Below are positions 1 to 64,000 of a stretch of DNA of 64,000 bases, in pieces. The first letter of the stretch is position 1. Each line of letters begins with the position of its first letter. The position numbers and the translations under genes were made by a program. The notes beneath the pieces were generated by a model that saw only the letters and a program-made list of their open reading frames with translations, did no database searches and was not told where the DNA came from. The stretch is from Sphingomonas limnosediminicola (GTDB lineage: Bacteria > Pseudomonadota > Alphaproteobacteria > Sphingomonadales > Sphingomonadaceae): assembly GCF_039537965.1 (NCBI RefSeq), contig NZ_BAABBM010000001.1, positions 992,001 through 1,056,000 of the forward strand, written 5' to 3'.

Positions 1-726
1 GTGGAGGGTCGTCGAGAGGATCAGGCCCGAAGGAACGGCGGCGAGCAGGATCCAGAATCCGAACTCGCGTCGCGACGGGTTGGGCGTCGCCTCTTCCGGC
101 GGCCGCTGCGTTGCGTTGCGCGGCAGGACCATGGCGCACCAGCCGACGAGCAAGATCATCAGACCGTAGGCAAGGCTCCACAGCAGGCGCTGCTCGCCGA
201 TGGGAAGCAGCGGCTCGACCAGCAGCGGATAGGCGATGAGGCCGCCGAAGCTGCCGAGGTTCGATGCCGCATAAAGAGGGTACGGATCGGTGCCGATTTC
301 GCCGTACCAGCGCTGCAGCAGCGGCGCCTGCGCCGAGACGGCGAAGAACAATGGGCCGATGGAGACGAGCAGCAGCCACGGCACCCACAGGAAGGGATTC
401 GCGCTGGGCGGCGGCACGGCGGCGATCAGGCCGATCGGAAGCATGAGGCCTGCCGCGAGTAGCAGGGCGATGTGGATCACAGCCTGCCTGCGCGGCGCGA
501 ACCGGCCCGTCCAGTGCGCATAGGCATAGCCGCCGAGCAGCAGCGCCTGATAGACGAGCATCGCCGAGTTCCACACGCTCGGCGCACCACCGAGGCGGGG
601 CAGCGCCATGCGCGCGACCATCGGCTGAACGAGGAAGAGCAGGAACGAGCCGACGAAGATCGCGGCAACGAAGCGCTGCCTGGACCAGGGATTGCGCGCC
701 TCGATGTTGCCTGCCGTTGTCGCCAT
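1..726 (-). CDS. Multi-pass membrane protein, N-terminal part (spermidine-synthase-like family), cut by window edge
   Basis: The frame opens with ATG at 726 (MATTAGNIEARN) and stays open for 242 codons to the left edge, so only the N-terminal part is present. It has several hydrophobic segments, for example around FVAAIFVGSFLLFLVQPMVA and ALLLAAGLMLPIGLIAAV, with short charged loops. The motif GGAPSVWNSAMLVYQ and the later YALASNLGS-like stretch (YPLYAASNLGSFGG) resemble the membrane half of proteins in which a transmembrane region precedes a spermidine-synthase-like methyltransferase domain. The catalytic half would lie outside the window, so its presence is inferred. The gene runs in the same direction as the next genes but is 36 bases beyond the acetyltransferase stop. 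Confidence 0.6.
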   Translation of the reverse strand, partial: MATTAGNIEARNPWSRQRFVAAIFVGSFLLFLVQPMVARMALPRLGGAPSVWNSAMLVYQALLLGGYAYAHWTGRFAPRRQAVIHIALLLAAGLMLPIGLIAAVPPPSANPFLWVPWLLLVSIGPLFFAVSAQAPLLQRWYGEIGTDPYPLYAASNLGSFGGLIAYPLLVEPLLPIGEQRLLWSLAYGLMILLVGWCAMVLPRNATQRPPEEATPNPSRREFGFWILLAAVPSGLILSTTLH

Positions 727-762
727 TGTAGCTGACGCTAGCGGTGGATTGGCTGCATTGGG

Positions 763-1347
763 TTAACGGCGGTCGTGGACTGCCGCGTCGCGTGCCGAGG
801 GCCATTCGGCCGCGCCGATCTCATAAACGATCTGCGGATTGACCGCCGGCCCGAAGCGCTGGTCGACGAAATCGAGTTCTTCACGCCGGGTCATGCCGAG
901 CCGCTTCATCAAACCCTGGCTCTCCCGGTTCGGCGGGATCGTCATCGCAATGATCCGGTCGTAGCCGAATTGCCCGAAGCCGAGGTCGAGCGCGGCGATG
1001 GCTGCTTCCTTTGCGATGCCCTTCCCCCATGCGCTCTCGCGGAGGCGCCAGCCGATTTCGGGCACGCCCGCCAGCTTGTTGGCGCCCGGCGTGTTGACCC
1101 GCTTCAGACCGCAAAAGCCTTGGATTTCGCCCGTCGCGCGATCCTCGACGACCCAGAAAGTATGGCCATAATCGCGCTGGTAGCTGCACAAGCGATCGAA
1201 CCCTGCGCGCCACTCTTCCGGCGATTGCACGCCGCCCAGATGACGCATCACGGCCGGCTTGTTCATGATCTCGTAGAAGGCCTGCTCGTCCGGCACGTCC
1301 CATTCGCGGAGGCGCAGCCGCTCGGTCTCGGCAACGAACTTAGCCAC
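763..1347 (-). CDS. GNAT family N-acetyltransferase (RimJ/RimL-like)
   Basis: About 194 residues. It begins with the usual RimJ/RimL opening (ETERLRLREW) and carries the acetyl-CoA binding region near GWRLRESAWGKGIAKEA followed by the family ending IPPNRESQGLMKRLGM. Family members transfer acetyl from acetyl-CoA to an amine, often a protein N-terminus; the substrate cannot be told here. The reading frame is open up to 1395, but a GTG at 1347 gives a protein that starts right before the conserved region. It overlaps the stop of the upstream decarboxylase by 8 bases, a typical coupled arrangement, so I prefer it. It ends the leftward hemB-decarboxylase-acetyltransferase run. Confidence 0.8.
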   Translation of the reverse strand: MAKFVAETERLRLREWDVPDEQAFYEIMNKPAVMRHLGGVQSPEEWRAGFDRLCSYQRDYGHTFWVVEDRATGEIQGFCGLKRVNTPGANKLAGVPEIGWRLRESAWGKGIAKEAAIAALDLGFGQFGYDRIIAMTIPPNRESQGLMKRLGMTRREELDFVDQRFGPAVNPQIVYEIGAAEWPSARDAAVHDRR

Positions 1348-2779
1348 GGAGCGCCTCGACGCCGCGAACCACTGCGCCGACCGCGTCATCGACATGCTCG
1401 AGGTGAGTGCGAAAGCAAAGGATGGCGCAGCGCAGGCGGTAAGTTCCGTCGATGCGCGTGCCGCTCATCATGACGCGGCCTTCCTGCTGGATGTGTTGCA
1501 TCAGGCGCTCGTTGAAGGCGTCGGCGTCGCCGCTCTTGGGCAGGTAACGGAAGGCGACGACGGAAAGTTGCGGTTCCGGCCCGGGGTCGAAGCCGTCGAT
1601 CTCCGACAGGCGTGCGTGGAAGTAGCGCGCGAGCGCGAGCTTCTCCGACTGCGCGGCGCGGAAGGCGGCGATGCCGGCGATCTGCAGCGGCAGCCACAGG
1701 CGCAGCGCCCGGAAGTGGCGGGTTAGCTCGGGCGAGAGGTCGGCGGGCGACGGCCCGACCTCGGACTCGCCGAGCGGACGGATATAATCGGCGCTGGCGC
1801 TGAACGCTTGTTGCAGCAGCTTGCCGTCGCGGACGAGCGCGGCGCCGGTGCCGTATGGCAGGAACAGCGCCTTATGGGGGTCGAGCGCGACGCTGTCCGC
1901 CTGCTCAATGCCACGAAGGCGCTCTCGGCCTTCGTCGCAGAGGGCAAACAGACCGCCATAGGCGCCGTCCACGTGCAGCCACGCGCCGTAGCGGCGGCAG
2001 AGGTCGGCAATCTCGGGCAGTGGGTCGATGGCCCCGGTATCGACGGTTCCTGCGGAGGCAATCACCAGCCATGGGCGGACGCCACTGCGGCGATCTTCCT
2101 CCAATGCTCCTTGAAGCGCCTCGACTGACATGCGGTAGTCTTCATCCGTATCGATAACGCGCTTGGGCGAGCGTCCGCGACCGGCGATATGCAGCGCCTT
2201 GTCGACGCAATAATGGGCAAAGCGGGTGACGTAGACCGCGCCCCCACTATCCGGGTCCCGCGCCTCGCGAGCCGCGACCACCGCAGTCAGGTTCGCGATG
2301 CTGCCGCCGGATGTCAGTGTGCCGGCAGAATCTGCGGGATAGCCAATGACGCTCGCCAGCCAGGCGGCGCAGGCATTTTCGATGCGGACCGCGCCGGGGC
2401 TGGCCGACGCAAAGCCCGAATATTTGTTGGAGGTCGCGGCCAGCAAATCTCCGAACGCCGAATAAGGGACACCGCCGCCTGGAATGTACGCCATGAAGCG
2501 CGGGCTGGTGGTCGCGAAGCCCGGATTGTCGATGCAGGTGCCGACGTAGTCGAGGACCGACGCCGGGTCCCTGCCCTGCTCGGTGAACTCCGGGTCCAGC
2601 CGCTGGCTGAATACTTCTGACCAAGGCCGGTTGCTCGACGCTTCTTCGACCTGATCCCAGTAAGCGAGCGCGTGGTCGAGCGCCTGACCGCCAATGGCGC
2701 GACGTGTAGCCGCGTCCGGTTCCAGCGGTGCGGCGGCTTCGCGGAGGCGCGCAATCTCGGCGCGAAGCTGGTCGATCAC
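1340..2779 (-). CDS. PLP-dependent group II amino acid decarboxylase
   Basis: 479 residues, normal for aromatic-L-amino-acid or glutamate-type decarboxylases. The PLP-binding lysine lies in DPHKALFLPYGTG near residue 303, with the upstream HVDGAYGG motif (Asp contacting the pyridine nitrogen) and the GGSIANLTA phosphate-binding stretch near residue 160. These features support decarboxylation of an amino acid, probably aromatic, but the substrate is not fixed by the sequence. The ATG at 2779 overlaps the hemB stop by 4 bases (ATGA), suggesting translational coupling. A hydrolase or aminotransferase within the same fold is less likely because the DPHK context is that of the decarboxylases. Confidence 0.85.
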   Translation of the reverse strand: MIDQLRAEIARLREAAAPLEPDAATRRAIGGQALDHALAYWDQVEEASSNRPWSEVFSQRLDPEFTEQGRDPASVLDYVGTCIDNPGFATTSPRFMAYIPGGGVPYSAFGDLLAATSNKYSGFASASPGAVRIENACAAWLASVIGYPADSAGTLTSGGSIANLTAVVAAREARDPDSGGAVYVTRFAHYCVDKALHIAGRGRSPKRVIDTDEDYRMSVEALQGALEEDRRSGVRPWLVIASAGTVDTGAIDPLPEIADLCRRYGAWLHVDGAYGGLFALCDEGRERLRGIEQADSVALDPHKALFLPYGTGAALVRDGKLLQQAFSASADYIRPLGESEVGPSPADLSPELTRHFRALRLWLPLQIAGIAAFRAAQSEKLALARYFHARLSEIDGFDPGPEPQLSVVAFRYLPKSGDADAFNERLMQHIQQEGRVMMSGTRIDGTYRLRCAILCFRTHLEHVDDAVGAVVRGVEALRG

Positions 2780-3765
2780 GAGATCAGGCGCGCGGCATCC
2801 ACCGCGTGATAAGTGAGCACGCCAGTGGCGCCGGCCCGTTTGAAGGCGAGCAAGGTCTCCAGGATCAGCGCGTCGCGGTCGCCCGCTCCAGCCGCCGCTA
2901 CCGCCTCGATCATCGCATACTCGCCGCTCACCTGGTACGCGAAGGTCGGGACGCCGAAAGCATCCTTCACCCGCGCGACGACGTCGAGATAGGGCAGCCC
3001 CGGCTTCACCATCACGAAGTCCGCACCCTCAGCCAAGTCGAGCTCGACCTCCCGCAGCGCTTCTTCGATGTTGGCCGGGTTCATCTGATAGCCGCGCTTG
3101 TCGCCCTTCAGTCGACCGAGCGAACCGACCGCCTCGCGAAACGGCCCGTAGAAGGCCGAGGCGTACTTCGCGGCGTAGGCCATGATCGCGACATTCTGGT
3201 GCCCCTCGTCCTCGAGCGCAGCGCGAATAGCGGCGACCCGGCCGTCCATCATGTCGGAGGGCGCGACGATATCGGCGCCGGCTTCGGCCTGCACCAACGC
3301 CTGGCGGACCAGAACCTCGACCGTATCATCGTTGATGACGTTGCCGGCGATGTCGACGATGCCGTCGTGGCCGTGGCTCGTGTAGGGATCGAGCGCGACG
3401 TCGGTCAGCACGCCGATGTCGGGCACCGCATCCTTGATCGCCTTGATCGCCTGGCAGATCAGGTTGCCGCTGTTGAGCGCCTCGCGCGCGTCGTCGGTCC
3501 GAAGGTCGGTCGGCGTGTTCGGGAACAGCGCGATGCATGGGATTCCGAGGTTAGCGGCCTCGCGCGCCTTGGCGCCAAGCTTGTCGATGCTCCAGCGGCT
3601 GACGCCGGGAAGGGAGCCGATCGGCTCATCGCAGTCGCGTCCGTCGCAAACGAACAGCGGCCAGATGAAGTCGGACGGATGAAGCCGATTCTCGGCGAGC
3701 ATCGAGCGCATCCAGGCGCTCGAGCGGCCGCGGCGCATCCGGAGGTGGGGGAATGAAGCTGACAT
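2776..3765 (-). CDS. hemB: Delta-aminolevulinic acid dehydratase (porphobilinogen synthase)
   Basis: 329 residues, full length. It condenses two 5-aminolevulinate molecules into porphobilinogen, the first common step to tetrapyrroles (haem, and others where present), in the cytoplasm. The two Schiff-base lysines are visible: Lys200 in MAYAAKYASAFYGPFR and Lys254 in MVKPGLPYLD. The metal-site segment reads DVALDPYTSHGHDG, with Asp and Ala where zinc enzymes have cysteines, so this is the magnesium-type rather than zinc-type enzyme. It is first in a tightly packed leftward set with the decarboxylase and acetyltransferase, though no functional link to them is evident. It is divergent from the lipid kinase at 3832. 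Confidence 0.96.
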   Translation of the reverse strand: MSASFPHLRMRRGRSSAWMRSMLAENRLHPSDFIWPLFVCDGRDCDEPIGSLPGVSRWSIDKLGAKAREAANLGIPCIALFPNTPTDLRTDDAREALNSGNLICQAIKAIKDAVPDIGVLTDVALDPYTSHGHDGIVDIAGNVINDDTVEVLVRQALVQAEAGADIVAPSDMMDGRVAAIRAALEDEGHQNVAIMAYAAKYASAFYGPFREAVGSLGRLKGDKRGYQMNPANIEEALREVELDLAEGADFVMVKPGLPYLDVVARVKDAFGVPTFAYQVSGEYAMIEAVAAAGAGDRDALILETLLAFKRAGATGVLTYHAVDAARLIS

Positions 3766-3831
3766 GGCGCGCCTCTAGCGTCATTCGGCGCCTCACGGGA
3801 ACCCAAATGCTTGCGCCGCCGCTTAGTGGGG

Positions 3832-4725
3832 ATGGCAAACAACAATAAGCTGCCCCGAAAAGCGATCCTGATCGTCAACACGGCGAGCCGGAGCGGCGCG
3901 GACGCGTTCGAACAGGCGCGCGAGAAGCTGACCGGTGCAGGGGTTGAGCTGATCGATGCGCGGTCGGTGGACGACCCCGAGACCCTCCCGCACGAAATAA
4001 AGGCGGCGGTGAAGCGCGCGCCGATGGTCATCGTCGGCGGTGGCGACGGGACGCTGTCCGAGACGGTCGACGATTTTCTGGGGAGTGATACGGTGTTCGC
4101 GCTGCTCCCGCTCGGCACGGCAAACAGTTTCGCGCGCACGCTGGGCATCCCGCTCGATCTGGACGGTGCTATCGACGTGATTGCCAATGGCTTGCCGCGG
4201 CAGATCGATCTTGCGGCGATCAATGGCGATTATTTCCTCAACAATGCCGCGCTGGGCCTCGCGCCCAAGGTGGCGGAGACCGTGCCGCATGGCTTGAAGC
4301 GGACCCTGGGCCGGCTTGGCTATCTGCTGTGGGCCGGCTGGTCGGCCGCCAGCTTCAAGGCGTTCCGGCTGACGGTGGACGACGGCAAGCGGCGTCACCG
4401 GCTGTGGGCGACCGAGGCGCGGATTGCCAACGGGCGCTTCCATGGAGGCATCGAGCTGATCGAAAGTGCCAACGTCGATAGCGGCGAGATCGTGGTTCAA
4501 GCAGTCGAGGGGCGAAGCGTTGTGAAGCTCGGCTGGAGCTATCTCACCAGCGCGTTGAAGCATCCATCGCGGCACGATCCGCTGACCGAATTTCGCGGCA
4601 AGAAGCTTCGGATCGAGACTCACCCTCGCATGCGCGTGTCGATCGATGGCGAACTCGGGCCGGAAACGCCTTTCGAGGCAACCGTCGCACCAGGCGCGAT
4701 CACCGTCGCGGCGCCTAGAGGCTAG
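3832..4725 (+). CDS. Diacylglycerol kinase family lipid kinase (YegS/DagK-like)
   Basis: 297 residues from ATG 3832; a TTG at 3811 in the same frame would add seven residues. The diacylglycerol kinase catalytic domain fills the N-terminal half, with IVNTASRSG (nucleotide loop), VIVGGGDGTLSE and LPLGTANSFAR. The C-terminal beta domain follows, ending in RVSIDGELGPETPFE. Family members phosphorylate diacylglycerol, sphingosine-like or related lipids at the inner membrane face. In a sphingolipid-containing bacterium a sphingoid substrate is possible, but this is inference. The stop codon overlaps the stop of the convergent MATE gene at 4722-4725 within a GCTAGC palindrome. Confidence 0.88.
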   Translation: MANNNKLPRKAILIVNTASRSGADAFEQAREKLTGAGVELIDARSVDDPETLPHEIKAAVKRAPMVIVGGGDGTLSETVDDFLGSDTVFALLPLGTANSFARTLGIPLDLDGAIDVIANGLPRQIDLAAINGDYFLNNAALGLAPKVAETVPHGLKRTLGRLGYLLWAGWSAASFKAFRLTVDDGKRRHRLWATEARIANGRFHGGIELIESANVDSGEIVVQAVEGRSVVKLGWSYLTSALKHPSRHDPLTEFRGKKLRIETHPRMRVSIDGELGPETPFEATVAPGAITVAAPRG

Positions 4726-6194
4726 CCCGCCGGGTTGAGCGCGCCGCCGGGTTCGCGAGTTGCCTCCGCCTCTTCGATGCATTCGTCAGGGCTCGGGACT
4801 TGCTCGATGCTGAGCTGTGCTTTCCGCCAGCCGCCCTTCCAATAGTACAAGACGGCGAGCGCCATATTGGCGAAGGAGCTGACCGGGAAGCTGAGCCATA
4901 CCGCGTCCGGCCCGAGCCAGTGCTGAGTCGCGAATATCCAGCCGAAACGGACCGGGATCAGGCCCACCGCGAGGATGATGAGCGGCGCCCAGACGGCGCC
5001 ATTGGCCCGCACTGTCGCGAACAGGACCATGGTCACGCCGAACAGCAGGAAGTTCCAGGTCGCGAGCATGTGGATGTGCCGAGCGATCGGCAGCGCCGGG
5101 CTTCCAGAGCCCATGAACAGCGCGAGCACCGTGCGATCGGCCAGCGTCAGCAACACGATCAGCGCGCCGGTGATCAGCAGCGACAGGACGATCCCATTGC
5201 GCGTGATCGCACCGACGCGGTCCCATAGCCGGGCGCCGATGTTCTGTGCCGACATGGCGCTGACGGCCGCGCCGATCGCCATCGCCGGCATCTGCACATA
5301 GGTCCAAAGCTGCATCGCGACGCCGAACGCCGCTGTCGTGTCGACGCCCTGCCGGTTGACGATGCCGATCAGCGCCAGCGCCGACATCGAGATGACGACC
5401 ATCTGCAGGCCCATGGGGAAGCCTTTGACGATGATCGTTTTCATGATCGTGAGCTTGGGCATCAGGTAGCGCAGTTCCGCACCGCGCAACCGCAGGGGCA
5501 GGTCCCGCGCATAGACGTAGATGACGAGTCCGATCAGGCTGACGTAATTGCCGATCAGCGTCGACATGGCCGAACCGGCAATACCCATCGCCGGGATCGG
5601 GCCGAAGCCCCGAATGAAGAAGGGGTTGAGGCCGCTGTCGAGGACGACGGCGACGATCATGAACCAGAGCGGCGTCAGGCTGTCCCCCGCCCCGCGCAGC
5701 GCCATCATCATCAAGGTCAGAAGCAGCAGCGCCGGCATCGCGAGAAAGATGACCTGCAGATAATCGAGCGCGAGCTTTGCCGCGTCGCCCGGTGTTCCGA
5801 GCAGGTGCAGGATCGAGCCGGACAGGAAATAGCCGGCGATGCCGATCAGGATGGTGACGACGGCGAAGCCTCCCATCGCGGTGCCGAAGATGCGCCGCGC
5901 CTCATCGGTGTCCTTGCGGCCCCAATACTGGCCGATGAGGATGGTCGACGCCATGCCGAAGCCGAACACGAAGGCGGTCAGCAGAAACATGACCATGTTG
6001 GCATTGGACGTCGCCGCGAGCGCGCCTTCGCCGAGCAGGCGGCCGACCCAGATCGCGTTGACGGTGCCGTTCAGCGACTGAAGGATCGAGGACGCGAGCG
6101 TCGGCAGCGCGAACTTGAGAAGCGTCGGGCCGATCGCGCCTTCGGTCAGATTTCCGCGCTGCGGGGGCCCTCGTCTCGCTTGTGCGTCAGCCAC
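4722..6194 (-). CDS. MATE family multidrug efflux transporter
   Basis: 490 residues with about twelve hydrophobic segments arranged as two similar halves, as in MATE exporters. The opening (LTEGAIGPTLLKFALPTLAS) is the typical first-helix motif, and GEGALAATSNA and GMASTILIGQYWGRKD match the conserved first half. MATE proteins export cationic drugs and metabolites in exchange for sodium ions or protons across the inner membrane; the substrate is unknown. It lies just upstream (12 bases from valS stop on the same strand), so both may share a transcript. The C-terminal 40 residues are charged and cytoplasmic. Confidence 0.9.
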   Translation of the reverse strand: MADAQARRGPPQRGNLTEGAIGPTLLKFALPTLASSILQSLNGTVNAIWVGRLLGEGALAATSNANMVMFLLTAFVFGFGMASTILIGQYWGRKDTDEARRIFGTAMGGFAVVTILIGIAGYFLSGSILHLLGTPGDAAKLALDYLQVIFLAMPALLLLTLMMMALRGAGDSLTPLWFMIVAVVLDSGLNPFFIRGFGPIPAMGIAGSAMSTLIGNYVSLIGLVIYVYARDLPLRLRGAELRYLMPKLTIMKTIIVKGFPMGLQMVVISMSALALIGIVNRQGVDTTAAFGVAMQLWTYVQMPAMAIGAAVSAMSAQNIGARLWDRVGAITRNGIVLSLLITGALIVLLTLADRTVLALFMGSGSPALPIARHIHMLATWNFLLFGVTMVLFATVRANGAVWAPLIILAVGLIPVRFGWIFATQHWLGPDAVWLSFPVSSFANMALAVLYYWKGGWRKAQLSIEQVPSPDECIEEAEATREPGGALNPAG

Positions 6195-6206
6195 TCGTTT
6201 CTCCGT

Positions 6207-8825
6207 CTAGCCCAGTCGCTCCAACGCGGCACGGAGGCGATCGGCCTCCGCCGCCTTGGCGTCGTGGTCGGCTCGCGCCTTTTCGACGGCTTCGGGCTTG
6301 GCGCGTTCGGTGAAGTTCGGGTTTGCGAGGCGCTGGGCGAGGCTGTCGCGTTCCTTTTCGGCAGTCGCGGCGCCCTTCGCTAGCCGATCGCGCTCGGCGT
6401 CGAGGTCGATCACGCCTTCGAGCGGAAGCGCAAATGTCGCTTCATCAACAACCACCTGCGCGGCGCCGGTGCCCGTGAAGGTCGACAACTGGATCGATTC
6501 CAGGCGAGCCAGCCGCGACAGCATGGCGAAGTTGCGGTCGAGGCGCGCGGCGGTCTCTTCCGAGGCGTCCGCAGCGAATAGGTGCAGCTTTGCCGATGGA
6601 GGTACGTTCAGCTCAGTACGAGCGGACCGAACTTCGCCGACGAGCCTGATTATCCAGTCGAGTTCGGACTTCGCACGGAGATCTATCTGAGCCTGCGGCT
6701 CGGGCCATTTAGCGACGATCAGTTCGTACGGTCGTGCGTTCGCATTCCACAGCTCTTCGGTGATGAAGGGCATTAGCGGATGGAGCATGACAAGGATCTG
6801 GTCGAACGCCCAGGCGGCGACCTTCTTGGTCTCCTCGTCGAAGCTGCCTTTGATCAGCTCGACATACCAGTCGCAGAAGGTGCCCCAGACGAAGTGGTAG
6901 ATGGCATCCGCCATCTCGTCGTAGCGCAGTTCGTCGAAGGCGCGATCAAGCTTACCGAGCGTCTCGACGACCTCGCCGATGATCCAGCGGTTGACCGGAA
7001 GCTCGGCGGCGGGTGTGGCGATGCTGTCGCTAGCGCCGACGCCGTTCATCTGCAGGAAGCGCGCGGCGTTCCAGATCTTGGTCGCGAAGTTGCGATAGCC
7101 TTCGACGCGCTTCTCATCGAGCTTGATGTCGCGGCCCTGACTTTCCATCGCCGCCAGCGTGAAGCGCAGCGCGTCTGCCCCGTATTTGTCGATAAGGCCG
7201 AGCGGGTCGACCGTATTGCCCTTCGACTTGGACATCTTCGCGCCCTGCGCGTCGCGAACCAGGCCGTGGAGGTAGAGCGTCTTCCATGGCACCTCGCCCA
7301 TGAACTCGATGCCCTGCATCGCCATGCGCGCGTCCCAGAAAAAGAGGATGTCGAAGCCGGAGATGAGCACGTCGTTGGGGTAGTGGCGGCGGAGGTCCTC
7401 GGTCTCCTCCGGCCAGCCGAGTGTCGCAAACGGCCAGAGTGCTGAGCTGAACCAGGTGTCGAGAACGTCTTCGTCCTGCCGCAGCGGTTGGTCTCCCGCT
7501 TGCTTGCGTGCTTCTTCCTCAGTCTCAGCGACGAAGATCTTGCCGTCCTCGGCATACCACGCCGGAATGCGGTGGCCCCACCACAGTTGGCGCGAGACGC
7601 ACCACGGCTGGATGTTCTCGAGCCAGTTGAACCAGGTTTTGGCCCAAGTCTCGGGCACGATCCTGATGTCGCCCTTCTTGACCGCTTGGAGCGCGGGCAG
7701 CGCCAGCTTGACGGCGTCGACATACCATTGGTCGGTAAGCCACGGCTCGATGACTACGCCTGAGCGGTCGCCATAGGGTGTAGGGATGACCCGGTCCTCA
7801 ACGCGGACCAGCGCGCCTTCGTCTTCCAGTCTGGCAACAACCGCCTTGCGCGTTTCCTCGCGGGTCAGGCCGAGCAGCTCCTGCGGGATGAGGCCGTCCC
7901 GCGTCTGCACAACGTATGCCTCGGCATCGAACATGTTGAGCATGTCCGCGGGCATGAAACCGGCGCGCTTGCCGACCTCATAGTCGTTGAAGTCGTGACC
8001 CGGCGTGATCTTCACCGCGCCGCTGCCCAACTCCGGATCGGCATGCTCATCGGGGATGATCGGGATCAGGCGGCCGGTGATCGGTTGCTTGATGTGCTTG
8101 CCGATCAGCGCCTTGTAGCGCTCGTCCTCCGGGTGAACCGCGACCGCCATGTCGGCGAGCATCGTTTCGGGCCGCGTGGTTGCGACGTGAATTGCGCCGC
8201 TGTTGTCGGCAAGCGGGTAACTGAGCGTCCAGAACTTGCCCTGCACATCGCGCGTCTCGACCTCGAGGTCGCTGATCGCGGTCTGGAACTTGGGGTCCCA
8301 GTTGACGAGCCGCTTGTCGCGGTAGGCAAGGCCGCGCTTGTAGAGTTCGACGAAGACGTGAGTGACGGCTTTCGAGAAACCCTCATCCATCGTGAAGCGC
8401 TCGTTCGACCAGTCGCACGATGCACCGAGGCGACGGAGCTGCCGCGTGATCGCGCCGCCCGACTGCGCCTTCCATTCCCAGACGTGCTCCAGGAATGCTT
8501 CACGTCCGATCTCCGCGCGCTTGATGCCCTGGCTGTCGAGGTTGCGCTCGACCACCATTTGCGTCGCGATGCCGGCGTGGTCGGTGCCGACCACCCAGAG
8601 CGCGTCCTTGCCGCGCATCCGCTCGCGCCGGCTGAGCACATCCTGCAGCGTGATATCGAGCGCGTGGCCGATGTGCAGCGAGCCGGTGACGTTCGGCGGC
8701 GGCATAACGATGGTCCACGGCGTCGCATCGGGGCGCTCGGGCCGGAACAGGCCGTTGCTCTCCCAATGCGCGTACCAGCTATCTTCAATCGCGCGGGGTT
8801 CGAAAGTCTTCGGAAGTTCGCTCAT
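6207..8825 (-). CDS. valS: Valyl-tRNA synthetase
   Basis: 872 residues, normal for class I ValRS. It joins valine to tRNA-Val in the cytoplasm. The HIGH signature is at residues 51-54 ([12 protein letters not shown]), the editing domain occupies roughly residues 200-350 with the marker [12 protein letters not shown], and the KMSKS loop is near residue 530 ([10 protein letters not shown]). The C-terminal tail from about residue 800 is a coiled-coil arm rich in Glu, Lys and Ala, as is usual for this enzyme. Its place beside a PopZ-like gene and tolC matches gene order common in alphaproteobacteria, apart from the S9 peptidase gene lying between. Confidence 0.97.
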
Positions 8826-8856
8826 GCAGCGCGACTAAACGCGCTGCGCTGCAGCA

Positions 8857-10941
8857 TCAACCTCGCTCGGGTCGCGCCGGTGCCGTCGCGGGGGCAGGCT
8901 GGGCAGCGTCCTTCCCCAGCCACCGACCGAACCAGCCGAACACCTCGTCATACCATTGGACCGAATTCTTCGGCTTCAGCACCCAGTGGTTCTCATCCGG
9001 GAAGATCAGCAGCCGCGAGGGAATGTTGCGGCGCTGGAGCGCGGTGAAAGCGGCGATCCCCTGCGTGTAGGGGATGCGGAAATCCTTCTCACTGGTGATA
9101 ACGAGCTGCGGCGTCCGCCAGTTGGTGACGAAGTTGACCGGGTTCCATTTCTCGAACTCGCCCGGCGCTTCATAATAAGGATGTTTGCCGTGCTCCCACT
9201 CGTCGAACCACAGCTCTTCGGTCTCATATGCCATGGCGCGGGCATCGAAGACGCCGTCGTGCTGGACGATGCACTTGAACCTGTCGGGCCATTTCCCTTC
9301 GATCCAGTTCATCATGTAGCCGCCGTAGGACCCGCCGGCCGCGCAGGCGTTGTTGGCGTCGAGCTGCGGGTCTTGAGCGGTCGCGTAGGCGAGACCTTTT
9401 TGAAGGTCTTCAAGCGGCCAGCCGCCCCAGTTCTGATGGATCGCGTCGGTGAAGGCCTGGCCATATCCGGTCGATCCGTGGAAATCGACGCTCACGATGC
9501 CGTAGCCGGGTGCTGAGAAGAGCCGCGGGTTCCAGCGGAAGGACCAGCTGTTGGAGAAGCTGCCCTGTGGGCCACCGTGGACGAGCAGCAGGACGGGCAG
9601 CTTGGACGTCACGAGGTTTGGCTTCAGCGTGAAGCCCCACACCGTGTCGTTGTTCGCGCCCTTGAAGCTGAACTTGCGGAAGGTGACCGGGTCGAGCTGC
9701 GAAAGCAAAGCGCGGTTGACGTCGGTCAGCTTCGTCGCTCGGCCGGCGGCGTCGAGGCGATAGATGTCGTCGGGAGCGTAAACGCTGTTCATCGTCACGA
9801 TCGCGCCGCTGCCGGCGAGCGCGTGGACGTTGGCGTAATGGCCCTCGCCCGTCAGCCGCGTGACCTTGCCGGTCGCGACATCGACTCGCCACACGGGCTC
9901 TTCGAGCGTGTCTTCGGCGGTGATCAGGATGCTACGCCCGTCGGGCGCCCATTCGACCGACCCGACCGAACGGTCGAAATTCTGCGTTAGCGCCCGGGTC
10001 TGGCCGGTGGCGATGTCGCGCAGCTGGAGGACCTGACGATCGGCTTCATAGCCTGGCCTCGCCATGGCGACGTAAGCGAGCGTGCGACCATCGGGTGATA
10101 CAGCGGGCGCGGTGTCGGTTGCGTCATTGGCGTCGGTCAAGTTGACCGGCCGGGTGCTGCCGTCGCTTGGAACCGCGAAGATATCCATGTTTGTGGACAA
10201 GGGCTCGATCCGCCCGGCTTCGCGGAGCGTAAAGTAGAGCGTGCGGCCGTCGGGCGAGAAAGCCAGTTCCTCGCCGCCGCCGAACGGCTTCGACGGCGTA
10301 TCGCCTTCAAGGTTGCCGGTGATACGGAGACCCGGACCCGACAGGCGGCCGTTGACGACCGGGTAACTGTAGAGGCGCGAGCGCGTGCCGGGCTCGGCCC
10401 ACGTATCCCAGTGACGCACGAAAAGCTGATCGTAGGTGCGACCCGATCCTGCCGGCTTGGGCGCCGTGACGCCTGCGCAGCTGATGTCCGGGCACGCCGG
10501 GCGGTCGGCCCAGACGACGACGCGGTCACCGGTGGGCGACAACTTGAAGCCGCCGACGTCGACGCTGAAGCTGCTGACCTGCACCGCCGCGCCGCGCGGC
10601 GCCATGCGGAACAGCTGGTCGTGATCGCCGACCGGCATCAGGAACCAGATCGATCCATCGCGCCCGAAGACGGCATCATGACCCTTCTCGGCGCCCTTGA
10701 CCGGCTGCGGCAGCGCGCCCGGCCGCGTCAGGTCGAGCGTGTGCAGCGTGTTGTTGCGCTTGTTCTTGTCCCAGTCGGTGTCCGAGATCGTGAAGACCGC
10801 CAGGCGGCCATCCGGCGAAACTTCCGGAGCGCCGAGGCGATGCATCGATTGCATGTCGCGGGCCGTCATCGGGCGGGCAGAAAGCGGGGAAGCCGCAAGC
10901 GCGACGGCTGCGGCGGCGAGGAGAAGCTTGGGCTGAATCAT
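8857..10941 (-). CDS. S9 family prolyl oligopeptidase-type serine peptidase, exported
   Basis: 694 residues from ATG 10941, where a clear signal peptide starts (MIQPKLLLAAAAVALAASPLSA). The open frame reaches 10971 but the extra residues are not signal-like. The middle is a WD40-like propeller with repeated SPDGR segments. The C-terminal alpha/beta hydrolase has the nucleophile in GGSYGGYMMNW, the Asp region near KDFRIPYTQG and the His in DENHW. Such acylaminoacyl or dipeptidyl peptidases trim short peptides in the periplasm. It separates valS from the PopZ-like gene, which looks like an insertion into an otherwise common neighbourhood. Its natural substrate is unknown. Confidence 0.92.
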   Translation of the reverse strand: MIQPKLLLAAAAVALAASPLSARPMTARDMQSMHRLGAPEVSPDGRLAVFTISDTDWDKNKRNNTLHTLDLTRPGALPQPVKGAEKGHDAVFGRDGSIWFLMPVGDHDQLFRMAPRGAAVQVSSFSVDVGGFKLSPTGDRVVVWADRPACPDISCAGVTAPKPAGSGRTYDQLFVRHWDTWAEPGTRSRLYSYPVVNGRLSGPGLRITGNLEGDTPSKPFGGGEELAFSPDGRTLYFTLREAGRIEPLSTNMDIFAVPSDGSTRPVNLTDANDATDTAPAVSPDGRTLAYVAMARPGYEADRQVLQLRDIATGQTRALTQNFDRSVGSVEWAPDGRSILITAEDTLEEPVWRVDVATGKVTRLTGEGHYANVHALAGSGAIVTMNSVYAPDDIYRLDAAGRATKLTDVNRALLSQLDPVTFRKFSFKGANNDTVWGFTLKPNLVTSKLPVLLLVHGGPQGSFSNSWSFRWNPRLFSAPGYGIVSVDFHGSTGYGQAFTDAIHQNWGGWPLEDLQKGLAYATAQDPQLDANNACAAGGSYGGYMMNWIEGKWPDRFKCIVQHDGVFDARAMAYETEELWFDEWEHGKHPYYEAPGEFEKWNPVNFVTNWRTPQLVITSEKDFRIPYTQGIAAFTALQRRNIPSRLLIFPDENHWVLKPKNSVQWYDEVFGWFGRWLGKDAAQPAPATAPARPERG

Positions 10942-10978
10942 GACTGCGGCGTAGCAAAGCCGCAGCGTCACGCAAGGA

Positions 10979-11410
10979 CTAGAGCGGGCGCCCCGTGATA
11001 CGCGAGATTTCGCGCTTCACATGCTCCTCGACCATCTGCGGCAGATGATCGTCGAGCCATTGCTTGAGCATCGGGCGAAGCATCTCGCGCACAATCTCCT
11101 CAAGTGGGTTGGCCTGTGGCGTCGCGGGCGTCGTCGCGGCGACGGTCTGGAGTTGCTCGAGCGCCTGCCGGCTCTGACCTGCCGCCTGCTCATCGAGCAA
11201 TGGCGGTCCTAGGTCCGCGGCCGGCGCAAGCGGCTGGTCGAGCTCGAGCACGTCCTCATCGCCGGTGTCGGACGTCTCTTCGGGCAGAGGTTCGTCTTCG
11301 AGCTGGTCGACGGGCGGCGCCGTCGAACGCAATTCCTTCTCCTCCGCGATCACTTTTTTGATCGACGCGAGGATGTCTTCCATCGAGGGTTCGCGACCGG
11401 GCGACTGCAT
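10979..11410 (-). CDS. PopZ-like DUF2497 polar organising protein
   Basis: 143 residues. The protein has the PopZ plan: a short N-terminal helix (PSMEDILASIKKVIAEE), an acidic, proline-rich, low-complexity middle (residues 30-100), and a conserved C-terminal helical module (IVREMLRPMLKQWLDDHLP then VEEHVKREISRITG). In Caulobacter PopZ forms a polymer network at the pole that anchors the chromosome origin through ParB. The same role here is inferred from this plan and from the gene lying between tolC and the valS region. The middle is shorter than in Caulobacter PopZ. It starts at ATG 11410, 15 bases after the TolC gene. Confidence 0.85.
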   Translation of the reverse strand: MQSPGREPSMEDILASIKKVIAEEKELRSTAPPVDQLEDEPLPEETSDTGDEDVLELDQPLAPAADLGPPLLDEQAAGQSRQALEQLQTVAATTPATPQANPLEEIVREMLRPMLKQWLDDHLPQMVEEHVKREISRITGRPL

Positions 11411-11425
11411 GGGCGCGGATATCGC

Positions 11426-12922
11426 TTATTGCTGCGGCCGAGTCACCCCTGACGTGGTCACCGGTTCGATCAACGTCGTGCCGGGCACGAGTTGCGGCGT
11501 GACGGCCGGATTGGGCGGTAGCTCATTGGGATCCACGGTGCGGGTCGCGGCCGTCGGGTGGCGAGGATCGGTGGACCAATCGCTCCAGCTCCCCGCGACA
11601 CGACGATAATTGCCGAGCGGATCGTACAGCGGACCGCCGTCGAGCCCGAGGTCCTGCGCTTCCGCCTGACCCATCGCATTCAGCAGCTGGAAGCCAGCCA
11701 CATATGCGTCACGCTTCGCGGTCACCAGTTCGACCTGGGAGTTCAACAGTTCCTGCTCGGCATTCAAAACGTCGAGAACGGTGCGCGTGCCGACACTTTG
11801 CTCGGCGCGAGCGCCTTCGAGCGCGAGCTCGTTGGCCTGGGCGGCGACAGTATTGGACTGGATCGCTTTTTGCGCTGCGTCGTAGAGCGCGAACGCGGCG
11901 CGCGCAGCCTGGACGACGGCGCGTTCCGTGCCGACGACCTGCTCCGTGACCTGGCCCTGCTGGGCCTGCGCCTGACGAATACGCGCCGAGGGAAGGCCGC
12001 CCTGAAAGATCGGGATCCTGGAACTCAGGCCGATGGCCGTCTGCCCGCCGGTGCTCTGCTGATTCCCGATCGTGCCGCCAAGCTCGTTCACGTAGGTGCC
12101 GCTTCCCACTGCCGACAAAGTAGGCAGCCGGCTCGCTTCGGCGACGCGAACGTCATATCCAGCGGCGATCGCCTGACGCGTGATGGCAATGAGGTCGGGA
12201 TTATTCGCGAGCGCGATTCGAACGGCCTCTTCCGGGCTTGTTGGAAGCGGCGGAAGCGGCGGCGGCGGGGCCAACACGCCTGGCGGATGGCCGATAACCT
12301 GACGGTAAGTGGCTTCGCTCGCCGTCAGGCGGCCTTGCGATTCCGCAAGCCGCGAACGCCCGAGCTGCAACCGCGCTTCCGACTGAGCGACGTCGGTCCG
12401 AGTAAGATCACCAATCTGAAAGCGGTCGCGTGTCGCCTCGAGGTTGGTGGTCAGGACTTTGACGTTGTTGGCGTTGAGCTCCACGATGGCGCGATCGCGG
12501 ATGACATCCATGTATGCCGTGACGGCCTGGGTGAAGACATCGCCCTCGACAGCGCGAAGCGTGGCCCGGCTTGCCTCTACCCGGGTCTTCGCGGCACGAA
12601 CGTCATTCCTGACCGCGCCGCCGTTGAATATTGGGTAGCTCAGGTCCAGCCCAGCCGAGAGCGTGGGCCCGTTTCCCCCCGTCTCCAGAATGCCGCTGCG
12701 GCTGAGGTCGCGGTTGATGCCCAAGGTGCCACTGACTTGCGGTCGGCCGGCCGCGCGAGCCACCGCCACGCTGGCGTCCACGCCACGCAGGACTTCACGC
12801 TGCGCCGTGAGTGTCGGGTTGGTGTGGTAGGACGAGACAAGCGCCTCGCGCAGGGTGTCGGCCGAGGCCGTACCCGCCATCAGCGCAGCAACCAGCGATC
12901 CGGAAATAAGCTTACGAAGCAC
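11426..12922 (-). CDS. tolC: TolC family outer membrane efflux channel
   Basis: 498 residues with an N-terminal signal peptide (LISGSLVAALMAGTASA). The body carries two long alternating helix-strand repeats; typical pieces are DVAQSEARLQLGRSRLAESQGRL and TVLDVLNAEQELLNSQVELV. The C-terminus is a proline- and threonine-rich tail of about 70 residues. TolC trimers form the outer membrane exit duct for ABC and RND pumps and type I secretion. A partner adaptor and ABC pump are encoded 10 kb away at 16578-23603. The gene is 10 bases downstream of the Pcm-like gene and probably co-transcribed with it. See the sigma-54 site at 14013-14028 for possible shared control with the pump. Confidence 0.93.
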   Translation of the reverse strand: MLRKLISGSLVAALMAGTASADTLREALVSSYHTNPTLTAQREVLRGVDASVAVARAAGRPQVSGTLGINRDLSRSGILETGGNGPTLSAGLDLSYPIFNGGAVRNDVRAAKTRVEASRATLRAVEGDVFTQAVTAYMDVIRDRAIVELNANNVKVLTTNLEATRDRFQIGDLTRTDVAQSEARLQLGRSRLAESQGRLTASEATYRQVIGHPPGVLAPPPPLPPLPTSPEEAVRIALANNPDLIAITRQAIAAGYDVRVAEASRLPTLSAVGSGTYVNELGGTIGNQQSTGGQTAIGLSSRIPIFQGGLPSARIRQAQAQQGQVTEQVVGTERAVVQAARAAFALYDAAQKAIQSNTVAAQANELALEGARAEQSVGTRTVLDVLNAEQELLNSQVELVTAKRDAYVAGFQLLNAMGQAEAQDLGLDGGPLYDPLGNYRRVAGSWSDWSTDPRHPTAATRTVDPNELPPNPAVTPQLVPGTTLIEPVTTSGVTRPQQ

Positions 12923-12931
12923 GCTGCCCCC

Positions 12932-13582
12932 TTAAAATTTGAATTCTTTCGGGCGGCTGAAGCCGGGCAGCGCCGGAACCCCCGAATCGCTTATGGAAAG
13001 ATAACCGAACGCGTCGCCGGCCTTGCGTCCAACCACGAGCCGGGTAACGCCGCGATCGATGATCGCCGTGCCGAGACGGCCGCCGTCGTCGAGCTGGGCG
13101 ACGATCTCGTCCGGGATGAACTCGACCGCGCCATCGATCAGGATTTGCTGAAAGGGGCCGCAGTCGGCCGCGCCGGCTGAGAGCGGTCCCTCGACAATAT
13201 CAGCGCCGAGTTCGCGCGCCTCCGCTGCAAGATCAGCATCGCTCTCGACGGCGACGACGTCGAGGCCGATCGCCCGCAGCACGGCGGCGGAATAACCGGT
13301 CCCCGCGCCGACAACGAGCGCGCGCTGACCCGGCATGGGCGCCATCTGCGTCAGCAACTGCCCAAGGACGGCCGGCGGCGGCAGGTAGCGCCCATTGCCG
13401 AAGGAAAGCGCGCGGTCGGCATAAGCAAGCGGGCGCACGCCAGCAGGGAGAAACTTCTCACGCTGGATCGTGCCCATCGCACGCGTAACCGCGGGGTCCA
13501 CAACGCCCTGCGGGCGAAGCTGGCTTTCCACCATGGCCTCGCGGGCGGCGGCGAAATCGGGAATAGGAGTGTGCACCGTCAT
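12932..13582 (-). CDS. Protein-L-isoaspartate O-methyltransferase family protein (Pcm-like)
   Basis: 216 residues. The SAM-binding motif ALVVGAGTGYSAAVL is near residue 90, after the Pcm-type N-terminal region (MVESQLRPQGVVDPAVTRAM and REKFLPAGVRPLAY). Classical Pcm repairs isoaspartyl residues. This alphaproteobacterial subtype sits next to tolC, but its motif I reads VVGAGTGYSA, so repair activity is inferred from family only. It starts at ATG 13582, directly left of the tRNA-Cys region, and heads the leftward tolC/PopZ-like group. A weak native promoter was not obvious; the nearest strong promoter-like signal is the sigma-54 site at 14013-14028. Confidence 0.82.
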   Translation of the reverse strand: MTVHTPIPDFAAAREAMVESQLRPQGVVDPAVTRAMGTIQREKFLPAGVRPLAYADRALSFGNGRYLPPPAVLGQLLTQMAPMPGQRALVVGAGTGYSAAVLRAIGLDVVAVESDADLAAEARELGADIVEGPLSAGAADCGPFQQILIDGAVEFIPDEIVAQLDDGGRLGTAIIDRGVTRLVVGRKAGDAFGYLSISDSGVPALPGFSRPKEFKF

Positions 13583-13790
13583 AGCTGTTATATGCCGCTA
13601 ATACACCGTTAGTTCAAGTTTCTCCTGCGCGAAGACGCAGGCTGTCGAGATGCGCTCATATCGGCACGGGCACGCGAGGCCAACCGCCGTTGATAGAATG
13701 ACGAGCGGCTGTGTCCCGAAGGTTTCACGCTTTCCAGTCTTGGGGTTGACCGCGGCGGGACCGGCACGGCAAAGGCAGCCGCTCTCCCCC

Positions 13791-13864
13791 GGCCCGATGG
13801 CGGAGTGGTTACGCAGAGGACTGCAAATCCTTGCACGCCGGTTCGATTCCGGCTCGGGCCTCCA
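13791..13864 (+). tRNA. tRNA-Cys (GCA)
   Basis: A full cloverleaf can be drawn. The acceptor arms are GGCCCGA (13791-13797) and TCGGGCC (13854-13860). The anticodon stem is GAGGA/TCCTT around loop CTGCAAA, with anticodon GCA at 13823-13825. The T arm contains GGTTCGATTCC. CCA is encoded at 13862-13864. It stands alone between leftward genes and the FixLJ region. A leftward transcript from the sigma-54 site at 14013 would run antisense across it. Confidence 0.97.
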
Positions 13865-13903
13865 TCTCCATCCGGTCTAGGGAACGACCGGTTCGCGGCG
13901 CCC

Positions 13904-13940
13904 TGTCCGGACTTGAACAGGTGATGTCCATAAGCGGACA
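13904..13940. promoter_or_regulatory. Pair of TGTCC-N6-GGACA-type operators
   Basis: Two 16-bp palindromes lie in tandem: TGTCCGGACTTGAACA at 13904-13919 and TGTCCATAAGCGGACA at 13925-13940, separated by 5 bases, so their centres are 21 bp apart (two helical turns). The same pair with the same 5-base gap occurs at 23661-23697 in front of the exporter operon, and both pairs lie about 72 bases downstream of a leftward sigma-54 promoter. I infer binding sites for an NtrC-type activator, most simply the one encoded at 23854. Confidence 0.7.
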
Positions 13941-14012
13941 CCGATGACCCGCCCCTCTCGGTATCGGTCAGAGCGGCTGTTGATCTGTCGCTATTCATTC
14001 CCACACTGAAAC

Positions 14013-14028
14013 TGCAACTTGCGTGCCA
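14013..14028 (-). promoter_or_regulatory. Sigma-54 promoter, leftward
   Basis: On the minus strand the sequence reads TGGCACGCAAGTTGCA, a match to the -24/-12 consensus TGGCAC-N5-TTGC with the invariant GG and GC in place. It points toward the tRNA-Cys (antisense) and the pcm-like/tolC genes, with an expected start near 14001. The upstream side carries a 9-bp inverted repeat at 14048-14078. Confidence 0.7.
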
Positions 14029-14047
14029 AGTGGGCGAGCTGAATCCT

Positions 14048-14078
14048 GTGACTTTGCTAGTCATGGCAACAAAGTCAC
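14048..14078. repeat. 9-bp inverted repeat upstream of sigma-54 promoter
   Basis: GTGACTTTG at 14048-14056 and its perfect complement CAAAGTCAC at 14070-14078 flank 13 bases. It lies 20 bases upstream of the leftward -24 element and ends 51 bases before the small gene at 14130. It could be a further activator site or belong to the rightward genes; which one is not clear from sequence. Confidence 0.5.
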
Positions 14079-14129
14079 TATGGGAAACCACGTATACATC
14101 CGGGCCAGGGTTTCGGGCATCAAAACCCG

Positions 14130-14477
14130 ATGGTTTGGAGATCAATTCGCCTGGAGTTGGGCAGCACCGAAGAATTTCCTGCCGGCTCGGTGAGTCGCGT
14201 CTACCTCATCCGCTTGCCGCTGGATGATCGCGATACAGTTGACGAGAGAGCGTTTCGCGACAGCCCGGCGCATGCAACCGTCAGGCGCCATTGGTCCACT
14301 GAACCCGATAAGCGCGGCGTCGTCGTCCAGTCGGGCTGCAACTGGACGCTTCAATGCAACGGAGATCCTGGGCGCGCCCTGTGCCTCGACGGCAAGCCGA
14401 TTCGGCTCGGCCAGGCGATTACTGTCATTGAGCCCGACGGCACCCGATTGCCATTCAAGGTTGCGAGCGTCCGCTGA
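14130..14477 (+). CDS. Conserved hypothetical protein, fixL-linked
   Basis: 115 residues, no signal peptide or membrane segment. It contains the segments LGSTEEFPAGSVSRVYLIRLP, a central HATVRRHWSTEPDKRG, and a C-terminal ITVIEPDGTRLPFKVASV. The shape suggests a small beta-rich cytoplasmic protein. I recall similar small proteins in sphingomonads but no known function. It is 38 bases upstream of fixL in the same direction, so it may be the first gene of that operon. In-frame starts just inside (TTG 14136, TTG 14154 region) are possible, since the conserved part begins with IRLELG. Confidence 0.65.
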   Translation: MVWRSIRLELGSTEEFPAGSVSRVYLIRLPLDDRDTVDERAFRDSPAHATVRRHWSTEPDKRGVVVQSGCNWTLQCNGDPGRALCLDGKPIRLGQAITVIEPDGTRLPFKVASVR

Positions 14478-14515
14478 ACATTCGACCGGTCGCTTCGACC
14501 TGCTATAGTTCCGCG

Positions 14516-15652
14516 ATGGACGGTCCGGCCGATCACTCGCACACGTCTCTGGTGGGCCAAGAAGAGCACTTTCGCTCTATCCTGGCGACCGTTCCGGACG
14601 CCATGGTCCTGATTGATGAAAAGGGAATCATCCTTTCGTTCAGTGCCGCTGCCGAAAAGATGTTCGGTTATGCCGAAGACGAAGCGGTCGGCGAAAATGT
14701 GTCGATGCTGATGCCCTCCCCGGACCGCGAGCGGCACGATGGGTACCTCAAAAACTACCAAGACACGGGGGTCCGAAAGATCATTGGGATCGGCCGTGTC
14801 ACCACCGCGCGTCACCGCGACGGCAACACGTTTCCGATCGAGCTTACGGTCGGCGAAACCTGGGTCGAGGGACAGCGCATATTCACCGGCTTCATCCATG
14901 ACATTACGCAGCGGCGGGAAACGGACCTGCGGCTGCGGGATCTCCAGACGGAGCTCGCCCATGTCGGCCGGCTTAGCGAGATGGGAATGCTAGCGTCTTC
15001 GCTTGCGCACGAACTCAACCAGCCGCTGACCGCGATCGCCAGTTATTGCGAAGGAGTCGCCGATCTCCTGAGCGGTGACCCAGACGCCGAGCGAATCGAA
15101 ACGGCGAGAGAGGCACTTCGGGAGACGGCCGATCAGGCGCTTCGGGCTGGCCAGATCGTCAAGCGCATGCGCGATTTCCTTAGCCATGGGCAGACCGAAT
15201 ACCGGGTGGAAAGCCTCGCGCGCATCGTCACCGAAGCGAACGCACTGGCGCTGGTCGGTTCGCAAGAACATGGGATCGACGTTCAGGTGGAAATCGACCC
15301 CTCCGCCGACCAGGTTTTCGTCGACAGGATCCAGATCCAGCAGGTCCTGTTCAATTTGATCCGGAATGCCATCGAGGCAATGATGGACGCGCTCCACAGA
15401 TCACTAACGATTTTGACCGAGGGTGCGGATGACGTCGTGACGATCAGCGTCGAGGACACCGGATCCGGCATTGACGATTCCGTTGCGGCGCAACTGTTTC
15501 AGCCTTTCATCACGTCCAAACCATCTGGCATGGGCATCGGCCTGTCGATTTCCCGCACGATCATCGAAGCGCACGGTGGGCGCATTTGGTGCGAGGCGAA
15601 CCCTGCCGGTGGGACCATCTTTCGATTCACCCTTCCAAAAGCTGAGATCTAG
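14516..15652 (+). CDS. fixL: FixL-type haem-PAS oxygen sensor histidine kinase
   Basis: 378 residues and soluble: no membrane segment is present, as in Bradyrhizobium FixL but unlike Sinorhizobium FixL. The PAS domain spans about residues 15-135. Aligned by eye with Bradyrhizobium FixL, the proximal haem ligand is His74 (in DRERHDGYL) and the distal arginine is Arg94 (in IIGIGRV), so oxygen binding is expected. A second haem-edge arginine is replaced by Asn80. The kinase core follows: phospho-acceptor His165 in SSLAHELNQPL, then the ATPase domain with NLIRNAIEAM, DTGSGID and GMGIGLSIS. In the family, low oxygen releases kinase activity toward FixJ. No nitrogen-fixation gene is visible in the window, so the output is probably respiratory or metabolic. 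Confidence 0.92.
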   Translation: MDGPADHSHTSLVGQEEHFRSILATVPDAMVLIDEKGIILSFSAAAEKMFGYAEDEAVGENVSMLMPSPDRERHDGYLKNYQDTGVRKIIGIGRVTTARHRDGNTFPIELTVGETWVEGQRIFTGFIHDITQRRETDLRLRDLQTELAHVGRLSEMGMLASSLAHELNQPLTAIASYCEGVADLLSGDPDAERIETAREALRETADQALRAGQIVKRMRDFLSHGQTEYRVESLARIVTEANALALVGSQEHGIDVQVEIDPSADQVFVDRIQIQQVLFNLIRNAIEAMMDALHRSLTILTEGADDVVTISVEDTGSGIDDSVAAQLFQPFITSKPSGMGIGLSISRTIIEAHGGRIWCEANPAGGTIFRFTLPKAEI

Positions 15653-15654
15653 AA

Positions 15655-16272
15655 ATGCCTGATCCGCAAGAACGATTGGTGCACTTGGTCGATGACGATG
15701 CGGCAATCCGCCGGTCGGTCGGCTTTCTCCTCAAGACCTCGGGACACCGCGTCGAGACATACGCGTCCGGTGATGCGCTTCTGAAGCAAAGCAACAAGCT
15801 GAAAGACGGATGCATCCTGCTCGATATCCGAATGCCAGGAATGGACGGACTGGAGGTTCAGGAAGCGCTGCAGTCGAAGGGCGTCGCGCTCCCCGTCATA
15901 ATCATGACGGGCCACGGCGACGTGACTCTGGCAGTGAAGGCAATGAAGGCCGGCGCAGTCGATTTCATCGAAAAGCCGTTCGAGAAGGCCACGCTGCTTG
16001 AATCCCTCGACGAGGCGTATCGCCGACTGTCGACCAAAGAGGTCACGGACGACCGGGCGCGGGACGCGTCGTTGCGGTTGCAGGTGCTAACTGCCCGTGA
16101 GCGAGACGTTCTAGACGGCCTGTCTCACGGTCTGCCCAACAAGACGATCGCCTACGATCTCGGGATCAGCTCCCGGACCGTGGAGATACACCGCGCGAAC
16201 CTGATGACGAAGCTTGGCGTGCGCAGCTTGTCCGAAGCGCTTCGGATCGCCTTTGCGGCGCAAGGCAATTGA
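15655..16272 (+). CDS. fixJ: FixJ-type response regulator
   Basis: 205 residues. The receiver domain (residues 7-120) has the acidic pair in LVDDDAAIR, phospho-acceptor Asp57 in LLDIRMPGMDG and the conserved lysine in FIEKPFEKA. The C-terminal LuxR-type helix-turn-helix is at about residues 140-205 (LTARERDVLDGLSHGLPNKTI, then SSRTVEIHRANLMTKL). It starts 2 bases after the fixL stop, so the two are one transcription unit. FixJ dimers normally activate fixK-type genes; no fixK gene lies in the window. The gene is followed by an intergenic stretch with two long hairpins. Confidence 0.93.
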   Translation: MPDPQERLVHLVDDDAAIRRSVGFLLKTSGHRVETYASGDALLKQSNKLKDGCILLDIRMPGMDGLEVQEALQSKGVALPVIIMTGHGDVTLAVKAMKAGAVDFIEKPFEKATLLESLDEAYRRLSTKEVTDDRARDASLRLQVLTARERDVLDGLSHGLPNKTIAYDLGISSRTVEIHRANLMTKLGVRSLSEALRIAFAAQGN

Positions 16273-16362
16273 TAGTGCCCTGAGCAGGTAGCAGCACCCT
16301 TAATGAAGGCTCCGTAACAGTACGTATGGAGCAAACCGGGCGCGGAAGCCTAGGCACGAGTT

Positions 16363-16405
16363 GACCTTCCGGAGTCCCCCTCCCCCAGCCAAACTCCGGA
16401 AGGTC
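16363..16405. repeat. Long hairpin A: 13-bp perfect arms, 17-base loop
   Basis: GACCTTCCGGAGT (16363-16375) pairs perfectly with ACTCCGGAAGGTC (16393-16405) around a 17-base, C-rich loop. It lies in the 305-base gap between the ends of fixJ and the convergent permease gene. There is no T run on either side, so it is not a classical intrinsic terminator. Hairpin B (16495-16537) has identical geometry. Confidence 0.75.
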
Positions 16406-16494
16406 CTGTTCACAGCGACGCCCGTGCGCGCTGTCCTCATCCTGCAGCGACAGACCTCGAGCGCGAGCGATTTGGGCTCAGACTCGGAAGCTTA

Positions 16495-16537
16495 GGTCAC
16501 CGCGGGCAAGAGCACAGCAAGCACGCCCGCGGTGACC
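16495..16537. repeat. Long hairpin B: 13-bp perfect arms, 17-base loop
   Basis: GGTCACCGCGGGC (16495-16507) pairs perfectly with GCCCGCGGTGACC (16525-16537) around a 17-base loop. It is followed at 16545-16570 by a weaker GCCGGG/CCCGGC inverted repeat. It lies 40 bases from the permease stop. It may stop or stabilise the leftward exporter mRNA, or be part of a small RNA; neither is shown by the sequence. Confidence 0.75.
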
Positions 16538-16577
16538 AGCTTACGCCGGGTGAAAGGGACTCGGCCCGGCGCAATCC

Positions 16578-19073
16578 TTACTCATATCTCAGGGCATAAA
16601 TCGGGTTGGCCCGCGCGACTTTGACCGCGTGCCCGAGGACGGTGACTACCGCGATGCCAAGCGCAATCGCAGCGGCGAGCACGAAGGGCACTGGGGTCAG
16701 CGCGATCCTCTGGTCGAAGCCGTTGAGCCAGTCCCGCATCATCCACCAGGCGATCGGCCAGGCGATGATGTTGGCGATGATCACCGGCCGGCTGAACTGC
16801 CACACGAGCAGCTGCACAATATCTCGCGTCCGGGCCCCGAGCACCTTGCGGATGCCGATCTCCTTGGTGCGCCGCTGGGCGGTGAAGGCAGCAAGGCCGA
16901 ACAGGCCGAGGCAACCGATGATCACCGCCAGCAGCGAGAAGGCGGCGAAGATCTGCGCCCGCGCGTCTTCCTTCTTGTAGAGCTCGCCCATGATATCTTC
17001 GCTAAACTTGGCATTGAACGGCACGTCGCTGGTATTGAGCTTCCACTGCCGCTCGATGGCCGACTTCACCGTTACCGGATCGCCGTTGTAGCGAACCATC
17101 ATCCACCCAGGGCCGGTCTTCACCTTGTGGAACATGATTGGCTCGATCGGCGTGCGCACGGTGCGGAAGCGAGAATCGCCGACAACGCCGATGATCGTGA
17201 TGTTGGTCATGCCGTTCTCGTCGCCGAAGAACTCCGTCCTCGCGACCTTGCCGATCGCGTCCTCGGGCGATTTGAAGCCGAGCTTGCGGGCGGCATATTC
17301 GTTGACGACGACATTGATGCCGCGCTGCGCGAGCGCCTTCTCATAAGCTTTATCCTGAGGATAAGGCACAGTGCTGTCGTCGGCTGGCCGGTTGACGTCG
17401 AACCAACGGCCAGCCACCAGCTTTAACCCCATCGCGTTTAGATAGTCGGCACCGACATTATACTGGCCGATCAGCACCTGCTTGTTGCTGCCCGGGGGCA
17501 GGATGAAGGTGTTGCTGCTATTATCGGTCGCGACGCCGATATCGGTCAGCGCGGCCGCGGTGACGCCGGGGATTCGCTTAATTTGCTCAACGATATTCTC
17601 CGCCTTCGGCCAGAGCTGCGCGCGCCCAAGCTCGTCGAGCTGCAGGACATGATCACGCTTGAAGCCGGGGTCGACCGTGCGCGCATAGACCGTTTGCCCA
17701 TATATGACGGCGGTGCAGACAATGAGACCGATCGAAACCGCGAACTGAAGCACGACTAGAGCCGAGCGAAGGCGGCCCGAGCCCGGCGTTTCCGCAGCGG
17801 AGCGGTTTGCCTTGAGCACCTGCGCCGGCTGAAAGCGTGACAGGAAGAACGCGGGATAGAGGCCGCTGAGGATGCCTACCAGCAGCGCCAGCCCGACCGC
17901 CGGCAGGAGCACGCCTTCCCTGCCAAGATAGCTGAGCGCGATGTCGGCATCGAGGAACGCAGCGAAAGGCCGGACGAGCAGCTCCACCAACGCCAGTGCG
18001 AGAAGCATCGACACCGCCGAAATGAGTATTGATTCACTGACGAACTGGACGATCAATTGCTTCCGGGTCGCGCCGAGCACTTTGCGGAGGGCGACCTCGC
18101 GGGCGCGCTGGCTTGCGCGCGCGGTCGCCAGGTTGGTGAAGTTCACGACGGCCATACCAAGGATCAGCATGGCGATGATCGCGAAGGTGGTGATCGTGCG
18201 CTTGTCGTTGCCCGGCGTCAGGCTGCTGTCTTGGGCCTTGCCGAGGTGGACGTTCTGCAGGTTTACGAAGTGCCAGTCTTCGTCCGTGCCCTGGTTGTAC
18301 ATGACGCTGCCGTTGGGCTCGTCGGGAATGTTGCGCTTTTCCCAGGCGGGCATCTGCGCCTCGAGTGTCTTCACGTCGGTGCCCGGCCGTAGCTTCACGT
18401 AGACGTAGCCCGACTGGCAGCCCCAGCACTTGGTCAGGAAGTCGGGGTTGTCGGAATTGAAGGCGACAAAATCGAGCCGCATGATCGCGTTGAATTTCAT
18501 GCTCGAATTCTTCGGCAGATCCCTGATCACGCCGGTGATCTTGAAATCGCGTTTCAAGCCACGTGAGATGACGGTCAACGTCTGGCCGAGCACGCGGTCG
18601 GTGCCGAATACCTTCCTCGCTTCAGACTGCGTCAGGACCGCTGTCTGCGGCGCCGGCAGCGTCGTTCCCGAGACCAACGGCAGGCTCACGGCTTTCAGGA
18701 AGTCCTCGTCCGTGAACATGTAGCCCTTGGTCGAAGTCGCCTGTCCGTCCTTGATCAGGACCGGGCCATTGTCCTGGATGTACGCCGCGGCCTGGACCTG
18801 GGGGAAATCCTTCTTCACGCGATCCTTCGACACATAAGCCGACATTTGCATGAAGCTCGGGACGCCATCCGACGGATGGGGATACCAGGCCTGGAGCTCG
18901 TAAGTGTTCTCCACGTCCGGAAGCCACTTGTCGTAGCTCTGCTCGTAACGGATGTAGAGCAGGATCAGGATGCAAGCCGCCATGCCGATGGCGAGGCCGG
19001 CGATATTGATGATCGAATAGGTCTTGCTCTTCGCAAGCGCCCTGACCGCTACCGTCCAATAATTCCGCCACAT
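16578..19073 (-). CDS. ABC transporter permease, MacB/FtsX type (second copy)
   Basis: 831 residues from ATG 19073; the frame is open to 19181 but the paralogue at 19111-21603 begins at the matching MWRNYWTVAVRALAKS. The plan is duplicated: membrane helix near residues 20-42, periplasmic MacB-type core, three helices of the first FtsX domain near 285-440, a further helix near 490, a second periplasmic core, and a second FtsX domain in the last 140 residues with the motif TKEIGIRKVLGARTRDIVQLL. Such large permeases work with an ATPase, adaptor and TolC to move substrates out of the periplasm or inner membrane by mechanotransmission. The gene is the last of the operon and is closely similar to its neighbour, indicating a tandem duplication. 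Confidence 0.9.
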   Translation of the reverse strand: MWRNYWTVAVRALAKSKTYSIINIAGLAIGMAACILILLYIRYEQSYDKWLPDVENTYELQAWYPHPSDGVPSFMQMSAYVSKDRVKKDFPQVQAAAYIQDNGPVLIKDGQATSTKGYMFTDEDFLKAVSLPLVSGTTLPAPQTAVLTQSEARKVFGTDRVLGQTLTVISRGLKRDFKITGVIRDLPKNSSMKFNAIMRLDFVAFNSDNPDFLTKCWGCQSGYVYVKLRPGTDVKTLEAQMPAWEKRNIPDEPNGSVMYNQGTDEDWHFVNLQNVHLGKAQDSSLTPGNDKRTITTFAIIAMLILGMAVVNFTNLATARASQRAREVALRKVLGATRKQLIVQFVSESILISAVSMLLALALVELLVRPFAAFLDADIALSYLGREGVLLPAVGLALLVGILSGLYPAFFLSRFQPAQVLKANRSAAETPGSGRLRSALVVLQFAVSIGLIVCTAVIYGQTVYARTVDPGFKRDHVLQLDELGRAQLWPKAENIVEQIKRIPGVTAAALTDIGVATDNSSNTFILPPGSNKQVLIGQYNVGADYLNAMGLKLVAGRWFDVNRPADDSTVPYPQDKAYEKALAQRGINVVVNEYAARKLGFKSPEDAIGKVARTEFFGDENGMTNITIIGVVGDSRFRTVRTPIEPIMFHKVKTGPGWMMVRYNGDPVTVKSAIERQWKLNTSDVPFNAKFSEDIMGELYKKEDARAQIFAAFSLLAVIIGCLGLFGLAAFTAQRRTKEIGIRKVLGARTRDIVQLLVWQFSRPVIIANIIAWPIAWWMMRDWLNGFDQRIALTPVPFVLAAAIALGIAVVTVLGHAVKVARANPIYALRYE

Positions 19074-19110
19074 GGCCCTTGTCCTTTGGCGAACTGGTTG
19101 AGCCGGAATT

Positions 19111-21603
19111 CTACTCGTACCGAAGCGCGTAAATCGGATTAGCCCTCGCCACCCGGACGGCGTGGCCGACCACCGTCGCAACCGCGATGCCGAGAGCGAT
19201 GGCCGCGGCGATCACGAAGGGAATCGGCGTCAGCGTGATCCGCTGGTCGAAGCCGTTCAGCCAGTCCCGCATCATCCACCAGGCGACCGGCCAGGCGATG
19301 ATGTTGGCGATGATCACCGGCCGGCTGAACTGCCACACGAGCAACTGGACGATGTCCCGCGTCCGCGCGCCGAGCACCTTACGAATGCCGATCTCCTTGG
19401 TGCGCCGTTCCGCGGTGAACGCCGCCAGGCCGAACAGGCCGAGGCAACCGATTATCACGGCGAGCAACGAGAAGGCCGCGAAGATCTGCGCGCGGGAATC
19501 CTCGGCCTTGTACAGCTCACGGATGATGTCCTCGCTGAACTTGGCCTGGAAGGGCACATCGTTCGAGATTTGCTTCCATTGCCGCTCGATCGCCGCTTCG
19601 ACCGTCGCCGGATCGCCGCGATAGCGGATGATCATGAAAGCCGGGCCCTTTTTCACGTTCTGGAACATGATCGGGTCGATCGGCGTGCGGACGGTGCGGA
19701 ACCGGGTGTCGCCAACCACGCCGATGATGTTGATTTCGACCATGCCGGTGCCGGGCTCGAACAACTCGCTTTTCACGACCTTGCCGATGGCGTCTTGCGG
19801 CGATTTGAAGCCGAGCTTTTTCACCGCATATTGGTTGAGGACGACGTTCACCCCCCGCCGCGCCATCGCGATTTCCTGTTCCTTCTGGATCGGGAAATCG
19901 AAGGTCATGTCGTCGGCCGGCCGGTTACGGTCGAACCAGCGGCCCGCGAGCAGCTTCATGCCCATCGCATCGAGGAAGCCATCGCTGACGCCATATTGTC
20001 CGATGGTGACCTGCTTGTTGCTTCCCGGCGGGATCAGGCCCGTGTTGTTGTTGTTGTCGGTCGCGACGCCGATGTCGGTCAGGCCGACCGCGACGACGCC
20101 CGGGATCCGCTTCATCTGCTCGACGATCGTTTCCGCCTTAGGCAGCAGCTGATAGCGATTGAGGTCCTCGACCTGCAGGATGTGGTCGCGCTTGTAACCG
20201 GGGTCGACCGAGCGCGCGTAGACCGTCTGGCCGTAGATGACGGCGGTGCAGATGATGAGCCCGATGGACACCGCGAACTGCGCGATCACCAGCGCCGTGC
20301 GCAGACGGCCCGAGCCTGGCGTTTCGGCAGCAGAGCGATTGGCCTTGAGTACTTGCGCAGGCTGGAAGCGCGACAGGAAGAAAGCGGGATAAAGGCCGCT
20401 GACGATCCCGACCAGCAAGGTCAGCCCGATCGCGGGGAGCAGGATTCCACCCTGCCCGAAATAGTGAAGCGTGAGATCGGCATCGAGGAAGGCCGCGAAC
20501 GGCTTCACAAGCAGCTCGACCAGCGCCAGCGCAAGCAACATCGCCACCGCCGAAATCAGGATAGATTCCGCCACGAACTGGACGATCAACTGGCCGCGCG
20601 TGGCGCCAAGCACCTTGCGAAGCGCAACCTCACGAGCGCGCTGACCAGCGCGCGCGGTTGCGAGGTTGGTGAAGTTTACCACCGCCATGCCCAGGATCAG
20701 CAGCGCAATAATCCCGAAGGTTGCGATCGAGCGCCGGTCGTTGCCGGGCGTCATCGTGCCGCCTTGCGCCTTGCCCAAGTGCACGTCGCGCAGATTGACG
20801 AAATGCCAATCCTGTTCGTCGCCCTGATTGAACCGCACGCTGCCGTTGGGCTGGTCGGGGATGTTGCGCTTCTCCCACGCCGGCATTTGCGCTTCCAACG
20901 ACTTTACGTCGGTTCCCGGCTTCAGCTGGAGCCAGACCCAACCCGATTGGCAGCCCCAGCAGGTCAGAAAGTTTGGTTCCGACGCGAAGAAGCTGGTGAA
21001 GTCCATGCGCAGGATGGCGTTGACCTTGAGGCTCGAATTCTTCGGCACGTCCTTGATCACGCCTGTGATCTTGAAGTCGCGCTTCACGCCCTTGGAGATG
21101 ACGGTCAGCGTCCGCCCAACGACCTGGTCGGTGCCGTAGCGATTGCGCGCCTCGGTCTGTGTAAGCACCGCTGTCTGCGCCGCCGGCAGCGTGCTTCCCG
21201 CCACCAGCGGAAGGTTGACGACCTTCAGGAAGTCGTCGTCGGTGATCAGATAATCCTTGGTCCCCGACGCCTGCCCGTCCTTGTAGAACACCGGCTGGCT
21301 GCCGAGCGCGTAGACGGCCTTCGTGACTTGCGGGAAGTCCTTACGGATGCGGTCCTTGGTCACATAGGCCGACATCTGCAGGAAGATCGGCTCTCCGTCC
21401 TGAGGATGCGGATACCAAGCCTGAAGCTGGTAGGTGTTATCGACGTTCGGAAGCCACGTGTCGTAGCTCTTTTCGTAGCGGATATAGAGCAGGATCAGGA
21501 TGCACGCGGCCATGCCGATGGCGAGGCCGGCGATGTTGATGACCGAGTAGGTCCTGCTCTTGGCAAGCGCGCGAACCGCGACCGTCCAATAATTCCGCCA
21601 CAT
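19111..21603 (-). CDS. ABC transporter permease, MacB/FtsX type (first copy)
   Basis: 830 residues from ATG 21603. The domain order is the same as in the neighbouring copy: N-terminal helix (IINIAGLAIGMAACILILLY-like), periplasmic core, FtsX domain with REVALRKVLGATRGQL, second core, and C-terminal FtsX domain with RRTKEIGIRKVLGARTRDI. The membrane regions are almost identical to the second copy. The periplasmic cores differ more, for example DDNDDN-type versus other insertions around residue 540, which suggests that the two proteins form a heterodimer with different substrate faces (inference). It lies 46 bases after the ATPase gene and 37 bases before the second permease. Confidence 0.9.
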   Translation of the reverse strand: MWRNYWTVAVRALAKSRTYSVINIAGLAIGMAACILILLYIRYEKSYDTWLPNVDNTYQLQAWYPHPQDGEPIFLQMSAYVTKDRIRKDFPQVTKAVYALGSQPVFYKDGQASGTKDYLITDDDFLKVVNLPLVAGSTLPAAQTAVLTQTEARNRYGTDQVVGRTLTVISKGVKRDFKITGVIKDVPKNSSLKVNAILRMDFTSFFASEPNFLTCWGCQSGWVWLQLKPGTDVKSLEAQMPAWEKRNIPDQPNGSVRFNQGDEQDWHFVNLRDVHLGKAQGGTMTPGNDRRSIATFGIIALLILGMAVVNFTNLATARAGQRAREVALRKVLGATRGQLIVQFVAESILISAVAMLLALALVELLVKPFAAFLDADLTLHYFGQGGILLPAIGLTLLVGIVSGLYPAFFLSRFQPAQVLKANRSAAETPGSGRLRTALVIAQFAVSIGLIICTAVIYGQTVYARSVDPGYKRDHILQVEDLNRYQLLPKAETIVEQMKRIPGVVAVGLTDIGVATDNNNNTGLIPPGSNKQVTIGQYGVSDGFLDAMGMKLLAGRWFDRNRPADDMTFDFPIQKEQEIAMARRGVNVVLNQYAVKKLGFKSPQDAIGKVVKSELFEPGTGMVEINIIGVVGDTRFRTVRTPIDPIMFQNVKKGPAFMIIRYRGDPATVEAAIERQWKQISNDVPFQAKFSEDIIRELYKAEDSRAQIFAAFSLLAVIIGCLGLFGLAAFTAERRTKEIGIRKVLGARTRDIVQLLVWQFSRPVIIANIIAWPVAWWMMRDWLNGFDQRITLTPIPFVIAAAIALGIAVATVVGHAVRVARANPIYALRYE

Positions 21604-21649
21604 GGCTGTCATTCCCTGCAAAATCGTGACTTCGTGACTGACTGGCCGC

Positions 21650-22330
21650 TCAGGCGGCGCGCCGGCGCTCCTGGAGAATCCGGCCGTCGAGCATGTTCAC
21701 GACGCGGCTCGCGAAATCCGCGTGCGCCGGCGAGTGCGTGACCATGACGATGGTCGAGCCTTCCTGGTTGAGCTGACGAAGCATCCGCATGACTTCTTCG
21801 CCATGCGCCGTATCGAGGTTTCCGGTCGGCTCGTCCGCAAGGATGAGCTTGGGCTCGCCGACGAGAGCGCGGGCGACGGCCACGCGCTGCTGCTGGCCGC
21901 CTGAAAGCTGGGTTGGCCGGTGCTTGGCTCGATGGGCGATGCCGACCTTGTCGAGGACGCGGTCGACGCGTGACTTGCGCTCAGCGGCCGAATGATTGTG
22001 GTAGAGAAGCGCTAGTTCGACGTTCTCGCGGACCGTCAGCTCGTCGACTAGATTGAAGCTCTGGAAGATGAAGCCGATGTTGCTTTTGCGCGTATCGGCG
22101 AGCTGCGATTCATTGAGGCCCGCGACCTCGTGTCCATTGAACACGTAAGAGCCGCAGGTCGGGCTATCGAGCATGCCCATCACATTGAGCAGCGTCGATT
22201 TGCCGCAGCCCGACGGGCCCATGATCGCGACGAATTCGCCGTCGGCAATGTCGAGGTCGACATTGTCGAGCGCGGTCGTTTCGACCGTGTCGGTGCGGTA
22301 GGACTTGGTAAGGCCAGTCATGGTGAGCAC
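21650..22330 (-). CDS. ABC transporter ATP-binding protein (MacB/LolD type)
   Basis: 226 residues, a single nucleotide-binding domain. Walker A is [11 protein letters not shown] near residue 40, the signature is [15 protein letters not shown], and Walker B is [12 protein letters not shown] followed by the switch histidine in MVTHS. LolD/MacB-type ATPases pair with FtsX-like permeases; here two permeases lie directly downstream. The start ATG 22330 lies 16 bases after the adaptor gene, so the operon order is adaptor, ATPase, permease, permease. Confidence 0.95.
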
Positions 22331-22346
22331 GGGTGGTGTTCCTTTC

Positions 22347-23603
22347 TTACTCGCCGGAGCTGAAGGTCAGGCGGTCCTTGTCGATGAGACCGCTGTACGA
22401 GGAGGTGATGACGCGCTCTCCCGGTGAGAGCCCGCTCAGGACTTCGATATATTCGGCATTTCGGCGTCCGAGCTGGACCTGCCGCTTGGTCGCGCCGTTG
22501 CCGCTCTTGTCGACGACGAACACCCAGTTGCCGCCGGTGTCGTTGAAGAAGGCGCCATTCGGAATCAGCACCGCCTTCGAGCTGTCGCCGAGCGTCAGCT
22601 TGGTCTGGATCGTCTGGCCGCGCTGCACCGACGAGGGCGCGACGCCATCGAAGGTCAGGTCGATCTGGAACTGGCCGTTGCGGACCTGCGGATAGACCTT
22701 TGCGACCTTGAGCCGGTAGGTCTTGCCCTCGAAGTCGGCGGTTGCCGTCTGCCCGACGCGCACGCGGCCGAGATAAAATTCGTCGACGTCGGCCTGGAGC
22801 TTGTTGCTACCGGTGCTGTCGATCTGCCCGATGCGCTCGCCCTGCTGAAGCGACTGGCCGAGCTGGATGTCGAAGCCGCTGAGCTCCCCGGTTACAGGCG
22901 CCCGAATGCTGAGTTGACCGAGATTGCTGCGGGCGATGCCCATGCTGCTGTTGAGCGAGGATGAGGCGATGCGGAGCTGCTGCAACTGGCTCGACTGCAG
23001 TGCTTCCGTCTGACCGATGCTCTGCTTGAGAATCGCCAGGCGCTGCTGCTGATACTGAAGGTCGTCCTTCGTATCGTTGAAGGTTTTCATCGACACGAAG
23101 CCGCGCTCGGAGAGCGGCTTCTGCAGGTCATACTGGCGCCTTGCCTTGGCGAGATCGGTCTCCGCCTGATTCAGGTCGCGCAGGTTCGAGTTGCGTGTCT
23201 GCGTCAGCGCAAGTTCCTGGCTGCGCATGTTATTGAGTTGCTGCTCGACCTCGGCCTGCTTCTCGAGCGTAGAGAGCTGAAGCTCCGCGTTCGAGAGGAC
23301 TGCGAGCATTTGCCCCTGCGTGACGTGCGCGCCATCCTCGACGAGCTTCTGGTCGACGCGCCCGCCCTCGACCGCGTCGAGATAGACGGTGACCAGCGGC
23401 GTGACGCGCGCCCGCAAGGGAAGAAAGTCCTCGAACGTGCCCGACTCAATCGTCGCGATCGTCAGCCGGTCGCGAGTCACCGACATGGAGTCTGAGCGCG
23501 GTGCGAACAGCCAGAAAATGGAAACCAGCACCAGGACTGCGGCCGCCGCGCCGCCGATCAGGATCCGCTTGTCGATCTTCTTTCGGACAACGACGCGGTC
23601 CAT
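22347..23603 (-). CDS. HlyD/MacA-type periplasmic efflux adaptor
   Basis: 418 residues from ATG 23603. The frame is open to 23825, but the added 74 residues run over the promoter and operators and are not protein-like. A short cytoplasmic start (MDRVVVRKKIDKR) is followed by one membrane helix (ILIGGAAAAVLVLVSIFWLF). Then come a lipoyl half-motif, a long coiled-coil hairpin (about residues 110-230, rich in Gln, Leu and Glu) and the returning barrel with RAPVTGELSGFDIQLGQSL. The C-terminal part is the membrane-proximal domain. Adaptors of this type bridge the inner-membrane ABC pump to a TolC channel. It is the first gene of the operon under the sigma-54 site at 23771-23786. Confidence 0.9.
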   Translation of the reverse strand: MDRVVVRKKIDKRILIGGAAAAVLVLVSIFWLFAPRSDSMSVTRDRLTIATIESGTFEDFLPLRARVTPLVTVYLDAVEGGRVDQKLVEDGAHVTQGQMLAVLSNAELQLSTLEKQAEVEQQLNNMRSQELALTQTRNSNLRDLNQAETDLAKARRQYDLQKPLSERGFVSMKTFNDTKDDLQYQQQRLAILKQSIGQTEALQSSQLQQLRIASSSLNSSMGIARSNLGQLSIRAPVTGELSGFDIQLGQSLQQGERIGQIDSTGSNKLQADVDEFYLGRVRVGQTATADFEGKTYRLKVAKVYPQVRNGQFQIDLTFDGVAPSSVQRGQTIQTKLTLGDSSKAVLIPNGAFFNDTGGNWVFVVDKSGNGATKRQVQLGRRNAEYIEVLSGLSPGERVITSSYSGLIDKDRLTFSSGE

Positions 23604-23660
23604 TGCGCCGCCGCTTACCGGCTCCGGGCGATTGGTTTGACGAAGTTCCACCAGGCTCAC

Positions 23661-23697
23661 TGTCCACCTTTGGTCAGTGAGTGTCCGGAAGCGGACA
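23661..23697. promoter_or_regulatory. Pair of TGTCC-N6-GGACA-type operators
   Basis: Two 16-bp palindromes: TGTCCACCTTTGGTCA at 23661-23676 (one mismatch in the right half) and TGTCCGGAAGCGGACA at 23682-23697 (perfect halves, extended to GTGTCCG/CGGACAC), 5 bases apart. They lie in the leader between the sigma-54 promoter and the adaptor start. The layout is the same as at 13904-13940. Confidence 0.75.
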
Positions 23698-23770
23698 CGT
23701 GACGGAGGCCGTTCAGGAAAGAGCCCGTAGTGAAGATCAAATAGGGTGCACGGTTCATGGACCGTTACGC

Positions 23771-23786
23771 TGCAAGGCGCGTGCCA
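23771..23786 (-). promoter_or_regulatory. Sigma-54 promoter of the exporter operon
   Basis: The minus strand reads TGGCACGCGCCTTGCA, an excellent -24/-12 match (TGGCAC-N5-TTGC). The expected start near 23759 gives a leader of about 155 bases before the adaptor ATG. The neighbouring regulator has the GAFTGA loop needed to work with sigma-54. Confidence 0.8.
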
Positions 23787-23794
23787 AACGGCAC

Positions 23795-23834
23795 TGACAA
23801 TTTCTTTGTCATGCCCACTGTTCAATATCGGACA
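23795..23834. promoter_or_regulatory. Two palindromes upstream of the sigma-54 promoter
   Basis: TGACAA-TTTCT-TTGTCA occupies 23795-23811, and TGTTC-AATATC-GGACA occupies 23819-23834. The second is a weaker version of the TGTCC-N6-GGACA operator and ends 19 bases before the regulator start. It could serve as the upstream activator site for the exporter promoter and as a site for autoregulation. Confidence 0.45.
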
Positions 23835-23853
23835 GTGGCGCTACAAAAGTAGC

Positions 23854-25224
23854 GTGAAGCCGCCTTTCAGCCTTGCCGTCATCGTTGACGACGATCCGGA
23901 CATCACGCTCGCTGCCAAGCTGGCGCTGCGCGACTTGTTCGAAAAGGTCGAGACCTTTGGGTCTCCGGCCGAGTTGCTGACGCTACTGAAAGACACCAGT
24001 CCCGACGCAATTCTGCTCGATCTCAATTTTCAGCGTGGCGCGACCGACGGGCGCGAGGGTCTCGGGCTTCTCGGCCAGATCATGGAGCTCGATCCCGATG
24101 CCGCAGTCGTCATTATCACCGCGCACGGTGCCGTCTCAATTGCTGTCGAGGCCATCAAGGCGGGCGCCAGCGACTTCGTCGCAAAGCCGTGGAGCAACGA
24201 GCGATTGGCGGCCACGGTGAGGAGCGCCGCAGCCCTTCGCCATAGTCGCATCGACGCACGTACGGAGCGTGGGCGCGCGACCGAGCTGTTGCCCTCGACG
24301 GAAACGCCACTGCTCGGGCATTCGCCCGCGATGGAGCGCGTCCGCGTGCTTATCGAACGCGCAGCGCCGACCGACGCCAACGTCCTGATCCTTGGTGAGA
24401 ACGGCACCGGCAAGGAGATCGTCGCGCGCGAAATCCATCGCCTGTCGCGCCGCAACGCCCAGCCGATGATCTCCATCGACCTCGGCGCCACCAGTGAGAG
24501 CCTGTTCGAATCTGAGCTGTTCGGCCACGTCAAAGGCGCCTTCACCGGTGCCGCGGGCGAGCGCATCGGGCGGCTGAAGGCTGCGGACCACAGCACCTTG
24601 TTTCTCGACGAGATCGGCAACCTGCCCCTTCATCTTCAGCCCAAGCTCCTAACCGCGCTCGAGCAGCGAGAGGTGGTGCCGGTTGGCGCCAATCGGCCGA
24701 CGCCGATCGACGTCCGGGTGGTCGCTGCAACCAACGCATCGCCGGAGCAGCTCGCCGATGAGAAGAAGTTCCGGCAGGACCTGCTATTCCGGCTCAACAC
24801 GATCGAGATCGAACTCCCGCCGCTGCGCGACCGCCGCGAGGACATCCCCGACCTGCTCGACCATTATCTCAGCCTTTATGCGCGCAAATACGACAAGCCG
24901 CAGCGGAAGCTTCCGCCCGGCGTGCTGCAAATGCTTATCGAGCATGATTGGCCCGGGAATGTCCGCGCGCTTCGCCACGCCTCGGAACGCGCCGTCATCA
25001 TGGCGGAAGGCGACGAGTATCGCGCCGAGGATTTTCCGCTTCCGACGCGTCATCGCGCGGCGCCGCTGTCGGCGGAAAGCGATACGCTGAACCTCGATCA
25101 GCTTGAAAAGCAGATGATCGAGCGTGCGCTCCGGATGCATCATTTCAACGTGTCGCTGGCGGCGAGCGAGTTGGGGCTGAGCCGCGGTGCGCTGTACCGG
25201 CGCATGGAGAAGCATGGGCTTTAG
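23854..25224 (+). CDS. NtrC-family sigma-54-dependent response regulator
   Basis: 456 residues from GTG 23854; the frame is open to 23746 but the added part covers the palindromes and promoter. The receiver domain has acidic VIVDDDPD, phospho-acceptor Asp56 in ILLDLNF and lysine in FVAKPWSNE. The AAA+ domain has Walker A GENGTGKE near residue 181, the sigma-54 contact loop GAFTGA near residue 228, and FLDEIGNLPLHLQPKLL. A Fis-type helix-turn-helix closes the protein (LAASELGLSRGALYRRMEKHG). It activates sigma-54 promoters when phosphorylated. It is divergent from the exporter operon and overlaps the downstream kinase gene by 11 bases. Confidence 0.95.
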   Translation: MKPPFSLAVIVDDDPDITLAAKLALRDLFEKVETFGSPAELLTLLKDTSPDAILLDLNFQRGATDGREGLGLLGQIMELDPDAAVVIITAHGAVSIAVEAIKAGASDFVAKPWSNERLAATVRSAAALRHSRIDARTERGRATELLPSTETPLLGHSPAMERVRVLIERAAPTDANVLILGENGTGKEIVAREIHRLSRRNAQPMISIDLGATSESLFESELFGHVKGAFTGAAGERIGRLKAADHSTLFLDEIGNLPLHLQPKLLTALEQREVVPVGANRPTPIDVRVVAATNASPEQLADEKKFRQDLLFRLNTIEIELPPLRDRREDIPDLLDHYLSLYARKYDKPQRKLPPGVLQMLIEHDWPGNVRALRHASERAVIMAEGDEYRAEDFPLPTRHRAAPLSAESDTLNLDQLEKQMIERALRMHHFNVSLAASELGLSRGALYRRMEKHGL

Positions 25225-26542
25225 GCGCAAGTTCGAATTCGGACTGGCGTGGCGGACCGCGGTCCTCATTGCCGCCATCATGCTCGTCGCCTGGGCGGCA
25301 GCGACACCCGGCGTCCGCGCCGGATTGATCGTATCCGCGCTCGTCGCGATCGCCGCGCTTGCGAGCCTTTGGAACTTCATCCGGCGCACCAACTTTATCG
25401 TCTCTCGCTTCGTCGAATCCGTCCGCTTCGAGGATTATTCGCAACGCTTTTCCGACCCGAGCGGCGGCGGCTTCGACGTGCTCGGCGAGACGCTCGACAA
25501 TGCGCTAAAGGCGCTCCAGTCCCGCCACACTGTGGAGTCTGCTGAAGGGCGCTATCTTGCCGCGATTGTCGACGACGCTCCGAGCGCCCTGTTGACACTG
25601 GACACCAATGGCCGGGTCGAAATGCTGAACAAGGCGGCGCGCCAGCTTTTCGCTCGACAGCCGATGCACAACGTCCGTGACCTCGACGGGCTGGGCGCGG
25701 AGCTCGCCACGGCCATCCGGCTACCGCCGGGGACGCGCAAGATCACCAGGCTGATGCTCGATGGCGTTCCGCAAAAGGCGATCTTCGCGTCGGCACAAGT
25801 GGCACGCCTTGATCAACCGGTGACGGTGCTGTCGATCTTGCCGGTTCAGAGTGAGCTCGGCGCGCTCGAGGTTGCCGCGCAGGCCGACCTGGTCCGCGTG
25901 CTGACGCACGAAATCATGAATTCGCTGACGCCGGTGACTTCGCTTGCACGCTCCGGCGCGGACATGGTCGCTGCGGCGGCCAAGGGCAAAGCCGACCTCG
26001 CCGATGCGAAGGCAGCGACGGAAACTGTGGCACGTCGTGCCGAAGGGATCCTCCGCTTCGTCGAGAGCTATCGCGAATTCGCCAACACGCCCGACGTCCA
26101 TCGCCGGCCGTTCAAGGCCAAATCCTGGGGCGAGGAAATCCTCCAGCTCGCGCTCACCCATGCCCCTGATCGCAAGATCGATGTGCGGCTGGTCATCGAG
26201 CCGAAGACGATGAGTTTGAATGCCGATCCCGAACTGTTGGCGCAGGCGCTTCTCAATTTGCTGCGTAACGCGTTGCGGGCGACCATCGAGGTGCCCGAAC
26301 CCATCGTCACGCTGACCTTCGCGCGCGAGCCCAACGGCCGCTGCCGGATCGAAGTGCGCGACAATGGGCCCGGCATCCCTGAAGATCGGCGCGAGGACAT
26401 CTTCCTCCCCTTTTACACCACGCACAAAGGCGGCAGCGGCGTCGGCCTAAGCTTCGCCCGCCAGGTCGCCCTGGCGCATGGCGGTTCCATCTGTGCGCTG
26501 GAAGCGCCGGAAGGCGGCGCGAATATCCGGATGGTCATCTAA
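25214..26542 (+). CDS. Membrane sensor histidine kinase (NtrY-like), partner of the NtrC-type regulator
   Basis: 442 residues from ATG 25214, within the last codons of the regulator gene. Two adjacent hydrophobic segments lie near residues 12-55 (TAVLIAAIMLVAWAAAT and GLIVSALVAIAALASLW) with almost no periplasmic loop, so the signal may be sensed in the membrane. A PAS-like region is near residues 110-200. The acceptor is His232 in LTHEIMNSLTPV, and the ATPase domain shows NLLRNALRAT, DNGPGIPED and GGSGVGLSFARQV. Pairing with the regulator follows from the overlapping genes. A likely trigger is envelope stress or a membrane-active compound handled by the adjacent pump (inference). Confidence 0.92.
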   Translation: MGFRRKFEFGLAWRTAVLIAAIMLVAWAAATPGVRAGLIVSALVAIAALASLWNFIRRTNFIVSRFVESVRFEDYSQRFSDPSGGGFDVLGETLDNALKALQSRHTVESAEGRYLAAIVDDAPSALLTLDTNGRVEMLNKAARQLFARQPMHNVRDLDGLGAELATAIRLPPGTRKITRLMLDGVPQKAIFASAQVARLDQPVTVLSILPVQSELGALEVAAQADLVRVLTHEIMNSLTPVTSLARSGADMVAAAAKGKADLADAKAATETVARRAEGILRFVESYREFANTPDVHRRPFKAKSWGEEILQLALTHAPDRKIDVRLVIEPKTMSLNADPELLAQALLNLLRNALRATIEVPEPIVTLTFAREPNGRCRIEVRDNGPGIPEDRREDIFLPFYTTHKGGSGVGLSFARQVALAHGGSICALEAPEGGANIRMVI

Positions 26543-26818
26543 ATAGCTCAGCCGTTTCCGGACATTGGATAAATATCCCGCTTTCATCGCTTTTTCCGGG
26601 AATCGGACCGAATTCGGATTCGTTTTCGTCGCTTGCGCGTTTGTCCTCTCTCTCCGTTTCCCAAAGGCGTCGGCTGTAGCGAAAGGGGATTGTGCAGCCG
26701 GTTGAGCGCGATTTAATCCTCAGTCCCCATGATTTGCTGCACGCCCGATCCGCCGCGATCAACCCTCCGCAGCCGAGGAGCAGAGCGCCAGCTCGTGGAG
26801 CCCGCGTGGAGGCGGAAC

Positions 26819-27157
26819 ATGCCTAGCATCGTCATGCCCGAGAAGATCAGGAGCAAGCCGAAAAAGGCGTTGAGGGTGTGTCCGGCTCACCGGGCCTGGG
26901 TACGGATGCATCGCTGCTGCGTGCTGGGCTGTGCGAAGCTTCCAATCGAGTGCGCACATGTACGACACGGCACTGACGGCGGTGTCGGATTAAAGCCTTC
27001 CGATCGGTGGGCGATTAGCCTCTGCACGTGGCACTACGGGGAGCAGCATCGCATTGGGGAGTCTCGGTTCGCGCAGCGCTATGACTTGGATTTGATCGCA
27101 CTGGCTTGTGAATTCGCGAGAAGGTCCCCTCATCGCGAGAGACTCGCGTGGCAATAA
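26819..27157 (+). CDS. DUF968/HNH-type putative nuclease, phage-like
   Basis: 112 residues from ATG 26819, which has a strong GGAGG ribosome site 6 bases upstream; the frame is open further left to 26729. Cysteines and histidines lie in HRCCVLGC, IECAHVRHGTDGG and LCTWHYGEQH, a zinc-binding HNH-like arrangement seen in the DUF968/YbcO type of phage-encoded nucleases. The N-terminus is very basic (KIRSKPKKALR). No other phage gene is nearby, so it is probably a single leftover or a domesticated gene. Activity is not proven by the sequence. Confidence 0.7.
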   Translation: MPSIVMPEKIRSKPKKALRVCPAHRAWVRMHRCCVLGCAKLPIECAHVRHGTDGGVGLKPSDRWAISLCTWHYGEQHRIGESRFAQRYDLDLIALACEFARRSPHRERLAWQ

Positions 27158-27370
27158 CGTGTCAGTGCCATGGAGCCCTATTGCGGCGTGAAGCTCGTCT
27201 GACCGAATTCCAGCTCGGGTCGCGGGATGACGAACCCCATCCGGTTAGAGAAGTAATGCCGGGGACGCATCCTGTAGGTGTATCTTCATCGATCTGATGT
27301 GTCGCCGGGGTCATGGGCATGCAAATAGCTCGGGTCCGGCCTTAAGCACTTAGCAATGTAGACGTGGGAT

Positions 27371-27664
27371 ATGAGCATCGTGCGAACGATCGTGCTTCTT
27401 TTGTCGGCCATCCTTCTCGGCCTCGTTGGTGGTTACAGTTGGTCCAAGTGGTCCGGAGCTGTACCCGTTCAGCCCACCTCTCCTTCCGCCGTGTCGAAAC
27501 CCTCCGAGACCGCCGAAGAACTGGAAAGCAGCGTGTATTACGCAGACTGCGACGCCGCCCGTGCCGCTGGAAGTGCTCCGGTCATGGCAGGCCGGCCTGG
27601 CTACCGAGCGGAACTAGACCCGGATGGTGACGGTGTAGGGTGCGTGCCGATAGCCACCAATTGA
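27371..27664 (+). CDS. Excalibur calcium-binding domain protein, membrane anchored
   Basis: 97 residues. A signal or anchor helix opens the protein (IVLLLSAILLGLVGGYSW), followed by a Ser/Pro/Thr-rich spacer (residues 30-50) and a C-terminal Excalibur domain. That domain has YYADCDAARAAG and the calcium loop LDPDGDGVGC with its paired cysteines. Such domains lie outside the inner membrane and are often joined to nucleases, but here the domain stands alone. Its partner is unknown. It is separated from both neighbours by more than 100 bases without a clear gene. Confidence 0.85.
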   Translation: MSIVRTIVLLLSAILLGLVGGYSWSKWSGAVPVQPTSPSAVSKPSETAEELESSVYYADCDAARAAGSAPVMAGRPGYRAELDPDGDGVGCVPIATN

Positions 27665-27799
27665 CGCTCCGCCGACGTGCGCCCCGTTTCATCCTGCTCG
27701 ACACCGAATGAATAGAGTGAACGCGTTGGCACTATCGCTCGGGCCTATCGCGCCACGTTAGGATCAGACTTTCCTCGCCGCCCATCTCACGTTCAGGGC

Positions 27800-28696
27800 T
27801 CACAATCGCCGCAAAGTCCGGTGGACCGTAGCGGGGATATCGAACACCAGTTCCGTCCGCTTCTCGCGTATCGCGATCGTCGTCTGGTTCTCCTTAAGTG
27901 TCGGCCAGTGCTTCAATATTCGACGGAATAACCAGCTCTTCCAACTCTTGAGTGGAAGAGTTTCGCCGAGACTGAAGAAATACTGGTGTTTAATACGATA
28001 GCCAAGCCGCTCAAGAATTTCGCGCGTCTCTGCACCGTTATATTCGCGCCAATGGCCGTTGGCGATAAGCGCGTCAGAGGCGTCCAGCTGCGCGAAGAAC
28101 TCCCTGATCTTCACGCCGTTGGTATTTCCACGCATGCACCAAATCCGGTTGAATAAACTTGCAGCATTAGGCATCGACAAATAAAAGATAGAGCCAGCAG
28201 CGCCGATCCGATTGATTTCCTTGAGAAGCGGCAAAGGATTGAAGTTGAGGTGCTCCATCACCTCGCACATTATTATGACGTCGAACTGCTCATCGTTGAA
28301 CGGCATCACGAAGTCTTCCAGGCGCACGCCCTTTGTTGCGATTGCATAACGAGCGTAGCGTTCGACCTGCTCGGACAGTTCGATGTACTCCGGTACGTCG
28401 GCGGCAGTTACCTCATAGCCGAGTGTGGCGAGAGCAATGCAGACGACGCCGAAGAACGCGCCGATCTCAAGTACCTTTACAGGACTGTCGGTAACTGGCC
28501 TAAATTTGAGGACATCACGAACGGTGCGGACATATTCGTGGCGGTGCTTGATTAAGTAGTCGGCGTGATAGCCCGCGTCCATTTCGTCATTCGCGAGCAG
28601 ATGGAATCCCGAAAGTTCTGAGATAGCGCCGTCAACGGCGTCGGCCGCTATGGCGTCAAGTTCTTTGGGCCAGATGATCTTGCCAACAGCTGTCAT
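27800..28696 (-). CDS. Class I SAM-dependent methyltransferase
   Basis: 298 residues. The SAM site is VLEIGAFFGVVCIAL near residue 95, with an acidic residue in VTAADVPEY and the post-motif FDVIIMCEVMEHL. It resembles small-molecule or sugar methyltransferases of the UbiG/Methyltransf_11 type. At the edge of the polysaccharide region it may methylate a sugar or lipid, but the substrate is not readable. It is isolated: 135 bases separate it from the Excalibur gene and 325 bases from the acyltransferase. Confidence 0.82.
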   Translation of the reverse strand: MTAVGKIIWPKELDAIAADAVDGAISELSGFHLLANDEMDAGYHADYLIKHRHEYVRTVRDVLKFRPVTDSPVKVLEIGAFFGVVCIALATLGYEVTAADVPEYIELSEQVERYARYAIATKGVRLEDFVMPFNDEQFDVIIMCEVMEHLNFNPLPLLKEINRIGAAGSIFYLSMPNAASLFNRIWCMRGNTNGVKIREFFAQLDASDALIANGHWREYNGAETREILERLGYRIKHQYFFSLGETLPLKSWKSWLFRRILKHWPTLKENQTTIAIREKRTELVFDIPATVHRTLRRL

Positions 28697-29021
28697 GGAT
28701 CCATGCTAGCCGCGAGCGGCGGAACTGGCCATCGGCTAAGGTTGTGCGGACAGCGAATGTCTCACCGCGACACAGACATGGACGAGCTTCAGGGGCGAAT
28801 TCCACTGATGCGTAATCCACCCTGGCCATTTCCAGGTGCCGGCTAAAGCGCGAATCATAGGGTCGGTCCGAAAACGCGTGGCGGCGGGCAGATTACCAGC
28901 GACAGAATGACAGTGGTCGGCGCGGCCATGGAGAGCCAATCCCCGACTACTCCGAACCCGGGATGGGCCTATGCACGACGAAGTGGCTTGATTGATGAAA
29001 GCGCGCGCGACGGCCAGTCAA
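28697..29021. other. Gene-poor stretch
   Basis: No convincing reading frame, RNA or terminator was found on either strand. Short open frames here lack ribosome sites and have unlikely composition. TTGATTGA at 28989 and TCAATCA at 29018 form a loose inverted repeat at the acyltransferase stop. Confidence 0.5.
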
Positions 29022-30968
29022 TCATAAGAGGGGATGCAACTTATCAAAAAGAGGACGAGACAGGCTTCGGGCAAACGCTTCGGTTATGTGGTTTCCATCG
29101 CGATACACGATTCGGCCATCGCGTTTGGCTGCACAGGTAGTTCTGGAGCAATAGAGATCCTGGGTGGTCACGTACTGAACGCCTGCCTTGATCGCCGCAT
29201 CTGCTTCAACGCGGGCAAGCTGATCGTCTAAGACCCGTTGGCGCGGTCGATCGCAGGTTCCCGGCGGGAGATTCAGGTACGCAATTCGAGAGAGACAGTT
29301 TGGGACAGCAAATTGCATGCGCGGACTATCTTCAACAACAAAGACGCGAGCTCCGGTCCCGGCGAGGTAGCGAAGGCTTCGCCTCGTACCTTGTGCCCAG
29401 TCTGGACGCTCGATCGTTATAGTCCCCCCTGATCGGTCGCTGCCCTTCACGTAGCCCATAGAGCTCTGACTCACCACTATCACAGCGGGTCGCAACCGAG
29501 CTAATGCTCTGAAAACTGACCTCCTCCACTGTCCACACTCGGGATTGAGTCTGTGGAGCCGATTATTAAAAACTTCGACGTCCGAAATTGGACAGGAAGA
29601 CTTCAGGTAAGTGACCATTCTCATCCCGAGAGCTTGGGCAACCCATCGCGCGGGGGTGAATAGTTGGGCGGCATGGGAGTCGCCAAGAAGTACTAGAGCT
29701 TCCCTGCCCTTCAGAAAGGAGCATGCTTTCGGCTGGGCAACGGTGAAGTAGAGCAGGCAATCACCAGGCAGCTGCGACCGTTCGTTCGCCGCTGCCGTGA
29801 TCTCGCGCTGTTCGGGTCGTGTCGTCTGCAGAAAACCAAATCCCCACAAGCACGAACTAGCTATAGCAGCTGCTGCAGTCAGCGCTGCTGCCAGCGCAAT
29901 CGATCTCTCTCGTTTCGCGATAAGCCACGCATTTGTTCTTATTGGGTGCTCCAAGCCCGTGAAACTCATCCAAGCTAGCAATAGGGTGGTCATTGCGCAT
30001 GCGCATCGGCCGGTCAGTCCGAGGTCGGGATAAGCGGCGAGCGCCAAGACAATCATGGGCCAGTGCCAAAGATAGATCGAGTATGATAATCTACCTACCC
30101 ACTGAAATGGCGGACTTCCCAGTCCTGACGAAACAAGGTTTCGACGACCGCCTGCGTAGAGTATTGCGACCGTCCCGAGCCCCGGGCTAAGAGCGCTAAG
30201 GCCCGGGAACGTGCTGTTCTCGCTCAATGCCACAGCTGACCACCCAATCGCGACCAAGCCTGTCGTTGCCGCCAATGCGCCCCATTTGGCGGATCTAGAA
30301 TACGTGACGAGCGCGCCGAGACCGAACTCCCATGCGCGCAGAGGAGACGCATAAAACGCAACCGCTGGCTGCAATCTGATAATCCAAGCCGACGCACCAA
30401 AGGACGCAGTTACGATCAGCCCAAATATCAAGATTTGCCATCGCCGCGGCAGCCTCAAAGTGCACAGAAGTATGGTTGGCCATATGAGGTAAAATTGCTC
30501 CTCAACGGACAACGTCCATGTATGTAAGAAGGGATTCATAGCGCTCTCTGGAGCGAAATAGTCCCAGCTCTGTGACATGAACCAAAAGTTGCTGAAGTAA
30601 AGCGATGAAGCCACCCCGCCCTTTGCGACTGATTTCATCTCGACCGGTGAAAAGACCATTGTCGACGCTATGAGAGTCGCAACGACCATTGCTCCGCAAG
30701 CTGGAAGGAGCCGGCGTGCACGTTTGCCATAGAAACCAATGAGATCAATAGTGGCGCGGCTTTGAAACTCCGCTTGCAGCATGCGCGTAATAACGAAACC
30801 AGATATAACGAAGAATACGTCGACTCCTATAAAGCCGCCAGAAAGCTCCGCGACGCCGTAATGAAAGGCCACAACGAGTATTACGGCGATAGCCCGCAAG
30901 CCCTCTACATCGGGCCTAAACGTAAGCCCGGTCGTGGCTTGCAACGAAGCAGAACTCGCTGGTCGCAC
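29022..30968 (-). CDS. Acyltransferase-3 family protein with SGNH domain (OafA-like)
   Basis: 648 residues starting at GTG 30968, which has GGGAGG five bases upstream. The N-terminal 370 residues are a ten-helix acyltransferase-3 domain (RPDVEGLRAIAVILVVAFHY; FIGVDVFFVISGFVIT). The C-terminal 240 residues are an SGNH domain with the serine in LLGDSHAAQLF. Proteins of this plan add acetyl or other acyl groups to O-antigen or exopolysaccharide from the periplasmic side. It fits with decoration of the polymer made by this region. The final segment (YRDGNHITEAFARSL) holds the likely catalytic DxxH. Confidence 0.9.
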   Translation of the reverse strand: MRPASSASLQATTGLTFRPDVEGLRAIAVILVVAFHYGVAELSGGFIGVDVFFVISGFVITRMLQAEFQSRATIDLIGFYGKRARRLLPACGAMVVATLIASTMVFSPVEMKSVAKGGVASSLYFSNFWFMSQSWDYFAPESAMNPFLHTWTLSVEEQFYLIWPTILLCTLRLPRRWQILIFGLIVTASFGASAWIIRLQPAVAFYASPLRAWEFGLGALVTYSRSAKWGALAATTGLVAIGWSAVALSENSTFPGLSALSPGLGTVAILYAGGRRNLVSSGLGSPPFQWVGRLSYSIYLWHWPMIVLALAAYPDLGLTGRCACAMTTLLLAWMSFTGLEHPIRTNAWLIAKRERSIALAAALTAAAAIASSCLWGFGFLQTTRPEQREITAAANERSQLPGDCLLYFTVAQPKACSFLKGREALVLLGDSHAAQLFTPARWVAQALGMRMVTYLKSSCPISDVEVFNNRLHRLNPECGQWRRSVFRALARLRPAVIVVSQSSMGYVKGSDRSGGTITIERPDWAQGTRRSLRYLAGTGARVFVVEDSPRMQFAVPNCLSRIAYLNLPPGTCDRPRQRVLDDQLARVEADAAIKAGVQYVTTQDLYCSRTTCAAKRDGRIVYRDGNHITEAFARSLSRPLFDKLHPLL

Positions 30969-31315
30969 TCACCCTCCCAAGAAACGCGCGAAAGCCGAGA
31001 CTGGGACAATAAGTCTGTACCTGCAAGCTCATGGCAGATGGCGCGGTGCTAGGCTTGCGCGCGGCAACTCAGCCGACGGCTCTCGGTCGCGCGTCGCGAT
31101 ATACGGGGGGGTGCTGCGAAATCCTTTTTACGTGACCGGCGAAGTGGGGTCCGACGACCGGCCGTGCGTTCCGAGCCGTGTGCATGGCCAATCCGAACTA
31201 AGTCCTGCAGCGCATTCGATTTTGAGACACTTCGGGTCGAGGCAGGCTCATTCCCGTCGTTGACGGATGAACCGAGCGCACGTAGCCCAGCCTACTAAGC
31301 ACAGGGGGCAACGCA
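30969..31315. other. Divergent gene-poor stretch
   Basis: It separates the leftward acyltransferase from a rightward glycosyltransferase. No protein-coding frame is convincing. A short G run (31104-31110) and scattered direct repeats are not organised into a recognisable element. Promoters for both neighbours should lie here but no clear -35/-10 pair was seen. Confidence 0.5.
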
Positions 31316-32116
31316 TTGAATCTTCCAGTTCTCAGCTCCTTATGGGTGGGCGACAAGCTCTCGTACGTTGAGCGACTGAGCATTCAATCTGCTCTCGCCC
31401 ATGGACATCAGTTCCGAGTGTTTTCGTACACTGCGGACACCCTCCAAGGAGTTCCTGAGGGCGTAGAGGTGCTCGATGCATCCGATGTGATGCCTCGCGA
31501 GAAGATGATCTCATACGCCGAATGCGACGGCGGCGTTCAGCTCGGAGCCAACCTGTGGCGTTACCACTTACTCGCTAAGGGCGGCTTTTGGTGTGATCTC
31601 GACTGCGTTCTCGTCAGGCCCTTTGATTTCGATCAGCCGTACGTCCTCGGCTGGGAATATGAGGGCTGGATCAATAACGCCGTGATGTTTGCTCCTCCCG
31701 ACTCACAATTCGTGCAAGACTTGTTCGAGTTAACCAAGCCGAATGTGAGACCGCCTTGGTTTGGACCTCGCCGCACAGCAAACTTCTACCTCCGGAAGTG
31801 GCGCGAGGGCTACTTAGGCTTGGAAGATATGCCCTGGGGCACGTACAGTGCTGGTTTGGTCACGCATATTGTCAAGAAGAGGAAACTTCAGCGTTATGTT
31901 TCCTCTCCCGATGTTTTCTACCCCGTAAGATGGAACGAGGCGCGCATTGTCTACGATTCCGCTGCGGTTGTTAATGAGAGGATCAAGCCGGAAACGCGAG
32001 CGGTCCACTTGTGGCACTCTCGCCTGGGAGAGCTCAAAGCCTCACCGCCAGCGAAAGGAAGTTGGATGGATGTCCAATGCGATCGGTTCGAAGTCGAAAC
32101 TGGTGACGGAGTCTGA
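31316..32116 (+). CDS. Glycosyltransferase with DxD sugar-binding region (GT32-like)
   Basis: 266 residues. The start is TTG 31316, preceded by AGGGGG about 8 bases upstream; no ATG is well placed. It opens with SLWVGDKLSYVERLSIQSAL and has the core LWRYHLLAKGGFWCDLDCVLVRPFD, where DLD is the DxD motif that holds the nucleotide sugar through a metal. The C-terminal HLWHS is the usual late histidine motif. Family members transfer a sugar in capsule or lipopolysaccharide synthesis; donor and acceptor are unknown. It stands alone between divergent and convergent neighbours. Confidence 0.82.
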   Translation: MNLPVLSSLWVGDKLSYVERLSIQSALAHGHQFRVFSYTADTLQGVPEGVEVLDASDVMPREKMISYAECDGGVQLGANLWRYHLLAKGGFWCDLDCVLVRPFDFDQPYVLGWEYEGWINNAVMFAPPDSQFVQDLFELTKPNVRPPWFGPRRTANFYLRKWREGYLGLEDMPWGTYSAGLVTHIVKKRKLQRYVSSPDVFYPVRWNEARIVYDSAAVVNERIKPETRAVHLWHSRLGELKASPPAKGSWMDVQCDRFEVETGDGV

Positions 32117-32251
32117 TCGCTAGCCGCTCACCACACAGACCGCTGCGATAGTCGTACCCTGATACTAAGCATCTTATTCTACAAAGCCGAACGCGCTTGA
32201 CTAACCCGCGCTTTGAGGCGCTCGCTTCAGGTGACGAGACTCCGATGAAAA

Positions 32252-33490
32252 TTAGGCCTCGAGGCCAATGAGTCCCCTCAAGCGCGGGTACACTACGTCG
32301 CCTGAGAAATTTGAAAGAACAAACTCTCGCGCTGCACAGCCGAGTTTGCGACGCAGATCGTGCTTCTCGGTCATCTCAATGATTCGGCTGGACATCGTGT
32401 CGACATCGCGCTCATCAACCAGCCAGCCCCGTACGCCGTCAAGTACGTGATCTTCCATGCCGCCATGGCGAGTAACAATGGGGACTAAGCCGTGACCCAT
32501 GGCTTCAAGGAGCGATACCGCTTGGGACTCTATTCCTTGCTTAGGCAACTTTACGCAGTGCTGAAGGAAGATGTGGCACCGAGACATTATGGCGAGCGCG
32601 CTAGGGTGGTCAACATCTCCATGAAGGATGACCCTGTCTTCAAGTCCCGCTTCCTTAATGGCCTGGCAAACTTGTGGCATAAGTGGGCCATTGCCGACGA
32701 TGTCCAAAAGCAAATTCGAATGCTGCTTCGCAGCGCGAGCAAAGGCTGCAATGCTAAAAAGTGGTCCCTTCTGCTCCGTTAGTCTGGACACCATGACCAC
32801 ACGAGCCGGTCCGGAGGCGTTTTGGTCAGCCAATCGGAACGATGCCGCGTCAACGGCGCATGGCAATATTTCGATTCTTTCGACCGGCGCACCGATCGCC
32901 CTCATCCGATCACGCAGAAATGCGCACACAGCGATGAGTTTGGCGTCAGAATGAAAAAGCGAGCGGTATCTAAGGCGCCATTGCGGCATTTGGCCAATGA
33001 CGTTGATGTCCCAGCCGTGGCTCATCACGGTCAGAGGAAGTCCCAGCTTTCGCGCTACGGGCGCGATGACAACACCGCTGCTCGCAAATTCAGCGAAGAG
33101 GTGTGTCACGCCGTGTTCCTTGATAAACTTCTCGACCTGCGCCCGCTCTCGCCGATTCAGACGGTTTGCCCGCCAAGCATTCACCTGGACAACGATCTTC
33201 GACAAAAAGAATCGCGGCGGCACCGGCCACGGGCGGGCAGCGGGAATCTCCAGGACTGGAACATCCGTACGAGCTGGTTCGCCTGTGCTGGATAAGTGGA
33301 TCACAACCGTGCGACCGGGCCAAATCGACGCGATGTGCGCGTGAAAGAACGTGACGGAGGCATGGTAAAGATCAGGAACAACGATTGCGAGCACAGAGCG
33401 CTGATTTTCCACTTCGACCTCTAATCCGCTACAAACCGCCAAGCTCGAAGCTAAAAGCCTGACGAGGACTCTACCAGCCAATCTGCGCAT
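32252..33490 (-). CDS. Glycosyltransferase family 4
   Basis: 412 residues with the GT-B fold. The N-terminal domain includes HGVTHLFAEFASSG and VMSHGWDINV. The C-terminal nucleotide-sugar domain has VVMVSRLTEQKGPLFSIAAFA, DIVGNGPLMPQ, LQHCVKLPKQGIESQAVSLLEAMGHG and the ExxxxxE region at GIESQAVSLLE. The enzyme would work on the cytoplasmic face during repeat-unit assembly. The first 30 residues (RRLAGRVLVRLLASSLAVCSG) are unusual for the family, and the true start may be a GTG or ATG nearer SVLAIVVPD. The gene upstream in this direction is the degraded region at 33.6-34.4 kb. Confidence 0.87.
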   Translation of the reverse strand: MRRLAGRVLVRLLASSLAVCSGLEVEVENQRSVLAIVVPDLYHASVTFFHAHIASIWPGRTVVIHLSSTGEPARTDVPVLEIPAARPWPVPPRFFLSKIVVQVNAWRANRLNRRERAQVEKFIKEHGVTHLFAEFASSGVVIAPVARKLGLPLTVMSHGWDINVIGQMPQWRLRYRSLFHSDAKLIAVCAFLRDRMRAIGAPVERIEILPCAVDAASFRLADQNASGPARVVMVSRLTEQKGPLFSIAAFARAAKQHSNLLLDIVGNGPLMPQVCQAIKEAGLEDRVILHGDVDHPSALAIMSRCHIFLQHCVKLPKQGIESQAVSLLEAMGHGLVPIVTRHGGMEDHVLDGVRGWLVDERDVDTMSSRIIEMTEKHDLRRKLGCAAREFVLSNFSGDVVYPRLRGLIGLEA

Positions 33491-33622
33491 CGCGTGGCTT
33501 GATTCAGGGAGGCCGGCGCTGCTTTATCGAACATTATTTGAGGGCTACTTATAGCGCAACGATTGTCTCGGCGACATCATCAACAACGGAGCTGATCGGC
33601 CTCGGATTAGCGTGTTCAACGA

Positions 33623-34372
33623 TCATTTTGAACGCATCGCGTTTCGTACGCTTCGCGCGTTGTAACTATTGCGCCGACTTTTTGTCATCGCCGATTTCGA
33701 ACGCCCATAGCATAAGTGGTAGTCTATAGAGCCCCCGACCAGTTGGGCGGTGTAAATCGGATGTCCAAACGTGATTGGACTGCCCGGAATGCCCACAACG
33801 GTCCCTGGGAGCACCCTTGCTATCTGATCATCCGGATTCGAACGAATGAGCGCCCTCGGCGATACCCCGTGTACCTGGAGGAAACTCAGGCGCCTGTCTG
33901 ATTTGAACCAATGATCGAACCCGGGTTCATCCTTAAAGAGAGGCTCTACACTAACTCCCGTCCATCGCTTCGTCAGGATCAATGGCATTAAGCTTCAGTT
34001 CCACGCCCGCAGGGACGAGCTCATACTGGTCGTACCAAAACGCCGTCACTACCGTTCCAATGAGCATACGGCTGCTATTAGCGCGTTCGCTCCGCCTTGT
34101 TGAACCTTCTCAGAAGGAGATAGGACAACGCGCTCAAGCCAAGAGCGGCAAGAACAAGACGCTGGCGGAATAGCCGATCATACAACAGAGACAGCCCACA
34201 CTACGAGGGCTGCTGTTGCAGGCGTAAGGACCTGAGCATCAACATAACTCGGCCGGGCATGTACGGCGGCGGTCGGCCGTACAATCATTTGGTCCTTTAA
34301 CTCCCCGCCTTTTTTCGTAGCGCGCATTCTGCAGGATAATCCTCCAATCCTGCAGGTCAGACTACCGGGCAT
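33623..34372 (-). pseudogene. Probable remnants of one or two genes in shifted frames
   Basis: The whole 33491-34539 stretch has no intact gene. On the minus strand, pieces with protein-like composition follow each other in different frames: 34372-34178 ending LVVWAVSVV, then 34197-34078 with a hydrophobic helix (LVLAALGLSALSYLLLRRF) and stop, then a 38-codon piece at 34067-33951 (YELVPAGVELKLNAIDPDE), then 33988-33623 (VLPGTVVGIPGSPITFGHP). A last piece near 33630-33540 reads AFKMIVEHANPRP. The chain suggests a membrane protein and a following gene damaged by frameshifts. I could not name a family for either, and chance open frames remain possible. Confidence 0.35.
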
Positions 34373-34539
34373 ATTTTAGCATACAGTGAGCGGGCGCACG
34401 CCCTTCCCTTCGCTTAATCGGCCCCGACCCGCCCCCCCGGGGGCAGCGCCGCCAATGCGACAGCCCGCAGAAAAGGCGTTACGTTGTTTAGGCCGCCGTC
34501 ATTCAGTCCGAGGGGATTTTGCGCCGCCGATAGGCTAGT

Positions 34540-35427
34540 TCACCGAACCACTTCAAGCGGCTTTCGCATTGCGACAAAAGTCGTCATGCCAGTGCGCCGG
34601 CGCATCCTATCGATCGTATTTCGCACCCACTCCATCAGAGCCTGACGAGAGAAGGGGTCAAGATCGGTGGGGTTGCGTAGCGCACCGAACGTTGGGGCAT
34701 CGCTAATCGTGACGATCTTCAATCCATGAAGCGCAGCAATACGCCGATAGCTCGCATGGGTGAAGTAGCTCATATGATGAGGCGGAAAATCGAACGCATC
34801 CTCCCGGCGCTTGTTTGGACCGTATTCAGTGTTCGGCGTCGAGTAGACAAGCAGTCCTCCCGGCTTAAGACATGATAAGCTTGCTCGGATGAACGATGCC
34901 GGATCAATCACGTGCTCGAGGACCTGATATGAGCAAACGTAATCGAATGATTCGGGTTCGCTTGCGGCCAATTCCTCAGACATCTTTCGATGCACCGGCC
35001 ACCGCGTCACCTTATTCGCGATCGCATCCCGGTTGAGCTCCAATCCGGCAGCTGCAGCGACGCGCCCCTCGGTTAGCCGCAAGAAATAGCCCCGACCACA
35101 ACCAATCTCTAGAAGACGGTCGGTGGGAGATGTCAGAGCGAGAGCTTTGCCATATTCCCATCGCCATTCGCGGTAGTAAGCTGCCCAAGCACCTGAAAGG
35201 GTTTTGTAAAACTCTTCGTCACCCGCTGCATCAACGGGTCTCCAAAACCGGACTCCCGTTTGATCGCACCTGAAGAGGTCGATTTTGTCTATGCCTCTCG
35301 CCCTAAGATCTATGTCGACTCCGCACTTGGCCCTGTACATATCTTCAAGAACGCGGACGTTTAACTCCTCAACCTTGGTAGCCGGTCCAAAAGGGCCGAC
35401 AATTTTGACAGTCGACGCCACGTCCAT
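34540..35427 (-). CDS. Class I SAM-dependent methyltransferase
   Basis: 295 residues if started at ATG 35427, which has GCGAGG five bases upstream; ATG 35469 and an open frame to 35592 are alternatives with poorer ribosome sites. An N-terminal region with RCDQTGVRFWRP precedes the SAM motif LLEIGCGRGYFLRL near residue 110, with VCSYQVLEHVIDPASF and GGLLVYSTPN following. This is the pattern of sugar- or lipid-linked methyltransferases in glycan clusters. The target is unknown. It heads the leftward direction toward the degraded region and GT4 gene. Confidence 0.82.
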   Translation of the reverse strand: MDVASTVKIVGPFGPATKVEELNVRVLEDMYRAKCGVDIDLRARGIDKIDLFRCDQTGVRFWRPVDAAGDEEFYKTLSGAWAAYYREWRWEYGKALALTSPTDRLLEIGCGRGYFLRLTEGRVAAAAGLELNRDAIANKVTRWPVHRKMSEELAASEPESFDYVCSYQVLEHVIDPASFIRASLSCLKPGGLLVYSTPNTEYGPNKRREDAFDFPPHHMSYFTHASYRRIAALHGLKIVTISDAPTFGALRNPTDLDPFSRQALMEWVRNTIDRMRRRTGMTTFVAMRKPLEVVR

Positions 35428-35596
35428 TGACCTCGCTTGAGCGGGCGATTCTATTTCAGACTGCCACATCCTAGCATACTTTTGAATGTCTTCCGTTCTG
35501 TTGGCTGTTTCGCCGGTTTTACCCGTGCAATCTCTTTGCCCAGTGACTTGTCCGTTACAGACCAACCTCGAGCGTCTGGACGAGCGAAACAATCAC

Positions 35597-35627
35597 AAAA
35601 AAACGGCCCGGGATTCATGCCGGGCCG
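35597..35627 (-). terminator. Rho-independent terminator of the PEP-CTERM gene
   Basis: On the minus strand CGGCCCGG (35627-35620) and CCGGGCCG (35611-35604) form an 8-bp GC stem with an 8-base loop, followed by seven T (35603-35597). It lies 20 bases after the stop of the sorting-signal protein at 35648. Confidence 0.88.
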
Positions 35628-35647
35628 CTTCTTCGTGCTCACGATGT

Positions 35648-36400
35648 TTAGGCGGTTTGAGTCAGCGCCCCACTTGTGTGGCGCCCGCGTCGCATCGAGA
35701 ATCCGACCGCGCCGAAGCCCAGCAACATCATAGCCCATGTAGCGGGCTCCGGAACCGCTGGCGGCGGAGGCGAAGTCTGGAGAATGGCGCCGCTATTAGC
35801 GGTTGCGCCATACTGGCCGCTCTGGCTGAGATAGCCCACGATGTAGGACCCCTGAGCCAGCGCCTGAGAAAGTTCCATCAGGTAGGCGTCCTGACCTGCC
35901 TTACCAACGTCGCTTTGGCCTAGCAGCGTGCGGCTGCCCACATTAGCTTGGTATACATAGAAACCGGTTGTGCCCGGCTGGTAGGTAAGCGTCGTCGGCA
36001 GATAAGCACCGATCGGATTGGTGGGACTGGCTGTTATCCCAAGATAACTGTCCAACTGGCCCAATGTCCACGCGGTCGGGCTAACCAGCGAGGCTGTGTA
36101 GGTCGAAATTCCGAGCAAGGCACCCGAGATCGTGAAGGATCCAGGCGCGGCCACGTTGTTCGGAACGAGAATGTCGATCAGGAGCGTACCGGTTGCAGCT
36201 TTACCGCTGGCAGCAAAGCTGAAAACCGTTGGGTTGACGCCCGTCGGTGTATTGGTCCCGTTGTCGGTGCAAGGCGCTGCCAAGCTGCAGAAACCGTGTA
36301 GTGTGGGCGGATTAACTGCGGCCAGCGGCTTCGCCCCAAATGCGGGGCTCGCCGCGGCGAAGACCGCACCCGCAAACGCAGTCATAATAAACTGTCGCAT
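35648..36400 (-). CDS. PEPxxWA-CTERM sorted exported protein
   Basis: 250 residues from ATG 36400 with AGGGA upstream; the frame extends to 36451 but the signal peptide (FIMTAFAGAVFAAASPAFG) begins here. The body is Gly, Thr and Ala rich and probably beta-structured, with no known domain. The C-terminus is a sorting signal: VPEPATWAMMLLGFGAVG followed by a basic tail (MRRGR). Such proteins are exported by Sec and cleaved by an exosortase. An XrtV-type exosortase is at 53433, but whether it serves this signal class is not settled by the sequence. It has its own terminator. Confidence 0.88.
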   Translation of the reverse strand: MRQFIMTAFAGAVFAAASPAFGAKPLAAVNPPTLHGFCSLAAPCTDNGTNTPTGVNPTVFSFAASGKAATGTLLIDILVPNNVAAPGSFTISGALLGISTYTASLVSPTAWTLGQLDSYLGITASPTNPIGAYLPTTLTYQPGTTGFYVYQANVGSRTLLGQSDVGKAGQDAYLMELSQALAQGSYIVGYLSQSGQYGATANSGAILQTSPPPPAVPEPATWAMMLLGFGAVGFSMRRGRHTSGALTQTA

Positions 36401-36590
36401 CGAAATTCCCTTCATTGCCCCTGCGATGTCGCGAATAACGACTTCGCTCACATTAACGCCCGAGTAATGGCATTTCTGATAACTACAAGTTAACCCATCC
36501 GCAATCTCATGAACACGGGTTTTGCGGATTAGTGCTCAACCAGCTGTCTCTTTTTGGGACGTCGGCGAGATGATCTATAATGTCGGGCAA

Positions 36591-36794
36591 TTAGTTAGTT
36601 GATGAACGATGCACTGGGACTCCTTGGGGCATCCAGACGCGCTCCCCTTGTTCAATCGAGCGAGCCACTTCGTCAAACTTTCGCGCCATGGCGAGGTGAG
36701 CATTGCGAGCAGCCGGGTGTATCGCCCGGGTTGCCGCCTCTCGCTCTTGCCGAGCTCGACGAGTGAAATACAGGGTTTCTGACTCTATCCACAT
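36591..36794 (-). CDS. Small conserved hypothetical protein
   Basis: 67 residues. Charged and helical: TRRARQEREAATRAIHPAARNAHLAMARKF-type spacing of Arg, Glu and Ala suggests one long amphipathic helix pair, with the His/Pro motif IHPAARNAHL in the centre. Similar short proteins occur in many sphingomonads, without known function. No signal peptide. The start ATG 36794 has no strong ribosome site. It lies between the PEP-CTERM gene and the FeeM-like gene. Confidence 0.55.
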   Translation of the reverse strand: MWIESETLYFTRRARQEREAATRAIHPAARNAHLAMARKFDEVARSIEQGERVWMPQGVPVHRSSTN

Positions 36795-37074
36795 TTGATG
36801 CGGCTTCTTCTCTCAGGCGAGTTCTCTCGCTGCAGCCCAAGACTTCGGGCGCAGCTTTCTGATTAACCGTTTGAGTTTGCACGGAGTTCCGACATATTGA
36901 GATTAACTGAGTTCCGTCGCCGAGTCTCAATGGAACTCGCCCCGCGCACAGCTCGACGTAAACTTGCGAATTCGCCCATCCTTCGGCAACTCTTTTCGCT
37001 TAGGTAGATTCGGAGAGCGGTGGTCACACCGAATAGAAAAGGCCACGTAGCTGCAAGCGGAGGGGTTCCGACCG

Positions 37075-37899
37075 ATGGAAATGGTTGCCGTGCAAGATCG
37101 GCGTTCAAGGCGTCGCCGATCGCGCTCCGGGCGTGAGAGTATCGAACTTCACTCGCTCTCAATCTCAAGCGAGCCGAGCGAAACACAGCCCGATTTGACG
37201 ATCCGTCTGGCCAATTCGGCCGGCCAGCGAAGTAAAGCCAGCTTGCTGCTCAACCGCATGTATAGTTGGCGCGGATATGGACATAATCACGCGCTCCCAG
37301 CCACACCGAACAGCGTAACCTTCACGGCAAGCTCTCAGGACGAAGTAATCGGCACGCTAACCCTGAACGTGGATTCGCCGCCTGGGGGCTTAGCTGCCGA
37401 CCGTACATTTCCTGAGGAAATCGAGCGGTTCCGAGGCGCTCCTGGCGCTAAGCTCTGCGAACTCGCGAAGTTTGCTTTTGATTCCTCGACCCCTGCTAGG
37501 CCGCGGTTAGCAGCGCTGTTCCATATTATTTTCATGTACGGGTCGATGCATTATGATTGCACCGACCTGTTCATCGAGGTGAACCCCCGTCATCGGCGCT
37601 TCTACGAGGTCATGCTTGGTTTCGCGCCCGTTGGGAAACCGAAGACGAACGCTATCGTCAATGCTCCTGCGCAGCTGATGTGGCTGAACGTAAACCGGAT
37701 TCGCGAATTCATTGACCGTCATGCGGGCGATGAATGCGAAACAAGCCGATCGCTCTACAGCCACTTCTTTTCGCCGCAAGAAGCAGAAGGCATCTACGGG
37801 CGATTGGCTGCCTTGGGCGCACCCTCCATTGCCCCCCAGCAACGCGAACAACGCGCGCGCCCATTTTTGATCTCATGGCTGCATCCTGATCGGGCTTAA
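37075..37899 (+). CDS. N-acyl amino acid synthase FeeM-like acyltransferase
   Basis: 274 residues from ATG 37075 with GGAGGGG about 10 bases upstream. The central domain is a GNAT-like fold of the FeeM or autoinducer-synthase type: LLLNRMYSWRGYG, VIGTLTLNVDSP, LCELAKFAFD and LFHIIFMYG, then DLFIEVNPRHRRFYEVMLGF. These enzymes join a fatty acyl group from acyl carrier protein to an amino acid. Related acyltransferases are found beside exosortase systems, and this one lies between two sorting-signal genes. The first 45 residues are basic and disordered. Product and role are inferred. Confidence 0.75.
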   Translation: MEMVAVQDRRSRRRRSRSGRESIELHSLSISSEPSETQPDLTIRLANSAGQRSKASLLLNRMYSWRGYGHNHALPATPNSVTFTASSQDEVIGTLTLNVDSPPGGLAADRTFPEEIERFRGAPGAKLCELAKFAFDSSTPARPRLAALFHIIFMYGSMHYDCTDLFIEVNPRHRRFYEVMLGFAPVGKPKTNAIVNAPAQLMWLNVNRIREFIDRHAGDECETSRSLYSHFFSPQEAEGIYGRLAALGAPSIAPQQREQRARPFLISWLHPDRA

Positions 37900-38295
37900 A
37901 GCCACTCGCTTGGCGGCGATTCGATGGAAAGAGGAAAATAACAGGCCTCTCAGCTGCTGGTCCAAGCTGAGACTTTAGGCAGCTTAGAGCGAACACTCCC
38001 ACCTCGACGTGAGATCTTGGTCGCCGGACCCATCGTATAAGCGCGGGATGCCGTCCGACTCGGAGGCGCGCTTCGTTATTTCGCTAGTAGCTGAATCGCG
38101 GTGGAGACCCGCTAACTGCAATCCCTCGCACTGAGGCCTCTGCATGCAAAATCCCGGCAATGATGCTCAAAAGAGAGAGCCTCAGCTGTAATCCCAGATT
38201 GGGACACCTCCATAGATTTTGCAGTGCGTTAACTGTTTACAGCCTTTGGCGACTGCGATAATGGGTTAACAAGTGTTTAACAGGAGGCAACCCTT
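37900..38295. other. Leader region of the FxDxF PEP-CTERM-type gene
   Basis: No gene was seen in 396 bases. The last 60 bases contain TTTACA (38236) and GATAAT (38257) with only 15 bases between, a poor match to a housekeeping promoter. ATGGGTTAAC (38261-38270) also occurs upstream of the other sorting-signal gene. AGGAGG lies 8 bases before ATG 38296. Confidence 0.4.
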
Positions 38296-38895
38296 ATGCG
38301 ACGGATAATTACCGTATTGGCGACGGCAGCAGCCATCGCATTTCCGGCGGCGGCAGCGGAGGCGACGAACATTGTTCTCACGCCGAACACAACGTATGGC
38401 GCGCCTCCAGGCGAATTCGGATATTTCTTCACGAGCGGCGGCATCTCAGGACCGATCAGCGCGACTTTTGGACACCAGGGCATTCCTGGCGTCCTCGCAG
38501 GGACTGCGTTTACTGACATGTTCAACTTCATTATCGACGATAACGGCGTTGGGAGTGGTTCGGTCACCACGGCGGTCTCATTTAAGGGCGTGGGCGGCCC
38601 TACTGACACGGACCTGCTCTCGGTCTTTGTGAATGGCGTTCTCGCCACGCACACGATCAACGACGGTCTCACGGATCAGTGGTCCGTGACCGGTGTCCCG
38701 ATCTTCTTCGGCGTCCCGAATAACATCACGATCAACGGCATTGCACGTGGCTCGGGTCAATACGCCGGAACTGCTGAATTCACGCCAGGGGCGGTTCCTG
38801 AAGCGGCAACGTGGGCGATGATGCTGCTGGGCTTCGGTGGTATCGGGTTCCAGATGCGCCGCAAGCGCGCGAGCTTGATCCAACAAATCGCTTAA
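38296..38895 (+). CDS. FxDxF-type PEP-CTERM-like exported protein (PEA variant)
   Basis: 199 residues. A signal peptide opens the protein (IITVLATAAAIAFPAAAAEA). The body includes the FTDMF motif of the FxDxF group near residue 75 and is rich in Gly, Thr and Ile. The C-terminal sorting signal reads VPEAATWAMMLLGFGGIG and then MRRKR, so the usual PEP is PEA here. The helix and basic tail are intact, so sorting is still likely. A strong AGGAGG ribosome site precedes the ATG and a terminator follows. It is monocistronic. Confidence 0.87.
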   Translation: MRRIITVLATAAAIAFPAAAAEATNIVLTPNTTYGAPPGEFGYFFTSGGISGPISATFGHQGIPGVLAGTAFTDMFNFIIDDNGVGSGSVTTAVSFKGVGGPTDTDLLSVFVNGVLATHTINDGLTDQWSVTGVPIFFGVPNNITINGIARGSGQYAGTAEFTPGAVPEAATWAMMLLGFGGIGFQMRRKRASLIQQIA

Positions 38896-38918
38896 CACGC
38901 AGCTTACGACCTCGAGCT

Positions 38919-38949
38919 CCGGGGCGTCCTCCGACGCCCCGGTTTTTTT
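38919..38949 (+). terminator. Rho-independent terminator
   Basis: CCGGGGCGTC (38919-38928) pairs perfectly with GACGCCCCGG (38933-38942) around CTCC, followed by seven T (38943-38949). It ends the transcript of the sorting-signal gene 24 bases after its stop. Confidence 0.95.
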
Positions 38950-39090
38950 GCGTTCCGCAACTTAAACATTTGATTGTAACGGCCTCAGCATCGCGGGAGC
39001 GAATTGCGGTTCACGTAGCTGGTCTTTCGAAACGTCGCCCTTCAACAGGCATAGTGAATTTTGGTGAACGAACGAGCCTCAGAAGTGGCT

Positions 39091-40485
39091 CTAGTTGCCT
39101 TCTGTCGGAATGATGTCATCGTCGCCCAAATGCAATCCGCACTGCACCTCAATCAGGTGAAGTGGGACCTCCCATCGATTTGCGAGCCCGTATGCGGTTC
39201 CAGCAGGGATGAAAGTAGATTGGCTCTCGCCCACAACTATTGCCTCATTCCCCAGGGTCACCTCGGCGCTGCCGTTTACCACAATCCAGTGCTTGGACCG
39301 GTGCTGGAGCTTCTGTGGCGATAGCTTGGCGCCGGGGTTCAGGATGATGTGTCTAGTCTGATAGCCTGCACCCTGATCGATGATTTGGCAGCTTCCCCAG
39401 GGCCCAGAAAGGCGAGCATCTTTATGGCGGTGCTTGTCGCTGCGAGATTGAAGCTCGTCTACCAGCTGCTTGACTTCCTGCGCGCGATTGAGCGGCGCGA
39501 TGAATGCCGCATCACGAGTGACCACGCAGACGATACGGTCTAGGCCGATGGCGCCGACGGTCACGTCAGCTTCGTTGCGGATCAGCGAGTTCGTCACATC
39601 CATCGCTACCACGTCGCCATTAATGACATTGCCGCGTTCGTCTGCAAGGAACATCTCATGAACAGCGTCCCAGGTCCCTATATCCGACCAATCGAATAGT
39701 GTGGGTACCACGAGTATCTCGTCAGAATGCTCCATGACTGCATAGTCGATGGAAATGTTCGGCGACTTGGAAAAAGCTCCAATCTCTGGCCGCACGAAAA
39801 GGCCTTCGGCGGTCGACGTCTGCATGGCGGCGGCTGTATGCTCGGCGACAGCTGGCGCATGCTTCTCCAGCTCCCGCCAGTAGGCACTCGGACGAAAGAG
39901 AAAAATCCCACTGTTCCAATAGTAGCTTTCGTCAGCTGCAAGCTGGGCTGCAACTTCTGCGCTGGGCTTTTCCACGAACCGCCGCACCTGGCGAACTCCC
40001 CCGCTCCTCTTACCAGCCTCAATGTATCCGTACCCCGTTTTTGGCGCAGTTGGCTTAACGCCGAACGTGAGCAGCTTGCCACTGTTCGCCGCATCCACTG
40101 CTACTTCAACGGCCTGCCGGAACGCTCTCAGATCTCCGACGAGATGATCGGACGGCATCACCAACATCGGCTCGTCCTCGTCTCGCGCTAGTGCCCAATA
40201 TGCGGCTGCCGCGATGGCGGGTGCGGTGTTACGCGACGCAGGCTCGAGCAAAATCGCCTCGGGTGCAATCCCAATGCGCCGAAGCTGATCCAAAACTAAG
40301 AAGCGTTGTTCCTCGCCCGTCGCAACCAATGGTCGAAGAAAGCCGGTGCCACGACATCGTTCCGCTGTCGCCTGGAGGAGGGATTCCTCACCCATGAGGC
40401 GGTGGAACTGTTTAGGTTTGCCGCTCGTGGACAGTGGCCACAGACGCGTGCCCGCGCCGCCTGAGAGAATTACCGGTCGGATCAT
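39091..40485 (-). CDS. manC: Mannose-1-phosphate guanylyltransferase/mannose-6-phosphate isomerase
   Basis: 464 residues, the usual length of the bifunctional type II enzyme. The N-terminal nucleotidyltransferase carries ILSGGAGTRLWPLS and FVEKPSAE. The C-terminal cupin isomerase carries VNGSAEVTLGNEAIVVGESQSTFIPAG-type residues, with the metal-binding QxRxxH region at GYQTRHIILNPG and HRSKHWIVV. It makes GDP-mannose for exopolysaccharide and related glycans in the cytoplasm. It is 36 bases downstream of the UDP-glucuronate decarboxylase gene and probably in one operon with it. Confidence 0.94.
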   Translation of the reverse strand: MIRPVILSGGAGTRLWPLSTSGKPKQFHRLMGEESLLQATAERCRGTGFLRPLVATGEEQRFLVLDQLRRIGIAPEAILLEPASRNTAPAIAAAAYWALARDEDEPMLVMPSDHLVGDLRAFRQAVEVAVDAANSGKLLTFGVKPTAPKTGYGYIEAGKRSGGVRQVRRFVEKPSAEVAAQLAADESYYWNSGIFLFRPSAYWRELEKHAPAVAEHTAAAMQTSTAEGLFVRPEIGAFSKSPNISIDYAVMEHSDEILVVPTLFDWSDIGTWDAVHEMFLADERGNVINGDVVAMDVTNSLIRNEADVTVGAIGLDRIVCVVTRDAAFIAPLNRAQEVKQLVDELQSRSDKHRHKDARLSGPWGSCQIIDQGAGYQTRHIILNPGAKLSPQKLQHRSKHWIVVNGSAEVTLGNEAIVVGESQSTFIPAGTAYGLANRWEVPLHLIEVQCGLHLGDDDIIPTEGN

Positions 40486-40521
40486 TGTGGACGGCGTTTT
40501 ACGGGAGATTCGGCAAGTCGC

Positions 40522-41472
40522 TCAAGCTGCTGGCGTAGACGACATACCACGGAAATAATCCACGGTGCGCGTGAGCCCCTCTTCGAGCGCTACCTTTGGC
40601 TCCCAACCCAAGACGCGCTTAGCTAGGCTGATGTCCGGCTGCCGCTGTTTAGGGTCGTCGGCCGGAAGTGGATGCTGGACCAGCTCCGATCGTGCGCCAG
40701 TCAACTCAATCACTTTTTCAGCCAATTGCCGGATGGTAAATTCGTCAGGATTGCCGATGTTGATCGGCCCCGTAACTTCCGGCCCCGTCTCCATCAGCGC
40801 GATCATTCCGTCGATTAGGTCGTCGACATAGCAGAATGAACGAGTCTGACTGCCATCGCCGTAGATGCTGATCGGATCGCCACTTAGCGCCTGGATAATG
40901 AAATTCGAGACAACTCGACCGTCCGCGGGATGCATTCGCGGACCGTAAGTGTTGAAAATTCGCATCACTTTGATCGGCAAGCCGTGTTGCCGGTGGTAGT
41001 CGAAAAACAAGGTTTCCGCGCACCGCTTTCCCTCATCGTAGCAGGAGCGCGTTCCGATCGGGTTTACATGGCCCCAATAATCTTCAGTCTGCGGGTGAAC
41101 CGCCGGATCGCCGTAGACCTCGCTGGTTGAAGCCTGGAGAATCTTGGCCCCGACGCGTTTGGCGAGTCCGAGCATATTGATCGAGCCATGAACGGATGTC
41201 TTGGTCGTCTGCACCGGGTCGTGCTGGTAGTGAATGGGAGACGCTGGACACGCAAGATTGTAGATCTCGTCCACCTCGACGAAAAGCGGGAAAGTGATGT
41301 CGTGCCGCATGAATTCGAAATGCGGATGGTTGTGGAGATGCGCGATATTGTCCTTCGTGCCCGTGAAAAGATTGTCGACGCAAAGAACGTCAAAGTCCTT
41401 CTCGATAAGGCGCTCACAAAGATGTGACCCCAGGAAGCCCGCGCCCCCCGTCACCATCACCCGTTTGCGCAA
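40522..41472 (-). CDS. UDP-glucuronate decarboxylase (UDP-xylose synthase)
   Basis: 316 residues, an extended short-chain dehydrogenase. NAD-binding [10 protein letters not shown] is at residues 9-18, the catalytic Tyr-Lys pair is in [11 protein letters not shown], and the markers [24 protein letters not shown] and [10 protein letters not shown] are those of UXS enzymes. It converts UDP-glucuronate to UDP-xylose with release of carbon dioxide. A pentose donor is therefore expected for one of the glycosyltransferases nearby. A dTDP-glucose dehydratase is less likely because of the [10 protein letters not shown] segment. Confidence 0.92.
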
Positions 41473-41758
41473 AGTGTAGGAGCGCGACAGTGTTCAACCC
41501 TTCCAAGTGCAAACGAAACAACCGCGTCCGTCAGGCTGTCTGAACTGATTCCAATTGCACGACTGGCGTAAAAAATACGAAAAATCCAGCAGTAACCTGG
41601 CGCTGATCGGAAGTGGTACATGGCGAAAGTTCTCTGAAGCAAGTGCTTGCTCGCTTCGGTCCAAGCTGCGCAAGAGTCTCACGTCTGACTGATGGGATTG
41701 CAAACGAGTGATCATAGGACAGAGTTCACGCTCCAAGGCTTCGGAGGCTTCTGCCGAA

Positions 41759-42844
41759 ATGACCGTCTCCCCTCCCGCAGTCGCGCCGAACTCCGATCTG
41801 CCCGGCACCATTCTTTCCATTCAGATCCTACGATTTGTAGCGGCATTGAGCGTGGTCGTGTTTCACTCGCATCATGCCCTGGTGGCCCGCTTCGCCGGTC
41901 GGGTTCCCGGGCCCGTCGACCATGCTTTTTATGTCGGTGCCAGCGGCGTGCATGTCTTCTTCGTCATCAGTGGTTTCGTGATGGTGTACACCACCTTTCG
42001 CTCAGGTTTGACGCCGGGGGCATTCTTGTCACGCCGCCTGATCCGAATTTATCCAATCTATTGGCTCGTCGCGGCCTGCTACCTAATTGCCCATCATTGG
42101 ATAGGCGGGGGCTACGAGCTAAGCACACAAGAGTATTTCGGTGCACTGTTGCTGCTCCCTGGTGAGGCGTCACTGATCATTGGTCCAGGTTGGACGCTGT
42201 CGTTCGAGATGTACTTCTATCTTTGCTTCGCGCTTGCTCTCTTTCTGGGCCTTACGCGTGGTCTCATTCTGCTTTCTAGCTTGTACATCCTCTCAATCGC
42301 TGCAGGTATGCTGATTACGCATACAGAACCTTTAGCTGCCTTGATTACCAATTCCCTGCTGCTGGAATTCGTCGCTGGTGCTGCTGTCGGTTACGCATTT
42401 GCTCACGGTGTCAGACTGGGGCGGCGGACGGGCGGAGTGCTGGTGACAGTTGGCGTTAGCTTATTTGTCAGCGGCTTTTGGCTCCCATACGAGCGCCTTC
42501 CATCGATCATATCTTGGGGGATCCCCGCACTCCTTCTCGTCAGCGGCGCGCTGGCCTTCGAAATGCGGTTACGCTCTCCGTTCGGCCGTCGCCTCGCCAA
42601 ACTCGGCGACAGCTCCTACCTTTTATACTTGTCCCACGTGCTGCTCCTCGACTTGATTCTCGCAACGCCCGTGGCTGCCTTTAATCAAGATGAGCAGACA
42701 GCGATTCTCCTGTGCTTGCCGCTCTCTGCCGTGTGCACGATTGTTGCTGCGCTCGGCTATAACATCGTCGAGTTCCCGCTCCTGAAGCTCATGAAACGGG
42801 CCGTATTGAGGCCACGGAAGGTGCCTTCGAGCCTTCCCGGGTAA
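41759..42844 (+). CDS. Acyltransferase-3 family protein (ExoZ-like)
   Basis: 361 residues from ATG 41759, which follows GGAGG; a GTG at 41708 in the same frame would add 17 residues. About ten membrane helices are seen. The active-site region contains ILRFVAALSVVVFHSHH, where the histidine is the conserved catalytic residue, followed by GVHVFFVISGFVM. The mid-protein motif RIYPIYWLV is typical of exopolysaccharide O-acetyltransferases. It lacks the SGNH domain of the acyltransferase at 29022. It probably acetylates the nascent polymer unit. It precedes the retropepsin-like gene by 36 bases. Confidence 0.87.
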   Translation: MTVSPPAVAPNSDLPGTILSIQILRFVAALSVVVFHSHHALVARFAGRVPGPVDHAFYVGASGVHVFFVISGFVMVYTTFRSGLTPGAFLSRRLIRIYPIYWLVAACYLIAHHWIGGGYELSTQEYFGALLLLPGEASLIIGPGWTLSFEMYFYLCFALALFLGLTRGLILLSSLYILSIAAGMLITHTEPLAALITNSLLLEFVAGAAVGYAFAHGVRLGRRTGGVLVTVGVSLFVSGFWLPYERLPSIISWGIPALLLVSGALAFEMRLRSPFGRRLAKLGDSSYLLYLSHVLLLDLILATPVAAFNQDEQTAILLCLPLSAVCTIVAALGYNIVEFPLLKLMKRAVLRPRKVPSSLPG

Positions 42845-42880
42845 CGTCTTGATAACCATTATGCTTCTATTGCTCTGCCC

Positions 42881-43363
42881 ATGCTCCGCGCGTTTTCAGT
42901 CGTACTGACGATTACCGTTGGAGCAGCTATTGGGTTCGTTTGGCCTACGTCACAGAGCTCGAGAGCAGCAGCAGTCCAGACCAACGTGGCAGACGTCGTG
43001 ATCGCGCGCAGCGGCGATCATCACTATTATGCCGACGGAAGCGTCAACGGGCACCCGGTTCACTTCATGATAGATACCGGCGCAAGTGCAACGGCGCTTA
43101 CGGAGGACGATGCAAAAGCCGTCGGCATAGCCGTCGACCCGTCGAAGTTTGAGGTAATCGGCGACGGTGCGTCTGGCATCGTGCGCGGTCAATATGTTGA
43201 ACTCCGAAGCATCGATCTGAACGGCCTTCGGCAGGAGGACGCTAAGGCAGTCGTCGTTCAAGGAGCGAGCGTTTCGCTGCTTGGACAACCGTTCCTTGAA
43301 ACAGTCGGCGAGATTGTCATTCGGGACGGCGAGATGCGCCTGACTGGCAAAGCGGGAACGTAA
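42881..43363 (+). CDS. Retropepsin-like aspartic protease (TIGR02281-type)
   Basis: 160 residues. An N-terminal hydrophobic segment (LRAFSVVLTITVGAAIGFVW) is followed by a single retropepsin-like domain. The catalytic Asp lies in HFMIDTGASATAL; the second conserved block is VSLLGQPFLETV. Proteins of this type act as homodimers in the periplasm. The natural substrate is not known. It follows the acyltransferase in the same direction and convergently meets the polymerase gene. Confidence 0.88.
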   Translation: MLRAFSVVLTITVGAAIGFVWPTSQSSRAAAVQTNVADVVIARSGDHHYYADGSVNGHPVHFMIDTGASATALTEDDAKAVGIAVDPSKFEVIGDGASGIVRGQYVELRSIDLNGLRQEDAKAVVVQGASVSLLGQPFLETVGEIVIRDGEMRLTGKAGT

Positions 43364-43414
43364 TTCCGTTAGTCCTCTGCCGGCTTTGTCACATTCATGT
43401 CTTACTCGAGTCGG

Positions 43415-44746
43415 TCAGACACCCTGTCGCACCATCGAGCCACCGAGCTGGACTCCCACCGGAACTCTTTTGGAGACTGCAGCCCTGGCCCGAGCGGAAA
43501 GCGAAACCACGATGCCTGAGGCAATCGCAAATACGTAATGCAAGTCAAAGTGCATGAAGACCCACTCGTAGCCCACGTGTATTGAGACGATGATCATAGA
43601 CGCACCGAAACCTGGAATGAGCTCCGACGCCTGATCGGGCCATGTGCGGCCAACAGCACGGATGGAGTATAGCAACAGGGTCGAAAGTAGAGCGACGAAG
43701 CCGCCAAGGCCGAGAAAGCCCAGCTCTGCTGCGACCAGATAATATGCACTGTGTACGGGCGCAGAACGATTTGCGTAGTTCCAAGGGACCCCTGCGCGCT
43801 CAGAGTACCCGCCTAAGTTCGCGACGAGCACATAATTATTCGCTCCTACGCCGAGCGGATGATCAGTGATCATCATCACTGCCGCGCGCTTCATGAGGGT
43901 TCGTTCCTCATTGCTAGATTGTCGATCTTGCGCTGAGCGCCGATCGAGCGCCCAGAGCATTGCGGGAAGCGATAGGACTAGCAGCACGAAAGCAGTGCCA
44001 GCTATCGCAGCTTTGCGACTGGTGCGTCGGTGCATTAGCGAAAGCGCGATTGTGAGTACCACGCCGATTCCGAACAAGCCGAGCGTTGCACGAGAACCAC
44101 CAACAATACCGCTGATTAGCCCGCCGAGCACAACCAGGCTCGGAAAAAGGAAACGGCGGCCGCCGAGAGCCCAGGAAAGCGCCGGGAAGGTCACCATGCT
44201 GGCGCTTAAGCCTAGGAAGTTGGAATGGCCTAGATTCCCGCCGGGACGCGGGTCGCCGGAAAGGTACTGCCGTGTTGCCAGTATTGACTCGTAAATAAGT
44301 CCCAGACCTGCCCCGGCAACCATTGCGAGGGGAGCTTGGGGCACTGCGGAACAAAGCCGGAATACTGCAACGAATAGGACTCCTGCCCGCATTAGCTGCC
44401 AAACATAAAACAGGGCGGGCAACTTCTGGTAGGCAACGGCCGTGGAGACAGCCACGCCCACCATCAGCAGCAAGAAAGCGAGTTTCAGCGGAAGCGGAAT
44501 GCGCGCTTTTGGTGTGGAAAAGAGCACGGCGACCGCGACCGCATCGAGCAGCGAAACTTCTATGCCCTTAACGGTGCCCTGCCACCCTGCCCACGAATAT
44601 GGTGCGGCATAGAGATGTGGAACTATGACGAACGGTAACGCGCCGATGGCGAAGGCAGCGTAGACGAGATACTTCTGATTTGACCGAAACAGGCCAATTA
44701 GCAAAGGAACCAAGATTACGAGGCCGGCAATGAATACCCATTTCAC
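43415..44746 (-). CDS. O-antigen ligase/polymerase family protein (Wzy-like)
   Basis: 443 residues with about twelve membrane helices. The large periplasmic loop holds the Wzy_C-type signature: HPLGVGANNYV, then PVHSAYYLVAAELGFLGL. Such proteins either polymerise lipid-linked repeat units or attach a polymer to lipid A. Its location among glycosyltransferases with a flippase and GumC-like co-polymerase favours the polymerase role. It lies 69 bases after a same-strand glycosyltransferase. Confidence 0.85.
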   Translation of the reverse strand: MKWVFIAGLVILVPLLIGLFRSNQKYLVYAAFAIGALPFVIVPHLYAAPYSWAGWQGTVKGIEVSLLDAVAVAVLFSTPKARIPLPLKLAFLLLMVGVAVSTAVAYQKLPALFYVWQLMRAGVLFVAVFRLCSAVPQAPLAMVAGAGLGLIYESILATRQYLSGDPRPGGNLGHSNFLGLSASMVTFPALSWALGGRRFLFPSLVVLGGLISGIVGGSRATLGLFGIGVVLTIALSLMHRRTSRKAAIAGTAFVLLVLSLPAMLWALDRRSAQDRQSSNEERTLMKRAAVMMITDHPLGVGANNYVLVANLGGYSERAGVPWNYANRSAPVHSAYYLVAAELGFLGLGGFVALLSTLLLYSIRAVGRTWPDQASELIPGFGASMIIVSIHVGYEWVFMHFDLHYVFAIASGIVVSLSARARAAVSKRVPVGVQLGGSMVRQGV

Positions 44747-44815
44747 GGACTTGTTATCCTCTGCCTGATCGCTTCCAAGCGGCCAAAAAAAAGGCTGAGC
44801 GGTGGCGAGCGTCTA

Positions 44816-45895
44816 TCACTGGAGTATATCGCCAAAAAAGTCATGATACTTGATGGCAACGGATCGCCAACCAAAGTTCAGCGCTCGCTCGCGACTCTTC
44901 ACGTTATGGACAAGACTGGGGTGAAGAGCCTGCGTTATGGCTTTAACGAGCGCATTGAGCGATCCCGAAATCGCCAAGGGTGCATCGTCGCCCAAAATCC
45001 AGCGCGTCCTAGCACAATCCCAGGCGACTACAGGTAAGCCAGTCGCAAGCGCCTCAACGTACACATTACCGAATGACTCATCGAGAGATAGATGCATGAA
45101 GAGATTTGCACATCGGTAAAGCGCTGGCATATCCGAAGCGGGAACCGTAATTTGATGGAAGCGGCCCGGCAAAAGTGTAGCGGCGAGTCTGTGAAGTTCT
45201 TCCCGTAGCGGACCATCACCAGCAACGACGAGATGAGCACCTGGGATGCGCGCCACGGCCTCGATGCCTTGGGAGACGTTCTTACTCGCAATAAGGGCGC
45301 TCACCATCAGGACCAGTGGCACCATTTCCGGTAGGCCAAAGCGGGTTCGTTCGTCAGCCCCAGGAGTGAAACGTTCGAGATCTACTCCATTCGGGATCAA
45401 CGCTGAGCGATACCGTAACCGATTACGCTCGAAGTAATCGGGGTTGATGCAGACAAGCCCGTCGCATTTGAAAAGCCGAAACTCCGCCCTGTTTGAATGC
45501 GCTGGCCAATCACCATTCTGAGTAACGAAAACGTGTTTTGGTCGCTTGCCGAACACCGGGCGTCTCAGAGCCCAGTGCGTGAATGGGAAAGCACACGTCA
45601 CTGTCACGTCGAAATCGCTCGGGCGGAACTTAGTTAACAAGCCCGGCGCGAAGGTCGCATCTTCCCAACTCTCCTGGCTTCGCAAGGCAGGGAAGTTGGG
45701 CCACCCCTGAAATCGTTCTCGCGGCAATGCGGGGACATGGATGAATCGGTACGGGTCGTTTGCTTGAACGACGCCCGACCCCATGAGGGTGACCGTATTG
45801 CCTAGCTTCGTCAGCTCCCGAGCGATCGAGGTGAAGGCAACTTCGGCGCCACGATGAACGCGATGCAGGCCCGACAATGCAAACAGGATTTTCAC
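44816..45895 (-). CDS. Glycosyltransferase family 4
   Basis: 359 residues from GTG 45895 (VKILFALSGLH). The frame is open to 46255 but the added residues overlap the divergent flippase gene and have no family similarity. The acceptor domain shows RGAEVAFTSIARELTKLG, and the donor domain shows VLMVSALIASKNVSQGIEAVA, VVAGDGPLREEL and LHLSLDESFGNVYVEALATGLPVVAWD, the EX7E-like region. It would transfer a sugar during repeat-unit assembly. Divergent promoters for it and the flippase must lie in 45896-46028. Confidence 0.9.
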   Translation of the reverse strand: MKILFALSGLHRVHRGAEVAFTSIARELTKLGNTVTLMGSGVVQANDPYRFIHVPALPRERFQGWPNFPALRSQESWEDATFAPGLLTKFRPSDFDVTVTCAFPFTHWALRRPVFGKRPKHVFVTQNGDWPAHSNRAEFRLFKCDGLVCINPDYFERNRLRYRSALIPNGVDLERFTPGADERTRFGLPEMVPLVLMVSALIASKNVSQGIEAVARIPGAHLVVAGDGPLREELHRLAATLLPGRFHQITVPASDMPALYRCANLFMHLSLDESFGNVYVEALATGLPVVAWDCARTRWILGDDAPLAISGSLNALVKAITQALHPSLVHNVKSRERALNFGWRSVAIKYHDFFGDILQ

Positions 45896-46028
45896 TTGAT
45901 CACTGCTACAGCGCCTGACCAATAGGAATCTAGGTGAATTCAGAACCGTCGTTGGCTGCCGTCCCCCCATGAGACAAGGATGCGTGCGGGGCTGCGAGAA
46001 CCGTTCAGAGGCGGATAAACAGGCAAAG

Positions 46029-47399
46029 ATGTTTCTTGGGATCTCCAAAGCAATGTTCGTAAGGCTTGCATGGGTCGCGCTCACCTTCGGGGGAGTGCAA
46101 TTCTTGCGCCTGATAAACAACGTCGTTCTTACTAGGCTGCTCGATCCAGCAGTATTCGGAATAATGGCGCTTGTTCTCGCGCTGCGCGTAGGACTCGAGC
46201 TAGTTACAGACGTCGGAGTATCGCAAAATATTATCAGCAATCCACGTGGAGACAATCCGGATTTTTATGACACCGCTTGGACGCTGCAGCTCGTGCGAAA
46301 CCTCGCGCTTGTTATCATCTGTATTGCGCTTGCCCGACCAACGGCGAGCTTTTTCCATAGCGAGCAATTGGCCAGAATTCTTCCGGTTGCCTCGATATTC
46401 TTCATTTTTTCGGGTTTGGAATCGACAAGTAGGGGACTGCTGCGCAAGCAGTTACGTATAGCGCGATTGGGCATTTTTGAGATTGCCTTAGCCGTCATTT
46501 CGTTAATCGCTCAGGTAAGTGCAGCTCTGGCGTTCCGAAACGTTTGGGCAGTTGTCATTGGTATGATGATTTCATCCGCTTCGATCATGATCGTAACTTA
46601 TTTGTATCTTCCCGGTATTCGACATCGGATCATAATTGACCGACAAAGCGCGCACGAGCTCTTCCACTTTGGGAAGTGGGTATTCTTCTCTTCGATGGTC
46701 TACTTCTTCGCTATGAACTTCGATCGTCTATATTTTGCTAAGCAGATCACTTTAGCTGAGCTCGGTGTATACGGCATTGCTCGGAATTTAGCTGACGTCG
46801 TCAGCCAACTGGTCGCTCGGGCGAGCGGATCGGTGCTCTATCCTAGCGTCGCGGCTGCAGGCCTGGAGCCTATGCAGCTCAGACAGAGGCTGTTGCGGGG
46901 CAGGAGGGTAATGCTGGCCCTAGCGGCCGCGGGAGTGGGGGTCTTTCTTTCACTTTCTCACCTAATCATTGGCTTGCTCTACGACCCGCGCTACGAGGGA
47001 GCTGCAATAATCCTCCCAATACTTTGCGTAGGCGTGTGGTTTTCAATTCTAACCTCTTGCAATGATTCAATATTGATGGGTCTTGGGCGGCCGGCGTTTC
47101 CGGCTTTCTCAAATGCAGGCAAGCTAGCAACCTATATAATTGGAATGCCGCTTGCCTTTTATTACTCTGGGTTCATCGCGGCCGTTGCAGTTATAGCTAG
47201 CGGGGAGCTAGTTAAATATGTTGTGCTTTGGGCGTTTACGCGTAGGGAACATTTTCACTTTGGCCGCGATGACCTCGTCCTGACAATTTTCTTTGGGTTG
47301 GTCGCCCTCGTAGCGCACCATATTCTTGTTATTGCGGGCCTGGGTGGCGGCGTTCAGCAGATCCACCTGAGATCATTGCTGGAAGCGGTCAGCATATGA
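46029..47399 (+). CDS. Oligosaccharide flippase (Wzx-like, MOP superfamily)
   Basis: 456 residues from ATG 46029; a second ATG at 45969 would add 20 charged residues. About 14 membrane helices. The opening FVRLAWVALTFGGVQFLRLINNVVLTRLLDP-type block (LLDPAVFGIMALV) is typical of lipid-linked polysaccharide exporters. It would move undecaprenyl-linked repeat units across the inner membrane. Base composition is more AT-rich than its neighbours, as often in Wzx genes. Its stop overlaps the start of the next gene by 4 bases, beginning a chain of five coupled genes. Confidence 0.9.
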   Translation: MFLGISKAMFVRLAWVALTFGGVQFLRLINNVVLTRLLDPAVFGIMALVLALRVGLELVTDVGVSQNIISNPRGDNPDFYDTAWTLQLVRNLALVIICIALARPTASFFHSEQLARILPVASIFFIFSGLESTSRGLLRKQLRIARLGIFEIALAVISLIAQVSAALAFRNVWAVVIGMMISSASIMIVTYLYLPGIRHRIIIDRQSAHELFHFGKWVFFSSMVYFFAMNFDRLYFAKQITLAELGVYGIARNLADVVSQLVARASGSVLYPSVAAAGLEPMQLRQRLLRGRRVMLALAAAGVGVFLSLSHLIIGLLYDPRYEGAAIILPILCVGVWFSILTSCNDSILMGLGRPAFPAFSNAGKLATYIIGMPLAFYYSGFIAAVAVIASGELVKYVVLWAFTRREHFHFGRDDLVLTIFFGLVALVAHHILVIAGLGGGVQQIHLRSLLEAVSI

Positions 47400-49120
47400 C
47401 CGAGCGCTCGCCACATCAGGAAGAACGCAACCTCCGCCCAAACGTGCGCATAGGTCTTTTATGCAACTCGGCGGAAATCGCCGCTTGGCAGGCAGAGTGC
47501 ATTCGTAACGTGCAGAGCCTTCCGTTCACGGAAATAGTCGTTCTGACCGTTGACGCGACGCCGACATCACCACCGGACTCGCTTTGGGCGAGACTCCGGC
47601 GAAAACTCTCGAACGGCCTTCTCTTCTGGCGGATGTACGAACGTTGTGTCCTAGAGAATATCCCTGCGAACAAAAGAGTCTCTCTGCCGGAGGACATCGC
47701 GAATTTACCCACCGTTCAATGCGTGCCGTTGAAGGTAGGCAAATACCGACAGAGATTTGATGACGCTTCTGTCCGCGCGCTCCGCGAGTACGACGTGGAC
47801 GTGTTGCTCCGCTTTGGGTTCGGTATCCTGACTGGTGAAATCCTGACGCTTCCTAAGTACGGACTATGGTCCTTCCACCATGGTGATCCGGAGCACTATA
47901 GGGGCGCGCCGCCAGGTTTCTGGGAAATCCATAATAAGGAACCAGTTACAGGAGTCGTCCTCCAGCGGCTGACTGAAAAACTCGACGGCGGCATTGTTCT
48001 TCACTCCGGTTGGTTCAAGACCAACATTGCGAGCTATCCTCGATCGCTCAATAGGACTCTCATGGGATCCGCGCACTTCGTAGCGCGAGCACTGATCGAC
48101 TTGCGCCGCGACCCATCCGCGCTCGTTGATCGGCCCTGCGTCGCCCTATGCGGGCAGATATATCGATACCCGCGGACTATCGCTGTTTTTGAAATGCTGA
48201 TGGTCAGCGTTCGTGCACGAGTTTTCGAACTGTGTAGATCCCTCTTTAGCCATCAGCAGTGGGCGATTGGCTTCGTCCAAAAGACTCCCGAGAAGCTGCT
48301 CGAGGAGGCCGGAGAGGCCGCAACACCGATCCAAGGCGTAAGCTGGCTTCCGGAGCCTGCGGGTCGGTTCCTAGCGGACCCTTTCGCCGTAGATGGCGAC
48401 TCTGGCGTGATCCTCGCCGAAGAATTCGATTGGAAGACGGGTCGAGGGCACATAGCGTCCATCAGGTCCGACATAAGTGACCCTATCGATTCACGGTCGG
48501 CGGTTCGAGAGGACTTTCACTTATCGTATCCGTACACGTTTGAGCATCAGGGGGAAATCTACTGCGTCCCTGAAAGCGCTGAGAACAACGAAGTCGCCCT
48601 TTATATTTTGAACCAATCAACAGGGACCTGGGTCAAGCACAAATCTCTTCTATCCGGCTGCGCGGTGCTCGATCCGACCATCTTCTCACATGAAGGCCGT
48701 TGGTGGTTGTTTTGTACAAAGTCAGGAGCGGGAGCAAACGAGGCGCTTTACGCCTGGCATGCTGAAGACCCTTTGGGAGATTGGCATCCTCATACTGCCA
48801 ATCCGCTAAAAGTAGACGTGCGTAGCGCTCGTCCCGCAGGGCGACCGTTTGTGCATGACGGGCACCTAATCCGCCCGGCTCAAGACTGTTCCACGGGATA
48901 CGGCAATGGGATCTGCTTCAACCGGATTACAAGGATTACGACCGACGAGTTTGCAGAAAACTTTGCCGGCCTCCTACTTCCTGAGACAGGCACTTATGGG
49001 CGTGGTCTCCACACTATTTGCGCAGCGGGACCAAGGAGTATCGTGGACGGAGCTCGATCGGTATTCATCGGAGCCGAATTTTGCAGAGTATTGCGCAAGA
49101 AGTTCGGCGGAAGTGTTTGA
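47396..49120 (+). CDS. Formyltransferase-like domain fused to GINT1-like beta-propeller
   Basis: 574 residues with two parts. Residues about 15-270 resemble methionyl-tRNA/sugar N-formyltransferases: YDVDVLLRFGFGILTGEIL, then WSFHHGDPEHYRGAPPGFWE and LTEKLDGGIVLHSG. The catalytic His and Asp of the family are kept, but the Asn of the NxH motif is Ser. Residues about 300-560 form a five-bladed propeller: FLADPFAVDGD, ILAEEFDWKTGRGHIASI, HLSYPYTFEHQGEIYCVPES and VLDPTIFSHEGRWWLF. This matches the N-terminal region of GIPC/inositolphosphorylceramide glucosamine transferases. The gene lies in a glycan operon, so N-formylation of an amino sugar is the best guess. Confidence 0.8.
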   Translation: MTERSPHQEERNLRPNVRIGLLCNSAEIAAWQAECIRNVQSLPFTEIVVLTVDATPTSPPDSLWARLRRKLSNGLLFWRMYERCVLENIPANKRVSLPEDIANLPTVQCVPLKVGKYRQRFDDASVRALREYDVDVLLRFGFGILTGEILTLPKYGLWSFHHGDPEHYRGAPPGFWEIHNKEPVTGVVLQRLTEKLDGGIVLHSGWFKTNIASYPRSLNRTLMGSAHFVARALIDLRRDPSALVDRPCVALCGQIYRYPRTIAVFEMLMVSVRARVFELCRSLFSHQQWAIGFVQKTPEKLLEEAGEAATPIQGVSWLPEPAGRFLADPFAVDGDSGVILAEEFDWKTGRGHIASIRSDISDPIDSRSAVREDFHLSYPYTFEHQGEIYCVPESAENNEVALYILNQSTGTWVKHKSLLSGCAVLDPTIFSHEGRWWLFCTKSGAGANEALYAWHAEDPLGDWHPHTANPLKVDVRSARPAGRPFVHDGHLIRPAQDCSTGYGNGICFNRITRITTDEFAENFAGLLLPETGTYGRGLHTICAAGPRSIVDGARSVFIGAEFCRVLRKKFGGSV

Positions 49121-50136
49121 TGCACCAATGTGATGCAGCTGAAGTCGCGATCGTCGTGATCGGACGAAATGAGGGAGAGCGGCTTGGACTGTGCCTCAAC
49201 TCGGCGGTGAAAGTCTCAAGCAAGGTCGTTTACTCTGACTCCGGTTCCTCGGACGGTAGTCAGGATCTCGCCCGCTCACTTGGCGTCGCGGTCGTGGAAG
49301 TGCCCGGCTCCGCACCCATGAACGCCGCGCGAGGCCGAAACGTAGGCCTAGCTTACGTTCGAGCGCACTTCCCCGATGCTCGTTTCGTCCAATTTCTTGA
49401 CGGCGATTGCGTTCTGGAGCGGGATTGGGTCCGATGTGGACTAGAATTCTTAGTGTCGCACCCGAAAGCTGCGATCGCTTGTGGACGCAGGTTTGAAGCC
49501 CATGCCGACGCCTCTTTGTATAACAGGCTCGCAGACGAAGAGTGGTGCACCCCTATAGGGATGGCCGACGCATGCGGAGGTGACTCGCTCGTCAGGCTTG
49601 CCGCAATCGACGAGGTTGGACCCTTCAATCCTCGACTAATGGCAAGTGAAGAGCCTGAATTGGCCGCCCGACTGCGAAATGCAGGCTGGCAAATCTGGCG
49701 GCTCGATGCGGCCATGTGTGAACATGACGCGCGCATTCTCACTTTTGCACAGTGGTGGCGCCGAACGACGCGATCCGGTTACGGCTATGCGCAGGCGTGG
49801 GCGGCCACGAGAAACATCCCCGAGCAAGTGAACGTAAAGCTCTTGAGAAGCTCTATCGCTTGGGTGCTCGTATTACCCGCCGTTACCGCCATTCTCGCAG
49901 TAAGCTCCCGCAGCCTAATGACGCTGCTGCTTTTACCACTTCTGTATAGCGCGCAAATCTTGCGCATGGCGGCGCGCCGGCCGGATCGAACCGGCTTCGG
50001 ATTGAAGGCCAGCGCCATGCTAATGCTAGCCAAGGTCCCAGAATTGATCGGAGCTGCACGTTTCGTCGTGTTGCGGCGGCGCTCTTCGATGATTGAGTAT
50101 AAGGGTTTAGTGCCACGCGGACCGGGCAATGACTGA
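49120..50136 (+). CDS. Glycosyltransferase family 2
   Basis: 338 residues from ATG 49120, which shares one base with the previous stop (TGATG); the open frame to 49018 is not used. GT-A fold: VAIVVIGRNEGERLGLCLNS, VVYSDSGSSDGSQDLA, RFVQFLDGDCVLE (DGD is the metal-binding motif), and a later WWRRTTRSGYGYAQ. Two C-terminal membrane segments (SIAWVLVLPAVTAILAVSS and LMTLLLLPLLYSAQIL) anchor it. Donor and acceptor are unknown. It overlaps the next gene by 8 bases. Confidence 0.92.
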   Translation: MHQCDAAEVAIVVIGRNEGERLGLCLNSAVKVSSKVVYSDSGSSDGSQDLARSLGVAVVEVPGSAPMNAARGRNVGLAYVRAHFPDARFVQFLDGDCVLERDWVRCGLEFLVSHPKAAIACGRRFEAHADASLYNRLADEEWCTPIGMADACGGDSLVRLAAIDEVGPFNPRLMASEEPELAARLRNAGWQIWRLDAAMCEHDARILTFAQWWRRTTRSGYGYAQAWAATRNIPEQVNVKLLRSSIAWVLVLPAVTAILAVSSRSLMTLLLLPLLYSAQILRMAARRPDRTGFGLKASAMLMLAKVPELIGAARFVVLRRRSSMIEYKGLVPRGPGND

Positions 50137-51349
50137 TCGCGGCGTACGCATAGGGTACCTCACATCTCAGTACCCCGCCACCTCGCACACCTTTATCAGT
50201 CGGGAAGTGGCGGCTTTGCGGAAATTGGGCGTGCCGCTGGAAACCTTTAGTGTACGCCCGCCACTGCCCGACGAAATGCGCGACGAGAAACTCCGGAGCG
50301 AAGCGGAGGCAACCTTCACAATATTTAACCAACGCGCAACCGGCATCATGGCCGCTCAGCTAGCAATGGCTCTCACAAATCCCGTTGAGGTCTCGCGCAC
50401 GTTGGTTCGTGCTCTTCGGCATCGTCCCCCCGGGGTGAGAGGTTTCGCTCTGGCCTTCGTCTATTTTGCGGAAGCGCTTGTGCTCGCTAGGGAGTTGCGG
50501 CGTCAAAAGATCACTCATCTTCATAATCATTTCGCAAATGCCGGCGCAATCGTCGGGATGCTTGCATCACGGTTACTTCAGATACCGTGGAGCTTCACCA
50601 TGCACGGGATTTCCGAAACTGATTATCCCGCTGGGCTGATGCTCGGCAGGAAGATCGAAGCTGCAGAATTCGTAGCCTGTGTTTCTTACTTTGGCAGGGC
50701 ACAGGCCATGCGGGTAGTCGAGCCTGACCAGTGGCCAAAGCTTCTGATAGTCCGCTGTGGACTCGACCTCACTGTTTTGCCTCGCCGCCGGCCGAGGGGA
50801 CCTGTCGTCCGTCTGATATCAGTTGGGAGGCTTTCGCCTGAGAAGGGCCAGGCAGGATTACTCGCTGCGTTCAGCGAGGCGCGACGCGACTATCCTAATC
50901 TTAAACTGGAAATAGTTGGTGATGGTCCGGATCTCGACAAGCTTCAGCAGCTCGCGGCAGATTTGAATCTCACTCAGTCAGTAACTTTTGCTGGCCGATG
51001 CGGGGAGCAGCAAACGTTAGAGCGCATAGTGAATGCAGATTGCCTTGTCCTGACAAGCTTTATGGAAGGATTACCCGTCGTGCTCATGGAGGCGATGGCC
51101 CTTGGCACACCTGTCATCGCGAGCCGGATCGCGGGTATTCCCGAATTGATCGAACATGGTGAGTCGGGCCTGCTCTTTACGCCTTCCGACTGGCATGACC
51201 TCGCCAATTGTATCCGCGGACTGACCCGCGACGACGCGCTTCGCAGCCGAGTAGCTGCCCAAGCGCGCGTTGTGGTGGAGCGCGAGTTTGATATCGAACA
51301 ATCGGCCAGAACTCTCGCGGCGATCTTCTTGAACGAGCGCGTTCGATGA
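50129..51349 (+). CDS. Glycosyltransferase family 4 (colanic-acid type, WcaL-like)
   Basis: 406 residues. N-terminal SQYPATSHTFISREVAALRKLG is characteristic of the WcaL/AmsK branch, followed by HLHNHFANAGAIVGM and FTMHGISETDYP. The donor domain has LISVGRLSPEKGQAGLLAAF, EIVGDGPDLDKL and SFMEGLPVVLMEAMALGTPVIAS with the conserved glutamates. It would add a sugar to the lipid-linked repeat unit. It is coupled to both neighbours by overlaps of 8 and 4 bases. Confidence 0.93.
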   Translation: MTDRGVRIGYLTSQYPATSHTFISREVAALRKLGVPLETFSVRPPLPDEMRDEKLRSEAEATFTIFNQRATGIMAAQLAMALTNPVEVSRTLVRALRHRPPGVRGFALAFVYFAEALVLARELRRQKITHLHNHFANAGAIVGMLASRLLQIPWSFTMHGISETDYPAGLMLGRKIEAAEFVACVSYFGRAQAMRVVEPDQWPKLLIVRCGLDLTVLPRRRPRGPVVRLISVGRLSPEKGQAGLLAAFSEARRDYPNLKLEIVGDGPDLDKLQQLAADLNLTQSVTFAGRCGEQQTLERIVNADCLVLTSFMEGLPVVLMEAMALGTPVIASRIAGIPELIEHGESGLLFTPSDWHDLANCIRGLTRDDALRSRVAAQARVVVEREFDIEQSARTLAAIFLNERVR

Positions 51350-52086
51350 CTGTATTTCAGCGCTTTGACCGTATCCGGATAATCAATCTGGCCTCGCGCC
51401 GAGACCGTCGCGCGCAAATGACAGGTGAGCTTCGTAGACTTGGCCTCGACCGCGACACCCGCGTTCAATTCGTTGATGGGATAATCGTCGACGACAAGAG
51501 GCCATTCCGGGCGCCGGGGGAGAAGGGCGTGTTTCTCGCGCACCTTTCCATCCTCACGGATGCGGCCGCGGCAGGCGAGAGCGTGCTGATCTTAGAGGAC
51601 GATGTGGATTTCACCCCCGCTGCCCGCGAATGGGAGCCTTCGCCCGATTGCGATGTCTGCTACGGCGGTTACAATGCGATCAATCCGGACAGCCTTGAGG
51701 ACAGCGACATCTATGGAGCGCATTGCATGGGGTTCAGTGCGCGAGCCGTCAAAGAACTTGTCCCCTTCCTGACCGGTCTTCTGAAACATCCGTCGCCGCC
51801 ACCCATCGATGGCGCTTATGTCTGGTTCCGTCGTCAACGTGAAGGTTTCAGCACGGAATTCGCGACACCCATTGTTGCGGTTCAGCGCCCTTCCCGCTCC
51901 GACATCACGCCAAGTCATCGGCTCGACTTCGTCCCAAATTTCGCCAGACCTATGGGATTGCTAAGAGGCTTCAAACGCGAATTGCGACGAGGCCGGCTAA
52001 CCTTTGGACTTCCCGAGGCAATAGTCGTGGCAGTAATCGGAGTTGGAATCACCATTGCCGCGGCGTGGCACTACTCGGGACGTTAA
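51346..52086 (+). CDS. Glycosyltransferase family 25, C-terminally anchored
   Basis: 246 residues. The family signature IRIINLASRRDRRAQM opens the protein; FLAHLSILTDAAAAGESVLILEDDVDF contains the acidic ExDD motif. GT25 proteins transfer galactose or related sugars in lipopolysaccharide synthesis. An unusual C-terminal helix (AIVVAVIGVGITIAAAWHY) should tether it to the membrane. It starts with a 4-base ATGA overlap and ends with a TTAA shared with the stop of the convergent gene. Confidence 0.9.
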   Translation: MTVFQRFDRIRIINLASRRDRRAQMTGELRRLGLDRDTRVQFVDGIIVDDKRPFRAPGEKGVFLAHLSILTDAAAAGESVLILEDDVDFTPAAREWEPSPDCDVCYGGYNAINPDSLEDSDIYGAHCMGFSARAVKELVPFLTGLLKHPSPPPIDGAYVWFRRQREGFSTEFATPIVAVQRPSRSDITPSHRLDFVPNFARPMGLLRGFKRELRRGRLTFGLPEAIVVAVIGVGITIAAAWHYSGR

Positions 52087-53255
52087 CGGCCCGTGCGCAG
52101 CCATTCGACGGGTGCGCCACGGCGAGCAAGGCCCAGGTAAAGCGGAACCTTCCACAGCACGTAAAGAGGTAGGCGTAGTAGTGTTGTACCCGACAAGTAG
52201 CTACGCCCCTCAAGCGCCCACGCGATTGTGAGAACAGTCAATGCGAGGATACCTACCACCAGTTGGACCAACAGCGGCCACGCGTCGCCACCCGCGAATA
52301 CCGCTGCACCTCCGAGGATTCCGGCGGCGAAGTTGAGCAAAACGAGCAACGCCAAGGGCGGAACGCTCAGGTCTAGCGCCGCCGCGATTCCGCGAAGGTC
52401 GCCCCGCGCTACGCTTCTCGCAATCGTGCGTGGCACCGTCCGCACCGACGTCGCCAGATAGCCGCCCTCCCATCGTCGTCGCTGAACAAGTGTCCCCGCC
52501 TCCGACGCCGCAGCGCTCCAGACTGTGGCAGCCTCAACTAACACTGGCGGTACCCGCTGAGTGGCGAGTTCAAGCCCCAGTGCCAGATCCTCTACGATGT
52601 TATCACCGCCAAGGTTGGCGGTCTCGAATAACCGCCAAGGCAAAGCCATGCCGGTCCCCGTCAAATGTGCTCTGCCGGCAAGGCGCTGCAGGCCGCGTTG
52701 TCGGATGAGGTTCTTGACCATGAACGCGAAACTGGAAATCTGAACCATCGGCGGCGCGTTGCGGTCCGGCGCAAGAAGATTAACCGCCTGGCAGGCCCGC
52801 CCAGTTGATCTCGCCGCGGCAGAAAGACCTTGCAGGCTTTCGCCGTCCATTCTGCAGTCTGCATCGAGCACAATGATGATCTGAGGTGGGTTGTGGCGAA
52901 GCTGCTCGCGAGCTGCGCAAAGAGCAAATCCCTTCCCCCGTCGATTAGGATCCTGTCGGACCACGACCCGAGCACCAGCTGAAAGTGCAAGGGCGGCCGT
53001 TTTATCAGTGCAATTGTCGGCGACGACCAAGATCGGAAAACGACCGCTGGCGCCGGTGATGATCTGCGTTACCGTATCGCAGATCAATGCCCCTTCATCG
53101 TGAGCCGGAATGACAATCGTTGCCGAACAATCTTCTAGGACTGGATAGCTGCCTCCGAGGCGCTGAAGGCCTGCAAATAGCTCCACTGCGAAAAACCCAG
53201 TGACGAGCACCAGGGGGGCCAAAATGAGGGCAGAAAGCAAAGTGAGGATGTTCAA
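52083..53255 (-). CDS. Membrane glycosyltransferase family 2
   Basis: 390 residues. One N-terminal helix (TLLSALILAPLVLVTGFFAVELF) precedes a GT-A domain with TIVIPAHDEGALI, VVADNCTDKT and VLDADCRMD, then QRRRWEGGYLATSV (QxxRW motif of processive enzymes). Three C-terminal helices follow. The plan resembles polymer-forming or polyprenyl-linked glucosyltransferases. It is transcribed toward the GT25 gene, sharing the TTAA stop palindrome, and away from the exosortase gene. Confidence 0.9.
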   Translation of the reverse strand: MNILTLLSALILAPLVLVTGFFAVELFAGLQRLGGSYPVLEDCSATIVIPAHDEGALICDTVTQIITGASGRFPILVVADNCTDKTAALALSAGARVVVRQDPNRRGKGFALCAAREQLRHNPPQIIIVLDADCRMDGESLQGLSAAARSTGRACQAVNLLAPDRNAPPMVQISSFAFMVKNLIRQRGLQRLAGRAHLTGTGMALPWRLFETANLGGDNIVEDLALGLELATQRVPPVLVEAATVWSAAASEAGTLVQRRRWEGGYLATSVRTVPRTIARSVARGDLRGIAAALDLSVPPLALLVLLNFAAGILGGAAVFAGGDAWPLLVQLVVGILALTVLTIAWALEGRSYLSGTTLLRLPLYVLWKVPLYLGLARRGAPVEWLRTGR

Positions 53256-53432
53256 TTTCGCCCTGACCTAAATGAGACAACGAACTTATGCCTTCGGCCG
53301 TTCGAAAAGCGAACAGTCTGTTTTTGGGTCACGATTGTCCACAGGGTGCCTATTGACGACTTGCAGGCCGATGGGCTCGCGTCTAGCGTTAAAGTGGGAG
53401 AGGCGTCGCCTCGATAGCGCTAGGTTTACACG

Positions 53433-54314
53433 TTGCTGCTAGTCAAGACACCGGCACCGAAATTGCTCGAGCGAAGCCTAAGCTGGCCGCTCGCGATCTT
53501 CCTGCTGGGATTGGCAGCGGTTCTGCTGCCTACAATGATTGACGTCGCTAGGCTGACGTGGACCTCCGAGCAAGGAGGCCACGCTCCAATCATCGTTGCA
53601 ACTGGTGCCTGGCTTCTCTGGCGCGAGCTGCAGAGCACGCGGGCGCGTGCACGGCCGGGCGAGCCCTGGCTTGGGTCTCTAATGCTGGCAGTTTGTCTCA
53701 TTCTATACGTCGTCGGACGCATCACAGGTGTTCTCGAGATCGAGGCAGGTGGCATGTATCTCGGGATTATTTCCGCGTTCTATTTGCTGATCGGCGGGCC
53801 GCTTCTGAGAGCTCTCTGGTTTCCTATCCTCTACCTTGCAGCTGCACTTCCACCGCCCGATCAATTGGTAGCGGCGATCACTCAGCCCTTAAAAATTGCA
53901 ATTTCCCAATTTGCTGTCGCGCTTCTTGGCGCCCTCGGCTACCCGATTGCGCGGGCGGGCGTGATGATCCAAATTTCCAACTACGAGCTGTTCGTTGCGG
54001 CGGCATGCGCCGGGCTTAATTCCATCATAAGTCTCTCTGCGATTTGTCTTTTCTATGTTTATCTTCGCCATCGATCGGACTGGCTATCGTTCCTCGTGGT
54101 CGGCGCTCTTATCGTCCCGGTTGCCGTGTTCTCGAACTTCGTCCGCGTTGTCGCTCTGATTCTTATCACCTACTATTTCGGTGAGGCCGCGGCGCAGGGC
54201 TTCATGCACGAATTCGCTGGATTGACGTTATTTGTCGTGGCGTTGCTTACAATTTTCGGTGTCGACGCGCTGTTCAACCGTCTCCGCAACCGAAAATCCC
54301 TGGCGCTAGCATGA
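53433..54314 (+). CDS. xrtV: Exosortase V-type transpeptidase
   Basis: 293 residues from TTG 53433; no ATG is well placed upstream. About eight membrane helices. The catalytic triad of the family is seen: Cys192 in AAACAGLNSI, Arg238 in NFVRVVAL and His259 in GFMHEFAGL. Exosortases cleave C-terminal sorting signals of exported proteins at the outer side of the inner membrane. Assignment to the V type rests on the linked EpsI and small accessory genes. It overlaps epsI by 4 bases. Confidence 0.88.
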   Translation: MLLVKTPAPKLLERSLSWPLAIFLLGLAAVLLPTMIDVARLTWTSEQGGHAPIIVATGAWLLWRELQSTRARARPGEPWLGSLMLAVCLILYVVGRITGVLEIEAGGMYLGIISAFYLLIGGPLLRALWFPILYLAAALPPPDQLVAAITQPLKIAISQFAVALLGALGYPIARAGVMIQISNYELFVAAACAGLNSIISLSAICLFYVYLRHRSDWLSFLVVGALIVPVAVFSNFVRVVALILITYYFGEAAAQGFMHEFAGLTLFVVALLTIFGVDALFNRLRNRKSLALA

Positions 54315-54994
54315 CTGGGGAATTGCGATCCGATCTCATATCCCGGCGGGAAGTCGTCGCCGGTTTGGCGATGTTGACAGCAGCGGGTATCGCCGCGGCT
54401 CGAAAGCCCGACATTCAAATTGACTATATGGGCAGTCACAAGCTTGACGAGATCGTTCCTACTAACATCGGGCGATGGAAATTCGTTACAGCAAGTGGTC
54501 TGGTGACGGCGCCTCCAGACCAACTACAGCGCGCTGTTTACAGCCAGCTACTGACGCGCGTCTATTACGATGGCGAGGCGCCAATCTGGCTGCTGCTTGC
54601 TTACAGCGCCAACCAAACAGGGTTCCTGCAGGTCCACCGCCCGGAATTCTGCTACACGGCCGCGGGCTACAGTCTTTCCGATTTCGGACACCACCGCATC
54701 GCACTCGAAGCTGCTTCGGGCTTCACGACTAACAGTCTGACGGCGACGCGAGATGACCGAATTGAGAAGATGGTCTACTGGACCCGTATAGGAAACCACA
54801 TCCCTCTAAGTTGGGCGCAGCAGAAGCTGGCAGTGGCCGGTGACAATCTAAGGCGGCTAATACCTGACGCGGCGCTGATCCGAATCTCGACGACTGGCGA
54901 TGACGGACCCGCAGCAATGAGCAGGTTGGACGCCTTCGCGCAAGCGATGATAGCTTCCGTCGCGCCACCGCTGCGGCGCGTGTTCATCGCATAA
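54311..54994 (+). CDS. epsI: EpsI family exosortase-associated protein
   Basis: 227 residues. A twin-arginine-like or simple anchor at the start (SRREVVAGLAMLTAAGIAAA) is followed by a DUF3485-type domain: DEIVPTNIGRWKF, VYYDGEAPIWLLLAYS, FLQVHRPEFCYTAAGY and MVYWTRIGNHIPLSW. EpsI proteins are partners of exosortases and often fused to them; here they are separate but coupled by an ATGA overlap. The exact task is unknown. Confidence 0.92.
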   Translation: MTGELRSDLISRREVVAGLAMLTAAGIAAARKPDIQIDYMGSHKLDEIVPTNIGRWKFVTASGLVTAPPDQLQRAVYSQLLTRVYYDGEAPIWLLLAYSANQTGFLQVHRPEFCYTAAGYSLSDFGHHRIALEAASGFTTNSLTATRDDRIEKMVYWTRIGNHIPLSWAQQKLAVAGDNLRRLIPDAALIRISTTGDDGPAAMSRLDAFAQAMIASVAPPLRRVFIA

Positions 54995-55000
54995 CAATAC

Positions 55001-55258
55001 TCAGGACTTGGGCCAAAACTTGAATGGCCTCAGATAATAAAGAATAAAAATGATCGTCGCGATGATCAGCGGTATTGCAAGCAAGTGCATGCCCTGATTG
55101 CCGATGTAGTTCGCAACGGCGCAGCCGAGCCCGGCACCCAAATATATGAGGAGGGAATCGTGTTCGGGCGCGTCGTGTTCCGAAGTGGAGCGCTGGACGA
55201 ATAACACCACCAATCCGGCAAAGATTGCCACGGTGACCCAGTCGTAGACAGTCTGCAC
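55001..55258 (-). CDS. Small exosortase V accessory membrane protein
   Basis: 85 residues. The best start is GTG 55258, preceded by AGGAGG six bases upstream; open frames to 55297 and 55531 are not supported. It has three hydrophobic segments: VYDWVTVAIFAGLVVLFVQ, LIYLGAGLGCAVANYIGN and LLAIPLIIATIIFILYYL. The pattern VYDWVTVAIFAGL and GCAVANYIGN matches what I recall as the XrtV sorting system accessory protein of sphingomonads. It faces epsI, with stops 6 bases apart. Confidence 0.8.
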   Translation of the reverse strand: MQTVYDWVTVAIFAGLVVLFVQRSTSEHDAPEHDSLLIYLGAGLGCAVANYIGNQGMHLLAIPLIIATIIFILYYLRPFKFWPKS

Positions 55259-55327
55259 AAGTCCCCTCCTTGATACTGGCACGGCTGAATCTCGCATGCT
55301 ATGCCCACGAATGTCTAATTCTAATGT

Positions 55328-56158
55328 ATGGGTGGGCAAGTGAGACAGGCAGCTGTTGCAATAATTGCATTGGGAGTTTTGACTAGCGGCTGCAATCGAA
55401 AGCCTGAGGGGCAGACCGTTGCCGTAGTTAACGGGGAGGAGATCACACTGCCGGATCTCAATTTTGCCTTGAACTCGACCAACGTGCCCGCGAGCATGGA
55501 CAAGACTGCTGCGCGGTCCCAGATCCTCCAACAGCTTGTAGACCGGCGCCTGCTTGCTGAACAGGCTCGCAAAGAAGGCATCGACAAGTCGCCAGAGTAT
55601 CTCAATCGCGTGCGCCGCGCCGACGAGGATATGCTAATCTCTATGTTGGCGGCGAAGCGCCTTAAGACGGCGCAACTCCCTTCCGACCGCGAGGTTCAAG
55701 CTTACATCTCAGCTCACCCGAACATGTTCGACAAGCGAGAGCTTTGGGACCTCCAGCAAATAAGCTACCCAACTCCGACCGATCCTGCGATCCTCTCGGA
55801 GATCGTGAAGGCGAGTACCATGCCCGCCCTGATCTCCGTCCTGCAGGCCCATAATATCGCTTTTCAAGAGCAGAAGAACCGGGTTGATACCGCCATCATT
55901 CCCTCCGCGATGTTTAGCAAGATCAACGCTATTCCGCCGGGCGAGCCCTTCGTCGTTCCGGCCGGCAAAAACTCAGTCGCTAGCGTGATCACTGGTAAAC
56001 AACCACAGCCCATCTCGGGTCCGAAAGCCAATCCCCTCGCCGTTGAGACAATCCGCAAAACTCAGACTGCCAAGGCGCTTGAGGGCCTGGTGAACTCGCT
56101 GCGCGGTTCGGCAAAACTGGAATATCAGCCTGGGTACGCCCCGCCCGCTAAAAAGTAA
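55328..56158 (+). CDS. epsD: EpsD-type peptidyl-prolyl isomerase lipoprotein
   Basis: 276 residues. A lipobox (VLTSGC) with Cys near residue 20 follows a short hydrophobic start, so it should be a lipoprotein. The SurA/PrsA-like N-terminal region reads AVVNGEEITLPDLNFAL and QILQQLVDRRLLAEQA. A degenerate parvulin-type region is in the centre (LWDLQQISYPTPTD). The family is linked to exopolysaccharide export with exosortases and likely helps fold outer-membrane or secreted components. It is followed by a 153-base gap without a clear terminator. Confidence 0.88.
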   Translation: MGGQVRQAAVAIIALGVLTSGCNRKPEGQTVAVVNGEEITLPDLNFALNSTNVPASMDKTAARSQILQQLVDRRLLAEQARKEGIDKSPEYLNRVRRADEDMLISMLAAKRLKTAQLPSDREVQAYISAHPNMFDKRELWDLQQISYPTPTDPAILSEIVKASTMPALISVLQAHNIAFQEQKNRVDTAIIPSAMFSKINAIPPGEPFVVPAGKNSVASVITGKQPQPISGPKANPLAVETIRKTQTAKALEGLVNSLRGSAKLEYQPGYAPPAKK

Positions 56159-56311
56159 GGCGCTTAGCTCCACCCTCGGCTATGACTCCGGCGACACTCA
56201 ATTGGCACTCCTCGGATTGTTGCGATTGAGCGTTCGCTCACGCTCTGAGCACAATTGCAGGCAGCTTGAATCTTATGCGCGAGGCTCAGAATAACTGTCG
56301 GCAGAAGCTGT

Positions 56312-57133
56312 TCAGCTGTCTACTGCAGGTGGCTCAAAGTAATAGCCCGCACCATAATAACTGTCGAAGCCGTAGCCCTCGCTCACGATGCCGCCCTGGT
56401 ACTTATTGAGGATAACGCCCGCTAACCGCTGAGCACCAAGCAACCCGATCACGTCTTTCACCTCGCGAGTTGTCGTTCGGCCCTCTTCGGCAACGACGAT
56501 GTAGCCATCGAGTTGCGCCATGGTTGTCACCGCGTCGTCGTTTGCAAAAACCGGCGGCAGATCGACCATGAACAAACTATTTTCGCTAGTGGCGCGGAAC
56601 GAACGCAGCAATGCCTGAGCGCGGGGGCCAGCCAGCAATTCGGCTGATCGGATCGGGCCAGCTGTGGTGGGGAGTATCACCAGGCGCTCACCGTCGAGAG
56701 CGTACGCAGTTGGCATCGAAGCGCCTGGACGCTCTTCCAGAAACGCTCTGATGCTCACAGGGGGGTCCACTCCGAGCACTTCCGTGAGTGATGCGCGCCT
56801 TAAGTCGAGATCAACTGCGGTGGTGTTAAATCGCGGATCCCGGCTGAGCGCGGCCGCGACGTTGAATGTGATGAATGACTTGCCAACCTTCGGGGTCGCT
56901 GAAAGCACACCAAAAAGTCGCCAGCCTCGTTGCGTACGGAGCTCATGTATTTTCGCCCGGATCATGTTGAACGAACGCGACCGCGGGTCCAAGCTATCAA
57001 ACCCGTAAACCCCCCGGGACTTAGCGATAGCAGAGTCCCACTGTAACACTTCGCACTCGCGGAGTGTTGGAACCGCAAGCGCTGTTGGCGTGCGCTCGGA
57101 CGCTCCTTGCGAATGCTCTTGTTGGTACGTCAC
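56312..57133 (-). CDS. CpsD/CapB-type tyrosine kinase (co-polymerase partner)
   Basis: 273 residues from GTG 57133; the frame is open to 57217 but would overlap the GumC-like gene by 80 bases. Walker A is ATPKVGKSF, Walker A' is AVDLDLRRAS and Walker B is LFMVDLPPV. A tyrosine cluster ends the protein (YGFDSYYGAGYYF), the usual site of autophosphorylation. Cycles of phosphorylation would control chain length with the GumC-like protein. The ATP domain and membrane part are separate proteins here, unlike Wzc. Confidence 0.88.
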   Translation of the reverse strand: MTYQQEHSQGASERTPTALAVPTLRECEVLQWDSAIAKSRGVYGFDSLDPRSRSFNMIRAKIHELRTQRGWRLFGVLSATPKVGKSFITFNVAAALSRDPRFNTTAVDLDLRRASLTEVLGVDPPVSIRAFLEERPGASMPTAYALDGERLVILPTTAGPIRSAELLAGPRAQALLRSFRATSENSLFMVDLPPVFANDDAVTTMAQLDGYIVVAEEGRTTTREVKDVIGLLGAQRLAGVILNKYQGGIVSEGYGFDSYYGAGYYFEPPAVDS

Positions 57134-57137
57134 CGGA

Positions 57138-58571
57138 TTACGCAATCCCTGTCTCCCGACGTTTGAAGAGCCACCAGGTGCGACGCTTGGGGTCAGGACG
57201 CCCAACGACCGGAACAATACCCAGTATCGGGAAGCCCAGCCCCTCGATCTGAGCCGGACTGCGGACGGGTCGCCGCAGCATTTCGACGATCAATGCAAGA
57301 AGCAAACCCAGCGCCGCGCCCGCGGCTGCCCCAGCTGCAATCAGAAGCGGCCGGTTCGGTGAATAGGGGCGGTCAGGAAGGCTCGCCGGTTCAACAAGAG
57401 AGAGGTGTTCGCCGCGCTGCTCGCCAGTCATACGAGCCCCGGTCTGCGCCTTTAGGAGATCATCCGACACCTGCTTGTACTGCGTTCGAAGTTGGGAAAC
57501 CCGATCTTCGAGCTGAGATGCCTGCTCTAAAATAGCCGGCCCCCGCGCTTGGCCTGCCGCGCTAGCAGTAGCGCGAGCAATTTGAACCTGCCGCTCGCCT
57601 CGGAGCTGTGCAATCGCCTGATTGTTTGCCTGGATTTGGGCCTGAAGCGCCCCTTGATCACCGGAATCGCCCGGGCCCTGTATTGCGTCCCTCACTGCGT
57701 TAAGCCGCTGGCGCGCTGCGATGACGTCCGGATGAGAGTCCGAGTAAGTCGCGCGGGCCGCCGCGAGGGCCGCCTCGGCTTGCGCAAGTTGCTGATCCCG
57801 CGCCGCGGGGCGCTTGCTTTGAATGATCAACTGGCGGTTCTCGTTTTCCAATTGCACGATTTGCGCACTGTAGCTGCCTGTATCGAGCATCGACGGTGCC
57901 GCGCCGGGTGCGAGGACGCTTCCGTTGCGCGCTTTAAGATCTCTGATCTGCCCCTCAATTTGCTGGATCTGGCCCTGCAATCTTCCCGCCTGATCTTCAA
58001 GAAAACGCACATTTAATGTCGCCTGGTCCTCCACCACATCACTATCCATGCGCAGGAAACTAGCGACGTAGCTCTGGAGAACTTCCTGCGCCTTGATGGG
58101 GTCTGGATAATCGAAGCTCATATTGATGGCGATGACGTTGCTTTGATTCGGATTTGCCGTGCCGATGTCCTGTTGGAGAGCGCCGACGCTCGTTGCAGTG
58201 CGCATCTTATCGATGATCTTCGACAGCGGCTGCGAACGGCGCTCTGACGAATACAGATCGTATTGCTCGATTAAGGCAATTAGGTCGCCTCGGCTGAGCA
58301 CTTTTTCGCGTATTTTTGATATGCGCTGTTCGATCGCGCCGGTTTCCGGAGATTGTGCCACGGTGGTCGAAAGTTGTTGAGACTCGATAAGCAACGTCGC
58401 GGTTGAGCGATATTGCGTTGGGAGCATGAACGCGGCGATGAGAGCAACTGCGAAAAAAGCGATGAAGACACCGACCGCATAATAACGACGTTCCCACATA
58501 ATGTGGGGCAAGTGATTGATGACCCAGCCGAAACCTGCTGAGGTCTGCTCGAAATTATGTGATTCGATCAT
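57138..58571 (-). CDS. GumC/Wzz-type polysaccharide chain-length protein
   Basis: 477 residues. A first membrane helix near residues 30-52 (YYAVGVFIAFFAVALIAAFML) is followed by a Wzz domain, a long coiled coil with GNVR-type region (about residues 180-400) and a second helix near residue 430 (PLLIAAGAAAGAALGLLLAL). It would form the periplasmic scaffold between polymerase and outer-membrane exporter. It overlaps the barrel gene by 4 bases and is followed by the kinase gene after a gap of only 4 bases. Confidence 0.93.
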   Translation of the reverse strand: MIESHNFEQTSAGFGWVINHLPHIMWERRYYAVGVFIAFFAVALIAAFMLPTQYRSTATLLIESQQLSTTVAQSPETGAIEQRISKIREKVLSRGDLIALIEQYDLYSSERRSQPLSKIIDKMRTATSVGALQQDIGTANPNQSNVIAINMSFDYPDPIKAQEVLQSYVASFLRMDSDVVEDQATLNVRFLEDQAGRLQGQIQQIEGQIRDLKARNGSVLAPGAAPSMLDTGSYSAQIVQLENENRQLIIQSKRPAARDQQLAQAEAALAAARATYSDSHPDVIAARQRLNAVRDAIQGPGDSGDQGALQAQIQANNQAIAQLRGERQVQIARATASAAGQARGPAILEQASQLEDRVSQLRTQYKQVSDDLLKAQTGARMTGEQRGEHLSLVEPASLPDRPYSPNRPLLIAAGAAAGAALGLLLALIVEMLRRPVRSPAQIEGLGFPILGIVPVVGRPDPKRRTWWLFKRRETGIA

Positions 58572-59800
58572 AAGTGCCTACCGATGCGATACCGCAGGTA
58601 TACCGATCCGTTGATATCGGCTTTCGGGTCTGCCCCAAACTGAAACAGCTTACGCGCGCCCACAGAGACTCCAGCGGACATTCGAGCGCCAAGAGTCCGG
58701 TCGTATTCCACTTCACTAGATACATAGGTTGATTTCACATCGGAAAGCGCCGCCGCAGCGTTTGAATAGTGACTCGCGTTAATCGATGCCTGAAGGGTAT
58801 CTCGTTCTCCAAGCTTCCGAAAATAGCTCAATCCAAGTGACGTGGTGATCGTCGCGAGACCTCGGCCTCCACCTGATAATACCGGGCTGAATGACGAACG
58901 CGCGTCGCGAGTGATGCTAGCGCAAAGATTGCTGACCGTCCCGTGATCACAAAGCGAAGCGCTGAAGGACGGAGTCACGGTGCTCTGCGATCCACCATCA
59001 AAGTGCTCGTTAACGACCATGATGCCAACGGCTCCATGTGCCGACATTCGCTCGCTTAGCGAGATCTGGGCCGTCAAGGCCGGGTTCAAAATATTGGTGT
59101 AATCGCTGCCCGCGTAATCTTGACGCTGAAGCGCAAGGGAAGCGCCCACCGACGTGCGTTCCGATATCTGCCGGGAATAACCAGCGTCAGTAGAATAGGT
59201 ATTATATCCCGGAAAACTACTGTGGCTGTACCAGTTGCGCTGTGCACCCGCGGACAGCGAAATCGTGCCGGATGCTCCGCTTCGAATCGTCGCGCCTACT
59301 TGGCCGCTCACTCGGTAATTGCGGCCAGTCAAGCCGAGCAGGTCAGGTGCCCCGGCCGGTGGAATGGGATTGCCCTCGTCGGGGGGCGGGGGTTCGGTCG
59401 GCACGCCGATGATGCGGTTCGAAAGTTGCCCGGCGAAATCGCCCGAGAAATTGAGACTCCCAAAGATCTGCGCGGTTGGGCTCACTGCGCGGCTGGCTTG
59501 TGCACTCAAGTCAAAAATTTGCTTGGAACCGTAGTCTTGCAAGTACGTGGTGTTCTCAACGAAGGCGCTTAGGGTCGTACTCCCATGCTCGGACCTGATC
59601 GAATGGGTCCCTGTCAGGCTCACGCGCCCGAAGGCGCTCGAATGACTCGGAATGCTCAGGAACGGATTCGTCGCCGCTCCGAGTCCCGCATTCAGATCAA
59701 GAATGTCGACAGTTTCGGCCGCCACTGGCGCAGTGACAGCGAAAGCGGTCCCCGCAGCCAGCGCGAACCTGAACGCCTTATACATACGCACGCTAATCAT
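58568..59800 (-). CDS. Outer membrane beta-barrel protein of the EPS export operon (EpsL-like)
   Basis: 410 residues with a signal peptide (AFRFALAAGTAFAVTAPVAAE). The rest is alternating polar and hydrophobic strands with many Ser, Thr, Gly and Tyr, ending in an aromatic-poor strand (GSVYLRYRIGRHL). A Pro-rich loop is near residue 145 (PTEPPPPDEGNPIPP). It is the BBP2-type barrel found in PEP-CTERM/exosortase polysaccharide operons; function as exit pore or adhesin is inferred. It overlaps both neighbours by 4 bases. Confidence 0.8.
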   Translation of the reverse strand: MISVRMYKAFRFALAAGTAFAVTAPVAAETVDILDLNAGLGAATNPFLSIPSHSSAFGRVSLTGTHSIRSEHGSTTLSAFVENTTYLQDYGSKQIFDLSAQASRAVSPTAQIFGSLNFSGDFAGQLSNRIIGVPTEPPPPDEGNPIPPAGAPDLLGLTGRNYRVSGQVGATIRSGASGTISLSAGAQRNWYSHSSFPGYNTYSTDAGYSRQISERTSVGASLALQRQDYAGSDYTNILNPALTAQISLSERMSAHGAVGIMVVNEHFDGGSQSTVTPSFSASLCDHGTVSNLCASITRDARSSFSPVLSGGGRGLATITTSLGLSYFRKLGERDTLQASINASHYSNAAAALSDVKSTYVSSEVEYDRTLGARMSAGVSVGARKLFQFGADPKADINGSVYLRYRIGRHL

Positions 59801-60393
59801 GGTACAACCATCGTATCGCCGCTCTGAATCGCGGGAATCTGACCAGGCCCTATGCCTTCCAAATCTCCTTTCAATGCGTCACCGAGCCTGACGGGGATCG
59901 ATTGGAGTTGCTGCCCGACCTTTCGGATAATTCGTATGCGGCTCGTCTGGGCGAACTCTGTTGGCCCCCCAGCGACGCCAAGGGCTTCGAGTGCATTCAC
60001 ATAACGCCCTGGTGTGAACGTGCCCGGAGCTTTGACCTTCCCGATCACAGAAAACGAATAGCCGCTCGGGTTTTTCACGAGCACGGTGACCTGGGGAACA
60101 GCGTCCTTGTATTGCGGCCGCAACCCCGCGGTGATGATTCGCTGGAGGTCCGCGGGAAGAAGACCGGCAGCCATCACTTGGCCCACGAGTGGGAAACCGA
60201 AAGTTCCATCCGGAAGGACCCGCACCACTCGTTGTAGGCGCTCGTCCCCCCACACAAGAATTTCAAGATCATCGCCGGGATTGATCCGATATGCAGGCCC
60301 AGGAACTGATGTCGGGCTCGACTGCGCGGGAGCGGCCGAGGAGCCGAGGGCAATCAGGAATAGCGCGACGACGAGCGCGATGAACCTTTTCAT
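59797..60393 (-). CDS. Polysaccharide export protein (Wza/GumB-like)
   Basis: 198 residues. A signal peptide (FIALVVALFLIALGSSAAPA) is followed by the polysaccharide export domain with YRINPGDDLEILVWGDERL and VRVLPDGTFGFPLVGQV, and then one SLBB domain (FSVIGKVKAPGTFTPGRYVNALEALG). No lipobox cysteine is visible, and the protein lacks the C-terminal helix of full-length Wza, which is common in GumB/EpsE types. It starts the leftward export operon; the promoter must lie in 60394-60495. Confidence 0.92.
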   Translation of the reverse strand: MKRFIALVVALFLIALGSSAAPAQSSPTSVPGPAYRINPGDDLEILVWGDERLQRVVRVLPDGTFGFPLVGQVMAAGLLPADLQRIITAGLRPQYKDAVPQVTVLVKNPSGYSFSVIGKVKAPGTFTPGRYVNALEALGVAGGPTEFAQTSRIRIIRKVGQQLQSIPVRLGDALKGDLEGIGPGQIPAIQSGDTMVVP

Positions 60394-60495
60394 TTCACGA
60401 ATACCCTCCCCTTGGCGTACCGGCGCGGCACATCACGCTTCAACCCTACTCGAGCCCGGTTACAAATGTCTTCATTCCAGTAATATAAGCAGAAG

Positions 60496-61932
60496 GTGGC
60501 AAAACGAACCCTCTTTTTCCGGCTGACCGTCCTGGCGCTGACGATCGTAGCTCCCGCATTGTCCGGCTGCGGCTACTGGCGAACGTACGAAGCGAAGAAA
60601 TACTACGCCCAGTATCAGACCGCGACCGCCAATGGAGACCTCCAGGGCGCGCGTTTTGCGCTATTGTCGCTCGTGCAAACCCAAGAAGATGTCAGCGACT
60701 GGTGGGTGCAGCTGGGAAAGATCGACTTGCAGCTGGGCGATTTCCGAGGGGCTTACGATGCGTTCGCTCACGCGCATGAACTCGATCGCACCAATGCTCA
60801 GGTGGTCGCGACTCTGGCTCAGCTTGCGATATATGCAGGTCAGTTAGATCTTGCCGAAGAGCAAGCAAAAAGTCTCGAGCTACTCGCACCCGACGACCCC
60901 ACGATCACTCTCGTCAATGGTTTTGTAGATCTGAAACGAGGCGATCTCGACAAGGCGAACGCTGCGGCCGACCAGCTATTAAGAGCCGCTCCGGCTGACC
61001 CTATCGCGAAAATTCTAAAGGCTAAGGTGCTGATGGGCGCTGGCCGGCCCGATGACGCTGTGGCCTTGTTAGAGCAGCAATTACAGATGGTGCCAGACGA
61101 TGGGCAGGCGCTCCGAGCGTTATCCGCTATCTACAGGAGCCGAGGTGACTGGCCTAGCGCCACACGCGTTGCGACAAGGCTTTATCAGCTCAATGGCAAA
61201 GATAGTCGCATCTCGCAGCAATTGCTCGAGGCGGCGCTTCGATCGAGCGACCTCGGCCGTGCCGCGAGCGTCTCGAACTCAATCCTAAGTGGTGATGCGC
61301 CCGTACAAACGATCTACGCGACGCTTGGACTATGGGCGGAATTCGCGCCCGAAGAGGTCACTCTGCCCAATGCAATTCACTTGGCTCAGCGTTATTCGGG
61401 AGACCGGCGCGTAGCTTTCGCCGATTATTTTAATCGAGTTGGAAAGCCAGCTTCGGCCGAGCAATTGCTCGGTCCTCCTCAGCTGCCGCTAAAACAGGCC
61501 AACGCCGGGCTCAACGCCGTGATCGCGCAATCGATGGCTCTCCAGGGGCGTCGGGCTGACGCACTGAAATTATTTGGCGAAGTGTTGGCGGTTGAACCCG
61601 ATCAACCGCAGGCGCTGCGCGGCCGCTCCGCACTACTAATGCAGACAGGAAATACAAAGCAGGCGATCATCGACGCTCAACGGCTCGTCATTGCAAATCC
61701 GAAGGATGGCGGAGATCGCATTCTTCTCGCACGCGCCTTTTTTGCGGCAGGACGTCGGCAAGACGTGCGTCGGACTCTCTGGGATGCATTTCAGGACATG
61801 CCGCAAGACAACCGCGTTTTCTCCGCCTTAAAAAGCGTTTTGGTGTCCACTGGCGATGCAGACGGTGAGCGTCGTCTGAGGCGCGAAGTTGAAGATCGAC
61901 GATCGAGCATTCTTGAGAAGGAATTTCTGTAA
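60496..61932 (+). CDS. TPR-repeat lipoprotein
   Basis: 478 residues from GTG 60496. A signal peptide with lipobox (APALSGC) gives Cys near residue 24. The rest is made of about ten tetratricopeptide-like helix pairs, for example FRGAYDAFAHAHELDRTNAQ and AGRPDDAVALLEQQLQMVPDD. TPR lipoproteins are common in exosortase and exopolysaccharide gene sets and may assemble the export complex in the periplasm. Its stop shares bases with the next start (TAATG). Confidence 0.85.
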   Translation: MAKRTLFFRLTVLALTIVAPALSGCGYWRTYEAKKYYAQYQTATANGDLQGARFALLSLVQTQEDVSDWWVQLGKIDLQLGDFRGAYDAFAHAHELDRTNAQVVATLAQLAIYAGQLDLAEEQAKSLELLAPDDPTITLVNGFVDLKRGDLDKANAAADQLLRAAPADPIAKILKAKVLMGAGRPDDAVALLEQQLQMVPDDGQALRALSAIYRSRGDWPSATRVATRLYQLNGKDSRISQQLLEAALRSSDLGRAASVSNSILSGDAPVQTIYATLGLWAEFAPEEVTLPNAIHLAQRYSGDRRVAFADYFNRVGKPASAEQLLGPPQLPLKQANAGLNAVIAQSMALQGRRADALKLFGEVLAVEPDQPQALRGRSALLMQTGNTKQAIIDAQRLVIANPKDGGDRILLARAFFAAGRRQDVRRTLWDAFQDMPQDNRVFSALKSVLVSTGDADGERRLRREVEDRRSSILEKEFL

Positions 61933-63428
61933 TGCGCTCTGCGGGCGAGTCAGCCGTAACGGCTTTGACGGATCGGCCGTCCTCGCAAAGCGGCCTGAAC
62001 ACAGGTGCATTTGCACGGCATCGGATCCGATTCACATCAAACATTGCAGGGCCGATTTTCTTCGTCGCCGATCTGATTTGCCTTGGCCTCAGCGTACCCC
62101 TTTCACTAATCGCCTACCGTCTGTTTTTCGCTGACCGGCTAGTCACGTCGGTCGGCATATTCGCATTTTCATCTGCTGGCGCGACCTACCTGCTGATCCG
62201 GGCCTCACGTCACGCTTACAATCGCACGCTTGTGAACCTCTTCGAGCACGAAGCGGATTCTGTGATTGACGCGCTCGCAGCAGTGCTCATCGCCTCTGCA
62301 CTCGTTTGGCAGTTCGGGATGATTGAGAATCTCTCGCGGGGCATTGCGATACTTTTCCTGCTTTCCTTCAGTGCTCTGCTTCTCGCATCGCGACCCATTG
62401 TTCGCGGCGCCGTTCGGTACCTTGCCGGCAGCGGATCGATCGAACAGCGGATCGTCTTTTACGGCGCGGATCCGGCTTCGATAGCCATGATCCGCCGCAT
62501 CATCGAGCTGATGGACCTACCGCACCTTAAGTATTTGGGAGTCGCCGACGACCGGCCGAAGGTGAAGTCGGTCGACGGCCTGAAGATGATCGGTGGGCTG
62601 GACCAAGTGCTGGAACTCGCGCGTCAGGGCGAACTCGATCAGGTTCTGTTCTGCGTGCCGAACATGCCCCCGCAGCGTCTTCACGCAATCGTTGAAGAAC
62701 TCAGCAACGTCTCCGTCGACGTTGCCGTCGTCCCGTCCGAGGCCATTCAGCTAGCACCGGATTATCGCGTGCACCTTCTCGGCCAGCTGCCCGTGCTGAC
62801 GCTGTGGCAACGGCCGTTCCGTGACATCAACGGTCTAGTAAAGCGCGGCGAGGATCTGCTTATCGCCGGCACGGCGACGGCCCTTCTTTCACCGGTTATG
62901 CTGATCGTTGGCTTACTCGTGAAAATCTCCAGCCCGGGCCCGGTTTTCTTCGTTCAGCCGCGCATTGGTTTTAACAATGAGCTCATCCGCGTGCTCAAGT
63001 TTCGTACCATGTTTGCCGACCGGTCGGACCTGAAGGCCGAGCAGACCACGACGGCAAACGACCCGCGCGTGACGCCGATCGGTCGCTGGCTGCGACGCCT
63101 GAGCCTTGACGAGCTGCCGCAGCTGCTGAACGTCATCAAGGGCGACATGTCGCTCGTCGGGCCGCGCCCGCACGCGACGCACATGAAGGTCGGCGAGCGT
63201 TATTATCAGGATGCGGTCCGTGGCTACGCCGGTCGCCATCGCGTGAAGCCCGGCATCACTGGACTGGCGCAGGTTAAGGGTGTGCGCGGCGAGATCCGCA
63301 CGATCGAGCGCGCGAAGCTCCGCGTCGAATATGATCGGAAATATATCGAGAATTGGTCGGTCTGGCTGGATCTCGGGATCTTGCTCGCGACTTTCCGCGC
63401 CGTCCTTTACGACGCCGACGCTTATTAA
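61932..63428 (+). CDS. Undecaprenyl-phosphate sugar phosphotransferase (WbaP/ExoY type)
   Basis: 498 residues. Four or five N-terminal helices (residues 40-160) precede a Rossmann-like region with [17 protein letters not shown], and the C-terminal bacterial sugar transferase domain has [37 protein letters not shown] and [12 protein letters not shown]. It transfers a sugar phosphate, most likely glucose-1-phosphate, to undecaprenyl phosphate and starts the repeat unit. The translational coupling to the TPR lipoprotein is unusual and tight. Confidence 0.93.
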
Positions 63429-63431
63429 TTA

Positions 63432-64000
63432 TTAAGCGGGCTCGCCCAACTTCTCGTTGATCAGGCTGATCGTGTTCTGGATGTTGCCGCGCGAGGATGC
63501 ACCGAACACAATCGACTGGACGTAAGGCTCATCGAGCACCCACTCGATTGCCTCGCGCGGCGCGATGCCACCCGACGCGAAGATCGACATGGCGATCATC
63601 CGCGGCGAGTACCGCTCGGCCGCATCGCGATATCCCTGGATGCCACCGCTCATGCGGAAGCCGATCTTGTTGACGTTGGCGCAGACGATCGGGTTCTTGA
63701 CCCCTGCTTCGTCGAGCAACGGTAGTAACATGGGCACGTTCATCGTAATGAAGCCGGGTTCCGCGCCATATTTCTTCTTCACGTGCCGGGCGAAAGCGCC
63801 CAGCGCGTCGACGGCCCGAAGGCCGATTACAAGGTCGGTGACGACGTTCTGAAGGAAGATGATCGGCGTCGGCAGGCCATGGAACATTTTCATTTCGGCA
63901 TCGACGAGCAAGCCGATCATCGCGCTCATGTCCTGCGTCGCGAGCGCCCTGCCGCCGCGAAGCACGGTGTCGACCAGGCCATCCTTGGGCAGGAACTTAC
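63432..64000 (-). CDS. Hypothetical TIM-barrel-like protein, C-terminal part, cut by window edge
   Basis: About 189 residues of the C-terminal part are visible; the frame continues beyond 64000 (a GTG at 63965 is internal). Segments include FLQNVVTDLVIGLRAVDALG, FITMNVPMLLPLLDEAG and a final SIVFGASSRGNIQNTISLI. The last segment resembles the end of aldo-keto reductase-type barrels, but I do not recognise the family. It is convergent with the sugar transferase gene, the stops being 4 bases apart. Confidence 0.6.
   Translation of the reverse strand, partial: KFLPKDGLVDTVLRGGRALATQDMSAMIGLLVDAEMKMFHGLPTPIIFLQNVVTDLVIGLRAVDALGAFARHVKKKYGAEPGFITMNVPMLLPLLDEAGVKNPIVCANVNKIGFRMSGGIQGYRDAAERYSPRMIAMSIFASGGIAPREAIEWVLDEPYVQSIVFGASSRGNIQNTISLINEKLGEPA

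Follow-up and report, generated by a model that had tools for sequence, protein, structure and literature searches.

Predicted sigma-54 promoters of an export pump and a pcm-tolC unit in Sphingomonas limnosediminicola share paired operators inside candidate translated leaders

Two loci almost 10 kb apart on one contig of Sphingomonas limnosediminicola share a promoter type and a pair of operator-like palindromes, and in both the palindromes lie on the side towards which transcription would run. What could a sigma-54 activator do from such a position, and why at two operons? We analysed a window of 64,000 nucleotides containing both loci. Each carries on the minus strand an exact -24/-12 consensus, TGGCACG-N4-TTGCA, one before a pump operon (23771-23786, TGGCACGCGCCTTGCA) and one before a pcm-tolC unit (14013-14028, TGGCACGCAAGTTGCA), and these are the only two exact sites of this type in the window. 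At both loci a strong TGTCC-N6-GGACA palindrome, also on the minus strand, begins 72-73 bases past the promoter motif (23682-23697, TGTCCGCTTCCGGACA; 13925-13940, TGTCCGCTTATGGACA). A weaker minus-strand copy follows after 5 bases, 21 bp beyond the start of the strong one (13904-13919 at pcm; 23661-23676 at the pump, where it abuts the pump start codon). An earlier note on this DNA had described the layout as common to both loci, and its coordinates, the 72-73 base spacing and the 5-base gap proved exact. Predicted transcription starts lie at about 23760 and 14002. The strong palindromes then fall at about +64 to +79 and +63 to +78, and the pair is centred at about +80 at both loci, so placing the putative activator sites downstream of the predicted start.

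By its sequence the first locus is the promoter of a predicted membrane-fusion/ABC-permease pump. Its genes, all on the minus strand, encode an HlyD-type membrane-fusion protein (22347-23660; Pfam HlyD_3 and HlyD_D23; GTG start predicted from orthologues), an ABC transporter ATPase (21650-22330) and two MacB_PCD/FtsX permeases (19111-21621 and 16578-19181, both with mechanical ORF starts). The membrane-fusion protein exceeds the NCBIfam cut-off of the RND_mfp subfamily and remains below that of DarC (211.9 bits against 450). The best NCBIfam match of the ATPase is DarD, again below cut-off (277.3 against 375), and the permeases reach 332.2 and 334 bits against ADOP (TIGR03434; cut-off 622.3). 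The pump resembles Darobactin-type and ADOP exporters in combining a membrane-fusion protein, a separate ATPase and MacB/FtsX permeases, but it has two tandem permeases and all its scores for these families are below the curated cut-offs. The second locus, whose target genes the earlier note did not name, appears to point into pcm-tolC, consisting of a PCMT-family protein (12932-13582, minus strand) and a TolC-type outer membrane efflux protein (11426-12922, minus strand; Pfam OEP), and crosses an antisense tRNA-Cys(GCA) that lies between promoter and pcm (13791-13864, plus strand). At gathering score Rfam detected nothing in the window besides tRNA. We had considered a small RNA at locus 2 and rejected it, since there was no such match and a leader ORF together with pcm-tolC makes an mRNA more likely. 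Beside the pump, on the plus strand, are an NtrC-type response regulator (RR; 23854-25224, predicted GTG start) with receiver, AAA+ domain with GAFTGA and Fis-type HTH, and a sensor histidine kinase (25187-26542, mechanical ORF start). The RR matches Pfam Response_reg, Sigma54_activat and HTH_8 above cut-off.

Could the likeness of the two loci be due to chance or to a recent duplication? In the window, palindromes with up to two mismatches are near the chance level (30 against a shuffled mean of 23.4) and so are sigma-54 motifs with up to two mismatches (5 against 7.0), so that the promoter motif by itself would prove nothing. The combined pattern behaves otherwise. The perfect palindrome occurs four times in the whole genome, the reversed control not at all, and three of the four have a TGGCACG...TGC site within 135 bp. 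A genome-wide search for the double palindrome (up to 3 of 20 mismatches) returned exactly two loci in 2.85 Mb, both of them those reported. As one pattern, the sigma-54 site, N60-90 and a perfect palindrome are found in 4 of 298 family genomes, the own genome contributing two matches, with no control match. This bears out the claim that such agreement exceeds chance. Other genomes moreover keep both pair and layout at the two loci around dissimilar spacers, and the family-wide search, the conservation of the pair in the genus and the pcm loci together contradict chance or duplication, which we regard as extremely improbable.

Within the genus the double palindrome accompanies the RR. It was found in 14 of 16 RR-positive genomes and in none of 55 RR-negative ones (21 sites; Fisher p 5e-13, a guide only since the genomes are related, and counts of loci are likewise not independent). 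Control matches occurred in 4 of the 71 genomes, all RR-negative. The co-occurrence supports the proposal, made earlier from the window, that the RR is the natural binder. A single exact palindrome is present in 16/16 RR-positive and 10/16 RR-negative genomes, with many matches inside long ORFs; the paired palindrome is the useful pattern, and the single one discriminates RR genomes poorly. Thirteen pump loci represent the main clade of the 16 RR-positive genomes. L125, with its regulator on a contig edge, was dropped before counting, and L166 stands for its genome, G340. Three divergent loci of the genus, L124, L126 and L127, are outside the 13, and in the remaining three RR-positive genomes, G334, G341 and G356, the regulators diverge and the layouts differ. 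In all 13 loci the sigma-54 site is kept (one ends in TTGCT) and the strong palindrome begins 87-90 bases from the promoter start. The 71-74-nt spacers in between are barely alike (median identity 0.50; shuffled 0.44), and a search of these 13 spacers for IHF-like sites (WATCAANNNNTTR) found none.

The second locus is conserved too. A sigma-54 site with operators, at up to two mismatches, precedes pcm at seven further loci, and over the eight loci the distance from promoter to palindrome is 74-77 or 87-88; the check in related genomes suggested by the earlier note thus left its layout standing. The arrangement before pcm was seen in 7 of 15 RR-positive genomes in addition to the own genome, against 0 of 15 RR-negative ones (Fisher p 0.002). 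Eight of the 16 RR-positive genomes are without such a site (seven with upstream DNA examined and one, G328, covered up to the contig end), so the link to tolC does not hold throughout. In G334 pcm has the downstream arrangement, but the pump has an upstream one and the regulator belongs to the other clade.

The earlier note had not mentioned a third palindrome, with one mismatch, at 23819-23834, where it adjoins the RR start. In 12 of the 13 main-clade pump loci a third palindrome with at most one mismatch lies 41-51 bp from the same RR codon (in L120 it is present as a two-mismatch copy only), and in 11 of 13 a palindrome of this quality stands 37-49 bp upstream of the pump promoter, the distance being 330 in L118. 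This upstream palindrome could be the activating site at the pump. If so, the downstream pairs might serve as a repressor brake at high RR levels, the pump being activated from the palindrome near the RR start and pcm-tolC by another enhancer-binding protein. The upstream palindrome is indeed there at the pump promoter of most main-clade loci, the sigma-54 activator domain is strongly matched six times in the genome, and L248, L249 and L250 own both upstream and pump-side pairs. In L118, however, the upstream palindrome stays 44 bp from the RR gene with the promoter 330 bp off and the downstream pair at 88; this argument comes from one locus, the two distances being about equally tight elsewhere (41-51 and 37-49). 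In the 300 bp upstream of the eight pcm promoters no palindrome within two mismatches occurs, so that any activation there by the RR would come from downstream, and only RR-positive genomes show a sigma-54 site plus palindromes before pcm (8/16 against 0/15, grouped by RR alone). We consider the brake unlikely. A palindrome before blaI (409717, L001) was rejected as a conserved target, as among 17 blaI loci it lies within 200 bp upstream only at the own locus.

What is new here, beyond the layout described by the earlier note, is an ATG at predicted +1 to +5 that opens a leader ORF across the operators at both pump and pcm. Leader ORF 1 (23657-23758, minus strand, 33 codons) begins at about +3 and its TGA overlaps the pump start (GTGA). 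Leader ORF 2 (13609-13998, minus strand, 129 codons) begins at about +5, runs antisense to tRNA-Cys and ends 26 nt before pcm. Counted from the promoter start the ATG sits at 26-30, or +1 to +5 of the predicted transcript, in all 13 pump loci of the main clade and at 8/8 pcm loci. It occupies that offset in just 4 of 28 other promoters of relatives, a set that includes the downstream loci L028, L029, L124 and L246, and the own genome's 12 further matches to TGGCACRNNNNNTGCW all lack it there. L107 and L029, alike around the promoter, were counted once. At the pump the frame measures exactly 33 codons in 13/13 loci, free of in-frame stops, and its stop and the pump start codon overlap. Stops interrupt frame +2 at 7 of the 13 loci and the three reverse frames at 8, 6 and 7; when the pump spacers were mononucleotide-shuffled, 4 of 2000 trials left every one of them open. 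Almost no amino acids are conserved outside the operators. The pcm leader ORFs have 107-167 codons and end 5-26 nt before pcm in 6/8 loci; a seventh is fused to pcm. Seven of the eight come within 30 nt of pcm before any stop, whereas dinucleotide shuffles of those seven remain open in 0.7-20%. The G357 leader stops after 58-59 codons, which counts against translation. Among downstream-palindrome loci outside the main clade the ATG is present in L028 and L029 only and absent from L124, L246, L248 and L250. It could be that ATGA at the predicted start is a sequence preference of the promoter and that the fixed spacing then yields a 33-codon frame that is not translated; the missing stops, and the frames and lengths that vary at pcm, speak against this. 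The best reading seems to be that the leader ORFs are leaderless and translated, with the predicted enhancer inside them.

The pump ORF might instead be what erosion has left of a small gene found before the pump gene in sister lineages, and be kept for translational coupling only. L028, L247, L248 and L250 do have a 73-76-codon ORF there, which we read as containing a hydrophobic stretch, and its stop overlaps the pump start codon. A remnant would leave unexplained the pcm-tolC ORFs that open at the predicted start, in different frames and antisense to tRNA-Cys, and also the fixed 33 codons of the 13 main-clade loci. We think it somewhat unlikely as an explanation, but at the pump locus it is compatible with the explanation that we favour.

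Sequence comparison has established the sites, their spacing and conservation, the co-occurrence with the RR, the genes of the regulon and the leader ORFs. On this basis we infer that two RR dimers bind the paired TGTCC-N6-GGACA at a separation of two helical turns and that the RR, once phosphorylated by the kinase, would activate both sigma-54 promoters from downstream at about +80. Pump and outer-membrane channel would then be made together. From the predicted transcription start, ribosomes would read the leader from its first nucleotides (a leaderless ATG), across the operators and up to the first structural gene. A downstream enhancer for the RR within translated leaderless leaders is, we believe, the probable explanation overall. 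The ribosome would trail RNA polymerase through the operator region and open an operator hairpin able to cover the pump ribosome site. That translation of the leader is kept for following the polymerase and opening the hairpin is the least certain step, and we propose it tentatively; what is kept is the length or end point of the leader and its open state, not its amino acids.

If such a hairpin forms, might the palindromes act in RNA in the first place, the leader hairpins hiding the pump ribosome site, the leader ORF controlling their opening and the DNA pattern being secondary? By our reading the predicted folds pair the two palindromes with each other in 8 of 13 leaders, and in the other five, the window's own included, the first palindrome is predicted to fold on itself. 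In 13/13 the second palindrome directly adjoins the start codon; it contains GGAGG in four, the rest having other purine-rich stretches. Yet the leaders fold barely better than shuffled sequences (mean z -1.17), relatives carry the same palindromes upstream of their promoters and outside the transcript, those of a small pspC-like operon stand 133-164 bp upstream, and at the second locus hundreds of bases separate the pair from the start of pcm. A primary role of the palindromes in RNA is very unlikely in our view.

The relatives also bear on the history of the proposed downstream enhancer, a matter on which the earlier note was silent. At the level of the order the pair occurs in 28 of 396 genomes, with a control match in one. 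Outside the genus 18 of 22 loci adjoin relatives of the RR or membrane-fusion protein (10), a permease (5) or pcm-tolC (3), and 16 of the 22 place the pair upstream of a sigma-54-like site, at 81-110 bp. Most relatives fetched outside the genus have these sites about 100 bp upstream, while here they would lie in the transcribed leader of both operons. In a tree of 32 RR sequences the 12 main-clade rows form one clade (100/100), and together with L029, L246 and L124, which have downstream palindromes too, a larger one (98/91), so that pairs lying close downstream fall within a single RR clade. L028, L248 and L250 in the other clade have downstream palindromes at a distance of at least 200 bp, as does L249 with its second pair, and the downstream position is therefore not restricted to one clade. 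Judged by these comparisons it looks derived from the upstream one. More speculatively, the enhancer may have moved from upstream into the leaders of two promoters at the same distance, with the leaders selected for translation rather than product and the ribosome carrying polymerase through the bound activator and opening the hairpin over the pump ribosome site; taken as a whole this history is doubtful. If true, a sigma-54 enhancer would be integrated with transcription-translation coupling. Of 80 loci of more distant regulators (L027-L106), 9 have palindromes with up to one mismatch close to the regulator gene (1.85 per 10 kb, against 0.29 elsewhere), but as six of the 14 near matches come from three sphingomonad loci this says little about distant phyla.

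To our knowledge natural downstream enhancers of sigma-54 promoters are rare, and those that we know of are flagellar. FleQ of Pseudomonas aeruginosa (Jyot et al. 2002, as cited in PMC10723142) is a flagellar regulator, whereas the window has a two-component regulator beside an export pump, and at two operons its paired palindromes keep a fixed spacing and lie within leader ORFs. The earlier note called operators downstream of the start unusual but known from Caulobacter flagellar genes, in agreement with the titles of the references on FlbD and the ftr elements of flagellar promoters (Mullin and Newton 1993; Gober and Shapiro 1992, cited in PMC3096577). FlbD, regulated by FliX rather than by phosphorylation according to excerpts of PMC3096577, is a different regulator with different target genes. 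QseF/GlrR of enterobacteria is, like the window's RR, a sigma-54 response regulator, and its site in the excerpted text of PMC8745638, TGTCN10GACA, fits TGTCC-N6-GGACA at both strong copies. The abstract of PMC6075780 describes upstream activating sequences at glmY and rpoE, and the RR falls far below the GlrR cut-off (NF011695, 264.2 of 763 bits). PrsR, the best NCBIfam match of the RR (TIGR02915, 354.9 bits; curated cut-off 502.6), belongs with PrsK to the PEP-CTERM promoters (Haft et al. 2006, excerpts of PMC1569441). That regulon was likewise found from a DNA site plus sigma-54 motif set against the phylogenetic profile of an NtrC-like regulator; its PEP-CTERM targets differ, and the RR is below the cut-off. 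In the open-licence literature no title or abstract start on the present regulon was among the matches listed.

The enhancer has seemingly changed sides and relatives keep the upstream form, which would provide natural alleles for testing enhancer position. The leader ORFs pose the question of whether a ribosome helps RNA polymerase past a downstream-bound activator. The predicted regulon for an export pump and a TolC-type channel comprises the pump, pcm-tolC and the small pspC-like operon with its upstream palindromes.

Both loci, at 23661-23786 (locus 1) and 13904-14028 (locus 2) on the minus strand, carry a TGGCACG-N4-TTGCA sequence followed after 72 or 73 bases by a perfect TGTCC-N6-GGACA palindrome and, 5 bases further on, by a weaker one. 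Locus 1 is directed into genes for a HlyD-type membrane-fusion protein, an ABC ATPase and two MacB/FtsX permeases, and divergent from these pump genes are encoded an NtrC-type response regulator with GAFTGA (23854-25224, plus strand) and a histidine kinase. Locus 2 is directed, across an opposite-strand tRNA-Cys gene, into a PCMT-family gene (pcm) and a gene for a TolC-type outer membrane protein. Co-regulation of pump and channel would be sensible because a pump of this type requires a TolC-type outer membrane channel. The strong palindromes of the two loci share 14 of 16 bases, in agreement with the earlier note, whose view that the shared arrangement exceeds chance was borne out; taken singly at up to two mismatches, either motif is about as frequent in the window as expected by chance. 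The perfect palindrome is found four times in the genome (one contig of 2,848,166 bases) versus zero times for a reversed control. Two copies belong to loci 1 and 2, one precedes a gene pair that we take to be blaI-like and M56-like, and one is followed 133 bp downstream by another sigma-54-like site, behind which come a small ORF and then an ORF that we read, not from a search, as PspC-like. FixL-like kinase and FixJ-like regulator genes, both under the NCBIfam cut-offs, lie between the two loci (14516-16272); we saw no role for them in this arrangement.

The double palindrome follows the regulator across Sphingomonas. The regulator was found in 16 of 71 genomes (E 1e-100) and the pair, at up to 3 mismatches in 20, in 14, all among those 16 (21 sites; Fisher p 5e-13 for co-occurrence), with control matches in four genomes, none among the 14. 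The two regulator-positive genomes lacking the pair, G341 and G356, have divergent regulators (66 and 59% identity). In 13 of the 16 genomes the pump loci, hereafter the main clade, share the downstream layout, with 87-90 bases from promoter start to strong palindrome and the second palindrome 21 bp after the strong one (22 in L120; two mismatches in L115 and L119); their 71-74-nt spacers are barely similar despite the narrow range of distances. At the remaining pump loci the palindromes lie 57-78 bp upstream of the promoter (L126 of G334, L127 of G356) or about 195-215 bp downstream as well as 71 bp upstream (L124 of G341).

In 12 of 13 main-clade loci a third palindrome stands 41-51 bp from a fixed regulator codon. 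The pump promoter is 37-49 away from it, but 330 in L118, and this one locus suggests that the palindrome belongs to the regulator gene and probably serves autoregulation, although it may act at the pump promoter. At the relatives' loci L126, L127, L247, L248 and L250, a sigma-54-like site (TGGCACG...TTGAT) is directed at the regulator gene and a palindrome begins exactly at the end of the 16-mer, over the predicted start, where autorepression is likely.

At pcm, the sigma-54 site with downstream palindromes was present in 7 of 15 regulator-positive versus 0 of 15 regulator-negative genomes, with our own genome as the eighth. The promoter-palindrome distance is 87-88 in five of these eight loci and 74-77 in three, a difference of roughly one helical turn; the pair is spaced 20 bp in G305, and the sigma-54 site of G330 has two mismatches. 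No upstream palindrome (up to two mismatches) was found in the 300 bp before any of the eight promoters. Eight regulator-positive genomes lack the layout; nothing similar was found in seven of them, and one stops at a contig edge, so the pcm link is not universal. A short way upstream of the locus 2 promoter, at 14048-14078, is an inverted repeat (GTGACTTTG / CAAAGTCAC) that visual inspection did not reveal in the seven other pcm promoters.

In the order Sphingomonadales the pair (up to two mismatches) occurs in 28 of 396 genomes, with a control match in one. Outside the genus, 18 of 22 loci adjoin relatives of the regulator and of the fusion protein (10), permease (5) or pcm-tolC (3), and in 16 of 22 a sigma-54-like site (up to two mismatches) follows the pair at a distance of 81-110 bp. 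The pair lies 256-257 bp upstream in L248 and L250 and 95 bp downstream in L246; L243-L245 have neither neighbours of these kinds nor a good sigma-54-like site and look like chance matches. Palindromes upstream of such a site were also found at one locus each in Acidobacteriota (L031) and Bacteroidota (L033) and, 21 bp apart, at two loci of Chitinophaga (L040, L091), and a downstream pair at 63 in Sandaracinobacteroides (L029). A tree of 32 regulator rows places the 12 of the main clade in one group (100/100) and joins them with L029, L246 and L124 in a larger one (98/91). In the other clade downstream palindromes are also present, at distances of at least 200 bp, in L028, L248 and L250 and as a second pair in L249; L248, L249 and L250 also retain an upstream pair. 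Taken together, the order-level layouts and the tree make the upstream pair most likely the ancestral form and the close downstream form derived, although palindromes on the pump side in general may have an older origin. L249 (G495), with one pair upstream of the sigma-54 site by the regulator and another near the pump start, is possibly an intermediate between the upstream and downstream forms. One exception is G334, which combines an upstream layout and other-clade regulator at the pump with a downstream layout at pcm, possibly through transfer of the pump locus.

By the rule that +1 lies 12 bases beyond the C of the -12 element, an ATG stands at promoter offset 26-30 (predicted +1 to +5) in all 13 main-clade pump and 8 pcm loci. 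At the pump the resulting ORF has exactly 33 codons in every one of the 13 loci, its stop overlapping the pump start as ATGA or GTGA. No coding signature was seen in codons 2-20 (identity per codon position 0.34, 0.29 and 0.31; amino acid identity 0.10; third-position GC 0.66). None of the 13 has an in-frame stop, whereas stops are present in frame +2 in 7, in the reverse frames in 8, 6 and 7, and in frame +1 in 12, although the ATGA itself raises this last number. After shuffling, a mean of 7.25 of the 13 spacers stayed open, and all 13 did so in 4 of 2000 trials. The pcm leader ORFs run over the tRNA-Cys antisense, in more than one frame; in six of eight their length is 107-167 codons and they stop 5-26 nt short of the pcm start (for G197 and G305, the aligned one), the others being fused in frame to pcm (G348) or stopping after 58-59 codons (G357). 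Of shuffles of the seven open leaders, 0.7-20% remain open.

A comparable ATG was found at 4 of 28 other promoters (L028, L029, L031, L251) and in our genome at 2 of 14 TGGCACR-type matches, which are loci 1 and 2. In L028 and L029, which have downstream palindromes, the ORF that it opens is 76 and 27 codons long, respectively, and overlaps the pump start with its stop; in L031 it is that of the pump gene itself. L124, L246, L248 and L250, also with downstream palindromes, have no such ATG. L124 instead has a GTG, at offset 25, that begins a 69-codon ORF ending shortly before the pump ATG, possibly a GTG-started form of the leader. The 33-codon ORF may be what is left of a longer one: between sigma-54 site and pump gene, L028, L247, L248 and L250 carry an ORF of 73-76 codons that includes a hydrophobic stretch and whose stop overlaps the start codon of the pump gene. 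This idea leaves the pcm leaders unexplained.

In the mechanism that we consider most likely, the phosphorylated regulator would bind the pair and contact sigma-54 RNA polymerase from about +80, the upstream forms being about equally distant on the other side (the pair begins about 100 bp before). RNA polymerase would then have to traverse the bound operators, and in predicted leader folds palindrome pairs with palindrome over the pump start region in 8 of 13, the window's own leader not being one of the eight (mean z -1.17). We infer that a ribosome on the leaderless ATG, present from the start, could help with both operator passage and RNA fold. FleQ and FlbD are reportedly precedents for sigma-54 activator sites downstream. 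Among the literature matches listed, drawn from open-licence papers, none concerned this regulon or leaderless ORFs over sigma-54 enhancers. The window operator fits the QseF/GlrR consensus TGTCN10GACA (PMC8745638), but its regulator scores far under the GlrR and PrsR cut-offs.

The predicted regulon has a third target, with the canonical layout: in seven genomes (L004/L013, L154, L156, L159, L160, L163, L170) a small pspC-like operon, made up of a hydrophobic ORF of about 35 aa and then a PspC-like ORF of 61-62 aa, is preceded by a sigma-54-like promoter, and a TGTCC palindrome lies 133-164 bp further upstream. A BlaI/M56-type sensor and the NtrC-type regulator may have common targets. A BlaI-like box, CTAC-N4-GTAG, stands at the regulator start in the window (23841-23852) and in most main-clade loci. 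The sequence CTACAAATGTAG occurs before blaI in two copies in 13 of 17 loci (L253-L269) and in one copy in 4, and in three genomes (L159, L160, L163) it also directly adjoins the TGTCC palindrome that precedes the small pspC-like operon.
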